From Deltaproteobacteria bacterium (lineage in GTDB: Bacteria; Desulfobacterota; DSM-4660; Desulfatiglandales; HGW-15), in NCBI GenBank assembly GCA_020342025.1, contig CP070840.1:3099050-3118870 (forward strand): a DNA stretch of 19,821 nt. Direction: 5' to 3'. Below are positions 1-19,821 of this stretch, one piece after another. The notes beneath the pieces are model-generated. The model saw only the letters and a list, made by a program, of their open reading frames with translations. It had not been told where the DNA came from and did no database searches. Both the position numbers and the translations under genes were made by a program. Within the stretch, counting starts at the first letter, position 1; the number at the start of each line of letters is the position of its first letter.

Positions 1-606
1 GGCGTAGTCCATGAAGCGCTTGAAATTGTCCAAGTCATAAACGGCCTGGGTTTGGATAAACTCTGCACCCGCGTCGATCTTTTTCTCAAATTTGATGAGC
101 TGAGGTTCAATGGGATTGGCCTCTGGGGTCACAATGGCACCAGCGCAAAAAGAGATGGCGCCATCCAGCTTATTGTCCCCCAGATCATTCCCCTTTTCCA
201 TCAGCCGAATGGTGGCCAAGAGCTGACTGGAATCCAAGTCAAAGACCCCTTTTGCCTCCTTGTGGTCCCCCAATATGACGGAGTCTCCTGTCAAACAGAG
301 CACGTTGTGGATCCCTCGACTGTGGGCAAAGAGCAGATCTGCTTGTAGGGCCAATCGATTGCGGTCACGGCAGGTCATCTGCAAAATGGGCTCGCCACCC
401 ATCTCTTTAACGAGCAAGGCCCCGCCAAGAGAAGGAAACCTCATCACCGAGCTCTGGTGATCGGTGATGTTCATACCGTCCACCTTTTCCCTCAAAAGCT
501 CCACATGGTGCTTCATCGTCTCCAGATTTGTTCCTTTGGGCGGTGCCACCTCGGAGGTGACCACAAATTTTCCCGATTTCAAGGCCTCTTTGAATGCAGA
601 AACCAT
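1..606 (-). CDS. metF: Methylenetetrahydrofolate reductase MetF (3' end outside window)
   Basis: Reduces 5,10-methylene-H4folate to 5-methyl-H4folate in the methyl branch of the Wood-Ljungdahl pathway. Only the first 202 codons are visible; the reading frame is open to the window edge, so the C-terminal third is missing here. It begins with ATG at 606-604 (MVSAFKEALKSGKFVVTSE). The TIM-barrel family signatures are present: the catalytic-type Glu in TSEVAPP (E19), the LTGDS flavin/folate loop with D108 (E. coli D120 equivalent), and the TQ pair (Q187, equivalent to the folate-contacting Gln of E. coli MetF). It lies 235 bp downstream of metV, the usual partner; in acetogens MetF and MetV form one enzyme. 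It contrasts with a second, divergent MetF-like gene at 8182-9063, which has lost Q187. MetF identity is firm; the exact electron donor is not visible. Confidence 0.93.
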   Translation of the reverse strand, partial: MVSAFKEALKSGKFVVTSEVAPPKGTNLETMKHHVELLREKVDGMNITDHQSSVMRFPSLGGALLVKEMGGEPILQMTCRDRNRLALQADLLFAHSRGIHNVLCLTGDSVILGDHKEAKGVFDLDSSQLLATIRLMEKGNDLGDNKLDGAISFCAGAIVTPEANPIEPQLIKFEKKIDAGAEFIQTQAVYDLDNFKRFMDYA

Positions 607-640
607 GTTTCAAACCCCTCATTTGAAAAGTCGATTTAGG

Positions 641-691
641 AATTGAGGAATTGTGAATTAGGAAATTCCTGAATCTCTAAATTCCTCAATT
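641..691. repeat. Inverted repeat built of AATTGAGG-type units
   Basis: AATTGAGGAATT at 641-652 is matched exactly in reverse complement by AATTCCTCAATT at 680-691, with an inner AGGAA/TTCCT pair in the loop (660-670). On either strand this would fold into a long AT-rich hairpin. The units recur roughly every 7-8 bases (AATTGAGG, AATTGTG, AATTAGG). It sits in the 235-bp space between metV and metF (607-841). It could be an mRNA processing or stabilising hairpin, but it has no U-run that would mark a clear terminator. Confidence 0.6.
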
Positions 692-700
692 ATCTTATGT

Positions 701-714
701 TTTAGGCACTTTAG
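701..714. repeat. Dispersed CTAAAGTGCC-type repeat, partial copy
   Basis: TTTAGGCACTTTAG is the exact reverse complement of 14 bases at 12221-12234 and closely resembles the copy at 822-844. It lies in the metV-metF spacer, which holds no gene (607-841). Confidence 0.55.
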
Positions 715-821
715 CCCCGTCTGCCATAGTGACCAGGGCTTCATACCGTCTGGTTGCGCTGGTGTCCCTCCTCATCCTCCCTTATTTAATTCTATCTGAG
801 AAGGCATTGGCGGGCAGGTCA

Positions 822-844
822 CCTTAGTTCACTTTAGGCACTTA
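822..844. repeat. Dispersed CTAAAGTGCC-type repeat overlapping the metV stop codon
   Basis: On the minus strand this reads as phased TAAGTGCC / TAAAGTGAA / CTAAGG units. Sixteen bases (AAGTGCCTAAAGTGAA, 843-828) are identical to 12224-12239. The metV TAA stop (844-842) forms the start of the repeat, so the repeat abuts or trims the 3' end of the gene. Confidence 0.6.
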
Positions 845-1495
845 ACCTGCTGCCAATTTCCATTTTCCTGGGGTTGGCTCTCCCTGGTGATTTCTCGGTT
901 TCTGGTACCTTCTCATGGCATCCAGACGATCCAGCTCCTTTAGACGATTGTAAATCAAGGTCCAGACACAGTCCTTGTAGGTATCGATCTCGCATTTTCC
1001 GTTATTGGTGCCCCCACAGGGACCATTAACCAGTCCTTTGTGGCACGAAGTCACGGGACAGATCCCTCCTGTCTCTCCTATGATGCAGGTCCCGCACTGG
1101 GTGCATATCTCGTCAAACTGACCTATGGAGGTCTCCTTCCCTATGAACAAAGTGTCCAACGCGGGGACAACCATTTTTTGCAGATGCCGTGCAACGGTCT
1201 GCACCCCAAAAGCGCAGGTCATGATGAGTAAGACATCCGCTTGATGAATCTTTTGGCCATATTCCGTCAAGGCCTCTCCGGTCAAGTTGTCACAGGCCAC
1301 CGGGAGCACTGTGGTTCCGGTCACCAGCTTTCCTCGCTCGGACAACCGTTCTTTCATGGCCTGCACCTCGGGCTCCCCACCGGTTCGGGTCAGGGTGACG
1401 CACGTGCCGCACCCAATAATGAACACCCTGTTCAAACCCTCCAGCAGGCGGTCTATATCTTCCTCGGCCTTTTGCTTGGTGATCGATCTAATCAT
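842..1495 (-). CDS. metV: MetV-type methylenetetrahydrofolate reductase partner subunit
   Basis: Zinc/Fe-S subunit that pairs with MetF and passes electrons to its flavin. The 217-aa protein has the family hallmarks: an N-terminal IGCGTC motif (C29, C32) followed by TRTGGEPEV, a central Rossmann-like part, and a Cys-rich C-terminal half with CTQCGTC (C131, C134, C137), C146, C151, C160 in NGPCGG, C168 and C176. The last set can hold Fe-S clusters or zinc as in acetogen MetV. ATG at 1495 is preceded by GAGGGATAGG. Upstream on the same strand is the NuoF-GltD fusion (148-bp gap) and downstream is metF. In acetogens the equivalent gene is linked to different electron-input modules (HdrABC-MvhD or an RnfC-like protein); here the neighbours are NuoE/NuoF/NuoG-like proteins. 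The family call is very likely; the electron partner is inferred from context. Confidence 0.92.
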   Translation of the reverse strand: MIRSITKQKAEEDIDRLLEGLNRVFIIGCGTCVTLTRTGGEPEVQAMKERLSERGKLVTGTTVLPVACDNLTGEALTEYGQKIHQADVLLIMTCAFGVQTVARHLQKMVVPALDTLFIGKETSIGQFDEICTQCGTCIIGETGGICPVTSCHKGLVNGPCGGTNNGKCEIDTYKDCVWTLIYNRLKELDRLDAMRRYQKPRNHQGEPTPGKWKLAAG

Positions 1496-1643
1496 AAACC
1501 TATCCCTCTTGCTTTACGGAGTTATGTTCATAAGCTCATCTAAACACGGGTTCTGAGTGAACATGCAATGATGGAAAACAAGGGACCAAGAGCGCATTAA
1601 GATTCCTCTCCGCGCACTATTCCAATACTCCAGTTTTCCATGC

Positions 1644-4600
1644 CTACTTCTCTTCCAGGTCACACCTGAGGCATCGCACAGCCTCCTTTTGGGCACCATC
1701 CTCATCCAGACCTCTCTCCACTTCTCTGAAGTCTTTTACCCTTTCCTCCGGTTCCTCCAGTTCAGTCTTAATCCTTGGTTTTTCCTCCAGCGTCTCCTCC
1801 TCGAGGGCAAGGCGTTTATCCTCTGGCATGGCCGTTTTCTCATCCAAGATTTCTATCCTGCCCTTCTCTCCCCTAAGGTACCTGGCGATGGATAAGGCTG
1901 CCCTCCGGCCTGAAGCGATGGCCCGTATCACGTAGGTGGGACCTGTGGTAAAATCCCCACCGGCAAAGATCCCTGGGACATTGGTTGACAGCGTATTTTC
2001 ATCCACCACGAGAGACCCCCACAAGGCCCTCTCCAATTGACTATCCCGGTCCAGAAAGGAGATGTCCGGCGCCTGGCCAATGGAAACAATGACGCTCTCG
2101 GCCTCCACATCTTGTCGCGCGCCTTCGTCAAATGAGGGATTGAAAGTTCCCTCATCATCAAAGACGCTTACACACCGAGCGAACTCAATGCCAACCACCT
2201 TGCCATTCTCATGTCTAATCTGCCTGGGCCCCCAGGAAGGATTGATCACGATCCCCTCATCAATGGCCTCTCCCACCTCTTTCTCCCAGGCCGGCATTTC
2301 GTCTCTGGCCTCAAGGCAGAACAGCTGCACATCGCTGGCACCCATCCTGAGGGCGGTTCTTGCCACGTCAATGGCCACGTTACCACCCCCTATCACGACC
2401 ACACGGCCTTTTAACCGAATCTCCTCCCCCTTTTTCACATCCGTCAAGAACTTGAGACCATAGTAGAGCCCCTCCAGGCCCTCCTGTTCCCCAGGAATAC
2501 CGATCCTCTTGCTCGCCTGAGCGCCAGCTGCCACGAACACGGCACTGTACCCCTCACGCATGAGGTCATTGACCGTATGCCTGGCGTCGATGGGTGAGTC
2601 ATAGCGGATTTCCACACCGCAGCTTTCAATATACCGAATCTCTTCCTCGATAACCTGCCGCGGAAGACGGAATTCGGGCACGGTGATGCCCAACATGCCT
2701 CCCCCCACAGATTGCGCCTCAAAGACGGTGACCCCATATCCCATCTTGGCCAAAAAGTATGCGCAGGTAAGCCCCGATGGCCCTGCACCCACCACAGCCA
2801 CCTTCTGATTCGTTTTCACAGGAAAGGGTTCTCTGGCCGCGCCAATATGATCGAAGTACCAGTCCGCCGCATAGCGCTTCAGGGAGCGGATGGCAACCGG
2901 CTCATCCAGTTCACCCCGACGGCACTTAAACTCGCAGGGATGGATACAAATTCGACCACAGACAGCAGGAAACGGATTTCTCTCCCTAATAATCTCTGTG
3001 GCCTTCTCATAGTTGCCCGCAGCAATGGCAGCCACATAATTGGGCACATCGATCCCGGCGGGACAGGCATGCTGACAGGCGGAAATGACCATGGAATCAC
3101 ACGTGGCCCCGGCACACCGGTGTTCCAGAATGTGGTCCTCATACTCCTTTAAGAAGAAGTTGAGCGTGGATAGTGCGGGCTTGGGAGCGGTCTGCCCCAG
3201 GCCACAAAGGGAGGCGTCCACGACGGTTTCACCCAATTCCCTGATGCTCTCAATGTCCTCGATTCTGCCTCTGCCCTGGGTAATTCTTGTCAAGACCTCC
3301 AACAGCTGAGTCGTCCCCAGTCTACAAGGCGCACATTTTCCACAGGATTCGGACTGGGTAAAGCTCAGGAAGAAACGGGCGATCTCCACCATGCAATTGT
3401 TTTCATCCATGACCACCATCCCGCCCGAACCCATGATGGCACCAATGCGTTGGAGGGTATCGTAATCGATAGGGAGATTCAGGTACTGGGTCGGCACACA
3501 ACCACCCGAAGGTCCTCCCATCTGAACCGCTTTAAATTGCCTGCCCTTGGGGATGCCCCCGCCAATATCGAAAACCACTTCCTTGACGCTCACGCCAATG
3601 GGGACCTCCACAAGCCCTGTGTTATTCACCTTACCGGCCAGAGAGAAGATCTTGGTTCCCTTGCTCTGCTCCGTGCCCACTTGGGCATACCATTCGGCTC
3701 CATTCTTGATGATCAAGGGCACATTGGCCCAGGTCTCCACGTTATTGATATTGGTTGGTTTACCGTCAAGCCCTGATTGGGCCGGGAAGGGCGGTCGGGC
3801 CCTGGGCATGCCCCGCTTTCCTTCAATAGAGGCCATGAGCGCTGTCTCCTCGCCGCAGACAAAGGCCCCTGCCCCCATCTTTAAGGAGAGCGCAAGGTGG
3901 AAACCGGTTCCCAGGATATTCTCCCCCAGGAGTCCTAGTTCGTTCATCTGCTCGATGGCGATCTGCAAATGCTCGACGGCGATCGGGTATTCCTCCCGCA
4001 CGTAGACGTAACCGTATTCTGCTCCCATGGCATAGGCACCGATGATCATGCCCTCGAGGACGGCGTGGGGATCCCCCTCCAAAACCGCCCTATCCATAAA
4101 GGCCCCCGGGTCCCCTTCATCCGCATTGCAGATAATATATTTGGGCTTTCCTTCTGCTTGGCGGGCAAATTTCCATTTCGCACCTGTGGGGAAACCGGCA
4201 CCACCCCGTCCCCTGAGTTTGGCTCTTGTCACTTCTTCGATGACCTGCTCAGGCGTCATCCGGGTGAGGGCCCTCACAACAGCCTGATAACCACCAGCAG
4301 CAATATAATGCTCCACATTTGTGGGATCGATTCGGCCGCAGTTGGCCAGCACCCTTCTCACTTGTTTCCGGTAAAAGGGGATTTGACTTCGATAGTAGAC
4401 GGGACTTCCTGTTTGTGGATCTCTATAGGATAGGCGATCCATGAACCGGTTCTGTTTTAGGGTAAGGGCCACCATTTCGGCCACATCTTCAGGACCCACT
4501 TCCTGGTATTGAACACCCAACGGATCGATGGACATGACAGGCGCTTTCGCACAAAAACCGTGGCATCCGGTGGAACGGACTTCCACTTGCCCCGCAAGGC

Positions 4601-4763
4601 CCTGCTTTTTTACTTCTTCCACAAGGGCATCGCGAACCTCAGCCGCACCATAGGCGCGACAGCCGGTCATGCAGACGTTTACACGAGTTTTCGCCTCATC
4701 CTCCTGGGCAAGAATCTTATTCCGATACCATTCCAGTTCTCCCGCAGACGAAAGCTGTTTCAT
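1644..4763 (-). CDS. NuoF-GltD fusion: NAD(H)/FMN flavoprotein joined to NAD(P)H/FAD oxidoreductase
   Basis: A 1039-aa fusion of two electron-transfer flavoproteins. Residues about 25-75 are a thioredoxin-like [2Fe-2S] domain (C31, C35, C67, C71). Residues about 110-545 are NuoF/HoxF-like, with the FMN/NADH motif RGRGGAGFPTG (184-194), ADEGDPGAFMDR (214-225) and the N3-type [4Fe-4S] ligands in SESCGKCAPC plus C520. From about residue 550 it becomes a GltD/NfnL-type protein: CxxxCP-type N-terminal Fe-S cysteines (C563, C567, C602, C606, C610, C614), a FAD-binding VVGAGPSGL (657-665), a second dinucleotide site VIGGGNVAID (790-799) and the terminal EAVRCLRC. It thus has room for two flavins and two nucleotides in one chain. 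The start ATG overlaps the nuoE stop by 4 bp, so the two are translationally coupled. No frameshift is seen, so this is a genuine fusion. It probably moves electrons between NAD(P)H, Fe-S partners and the neighbouring MetFV or NuoG-like proteins. Confidence 0.92.
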   Translation of the reverse strand: MKQLSSAGELEWYRNKILAQEDEAKTRVNVCMTGCRAYGAAEVRDALVEEVKKQGLAGQVEVRSTGCHGFCAKAPVMSIDPLGVQYQEVGPEDVAEMVALTLKQNRFMDRLSYRDPQTGSPVYYRSQIPFYRKQVRRVLANCGRIDPTNVEHYIAAGGYQAVVRALTRMTPEQVIEEVTRAKLRGRGGAGFPTGAKWKFARQAEGKPKYIICNADEGDPGAFMDRAVLEGDPHAVLEGMIIGAYAMGAEYGYVYVREEYPIAVEHLQIAIEQMNELGLLGENILGTGFHLALSLKMGAGAFVCGEETALMASIEGKRGMPRARPPFPAQSGLDGKPTNINNVETWANVPLIIKNGAEWYAQVGTEQSKGTKIFSLAGKVNNTGLVEVPIGVSVKEVVFDIGGGIPKGRQFKAVQMGGPSGGCVPTQYLNLPIDYDTLQRIGAIMGSGGMVVMDENNCMVEIARFFLSFTQSESCGKCAPCRLGTTQLLEVLTRITQGRGRIEDIESIRELGETVVDASLCGLGQTAPKPALSTLNFFLKEYEDHILEHRCAGATCDSMVISACQHACPAGIDVPNYVAAIAAGNYEKATEIIRERNPFPAVCGRICIHPCEFKCRRGELDEPVAIRSLKRYAADWYFDHIGAAREPFPVKTNQKVAVVGAGPSGLTCAYFLAKMGYGVTVFEAQSVGGGMLGITVPEFRLPRQVIEEEIRYIESCGVEIRYDSPIDARHTVNDLMREGYSAVFVAAGAQASKRIGIPGEQEGLEGLYYGLKFLTDVKKGEEIRLKGRVVVIGGGNVAIDVARTALRMGASDVQLFCLEARDEMPAWEKEVGEAIDEGIVINPSWGPRQIRHENGKVVGIEFARCVSVFDDEGTFNPSFDEGARQDVEAESVIVSIGQAPDISFLDRDSQLERALWGSLVVDENTLSTNVPGIFAGGDFTTGPTYVIRAIASGRRAALSIARYLRGEKGRIEILDEKTAMPEDKRLALEEETLEEKPRIKTELEEPEERVKDFREVERGLDEDGAQKEAVRCLRCDLEEK

Positions 4764-5257
4764 GCGTCTCTCTCTTCTCCTTTTTGCTTGCCATATTCGG
4801 CCATTATGGAGGTGACCTTTGGCGGAGAAAGCCTGCCAAAATAGGCCCGATTGATCATCATGGTTGGGGCAAGAAAACAGGCTCCGAGACAGGCCACAGT
4901 CTCAAGTGTGAACTGATAATCAGGGCTGGTCTCTCCCTCGTCCAGTTCAAGCTCCCGCTTCATGAGCCTCAATATGCTTCGCCCCCCTTTCACGTGACAG
5001 GCCGTGCCGCGACAGACTCTGACCACGTATTTGCCCTTCGGTTCCAGTGAGAACCCCGCGTAAAAGGTGATCACCCCTTGTACCAGACTGGGAAAGATGT
5101 TCAGGGCCTCTGCGATGGTTTCGATGGATTCCGGAGGGATATAACCAAATGCCTCCTGAACATCCTGGAGCAATGGGATCAAGGCCCAGGTTTGGCCCCT
5201 GTGCCTATCAACAATGCCTTCCAGCTGCGTCCAGTCTATTGGTTTTGGTTCTGTCAT
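4760..5257 (-). CDS. nuoE: NuoE/HoxE-like [2Fe-2S] subunit
   Basis: A 165-aa protein of the 24-kDa complex I/NAD-linked hydrogenase subunit family. The N-terminal helical part (residues 10-75, with LLQDVQEAFGYIP and VQGVITFYAGF) precedes the thioredoxin fold carrying the [2Fe-2S] ligands C82 and C87 (CRGTAC), then C123 and C127 (CLGAC). In soluble NAD-linked formate dehydrogenases and electron-bifurcating hydrogenases this subunit docks on NuoF. Its stop overlaps the ATG of the NuoF-GltD gene (ATGA at 4763-4760), consistent with a stoichiometric complex. It follows the NuoG/FdhA-like gene by 82 bp; that spacer carries a perfect 12-bp palindrome TTGTATATACAA (5286-5297) whose meaning is unclear. 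Confidence 0.93.
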   Translation of the reverse strand: MTEPKPIDWTQLEGIVDRHRGQTWALIPLLQDVQEAFGYIPPESIETIAEALNIFPSLVQGVITFYAGFSLEPKGKYVVRVCRGTACHVKGGRSILRLMKRELELDEGETSPDYQFTLETVACLGACFLAPTMMINRAYFGRLSPPKVTSIMAEYGKQKGEERDA

Positions 5258-5339
5258 GGTTCTTCCTTGTTTTTATGGTAACTGCTTGTATATACAAAAA
5301 TTAACCATTTGAAATGTTTAAGGTGTTGCTCGTCCACGC

Positions 5340-7994
5340 CTATGGTTTTTCAATCTTCACATTCACCACTTTCCACCCAGGGGAATCTTCCCTGCCCAAT
5401 GGGGTCATTCCTAAAAGCTGCCGCGCATTGTTTTCTTCAAAGGCCATGGGGACAAAAATAAATCCTGGAGTCAGATTCCTCTTAAAGGCAACCTCTCTGG
5501 ATATGGACCCGTGAGGGGAAAAAATTCTGATCTCATCCCCCTGCGCCAGGTTCAGTTTGCTCCCCTCTTCAGGAGAGATCTCCACCTCCCCTTTCAGGCC
5601 AAAATCACGTATGCGCTCAGAGCGGCCTGTCCTGGTGCCACTTCCCAAATGGAATCTCGATGACCCCAGGATGGCCTTGAAGGGATAGCCCTCTTGGCCT
5701 GCCTCAGCCTCTGCTGCGCTCATGGGTGTGAAGCGAATCGGTTCTCCTTCTCCCTGGCGATTAAATAGCCTCATTGGACTTGTCACTTTAATCCAACCCT
5801 GCGCCCTCTCCTCCCCCAGGTTTGCATACATGGCTACACATCGTCTGATTTCAGCGCTGATTCGCTGAACCGAGGCGTACTGTTCCGGATGCCCCATGCG
5901 CTGCGCCAATAGATTCAGGATCTCCCAATCCGCTTTTGCATCACCGGGTGGAGGAACCACGGGCTCAAAAGATTGAATTCTGCCCTCCATATTGGTGAAA
6001 CAGCCCCCTTTTTCGCTGAATGCGGCCCCTGGCAATACCACATCTGCCAGCTCTGTGGTCTCATTGGAAAAGATATCCTGGACCGCAAGAAACTCTAAAT
6101 TATGGAATGCCTTGCGGACCCGTTCAGGCTCGGGGAGAGTTCTAAGGGGATTTTCGCCCATCACGTATAAGGCCTTGAGGTTACCCTTCTCCGCTTCCTC
6201 AACCATGCGAATCACGTCGAGTCCCGGATCAGGAGAGATTCTCACCCCCCAGGTCTGCTCCCAGTATTTGCGGTTTCCCGCTCTGGTGATTGGCTGGCGG
6301 CCAGGAAGGAAATCAGGCACCGTTCCCATATCCCATGCCCCAAACTGGTTGTTTTCCATGGCAAGAAAATAGACGCCTCTCCCTTCATCACCCAGGCTTC
6401 CGGTCAACAGTGCCAGATTGATCAGGGCATCCATGGTTTGAATCCCGTGCCGTTGTTGTAAAACGCCCTGCCCCACCACAAAGCTTATCCTTTTTCCGTT
6501 CAGCAAATCTGCTGTCTTTTCCATGAGGTCCAGATTCAGGCCAGTGACACGGGACGCCTTTTGAAGGTCCAAAGAGGCGAGGCCCTCGCGGTAGAGATCA
6601 AAACCTTCAGTGTATCGGCTGATGAATGTTGCATCATGGGCCTCCCTCCTAAAGAGAATGGCCGCAAGGGCATTTATCAGAGCAGAATCACTTTGGGGGG
6701 CAAGGGGCAGCCAGATCTTGGAGAAAGGCACGAGTTCCGTTCTTCTCGGATCGGCCACGAGCATTGGGACGCCTTTCATCCTGGATGCCCTTTTCAAGTA
6801 ATAGCCCGCAACCGGCAGGGAATGGACGGGATTGGCCCCAATAACAAAGATCACCTCTGCATGTTCCAGTGCAGACAATGACGTAACCTGACCACCCTCT
6901 CCTAGCCTCTCATTTACTGGTTTCAATGTGGGACGCCCCGCCAAGTAACTGCCGTTGTCCACATTATTCGTTCCCAGGATGGCGCGGGCTATTTTTTGAA
7001 AGAGGTAATTCTCCTCGTTGCTGCATTTGGATGAACCGAGGAATCCAATGCTTTGGGGGCCGTTTTTCTCTTTAACAGAGGTAAGTCGTTCAGCCACCAG
7101 GTGGAGTGCTTCCTCCCAAGTGCCCGGTGAGAGTTCACCATTTCTTTTAATCAATGGGCTGATCAGTCTTTGTGGCGCATTCAAGAAGTCATGGGCAAAA
7201 TGTCCGCGGACACAGAGGGAGGATGTGTTGACCGTCCCATCCCCGTGGGAAGGATTCGCCTCAATCACCTGCCCGTCCACAGATCCCATCACAAGGGAAC
7301 ACCCCACTCCACAGAACCCGCAGATGGTTGGGGATTCTTTTTGTGGGGAACCCACATAGCGGGTATTTCTGGTCACCAAAGCGCCTGTTGGGCATATGGA
7401 GACGCAGGTTCCGCAAAAGGTGCAGCTGGATTTGTCCAAAGGTAAATCATGTGCGGTCGCGGGTCGCGATTTGAATCCCCTCAGGTTGTAGTCAATGGCC
7501 CCCACCACGACGAGTTCGTGGTCAGCACGAATGCATTTCCCGCAGAGAATGCACTTACTCAGGTCCCTTGTAATAAAGGGATTTGCCTGTTCCAGACCCG
7601 TATAGTGGGGCATGGGATGAAGCCCTATTGAACCCACACCCAACTCAGCCGCAACTTGCCTCAGTTCACAGCGGTTCCCCTGGTTGCATACGATACAGGA
7701 CTCGGGATGGTTGGCCATCATCAAGCGGATAATATTTGTTCGGTGTTTCTTGATGGTGGTGGAGTCTGTCTTGATGGCCATATTTGAAGATACGGGGGTG
7801 ACACAAGAGGCCATGATACGGCCACTATTTTGATCTTCCACCAGGCAGAGGCGACACGCTCCAGCGGGCGCCAAGTGGGTGTGATGGCAAAGGGTGGGGA
7901 TCTTTATGCCGTTTTCCCTGGCTGCATCCAATATGCTGATCCCAGGCCGACAACTTATATTTTTCCCGTTTATGGCAAGACTAATCTCCTGCAA
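5340..7994 (-). CDS. NuoG/FdhA-like iron-sulfur molybdopterin-fold protein lacking formate dehydrogenase catalytic residues
   Basis: 884 aa, starting at a TTG (7994) with a good AGAGGAG ribosome site 8 nt upstream. Domain order: [2Fe-2S] ferredoxin (C36, C47, C50, C64); His-Cys3 cluster site (H96, C100, C103, C109); two-cluster ferredoxin (C148, C151, C154 with Asp158 in place of the fourth Cys; C191, C194, C197, C201); a [4Fe-4S] motif C225, C228, C232, C261; then the molybdopterin domains and a C-terminal dinucleotide-like domain (about 770-880). By family it would be annotated as the alpha subunit of NAD-linked formate dehydrogenase. Anchored on GTNNVD, the Sec/Cys ligand position of E. 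coli FdhF (U140) is Ala352 (codon GCG, not TGA) and the following His is Gly. Anchored on the NN..GA.DMG motif, the catalytic Arg333 is Ala. Formate oxidation is therefore unlikely; an electron-wiring role like NuoG, or a different substrate, is more plausible. Confidence 0.85.
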   Translation of the reverse strand: MQEISLAINGKNISCRPGISILDAARENGIKIPTLCHHTHLAPAGACRLCLVEDQNSGRIMASCVTPVSSNMAIKTDSTTIKKHRTNIIRLMMANHPESCIVCNQGNRCELRQVAAELGVGSIGLHPMPHYTGLEQANPFITRDLSKCILCGKCIRADHELVVVGAIDYNLRGFKSRPATAHDLPLDKSSCTFCGTCVSICPTGALVTRNTRYVGSPQKESPTICGFCGVGCSLVMGSVDGQVIEANPSHGDGTVNTSSLCVRGHFAHDFLNAPQRLISPLIKRNGELSPGTWEEALHLVAERLTSVKEKNGPQSIGFLGSSKCSNEENYLFQKIARAILGTNNVDNGSYLAGRPTLKPVNERLGEGGQVTSLSALEHAEVIFVIGANPVHSLPVAGYYLKRASRMKGVPMLVADPRRTELVPFSKIWLPLAPQSDSALINALAAILFRREAHDATFISRYTEGFDLYREGLASLDLQKASRVTGLNLDLMEKTADLLNGKRISFVVGQGVLQQRHGIQTMDALINLALLTGSLGDEGRGVYFLAMENNQFGAWDMGTVPDFLPGRQPITRAGNRKYWEQTWGVRISPDPGLDVIRMVEEAEKGNLKALYVMGENPLRTLPEPERVRKAFHNLEFLAVQDIFSNETTELADVVLPGAAFSEKGGCFTNMEGRIQSFEPVVPPPGDAKADWEILNLLAQRMGHPEQYASVQRISAEIRRCVAMYANLGEERAQGWIKVTSPMRLFNRQGEGEPIRFTPMSAAEAEAGQEGYPFKAILGSSRFHLGSGTRTGRSERIRDFGLKGEVEISPEEGSKLNLAQGDEIRIFSPHGSISREVAFKRNLTPGFIFVPMAFEENNARQLLGMTPLGREDSPGWKVVNVKIEKP

Positions 7995-8055
7995 GAGTAT
8001 TTGCTCCTCTAGTTTCTAGGGTCTCAACTTGATTGATTAGGTAAAACCATTGATT

Positions 8056-8186
8056 TTTGACGCTTTTGTAAAAGCCCCAGACACAAGGCACGCAAATCTT
8101 GAGGAATGAGGCGTACTCATCGCTACGCTGCAATGAAGAAAGATGCAGCGTAACGCCCTAGATGGGGTTTTTCCGGAAGCGTCAAA
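8056..8186. repeat. MITE-like hairpin element between two redox genes
   Basis: A roughly 130-bp element bounded by imperfect inverted repeats. The left arm at 8056-8078 begins TTTGACGCTT and ends AAAAGCCCC; the right arm at 8164-8186 begins GGGGTTTTT and ends AAGCGTCAAA. About 18 of 23 positions pair, including the outer 10. Inside is a second stem, CTACGCTGCA near 8132 against TGCAGCGTAA near 8145. There is no ORF. I recall elements with TTTGACGC ends as common small repeats in Desulfobacterota genomes. The right end supplies the TGA stop of the MetF-like gene (8184-8182). The rest of the 187-bp spacer (7995-8181) holds only the ribosome site of the downstream gene. Confidence 0.65.
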
Positions 8187-9063
8187 GTTTTTTCAACTTG
8201 GCAGCGTCCAGATAAAATCTTAACTTATCTTCCCCCCCAATGGTGATGATGTGGATGCCTTGGCACAAGTCTTTCACGCCAGATACGATCTCGGTAAATA
8301 TTTCAATACTCGCCTTTTGTCGGTCGGTCGCCCTTGCCAGCTTCTTGATGATCCAGTCGGGCACCAGGCCTGATTTGAGGTGTCTGTTGAGGAATTGGGC
8401 CATTCCAGCGGTTCTTAGTATCATCACCTCTGCAATGACGGGGACCCCGAATGTCTTGACTTCTTTGACAAATTTCTCAAATAACGCCAAATCGAACACC
8501 GGGGTGGTCAGAAAATAGCCTGTGCCCAGCTTCGTCATCTCCTCCATTTCCCGCATCTCCAGTTCAGGCACATTTTTCCCCCATTTGGATTCGACCCCAG
8601 AGCCAAGGGTGAATTCGGCCCTGGAAGGAAGCTCTTTTCCGTCCACCGTATGCCCTTCACGTAGATGTTCCAAAACGGAGCTCAACTTCCCTGAATCCAC
8701 ATGGAAAAACATCATCTCCTGAAGGCTGTCCCCAGTAATCCGGTAATCTTCCGTAAAAACGAGAAGGTTATCAACGCCCGTCTCGTGGGCCTGTATGAGA
8801 TCTTTTTGGAGCTGCAACCTGTTTTTCTCGCGCGTGGTCGTCTGGTAGATGGCCTCAAACCGGTTTTGCTTCAGGACCTCACAGGTCCTCAGGGTGCCTC
8901 CCACAATGCCCTCTATGTCCAATTCTGGCACAGCAACACCGTCCACACGCCCTCTGACCAACTCCAGCCTTTTTATGACCTCTTCGGGCCCTTCATCAAC
9001 GGGAGGTTGTATTTCAGAGGTGACCACAAATTTATTTTTCTCAAGGGCTTCTTTTAGCTTCAT
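8182..9063 (-). CDS. Divergent MetF-like (methylenetetrahydrofolate reductase family) protein
   Basis: A 293-aa TIM-barrel protein of the MetF family, whole in this window, starting at ATG 9063 (MKLKEALEKNKFVVTSE). It keeps the N-terminal Glu (E17 in TSEIQPP) and the acidic residue of the flavin loop (D106 in FTEDYR). The usual LTGD loop has become FTED, and the TQ pair that contacts folate is TT (T186-T187). The paralogue at 1-606 keeps both. Sequence between the two is clearly different, so this is an old paralogue rather than a recent copy. It is the first gene of the redox cluster downstream of the response regulator. It may be a second folate/flavin subunit, a paralogue acting on another C1 carrier, or a flavin-binding electron-transfer subunit. 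The last residues (KLKKL) are followed at once by a stop lying in the repeat element. Confidence 0.82.
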   Translation of the reverse strand: MKLKEALEKNKFVVTSEIQPPVDEGPEEVIKRLELVRGRVDGVAVPELDIEGIVGGTLRTCEVLKQNRFEAIYQTTTREKNRLQLQKDLIQAHETGVDNLLVFTEDYRITGDSLQEMMFFHVDSGKLSSVLEHLREGHTVDGKELPSRAEFTLGSGVESKWGKNVPELEMREMEEMTKLGTGYFLTTPVFDLALFEKFVKEVKTFGVPVIAEVMILRTAGMAQFLNRHLKSGLVPDWIIKKLARATDRQKASIEIFTEIVSGVKDLCQGIHIITIGGEDKLRFYLDAAKLKKL

Positions 9064-9083
9064 TTGACTCTCCTAAATGCCTT

Positions 9084-9160
9084 GTCACTGGTCATTCGTC
9101 ATTGGTCATTAGCGCGATGGGACTGACCGGCCCATGACAAGTGACAAATGACTCATGACC
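9084..9160. repeat. Heptad-unit inverted repeat (GTCATTG / ATGACAA)
   Basis: Four 7-bp units GTCACTG GTCATTC GTCATTG GTCATTA (9084-9111) face four complementary-type units ATGAC AA, GTGAC AA, ATGAC TC, ATGACC (9134-9160) across a 22-bp loop. They would form a long, imperfect hairpin in the 102-bp space between the response-regulator gene and the MetF-like gene. No T-run follows, so I do not call it a terminator. Confidence 0.6.
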
Positions 9161-9165
9161 CCCCA

Positions 9166-9738
9166 CTAGGCTAAGCCTAGCAGTTGGGCCACTTCTTGCC
9201 TTAGCTGTGGAAGAGGTAAGGGTTTTGAAAAGCATAGATCTGCGCCGTAATCCTTCATTTTCTTGAATTTGTCGTCGTCGAGATAGGCTGAGAGCACGAT
9301 GATCTTTGTATCCTTGGTCTCTTCATCTGACTTTATCTTCTTGCAGACATCATACCCCTTGATATCAGGCATCATAATATCCAGGATCAAGAGATGTGGC
9401 TTGAAATGATTGACCTGAATCCCGGCCTCAAAGCCATCCGAGGCCGAAATTATCTCATAATCATACGTCTCCTCTTCCAGTGCCTGAACAATCGTTTCCA
9501 CGATAATAGGGTCGTCATCCACGATGAGGATCCGCTTCCTCTCGCTAACGATCTCCTTTTCTGGAATGGGTATGCCCTGCCTGCGCATGAAATCTTCCAG
9601 ATCAAACTTTTTGATACGTCTATGCCCCCCCACGGTCCTATACGCCGGAATATGACCGGCCTCGATCCAGTTGATAATGGTTTTGGGGGAGACACTGCAG
9701 TATTTGGACGCCTGGAAAACAGTGAAAATATCATCCAT
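9166..9738 (-). CDS. Response regulator with N-terminal MerR/excisionase-type HTH
   Basis: A 190-aa transcription regulator with the DNA-binding domain first, which is the reverse of most response regulators. Residues 1-52 form a winged MerR/BldC/excisionase-like HTH (FTVFQASKYCSVSPKTI, then AYRTVGGHRR as the wing). Residues 68-188 form a receiver domain with the acidic pair D74-D75, phosphoacceptor D120 (LLILDIMMPD), S150 and K172. ATG at 9738. It lies between a histidine kinase upstream (same strand, 288-bp AT-rich gap) and the MetF-like/NuoEFG-like cluster downstream, making it a good candidate regulator of that cluster and perhaps of itself. The kinase-regulator pairing is inferred from adjacency. 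Confidence 0.9.
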   Translation of the reverse strand: MDDIFTVFQASKYCSVSPKTIINWIEAGHIPAYRTVGGHRRIKKFDLEDFMRRQGIPIPEKEIVSERKRILIVDDDPIIVETIVQALEEETYDYEIISASDGFEAGIQVNHFKPHLLILDIMMPDIKGYDVCKKIKSDEETKDTKIIVLSAYLDDDKFKKMKDYGADLCFSKPLPLPQLRQEVAQLLGLA

Positions 9739-9784
9739 GAGGAATGCCCTCCCTGAATTTTTTTCAGTTTTTTTAGTTATTATA

Positions 9785-9836
9785 GTTTTTATAGGATGTC
9801 AAGCCTAAAATTGCACTTTTTTAAATCTATAAAAAC
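9785..9836. promoter_or_regulatory. Candidate operator: 10-bp inverted repeat upstream of the response regulator
   Basis: GTTTTTATAG (9785-9794) and CTATAAAAAC (9827-9836) are perfect inverted copies, 42 bp centre to centre (about four helical turns), in the AT-rich space upstream of the response-regulator start. A related TTATAG lies just left of the first arm. Placement and symmetry suit a dimeric regulator, possibly the HTH-receiver protein itself. In such AT-rich DNA a 10-bp match is suggestive, not proof. Apart from this I see nothing in 9739-10026. Confidence 0.35.
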
Positions 9837-10026
9837 GGCATATTCTATAATTTTAAACAGCTCTGTAAGGATTAGGTAATTTTTGTATAAATAGTTTGTA
9901 TTTGTAGATTAACCATAATTTTTGGTCGAATCATTGGAGGTTAACTATTTCGTTAAGTTCGTTATGGTAGGCAATATTCTGCGGAAATAAGCAAAAATAC
10001 AGAAAAATATATTTTGCAAAAATTAC

Positions 10027-11865
10027 TCAGGAGAGTGAGTCAGAATGTTCTTGATGCATAGGGAGGGTGATGGTGAAGGTTGTCCCTGATCCCCATTTGC
10101 TGGATACGCGTATATCCCCTCCGTGATCTTTAATAAATCCATAGCAAACGGATAGCCCGAGACCCACATCTTTGACGCTATCTTTGGTGGTAAAAAAGGC
10201 ATCAAAAATCTTACTGAAGTTTTCTTCGCGGATTCCTGTCCCTGTATCCGTGATTTCCACATATATGGTCTCCTCTCTCCCCGTGCTCTTCACAGTCAGG
10301 GTTCCCCCATCCGGCATGGCGTCCCTTGCATTGGCGATCATGTTGAGAAATACCTGGCGGAGCTGGTTTCTGGAGGCATACACTTTTCCCAGATCTCCGG
10401 ATAGAGAGGCTGAAATACGTATACTGTTCTCCAGCAATTGTTTCCTGACTAGGAGCAATATCTCGTCCAATACCTGATTCACATCCGTGATCTGCCGCGT
10501 TTCCTCATCTGGTTTTGAGAAGCTAAGCATTTTTCTGAGCAATTCGGTGAGGCGTTCGGTTTCAGACAGGGCCATATCAAGAATCTTTCTCCTCTTGTTC
10601 TCGGGAGTGACTTCAGTTTTCAGGAGCTCCAGGGTATTCATGATGCCATACAGGGGGTTGTTTAATTCATGGGCGATCTGCGAAGTTAATCTCCCCATGG
10701 CCGCTAACTTCTCGGACTGAAGCAGCTTTTCCTGGGTTTCTCTCAATTGACACTCCATGTCCAACCGTTCACTTAAATCCACAAAAATGCCCACTGACGC
10801 GATCTCTCTTCCTTGGGCATCATAGATAATGGCTGCGGAGAGATTGCCTTCAATAATCTCCCCATCGCGCCTGATATAAAGGATTGGATAGGACCTCAAT
10901 CTACCAAGACCCCCATATTCCGGGCTCCGCATCATTTTCATCACCTTTCTGGCCACGGTCTCGGGATAGATCTTTTCAATATTCATCCTGCCAATCACTT
11001 CTTCCGCCTTATACCCTAGGATCTCTTCGGCCCCTCGGTTCCACATGATGATATTTCCCTGCAAATCCGTGGCTATGATGGCGTTGGGCGAGTTTCTTAT
11101 AATCTTGTTCAAGAAGTCGTGGGCCTCCCTGAGTTCATCCTCCATCTGTTTTCTCTGAGACAGATCCACATTGATTCCTTCATAACCTAGAACATGGCCA
11201 TTCTGATCGTACCTTGCATGGCCGGTGTGCAAGACCGGAATCGCTTTCCCGTCTTTCCGCTTGAAGAGGACCTCATAATCAATGACCCGGCCATCCCGTT
11301 CGATCATCTCTTGAAATATCACGCGATCTTCCGGTTTCAAATACAGTTCCTTGGCGATGTCGATCTTAAGAAACTCCTCTTTATTTTCATAACCTAACAT
11401 GTCCAGTAGGGCCTTGTTGGCATCCAGGAACCTCCCCTCTTTGCTGCTTTTGTAGACCCCTACGGCCACGTTCTCAAAGAGTCTTTTGTATTCTTCTTCT
11501 TTAGACCTGATTCTTTCTTCTGCCTCCTTTTTCTCGGTAATATCTTTGAATATACTCACTTTGGAGGTTGTTCCGTCCGAGTTCCTCAAAGGGAACTCGA
11601 CCAGGTCATACGTGCGCTCTCTGGGGGAAATCTCATGTTGCCAGCTGACAGTTCCCCCGGCGAAAACCTCTTCTGCCCGACACCATGGGCAAAGTTCATC
11701 CTCCTTGTGCAGCACTTGGTAGCACTTTCTGCCTATCCCCTCACCGAATTCTCTGATCATGGCCTCATTCATATATTCTATGGTCAGATCCTCATCCACC
11801 ACGTAGATGCCATCTATTAGGGCGTCAAGGATAGGGGCAAATTTATGAATCTCCTTGTCGATCAT
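10027..11865 (-). CDS. PAS-PAS-PAS sensor histidine kinase
   Basis: A 612-aa cytoplasmic kinase with no membrane segment visible. Three PAS domains lie at about residues 10-110, 125-238 and 250-368, followed by a HisKA dimerisation domain with H399 in SQIAHELNNP and an HATPase domain with N512 (NMIANARDA), DTGTGI (540-545) and GLGLSVCYGF. The first PAS carries C48 and a CPWC pair (C59, C62), a Cys pattern found in some redox- or metal-sensing PAS domains. The absence of a transmembrane region points to an internal cue such as redox state or a metabolite. Start ATG 11865 has AGTGAGGG just upstream. The nearby HTH-receiver protein is its likely partner. Confidence 0.92.
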   Translation of the reverse strand: MIDKEIHKFAPILDALIDGIYVVDEDLTIEYMNEAMIREFGEGIGRKCYQVLHKEDELCPWCRAEEVFAGGTVSWQHEISPRERTYDLVEFPLRNSDGTTSKVSIFKDITEKKEAEERIRSKEEEYKRLFENVAVGVYKSSKEGRFLDANKALLDMLGYENKEEFLKIDIAKELYLKPEDRVIFQEMIERDGRVIDYEVLFKRKDGKAIPVLHTGHARYDQNGHVLGYEGINVDLSQRKQMEDELREAHDFLNKIIRNSPNAIIATDLQGNIIMWNRGAEEILGYKAEEVIGRMNIEKIYPETVARKVMKMMRSPEYGGLGRLRSYPILYIRRDGEIIEGNLSAAIIYDAQGREIASVGIFVDLSERLDMECQLRETQEKLLQSEKLAAMGRLTSQIAHELNNPLYGIMNTLELLKTEVTPENKRRKILDMALSETERLTELLRKMLSFSKPDEETRQITDVNQVLDEILLLVRKQLLENSIRISASLSGDLGKVYASRNQLRQVFLNMIANARDAMPDGGTLTVKSTGREETIYVEITDTGTGIREENFSKIFDAFFTTKDSVKDVGLGLSVCYGFIKDHGGDIRVSSKWGSGTTFTITLPMHQEHSDSLS

Positions 11866-12210
11866 GGCTTTCCCTCACTCTATTTGGTTGGGACTGGTTG
11901 TGATGCGCATAGCTTGGGCTCCAGCCTACCGAAGGTTTCTTACCCTTCTCCCTAATATAATACACTCCCACACACATTGACCACATCGTTTTTTGGCAGG
12001 ATTTCAAGAAAAAGAGATTTAGGCCTCTACCCGTTTCGGGCTGAGTCAATGAGGGGGAAGCAGGGGATTTGTATATCACAACTTTCTAAATCTGCCATAC
12101 ACGGCGGAGAACTGGGCATCGGGCGGATTGTAAGGAATCCTGGCTTACAAGACCAGGCCTTGATTTGTCCCTCAAAGGGGCGCTTCATTACGCCATCGCC
12201 CTCAGAATGT

Positions 12211-12239
12211 CTAAAGTGCTCTAAAGTGCCTAAAGTGAA
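12211..12239. repeat. Dispersed CTAAAGTG repeat, three tandem units
   Basis: CTAAAGTG occurs at 12211, 12221 and 12230, separated by 2 and 1 bases. Sixteen bases (12224-12239) match the reverse complement of 828-843 exactly, and 14 bases match 701-714. This makes it one of three copies of the same short repeat family in the window, all intergenic or at a gene end. Confidence 0.65.
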
Positions 12240-12262
12240 TGAGGGCTTTCTCCGTTTCAAAA

Positions 12263-12291
12263 TTGACAAAACGGCTTTCTGATGCTAGAAA
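12263..12291 (+). promoter_or_regulatory. Candidate sigma-70-type promoter for the DRTGG/HydS-like operon
   Basis: A perfect TTGACA (12263-12268), a 17-bp spacer and TAGAAA (12286-12291, 4 of 6 to TATAAT), about 130 bp upstream of the first gene of the plus-strand cluster. Confidence 0.35.
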
Positions 12292-12419
12292 AAAGTTATT
12301 TGGATCTTAGCTCCCTCAGTTAAAATTCTCCCCACATTTTCTGGTATCACCTTGAGAATTGGGGTCTTCCCCCTGATTCGAGTGCGGAATACTGGGATAA
12401 ATGGAGAGCGACAAAAGAT

Positions 12420-12779
12420 ATGAAGTTGGCTGATATTAAGGAAACTTTGCATGCGGAGGTCATCGTTGGGCATGAAGACCTGGATGAATATGTCACGGCC
12501 GGCACTGGAAGTGATTTGATGAGCGATATACTGCGAGGACCCACAAATGGTGTTCTCTTGTTAACTGGCCTCAACAATATCCAAGTGGTTCGTACAGCAG
12601 TCATTGCGGGCGTAAAGGCCGTGGTACTGGTACGAGGAAAGATGCCCTCAGCAGAGATGATCAGCCATGCCCATGAACACAAGCTACCTCTTTTGTCTAC
12701 CCCCTTTACCATGTATTCCTCTTGCGGGAGGTTATTCAGCAAGGGGCTTCGAGGTGTTGAGCAAAAAGTTTCCCGCTGA
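12420..12779 (+). CDS. DRTGG-domain protein
   Basis: A 119-aa protein made of one DRTGG-type domain, a regulatory fold also found in phosphotransacetylase-like and CBS-containing proteins; its ligand is not known to me. Recognisable features are the VTAGTGSDLMSDIL stretch at the domain start and the alternating strand/helix pattern of VLLLTGLNN, VVLVRGK and LPLLSTPFTMYSS. ATG at 12420, with GGAGAG about 14 bases upstream. It is the first gene of a DRTGG / RsbW-like ATPase / H-cluster protein set. In anaerobes, particularly Clostridia, I recall the same trio next to NuoE/NuoF and [FeFe]-hydrogenase genes, which suggests joint work in sensing or controlling hydrogen or ferredoxin metabolism. 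The role is inferred from that context. Confidence 0.82.
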   Translation: MKLADIKETLHAEVIVGHEDLDEYVTAGTGSDLMSDILRGPTNGVLLLTGLNNIQVVRTAVIAGVKAVVLVRGKMPSAEMISHAHEHKLPLLSTPFTMYSSCGRLFSKGLRGVEQKVSR

Positions 12780-12861
12780 TCTCATTCATCTAAACAGGCA
12801 AGATACTGATTTTCACCCTTAGAATTGGTTCTCCACCAGAAAATACTTGTATGAAGACAAA

Positions 12862-13323
12862 ATGCCAGCCCACGACAAACCCCAGCTAAGGAGAAGTTTC
12901 AAGATTGAAGCCAGGGATTTTCTTCGGGCGGGAGAGATTTCTCTCCAGGTTCAGAGAACCCTGAAGAACATAGGATTTGAAGGGGAACTGGTTCGGCGTG
13001 CTGCCATTTGTGCCTATGAGGCGGAGATGAATGTGGTCTTGCACGGCGGGGACGGGGCCTTCATGTTAACCGTACATTTCGAAGAAATTGTCCTTGATGT
13101 CAAGGACGATGGGCCCGGTATTGAGAATATTGAGCTGGCCCTAAAAGAAGGATATTCCACAGCAACACCGGAGCAGAGGGAGATGGGGTTCGGCGCTGGC
13201 ATGGGCCTTCCCAACATCAAGAAGAACGCAGATTCCCTTGAGATAAAATCTACCAAAGGGGCTGGGACGCATCTGACGATAGGACTTAAGGCAAGAAAGG
13301 ACGGTGGTGAGGTTAGTGGCTGA
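12862..13323 (+). CDS. RsbW/SpoIIAB-like ATP-binding protein (serine kinase/anti-sigma type)
   Basis: A 153-aa GHKL ATPase domain standing alone. The N box is EAEMN (E53, N57), the G1 box DDGPGIEN (82-89) and the G2 box GFGAGMGLPN (109-118). It has no histidine phosphoacceptor domain, as in anti-sigma factor/serine kinase proteins. I place the start at ATG 12862; an in-frame TTG at 12847 is an alternative. The 3' end overlaps the start of the H-cluster protein by about 20 bp, indicating coupled translation. With the DRTGG protein and the HydS-like protein it could form a kinase-type signalling unit that reads the state of the Fe-S protein. No anti-anti-sigma partner is visible in the window. 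Confidence 0.82.
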   Translation: MPAHDKPQLRRSFKIEARDFLRAGEISLQVQRTLKNIGFEGELVRRAAICAYEAEMNVVLHGGDGAFMLTVHFEEIVLDVKDDGPGIENIELALKEGYSTATPEQREMGFGAGMGLPNIKKNADSLEIKSTKGAGTHLTIGLKARKDGGEVSG

Positions 13324-14596
13324 ATTATCCTCTGGCCCCAAACATGTAAACTATGTGGACGTTGATGAGGCGCTTTGCAACGGCTGTGTGCTGTGCATGA
13401 AGGTCTGTCCCACGAAAGCCATACGCGTCAAGGCCAGCAAGGCGCACCTGGAAGGGGTGTGCATCGATTGTGTAGAATGTGTTCGTGTGTGCCCGAGAGG
13501 GGCCATTAAAGCCGTGACCCACCAGGATTTCAACTTGGCGGAAAGTGACAATTACGCGGTTAGCGCTTCCACCGTTCTTTATTCACAGTTCGGCGAGAGT
13601 ATTTTGCCCAATGACATCCTGCTCGGGCTCAAGAGAATGGGCTTCAGGTACGTGCATGACCAGTCCTATACAAGCGAAATGTTTGGTTTTGCCCTCGGCG
13701 TGCATATCAAGCAAAGCAGGAAGATACCGGATTCATCCTTCCCCTTGATTTCACCGGTCTGCCCAGTCGTCGTCCGGCTCATCGCCTATCGGTTTCCATC
13801 CCTTCTTAAACACGTACTTCCCTTGGTCACGCCCCGTGAAATCGTGGCGAGGGAGGCAAAAAAGCGATTGCCCGCAAAATATGGGTCCCAAGCCGAACAG
13901 ATCAAGGTCTTACACATCACGCCCTGCCCGTCAAAAATGATCAGCATTAAGGAACCCGTGAATCAAACGCGTTCTTATCTTGACACCACAATAGGGATCA
14001 ACAAGATTCATGACGTTCTGAATAAGAACATTAAAGAAGTCGATGAGGATATCGTATTACACCATTCGAGTGGTCTGGGGCTTGGCTGGGGTATGTCTGG
14101 TGGGGAGATTGCTGGATTGGAGATGAATTGCCTTGCCATCTCTGGGCTCCAAGAGACCATCCGCTATTTAGAAAAAATTGAAATGGGATTACTCCAGGAC
14201 ATTGACTATCTGGAATTGAGGACCTGTCCCGAGGGCTGCCTTGGGGGACCATTCACCGTAGCGGACAAGTACCTGGCAAAAAACCATTTGCAGAAACTTA
14301 TCCAGATTTTTGGGGTAAAAACACGGGTCAAATACAACTATATTATAAAACTCTACAAAGAGGGATGGTTTCATACCGATCGGGAGCCCGCCCCTTCAGT
14401 TATCAAGCCCTCCCAGCGCGCCATCAACGAGCGCATCGAGAGGCTAAATCGCGTGGACAAGATCCTCAAAACGCTGCCCAGAAAGGAATGTGGGATCTGT
14501 GGGTCACCGGATTGCCGAACCTTTGCGGAGGATGTGGTGGATGGAAAGGCCCGCATTGAAAGTTGTTTGTTATTGCATGAAAACTTGGGCAAGTAG
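13304..14596 (+). CDS. HydS-like [FeFe]-hydrogenase-related sensory protein
   Basis: 430 aa. Residues 20-70 are a 2[4Fe-4S] ferredoxin (C25, C28, C31, C35; C53, C56, C59, C63). Residues about 85-345 are an [FeFe]-hydrogenase large-subunit-type domain. Residues about 393-425 are a 4-Cys FeS domain (C396, C399, C404, C421). All four cysteines that would hold the H-cluster are seen: C153 in SPVCP (L1), C208 in TPCPSK (L2), and C308 and C312 in CPEGCLGG (L3). L1 reads SPVCP instead of TSCCP, so the proton-relay cysteine is valine, as expected of sensory or slow forms rather than production hydrogenases. The start is GTG at 13304 or 13307, behind AAAGGA; ATG is absent nearby. The gene overlaps the ATPase gene. 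No hydrogenase maturase (HydEFG) genes lie in the window. Confidence 0.85.
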   Translation: MVRLVAELSSGPKHVNYVDVDEALCNGCVLCMKVCPTKAIRVKASKAHLEGVCIDCVECVRVCPRGAIKAVTHQDFNLAESDNYAVSASTVLYSQFGESILPNDILLGLKRMGFRYVHDQSYTSEMFGFALGVHIKQSRKIPDSSFPLISPVCPVVVRLIAYRFPSLLKHVLPLVTPREIVAREAKKRLPAKYGSQAEQIKVLHITPCPSKMISIKEPVNQTRSYLDTTIGINKIHDVLNKNIKEVDEDIVLHHSSGLGLGWGMSGGEIAGLEMNCLAISGLQETIRYLEKIEMGLLQDIDYLELRTCPEGCLGGPFTVADKYLAKNHLQKLIQIFGVKTRVKYNYIIKLYKEGWFHTDREPAPSVIKPSQRAINERIERLNRVDKILKTLPRKECGICGSPDCRTFAEDVVDGKARIESCLLLHENLGK

Positions 14597-14916
14597 CTGT
14601 TGTGCCTTGCGGGTGGATCAGGGGGTGAGATTATTGCTTGACAAAAAGCCCCTTGCCCCCTATTTTCCCCTGTGCTAAAGAGTGTTTTCTGCTCATCGTA
14701 GAAACTTCACTCTCTTTTGTGCCCCTCCACGGCCCAAAGGTTTTTCCGTTTTAGCCCCAATTGCATAAGGCTTTCGGTCGCGTTTCGTGTTAGTCAGAGG
14801 CATCTTTGTGACGACTTTCGAGTGCAGATGGTGATGTGTAAGGCATTAAGAGGCAATTTGCTACAATAAGGTTTTTGATTCGCTTTTTAGAAATTTTGAT
14901 CTTGAGACAAGAAAGA
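14597..14916. other. Intergenic region upstream of the cytochrome-rnf operon
   Basis: A 320-bp space with no credible gene. It contains the TTGACA/TATTTT pair at 14638-14666 and a TACAAT hexamer at 14862-14867 without a matching -35 box. I see no hairpin plus T-run terminator for the upstream operon. Confidence 0.6.
14638..14666 (+). promoter_or_regulatory. Candidate sigma-70-type promoter for the cytochrome-rnf operon
   Basis: TTGACA (14638-14643), exactly 17 bp, then TATTTT (14661-14666, 4 of 6 to TATAAT). It would give a leader of about 240 bases before the cytochrome ATG. Confidence 0.4.
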
Positions 14917-15618
14917 ATGTTTAACCGAGCAGAAAAGATCTTTGCGGGAGCCATATTGATCGTCGGTGTGGTTGTCAGCATTGTGGGGTATTCTTTTACC
15001 GGACCTTCTGATCCCCCCAAAAAGATATGGTTTGACACCGCTGGGGGTGATGTGATTTTCGATCACGCTTACCATGCCACCCTTTCGGACTGCTCCGATT
15101 GCCATCACAATTATGAGGAAGGGGGCACCGAGGCAGACAATGAAATGAACTGTCGTTCCTGCCACTATTTTGGAGAGGCACGGGAATCCGAGAGCGAAGA
15201 CCCAACCCATAAGCGCTTTATTGGAGCCAATTGCATCGATTGTCACAAGGAGATGGCGATGAAGGTCACCTGCGATGCCTGCCACATTCAGCAAGGCCTT
15301 GCCTTTGAGGCGTCGGGTCGCATGATGCCGCCCTTGCCCGAATCTGTGGAATTTGAGACGGATGGCGGCCTGGTGACTTTTAACCACAAACAGCATATCA
15401 GTGAAGATGTGGATGAACCCTGCATCACTTGCCACCATGACCTTAAGGATAAAAAAGGTATGGAGGGTCTTGAACGGGAGAAACGTTGCCGCGCCTGTCA
15501 CTATGATTTGGGAGATAAGATCCCTGATTTCAAGGATGAGAACCACACGCGATACATCGGTGCCAACTGCACGGAATGCCATGATGCAGAGGATTGCGGT
15601 GCGTGTCATGGGGTGTAA
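14917..15618 (+). CDS. Membrane-anchored octahaem cytochrome c preceding the Rnf genes
   Basis: A 233-aa protein with one N-terminal membrane segment (residues 9-28) that directs the rest to the periplasm. Eight CxxCH haem sites are visible at C59, C79, C106, C119, C169, C191, C218 and C227. The protein is an internal duplication: residues about 43-123 and 149-231 each have four haems in the same order and share FIGANCIDCH/YIGANCTECH. Each half resembles a class III (c3/c7-like) tetrahaem unit. I chose ATG 14917 (MFNRAEK) over the upstream TTG 14875 because the membrane segment then lies at the usual place. It lies immediately upstream of rnfC. In Desulfovibrio and Methanosarcina a multihaem cytochrome is likewise encoded with rnf and exchanges electrons with it, so the same job is likely here. 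Confidence 0.9.
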   Translation: MFNRAEKIFAGAILIVGVVVSIVGYSFTGPSDPPKKIWFDTAGGDVIFDHAYHATLSDCSDCHHNYEEGGTEADNEMNCRSCHYFGEARESESEDPTHKRFIGANCIDCHKEMAMKVTCDACHIQQGLAFEASGRMMPPLPESVEFETDGGLVTFNHKQHISEDVDEPCITCHHDLKDKKGMEGLEREKRCRACHYDLGDKIPDFKDENHTRYIGANCTECHDAEDCGACHGV

Positions 15619-15681
15619 AGCAAATCACTCGAATTTAAACGCTGCGAGGCGCAATTCGTTCGTTGAGGAATTGACTGACAA

Positions 15682-17079
15682 ATGGGATTAAGATCATTTT
15701 TTGGCATTCTTCCGCCCAAAATAGCTTATTTGGACATGGACGCTCCTGTCGAGGCGCTTGACATGCCCAAGAGCCTCACTCTTCTCTGGCCTGAACGAAC
15801 ACTAAATGATTTAGCAACCAGAGCGGGAGACGACCTACTCACGGGACAAGATCTGGCGCGGAATGGAAAAGGTCCCTTCCTCTCCACGGCCACGGGCCAG
15901 ATCCAGGCGATTGACGATCTCAAGGGTCCTGACGGACACGATTATGTGGCAGTTACGATCAAAACCAACCCATCGGACTCCTTTGATCCCGCCTTGAAGA
16001 CCATAGAGGATATTCCCAGCGCTAGCCCTTTGGAGCTCAGGTCGGCCATAAATCGTGCCGGCTTTCATGCCTTAAAAGCCATTTCCAGTGACCCTGCCCT
16101 GTGGCCGCCGGTGGAGGTGGTTGTTGTCAGTGCCCTTGACCTGGATCCCATTAGCATAGCCAATCAGCAGACATTTCGTGATCACGTTGAGCAAGTGGAG
16201 TCTGCATGCCAACTTCTTTCCCGATCCACCGGTGCGTTCCGATGCGTTTTAGCGGTTCCAGAGAACTTGTCCCATGTGGCACGAAACGTTTCAGGCAGCA
16301 CGGCGACGGTTGTCCTGGTTCCGGCGGTGTACCCCAATGGGTTACCTGAAATATTGGCAAGAAAATATGGTGGGGGCCTGCTGATGAGAGGTAATGAACA
16401 AGGCGTTGTAGGCAATACGGTGGTCGTTAGCGTTGAACAGGCCCTGGCTATGGTCGAGTGCCTGCACACAGGCAAACCCCTGCTGGAGAAGACCGTAACC
16501 TTTTCTTCTGGACAGATTGGAGGACTAAAAAATTTCCGTGTCCGTATCGGTACACCGGTGGCCAACGTTTTACAGAAAGTCAGTGTAAAACCTCAACCCA
16601 AAGACAAATTGATACTGAACGGGCTCATGAACGGGTACACCTGTTTTTCTGATGAGCAGCCGGTAGCCGCCACAACGGACGCCATCCATCTACAGAGATC
16701 GTCTCAGCTCTTCGTCTTCCAGAACACGGCCTGCACCAATTGCGGCAAATGCAACGCCGTCTGCCCGGTTGACCTGGAAGTCAATCTCCTGGGCCGGTTC
16801 TCGGAGTACGGTATTTATGAGAAATGCCTGTCCTTAGGAGCCGAGAACTGCATTGAGTGCGGCTTGTGCGCCTTTGTCTGTCCTGCCAGGCGGCCGTTGG
16901 TACAGTTTATCGTCCATGCAAAGCATGCCACCAAGACGGAGGCATTGAGGGCTATGAGTATGGAGGAAGCGATGGCCAGTGACACACGCGGACCCATTCC
17001 GCCAGCCATCAAGCTTTTCGACGCTTCGCCCCCAGACGATCCCTCAAAACAATGGGCAGGAGGAAAAGGGAAAGAATGA
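15682..17079 (+). CDS. rnfC: RnfC, electron-input subunit with degenerate NADH/FMN site
   Basis: 465 aa, family RnfC/NqrA-like. The C-terminal ferredoxin part is intact: C351, C354, C357, C361 and C390, C393, C396, C400, two [4Fe-4S] clusters. The middle includes the KPLLEKTVTF and VRIGTPVANV stretches typical of the SLBB region. Where ordinary RnfC has a GxGGAGFP motif for FMN/NADH, this protein reads INRAGFHAL (123-131). Where N-A-E-C-E-P-Y is expected it reads SALDLDPI (150-157). The NuoF-GltD protein in this window shows the intact motif for comparison. Nucleotide binding therefore seems lost, and electrons may come from the octahaem cytochrome or go to it. ATG 15682 with GAGGAA upstream; the stop overlaps rnfD by ATGA. 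Confidence 0.9.
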   Translation: MGLRSFFGILPPKIAYLDMDAPVEALDMPKSLTLLWPERTLNDLATRAGDDLLTGQDLARNGKGPFLSTATGQIQAIDDLKGPDGHDYVAVTIKTNPSDSFDPALKTIEDIPSASPLELRSAINRAGFHALKAISSDPALWPPVEVVVVSALDLDPISIANQQTFRDHVEQVESACQLLSRSTGAFRCVLAVPENLSHVARNVSGSTATVVLVPAVYPNGLPEILARKYGGGLLMRGNEQGVVGNTVVVSVEQALAMVECLHTGKPLLEKTVTFSSGQIGGLKNFRVRIGTPVANVLQKVSVKPQPKDKLILNGLMNGYTCFSDEQPVAATTDAIHLQRSSQLFVFQNTACTNCGKCNAVCPVDLEVNLLGRFSEYGIYEKCLSLGAENCIECGLCAFVCPARRPLVQFIVHAKHATKTEALRAMSMEEAMASDTRGPIPPAIKLFDASPPDDPSKQWAGGKGKE

Positions 17080-18086
17080 AACCGTTAAATCTAACCGTTT
17101 CCCCGAGTCCTCACTGCCACTCAGGGGCGAGAATTACCGGGGTTTCTTTCAGTTTTCTGTTGGCCCTGTTGCCTGCCCTGGTATTGGGGGTCTACTATTA
17201 CGGTTTTGATGCGATCCGGGTCATGGGTGCTTCTGTCGCCTCGGCCATGTTAGCCGAAGCGCTCATCCAGAAAGTTTTGCGAAAACCCATAACTATTGCC
17301 GATGGAAGTGCGGCCGTGAGCGGTCTCCTTCTGGCATTGATCCTCCCGGCCAGTGTCCCTCTTTACGTGGTGGTGGTGGCAAACTTTGCTGGCATTATTA
17401 TCGGGAAGCAATGCTTTGGCGGTCTGGGAGCCAACCCGCTCAATCCGGCCCTGGTCGGTTGGGCCATTATCCGCATTACCAAAACCTGGGCTGGCTTCCT
17501 GGATTTTGACCTTATGCTCATTAACTATGACACCAGTTTTATCCTCCAGTATCCCTTGGCGGTCCTTAAGGCCAAAGGGCCTGTGGCCTTGTCCCGCTTT
17601 GACCTCTTGGCGCTATTCTGGGGAAGGCAGACGGGGGGTATAGGGGCCGCCGCAATCATCTGGCTCCTTCTGGGCGGGCTCTACCTGGTGATCCGTGGCG
17701 CTATCCGATGGGAGATTCCCCTCTGTTTCCTCCTAGGTGTGGCAGCGGTGTCCGGGATCTTCTGGATGGCGGACAAGGCGGCCTATGCCAGTCCCCTGTT
17801 TCACCTTGTCACGGGCAATGTTATGATCGGGGCCTTCTTCCTGGCTACGGAGAATGGCAGTTCACCTGTGAATCGCTGGGGCCTGGTCGTTTTTGGCGTG
17901 GCCTGTGGAGCTTTCACTGTGATCTTGAGGGCCTGGAGCATCTATCCCGATGGAGTCGTCTTTTCCTGTCTTTTAATGAGCCTTTTTGTCCCGATGCTGG
18001 ACAAACTTAAAGCCAAACAGACTATGGCGCGCCCTACCCCTTTGACCGCCTTGACCAACCCTGCTGAAGAGAGGACCACGTTATGA
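17076..18086 (+). CDS. rnfD: RnfD, membrane subunit lacking the usual flavinylation Thr
   Basis: 336 aa, many membrane helices, family RnfD/NqrB. The marker FGGLGANPLNPALVG (114-128) is present. I take ATG 17076, which overlaps the rnfC stop (ATGA) and has AGGAGGAAAAGGG before it; the upstream ATG 17052 would add eight charged residues inside rnfC. In most RnfD proteins a (S/T)xATPL motif carries covalent FMN on its threonine. Here the equivalent stretch reads DTSFILQYPLAVLK (152-165), so tyrosine (Y159) stands where the threonine is expected. Its stop overlaps the rnfG start by 4 bp. The subunit identity is secure; whether it binds FMN covalently is doubtful. Confidence 0.92.
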   Translation: MKPLNLTVSPSPHCHSGARITGVSFSFLLALLPALVLGVYYYGFDAIRVMGASVASAMLAEALIQKVLRKPITIADGSAAVSGLLLALILPASVPLYVVVVANFAGIIIGKQCFGGLGANPLNPALVGWAIIRITKTWAGFLDFDLMLINYDTSFILQYPLAVLKAKGPVALSRFDLLALFWGRQTGGIGAAAIIWLLLGGLYLVIRGAIRWEIPLCFLLGVAAVSGIFWMADKAAYASPLFHLVTGNVMIGAFFLATENGSSPVNRWGLVVFGVACGAFTVILRAWSIYPDGVVFSCLLMSLFVPMLDKLKAKQTMARPTPLTALTNPAEERTTL

Positions 18087-18655
18087 AAGAGATTATGCAG
18101 ATGATCGTTGTTCTCTCCGTGATATGTACCGCCTGCGGTCTGGCCCTGTCAGGCATCCGTAACATGACGGCGGCGCGCATTGAAAATCAGGTACTTATGA
18201 ACGTTCAGGGACCCAAAGTGAAACGCGTCCTCGATGGCGCTGAAAACGACCTGATCGCAGATCGCAAAAAGATCACTATCAACGGTGAGGATATCCTGCT
18301 TTTCATCGGCAAGAAAGAGGGCAAAGACTGGGCCATTGCTTACGAGACCGCTGGAAAAGGATTCGGTGGTGACTTAACAATTATGGTTGGCTACGACCTC
18401 GCCCTGAACAAGCTGACGGGTATTCAGGTCATCACCCACAAGGAAACTCCGGGTGTGGGCTCCAAGGTCTCCGAAGATCAGTTCACTGAACGCTTCAAAG
18501 GGCTTGATATCGCCACTAAATTTTCGCCCAAAAACGAAGGGGGGGCCATAGATGCCGTCTCGGGCGCAACATACTCGAGCAAGGGGGTTCTGGAGGCCAT
18601 CAGGAAAAGCGTGGCGCTCTATCCTGAGATAAAAAAAACGGAGCCTAAGCCTTAG
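18083..18655 (+). CDS. rnfG: RnfG, periplasmic covalent-FMN subunit
   Basis: 190 aa. One N-terminal membrane helix (residues 5-24) followed by an FMN-binding domain facing the periplasm. The HKETPGVGSK motif (119-128) and the flavinylation site SGAT (160-163, T163) are both present, so ApbE-type FMN attachment is expected. The start ATG overlaps the rnfD stop (ATGA at 18083-18086). The stop sits inside a short palindrome GCCTAAG/CTTAGGC. A 148-bp gap follows before rnfE, the largest break in this operon. RnfG probably takes or passes electrons at the periplasmic face, where the octahaem cytochrome is. Confidence 0.94.
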   Translation: MKEIMQMIVVLSVICTACGLALSGIRNMTAARIENQVLMNVQGPKVKRVLDGAENDLIADRKKITINGEDILLFIGKKEGKDWAIAYETAGKGFGGDLTIMVGYDLALNKLTGIQVITHKETPGVGSKVSEDQFTERFKGLDIATKFSPKNEGGAIDAVSGATYSSKGVLEAIRKSVALYPEIKKTEPKP

Positions 18656-18664
18656 GCTTCCATG

Positions 18665-18684
18665 GGGGAGCATGGGCACTCCCC
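18665..18684 (+). other. Short hairpin in the rnfG-rnfE gap
   Basis: GGGGAG (18665-18670) and CTCCCC (18679-18684) pair across an 8-base loop. No U-run follows, so it is not a standard terminator; it may slow decay or partly uncouple rnfCDG from rnfEA. The rest of the gap (18685-18803) shows nothing else. Confidence 0.35.
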
Positions 18685-18803
18685 GTACCCAGCGCCTGCG
18701 TAAAGAAATTCTATTGAAATCCATTATCTTACGGATTGGGCAGGCCTGAGCAAAATTTTTAGATGTTCATGGTGCAAATATAGAGCAAAGCAGGTATGAC
18801 CTT

Positions 18804-19400
18804 ATGGGCATGTTAAAAGAGTTTACCAAGGGACTTTGGGAGGAATTGCCTCCATTTCGGCTGGTCTTGGGGCTCTGTCCCACATTAGCCGTGACCAAGG
18901 CTGCAGAGACGGGACTTGGCATGGGGATTGCGGTTATTTTCGTCCTGACCTGTTCAAACGTATTGGTCTCATCCATCAGAAAAGTCATCCACCGCAAGGT
19001 CCGCATTGCTGGTTTCATTGTGATTATCGCCTCTTTTGTGGTGATCGTGGAACTGCTATCTCAGGCCTTTTTCTACTCCATCTATGAGAAATTGGGGATC
19101 TTTATCCCGCTCATCGTGGTGAATTGCATCATTTTGGGCCGGGCCGAGGCATTTGCCTCTCGCAACGGGATGCTAAAGTCCGCGTTGGACGGTCTCGGTA
19201 TTGGACTGGGTTTTACCCTCTCCCTGACAGTACTGGGGGCAATCCGGGAGGTCCTCGGTCAGGGCACCCTCTTTGGCATTGACGTCATGTGGTCATCATT
19301 CCGACCTTTTACGTTTATGATCGAGGCACCGGGGGCCTTTGTAAGCCTTGGGGTCTTGTTGGCTATAATGAATGCGGTTTCTGGCTCCAGTCGGACATAG
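18804..19400 (+). CDS. rnfE: RnfE, integral membrane subunit
   Basis: 198 aa, six predicted helices, RnfE/NqrD family. The paired half-repeat cysteines that hold the intramembrane [2Fe-2S] cluster with RnfA are seen at C25 (LGLCPTLAVT) and C108 (VNCIILGR), followed by the family signature AEAFASRNG. ATG 18804; an in-frame ATG at 18810 is also possible. The ribosome site is weak (AGCAGG). It follows rnfG by 148 bp and precedes rnfA by 65 bp, so coupling is looser than in rnfCDG. Confidence 0.95.
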   Translation: MGMLKEFTKGLWEELPPFRLVLGLCPTLAVTKAAETGLGMGIAVIFVLTCSNVLVSSIRKVIHRKVRIAGFIVIIASFVVIVELLSQAFFYSIYEKLGIFIPLIVVNCIILGRAEAFASRNGMLKSALDGLGIGLGFTLSLTVLGAIREVLGQGTLFGIDVMWSSFRPFTFMIEAPGAFVSLGVLLAIMNAVSGSSRT

Positions 19401-19465
19401 GCTAGGTATTTTGGTCGATCAAAGAGTTTTCACGGGCTATGCTGGAGCACTCTAGGAGTCACTGA

Positions 19466-19821
19466 ATGGAATATGTTGTTCTCATTGTCACGGCCGTTTT
19501 GATTAAGAATATCCTGCTGGCTGAATATCTGGGGAACTGTCCCTTTTTAGGCACCTCTAAGCGAATGGATACGGCCATAGGCATGGGATTTGCTGTCATT
19601 TTCGTGTTAACCATTGCCACGGCAGTAACCTATTGCGTGCAGTATTATGTCCTGAATCCGATCAATCTGGGCTATCTGCAGACGATAGCTTTCATTCTCG
19701 TCATTGCTGCGCTGGTGCAGTTTGTGGAAATGTTTCTCAGAAAGTTTCTTCCACCCCTATACGTGTCACTTGGAATCTTTCTGCCTCTTATTACAACCAA
19801 CTGTGCGGTTTTGGGTGTTGC
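19466..19821 (+). CDS. rnfA: RnfA, integral membrane subunit (3' end outside window)
   Basis: The first 118 codons of the RnfA/NqrE family protein, open to the window edge. ATG 19466 has AGGAG seven bases upstream. Visible marks are KNILLAEYLGNCPFLGTS with C25 and TNCAVLGV with C113; these pair with the two cysteines of RnfE to hold a [2Fe-2S] cluster inside the membrane. Four helices can be seen so far. The gene order rnfCDGEA implies rnfB (the ferredoxin-side subunit) just beyond the right edge. Confidence 0.95.
   Translation, partial: MEYVVLIVTAVLIKNILLAEYLGNCPFLGTSKRMDTAIGMGFAVIFVLTIATAVTYCVQYYVLNPINLGYLQTIAFILVIAALVQFVEMFLRKFLPPLYVSLGIFLPLITTNCAVLGV

Follow-up and report, generated by a model that had tools for sequence, protein, structure and literature searches.

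A conserved metFV–nuoEFG–gltD gene cluster of a deltaproteobacterium as a candidate X-type methylene-H4F reductase electron system

The genes for MetF and MetV lie, in the stretch of deltaproteobacterial DNA analysed here (19,821 nucleotides, hereafter the window), directly downstream of a Nuo-like module, in an order that is strongly conserved in many sulfate-reducing bacteria. The module probably links the methylene-folate reductase to NAD(P)H, and on balance we lean towards reading the cluster as an X-type methylene-H4F reductase system, in which MetFV, NuoEFG and GltD would form one functional, reversible electron system. We favour a single system because no locus with sufficient contig room departs from the five-gene order; because the NuoF-GltD fusion adjoins MetV in nearly all genomes that carry it; because NuoF is of the HydB/StnB type, with invariant 2Fe-2S and B1 cysteines; because the NuoG-like chain has kept its Fe-S cysteines while losing the Cys, His and Arg of a formate dehydrogenase site; because MetV follows the module and its history conflicts with that of MetF; because in related operons the position ahead of metV is taken by proteins of an HdrA-GltD type; and because relatives of NuoE and NuoF-GltD plug into other partners.

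Credit for first describing the gene arrangement goes to Yi et al. 2021 (PMC8515935), whose paragraph on the 'X-type' MTHFR (group III, which includes D. sandiegensis) puts metFV downstream of NuoEFG homologues in Desulfobacterales, calls the enzyme unstudied and proposes bifurcation. The first-pass annotation of this DNA, which suggested a new type of methylene-H4F reductase, was thus anticipated. The likeness is one of gene arrangement only, and the X-type paragraph mentions no GltD fusion, loss of a ferredoxin domain, dead formate dehydrogenase site, second MetF or enzyme work; beyond it, nothing on a Nuo-linked MetFV was found in the literature searched, outside which subscription papers mostly lie. 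What is added here is the HydB/StnB character of NuoF, with GltD in the stead of a ferredoxin domain; a NuoG-like chain that retains its Fe-S ligands, usually with Asp for one cluster Cys, and appears to be devoid of formate chemistry; the conflict between the MetV and MetF trees and the HdrA-GltD proteins in the same slot; and a second MetF lacking the folate-type Gln and paired with an HTH-receiver regulator. The genes concerned are the following.

1..606, minus strand: metF, catalytic MTHFR subunit, cut by the window edge with the first 202 aa visible (PF02219, E 5.4e-27)
842..1495, minus strand: metV, Fe-S/zinc-type adaptor subunit, 217 aa (PF12225, E 1.2e-34)
1644..4763, minus strand: nuoF-gltD fusion, 1039 aa (Pfam; solved relatives HydB, StnB and StnC/NfnB)
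4760..5257, minus strand: nuoE, 2Fe-2S thioredoxin-like subunit, 165 aa (PF01257, E 5.2e-50)
5340..7994, minus strand: nuoG/fdhA-like subunit, 884 aa, TTG start (Pfam; solved relatives; active-site alignment)
8182..9063, minus strand: metF2, divergent MetF paralogue, 293 aa (PF02219, E 1.3e-15; alignment; structure model)
9166..9738, minus strand: HTH_17/MerR-type regulator with receiver domain, 190 aa, partner gene of metF2 (Pfam)
10027..11865, minus strand: PAS histidine kinase, 612 aa (Pfam)

The six genes from metF2 to metF share the minus strand and are transcribed in the order metF2, nuoG/fdhA-like, nuoE, nuoF-gltD, metV, metF, the ATG of nuoF-gltD overlapping the nuoE stop codon as ATGA. 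Pfam backs the name of each, and the strand and names first proposed for them hold. Promoter and terminator patterns in the window showed no excess over shuffled sequence. The window genes scanned include no Hdr or MvhD gene and no complex I membrane subunit (NADHdh or antiporter-type domains), and a complex I fragment was rejected because no membrane Nuo gene was found among them. An Rnf cluster lies near by in the window, on the strand opposite to the metFV block.

Conservation was followed from the NuoG-like protein, the best 80 of its 223 relatives being taken as loci and the weaker 143 left out. The gene order is not due to chance, because it recurs in these 80 loci down to a NuoG-like identity of 46%. 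Among them, and counting loci with contig room, NuoG and NuoE are adjacent in 70/70 (10 set aside for lack of room), NuoE and NuoF/GltD in 66/66 (4 set aside), NuoF/GltD and MetV in 54/54 (12), MetV and MetF in 44/44 (10), and MetF2 and NuoG in only 62/72 (8), where adjacent means in order and on one strand, with gaps of more than 600 bases in L038, L063, L073 and L075. The check that had been proposed, that the genes should stay together in related genomes, was passed: the five-gene order is kept wherever the contig allows. A MetV-based control search of 395 genomes agrees with this order. The fusion adjoins MetV in 32 of 35 fusion genomes, two of the others being contig ends and one a short match only; these genomes were listed by hand (a match of at least 57% reaching into GltD, or of 66% in G208, where it ends at 626), and neither a partial match of 57% in G104 nor matches confined to NuoF were counted. 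The NuoG-like gene of Desulfonema magnum (L073) breaks off at residue 736, with two foreign genes between it and nuoE, an interruption that speaks against a single system; the cluster of Desulfatibacillum alkenivorans (L048) is intact.

The NuoF part of the fusion carries an N-terminal 2Fe-2S site, an FMN/NADH site and a 4Fe-4S site, and is followed by a GltD part with two cluster motifs, an FAD site and a nucleotide site. Its solved relatives are HydB and StnB for the former and StnC/NfnB for the latter; NuoF is thus of the HydB/StnB kind rather than a plain NuoF, which agrees with the bifurcation-type electron module proposed in the first-pass annotation. Its ligand cysteines, including those of the N-terminal 2Fe-2S site and B1, are invariant in 61 rows, as are the four of NuoE in 76 rows, counts that contain duplicates (L095 from the L030 genome and L099 from the L048 genome). 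Alignments to HydB and StnB stop at residues 557-587, with GltD thereafter, and Pfam finds no Fer4-type domain in NuoF-GltD. Judged by these alignments, GltD occupies the place of the C-terminal 2x[4Fe-4S] domain of HydB/StnB, and ferredoxin, earlier named as an electron partner, is therefore doubtful. The window and roughly half of the family have lost the NADPH-type Arg pair of GltD, and in 34/61 GltD domains the YRR-type NADPH loop is without its Tyr; since the StnB-type ferredoxin domain is absent as well, use of neither NADPH nor ferredoxin is assured. The lack of a ferredoxin domain and the frequent loss of the Arg pair both weigh against a single system. Elsewhere, relatives of NuoE and NuoF-GltD pair with [FeFe] hydrogenase or NuoH; at one locus (L135), a related NuoE/NuoF-GltD/NuoG set adjoins NuoH.

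Among solved structures, the NuoG-like chain is closest to NAD-linked formate dehydrogenases of the FdhA-NuoEF type, e.g. 6TG9, from which it differs in lacking their active-site Cys/Sec, His and Arg. The window has A352, G353 and A545 at these positions: the Ala-Gly pair stands where L123 and L130, two related loci, show an in-frame TGA (taken as selenocysteine) and then His, and the Arg of the formate dehydrogenase motif RGQNN is replaced by Ala. The first reading of this protein as catalytically altered is borne out, and a working formate dehydrogenase was rejected on the three active-site positions, with the selenocysteine-type FdhA of L123 and L130 as controls. The NCBIfam Fdh-alpha score is 511 bits against a cut-off of 666. 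Conversely, the 18 Fe-S cysteines are kept across 85 relatives, the sole exception being one Val at C47, and one cluster Cys position is usually Asp (Asp158). The chain has thus, by its residues, kept its Fe-S ligands and apparently lost formate chemistry. It is very improbable, in our estimation, that it is instead a metal enzyme with another substrate, which would give the module a third point of catalytic entry beyond its wiring role. Such an enzyme would account for the retained Molybdopterin (E 2.3e-66) and Molydop_binding domains, for the invariant Fe4S4 cysteines and for a Cys at the metal-ligand position in three rows, all Desulfoluna. However, that Cys occurs in only 3/86 rows and equivalents of His353 and Arg545 in 0/86 each, identity, 70% across the Fe-S part, drops to 55% across the Mo part and to 42% at the C-terminal end, and in D. 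magnum the C-terminal part is missing.

MetV and MetF have the features of the MetFV type, namely a MetV with an NGPCGG-type C-terminal domain (PF12225; VNGPCGG in the window) and a MetF with an MTHFR domain (PF02219). Twelve cysteines of MetV are invariant in 87 rows, a count that likewise contains duplicates, and the Glu, GD and QTQ motifs of MetF are retained in the family alignment. The best 120 of 3470 matches of a MetV protein search, close relatives only, served for a MetV alignment. A fold search with a weak AlphaFold2 model of MetV (pLDDT 66) gave no match below E 0.001. In trees of 35 chosen pairs, window-type MetV and window-type MetF each form one clade, and each conflicts with the other tree (p-AU 0.00013 one way and 0.0023 the other); the rows were hand-picked, the groups were named only after the trees had been seen, and the below-gap MetV sample (L116-L130) comprises 15 chosen places. 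We read this conflict as MetV having moved along with the module, without MetF, and a history of its own for MetV fits inheritance together with the Nuo-like genes. The same conflict would nevertheless be expected if a nuoG-nuoE-nuoF-metV block had recombined without contact with MetF. Proteins of the HdrA-GltD type occupy the slot upstream of metV in five of the 35 pairs.

Among known systems, Stn of Sporomusa ovata, a transhydrogenase coupling NADPH, NAD+ and ferredoxin (StnABC, 8OH5; PMC7483475, PMC10482914), shares NuoE, a HydB-type NuoF, GltD, a NuoG/FDH-like chain and a metVF neighbour. In Stn, however, GltD is carried by StnC together with the NuoG domain, whereas in the window it is on NuoF and none is on the NuoG-like chain, and StnB keeps the C-terminal ferredoxin-type clusters B3/B4 that are absent in NuoF-GltD. 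Adjacency alone is no proof of a complex, because Stn, although encoded beside metVF, was purified separately from MetVF as a transhydrogenase (PMC7483475). The operon might accordingly encode two enzymes, a stand-alone ferredoxin-dependent MetFV of the 2S type and a re-partitioned Stn-type transhydrogenase that would balance the NADH, NADPH and ferredoxin pools of the pathway served by MetFV, a possibility that we hold doubtful. The domain set shared with 8OH5 and the separate purification of Stn would suit it, as would the MetFV of C. ljungdahlii, which is described in PMC8515935 as working with ferredoxin alone. It fits poorly with the missing ferredoxin-type domain of StnB, with the frequent absence of the YRR-loop Tyr, and with a MetV that tracks the module when MetF does not, since a free transhydrogenase needs no MetV of its own.

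The Bfu family of HydABC type (PMC9304861, Schut et al. 2022) is built alike: a core resembling BfuB/BfuC feeds a chain of BfuA/NuoG type, and the third partner varies. The window contains counterparts of BfuC and of a HydB-type BfuB (N-terminal 2Fe-2S, FMN, B1), but lacks the IPR017896-type C-terminal ferredoxin clusters required of BfuB; the Bfu paper does not mention MetF, methylene or MTHFR. As described in PMC9430772 and PMC8515935, the 6S-type MetFV-HdrABC-MvhD of Moorella also joins MetFV to a multi-flavin Fe-S module, with Hdr subunits in contrast to the NuoEFG found here, and the 3S-type MetFV-RnfC2 of Acetobacterium woodii (PMC8515935) joins it to an NADH-binding subunit, RnfC2 as opposed to the Nuo-like set.

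From these comparisons we infer how the single MetFV-Nuo system might be physically assembled, along which path and in which direction electrons might run, and whether by confurcation or bifurcation. The MetF flavin would interconvert methylene- and methyl-H4F, and MetV would connect MetF electronically with the Fe-S wire formed by the NuoG/FdhA-like chain, a putative formate dehydrogenase descendant with a decayed active site that would now serve for wiring and docking. The wire would lead to the FMN of NuoF, the site of NAD(H) reaction, flanked by the 2Fe-2S clusters of NuoE and the NuoF N-terminus as in HydBC/StnAB, and GltD would add another flavin, with a site for NAD(P)H, to the branch whose end in HydB/StnB enzymes is ferredoxin. 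Complete oxidisers probably run the reaction naturally towards methyl-H4F oxidation, which would be uphill to NAD+ unless coupled to a low-potential donor. We think it unlikely that NADH-linked methylene-H4F reductases generally (X-type and Moorella-type HdrA) have their missing second-acceptor site in GltD. Electrons would then be split or merged among methylene/methyl-H4F, NADH and a second pyridine nucleotide without ferredoxin, in a Bfu-like machine with its low-potential arm on a flavin-nucleotide site and an Asp-ligated cluster tuning the wire to a substrate near -200 mV. According to PMC8515935, the second acceptor of the Moorella complex is not established; a GltD domain is present in Moorella HdrA. 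Against this proposal, S. ovata HdrA has no GltD, and about half of X-type GltD domains are without the NADPH-type Arg pair.

The single system predicted from the cluster would have no ferredoxin domain, would require the Fe-S wire, and would use MetV as adaptor and GltD as second site. PMC11887813 credits the Desulfobacteraceae, which are complete oxidisers, with much of the carbon turnover of the sea floor and, in most cases, with acetyl-CoA oxidation by the methylene-H4F reductase pathway; the X-type enzyme may therefore shape acetate oxidation in marine sediment.

MetF2 is the least certain member of the system. It had been described as a divergent MetF paralogue, and its PF02219 match and its AlphaFold2 model (pLDDT 88; best Foldseek match MTHFR 1v93, TM 0.75) agree with this. 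The fold and the catalytic Glu (Glu17) are present, Asp106 is nearly always kept and mean conservation is 75%, but the folate-type Gln, the folate-binding residue of MTHFR, is missing in 14/14 aligned MetF2. MetF2 need not be a subunit, because it is the least constant member, missing in 10 of 72 loci with room among the best 80 of 223 (one of the ten, L071, retains a fragment), because it is tied to a response regulator, and because it is also found beside HdrA-GltD-type proteins. The regulator gene lies upstream of MetF2, with a gap of up to 570 bases, in 64/65 rows with room, or 63/64 contigs, since L149 and L029 are one contig (12,135 bases) that entered the count twice; in the window it lies directly upstream, and the first-pass annotation had mentioned neither it nor the histidine kinase; the 65 rows leave out L116, L123, L124, L125, L129 and L130, whose proteins (32-40% identity) were taken as ordinary MetF. 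It is a real possibility, although short of an even chance, that MetF2 is a folate- or flavin-sensing partner of this regulator, setting expression of the downstream MetFV module. The pairing, equal in Nuo and HdrA-GltD settings, would argue for such a role, as would the lost Gln and the ten MetF2-less loci with room, which gave no regulator match above 34% identity. Against such a role stand the retained fold, Glu17 and Asp106, the good conservation and the position as first gene of a redox operon, and regulators often adjoin their target operon without binding its products. The PAS histidine kinase is a probable partner of the HTH-receiver regulator, and relatives of it lie upstream in many MetF2 loci.

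The six genes that the first-pass annotation had placed on one strand of the window are there, each with a name confirmed by Pfam, and two more genes lie upstream of the set, as follows.

Genes of the MTHFR locus and its upstream flank, with Pfam-backed names
9063-8182, minus strand: metF2, a divergent metF paralogue
7994-5340, minus strand: nuoG/fdhA-like gene
5257-4760, minus strand: nuoE
4763-1644, minus strand: nuoF-gltD
1495-842, minus strand: metV
606 to past the window edge, minus strand: metF
9166-9738, minus strand, upstream of the six-gene set: HTH_17/MerR-receiver regulator
10027-11865, minus strand, upstream of the six-gene set: PAS histidine kinase

The genes nuoE and nuoF-gltD overlap in ATGA. 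The remainder of the window (12420-19821, plus strand) encodes a DRTGG protein, a small HATPase protein, an Fe-only-hydrogenase-like protein with an FeS domain, a class III cytochrome c and an Rnf-type cluster.

A NuoG-like protein alignment was used to scan named genome contigs, and the best 80 of 223 relatives were kept. The titles of these 80 indicate Desulfobacterota or deltaproteobacteria, a few only Proteobacteria or 'bacterium', and include Desulfatibacillum alkenivorans, Desulfosudis oleivorans, Desulfonema magnum and three Desulfoluna species. Within this best-80 set, at loci with room, order and strand were kept for NuoG-NuoE (70/70), NuoE-NuoF/GltD (66/66), NuoF/GltD-MetV (54/54) and MetV-MetF (44/44), and for MetF2-NuoG in 62 of 72, mostly with short intergenic gaps; for five of the six genes, the proposed adjacency across Desulfobacterota was thus borne out at every locus with room. 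The nuoG-like gene of Desulfonema magnum (L073, 10001-14816) stops at residue 736, 2.1 kb before nuoE, and the gap holds two genes, one for an AAA-type ATPase and one unknown. Because this locus set had been chosen via NuoG, we ran a MetV-based control on 395 genomes of the phylum, 301 of which gave a match (E 1e-8). The identities show a break: 35 genomes reach at least 55%, and the one ranked after them has 50%. The NuoF-GltD fusion adjoins MetV in 32 of these 35; in two, the contig stops less than 300 bases from MetV on the fusion side and the fusion lies elsewhere in that genome, on a different contig; the last (G124) has just a 305-base match at 50%. Conversely, a list drawn up by close fusion matches also has 35 genomes, of which 33 appear in the MetV list, the exceptions being G029, where the fusion runs to the contig end, and G173, where it probably does too.

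The first-pass annotation had proposed a possible new and possibly bifurcating MTHFR complex. This interpretation is partly supported: the togetherness of the genes held, and the newness did not. According to Yi et al. 2021 (PMC8515935), metFV of Dethiosulfatarculus sandiegensis is preceded by NuoEFG homologues, an arrangement found 'widely in Desulfobacterales and Chloroflexi'; they name it X type (group III), raise bifurcation as a speculation and call it unstudied. The available part of the Bfu paper (PMC9304861) makes no mention of MetF, methylene or MTHFR, and Murali et al. (PMC10553843) describe metF-HdrABC in Seep-SRB1g. What is added here is the anatomy of the module and evidence on its evolution.

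The NuoG-like chain scores 511 bits as FdhA versus 346 as NuoG in NCBIfam, both under cut-off, and formate dehydrogenases head its solved-structure matches. Its 18 Fe-S cysteines are kept in 85 relatives and the window wherever the row reaches, save one Val at C47. The metal-ligand position 352 is Cys in only 3 of 86 rows, all Desulfoluna, and neither the following His nor the RGQNN Arg occurs in any of the 86; the FdhA of L123 and L130 has an in-frame TGA at exactly the position 352 equivalent, plus His and Arg. Mean identity to the window chain is 70% for the Fe-S part, drops to 55% across the Mo part and is lowest, at 42%, towards the C-terminus. We therefore regard the chain as a probable Fe-S wire that has been preserved, with a former active site that is drifting. 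The fourth Cys position of one 4Fe-4S cluster is Asp158, Asp in 80 of 84 rows and Cys only in three Desulfoluna rows and L115, whereas nine related FdhA, HydA and NuoG chains from the compared loci all have Cys there. Asp ligation of an Fe-S cluster can shift its potential, as in Pyrococcus ferredoxin. The Desulfoluna loci L063, L075 and L080, with Cys at 352 and 158, are without MetF2 and regulator, and may represent an earlier form of the module.

Among solved structures, the NuoF part matches HydB of bifurcating hydrogenases and StnB best (8OH5, confirmed as the Sporomusa ovata transhydrogenase Stn), ahead of complex I NuoF. Invariant in 61 rows are the N-terminal 2Fe-2S cysteines 31, 35, 67 and 71 and the B1 cysteines 474, 477, 480 and 520; GltD cysteines 563, 567, 602, 606, 610, 614, 1031 and 1034 are likewise invariant. 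The HydB/StnB alignments stop at residues 557-587, after which those proteins have a ferredoxin-type domain but the window chain has GltD, and a Pfam scan of NuoF-GltD found no Fer4-type domain. The GltD nucleotide loop reads YRR in StnC and NfnB but CLE in the window; across 61 rows its first column holds 27 Tyr, 33 Cys and 1 Ser. An Arg pair in this loop favours NADPH and an acid NADH.

On balance, we lean somewhat towards MetFV-NuoEFG-GltD acting as one functional electron system; a physical complex and bifurcation are putative. The proposed electron path links methyl/methylene-H4F at the MetF flavin to MetV, then to the NuoG-like wire and from there to the FMN of NuoF, the site for NAD(H); GltD would offer a second flavin-nucleotide site. 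The potentials are -320 mV for NAD and about -500 mV for ferredoxin. With the folate couple at -200 mV, methyl-H4F oxidation by NAD+ (-320 mV) costs ~23 kJ/mol by our own arithmetic, so that a low-potential co-donor would be needed; when the reaction runs as a reduction, this drop could instead raise a second pair of electrons. HydBC/StnAB couple via ferredoxin, but that domain is missing here, so either the GltD clusters would take ferredoxin or the partner would be a pyridine nucleotide. D. alkenivorans and D. magnum are complete oxidisers, and Desulfoluna is an incomplete oxidiser. Of the characterised modules, Stn (PMC7483475, PMC10482914) comes nearest, and it is also the strongest caution against reading gene adjacency as a complex.

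In trees of 35 hand-picked MetV-MetF pairs, the X-type sequences make up a single group for MetV and likewise for MetF (100/99). X-type MetF groups with the MetF of L126 and of four HdrA-GltD-type operons (L123, L124, L125, L130; 99/96), and X-type MetV groups with seven other MetVs (100/100), apart from those of the same five loci; L145, the remaining HdrA-GltD pair, branches far away in either tree. Imposing the MetF grouping on MetV was rejected (p-AU 0.00013), as was the reverse (p-AU 0.0023). The conflict therefore suggests that metF stayed and metV changed along with the redox module, as would be expected of an adaptor; recombination of nuoG-nuoE-nuoF-metV as a single block would leave the same tree pattern.

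The slot upstream of metV holds one protein of 1473-1559 aa in L123, L124, L125, L130 and L145. Pfam assigns FAD-oxidoreductase, Fer4_20/GltD and ferredoxin domains to the two of these that were scanned, L130 and L145, and to a third such protein that adjoins MetF2 in L142; we read this set as HdrA fused with GltD. L145 runs MetF2, HdrA-GltD-type protein, MetV, MetF. PMC9430772 places a GltD domain in Moorella MTHFR HdrA and none in that of S. ovata. NuoE, together with a NuoF-GltD at ~50% identity, also adjoins an [FeFe] hydrogenase in L133, NuoH in L135 and, in L138, a split molybdopterin protein; the pair is portable and takes various partners. A set with no GltD, made up of unfused NuoE, NuoF and a short NuoG, stands in L116 four genes ahead of a 50% MetV. 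Other loci carried further arrangements. L135 (1903-9740) has NuoE, NuoF-GltD and a NuoG-like chain without formate dehydrogenase site residues beside NuoH, a complex I-type cluster with a GltD fusion. In L129 (242-4263) and L116 (13340-17384; Pfam, tblastn), metV-metF is immediately preceded, on its own strand, by [NiFe] hydrogenase small and large subunits, and the MetVs of the two loci are sisters (100/100); a H2-linked methylene-H4F reductase is possible. Downstream of the HdrA-GltD/MetV/MetF set, L123 (11610-16758) and L130 (12010-17212) carry NuoE, an unfused HydB-type NuoF and the TGA-containing FdhA, likely an NAD-linked formate dehydrogenase beside a Hdr-type MTHFR.

The AlphaFold2 model of MetF2 is a MTHFR barrel (pLDDT 88) matching 1v93 (TM 0.75). 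It retains Glu17; the Gln common to MetF and solved MTHFRs is missing from all 14 aligned sequences. Of 65 rows with room, 64 have the HTH-receiver gene upstream of MetF2, whether the setting is Nuo or HdrA-GltD, and a search of 10 MetF2-less loci with room found no regulator match above 34%. MetF2 is a candidate subunit of the putative complex. In L141-L145, L148 and L150 the regulator-MetF2 pair adjoins a GltD-similar protein of ~1480-1560 aa with no Nuo set (Pfam: L142, L145), and L146 (10319-12355) encodes a 679-aa protein in which a MTHFR domain is joined to a C-terminal domain of MetV type; the MetF2-like gene beside it lacks the regulator.
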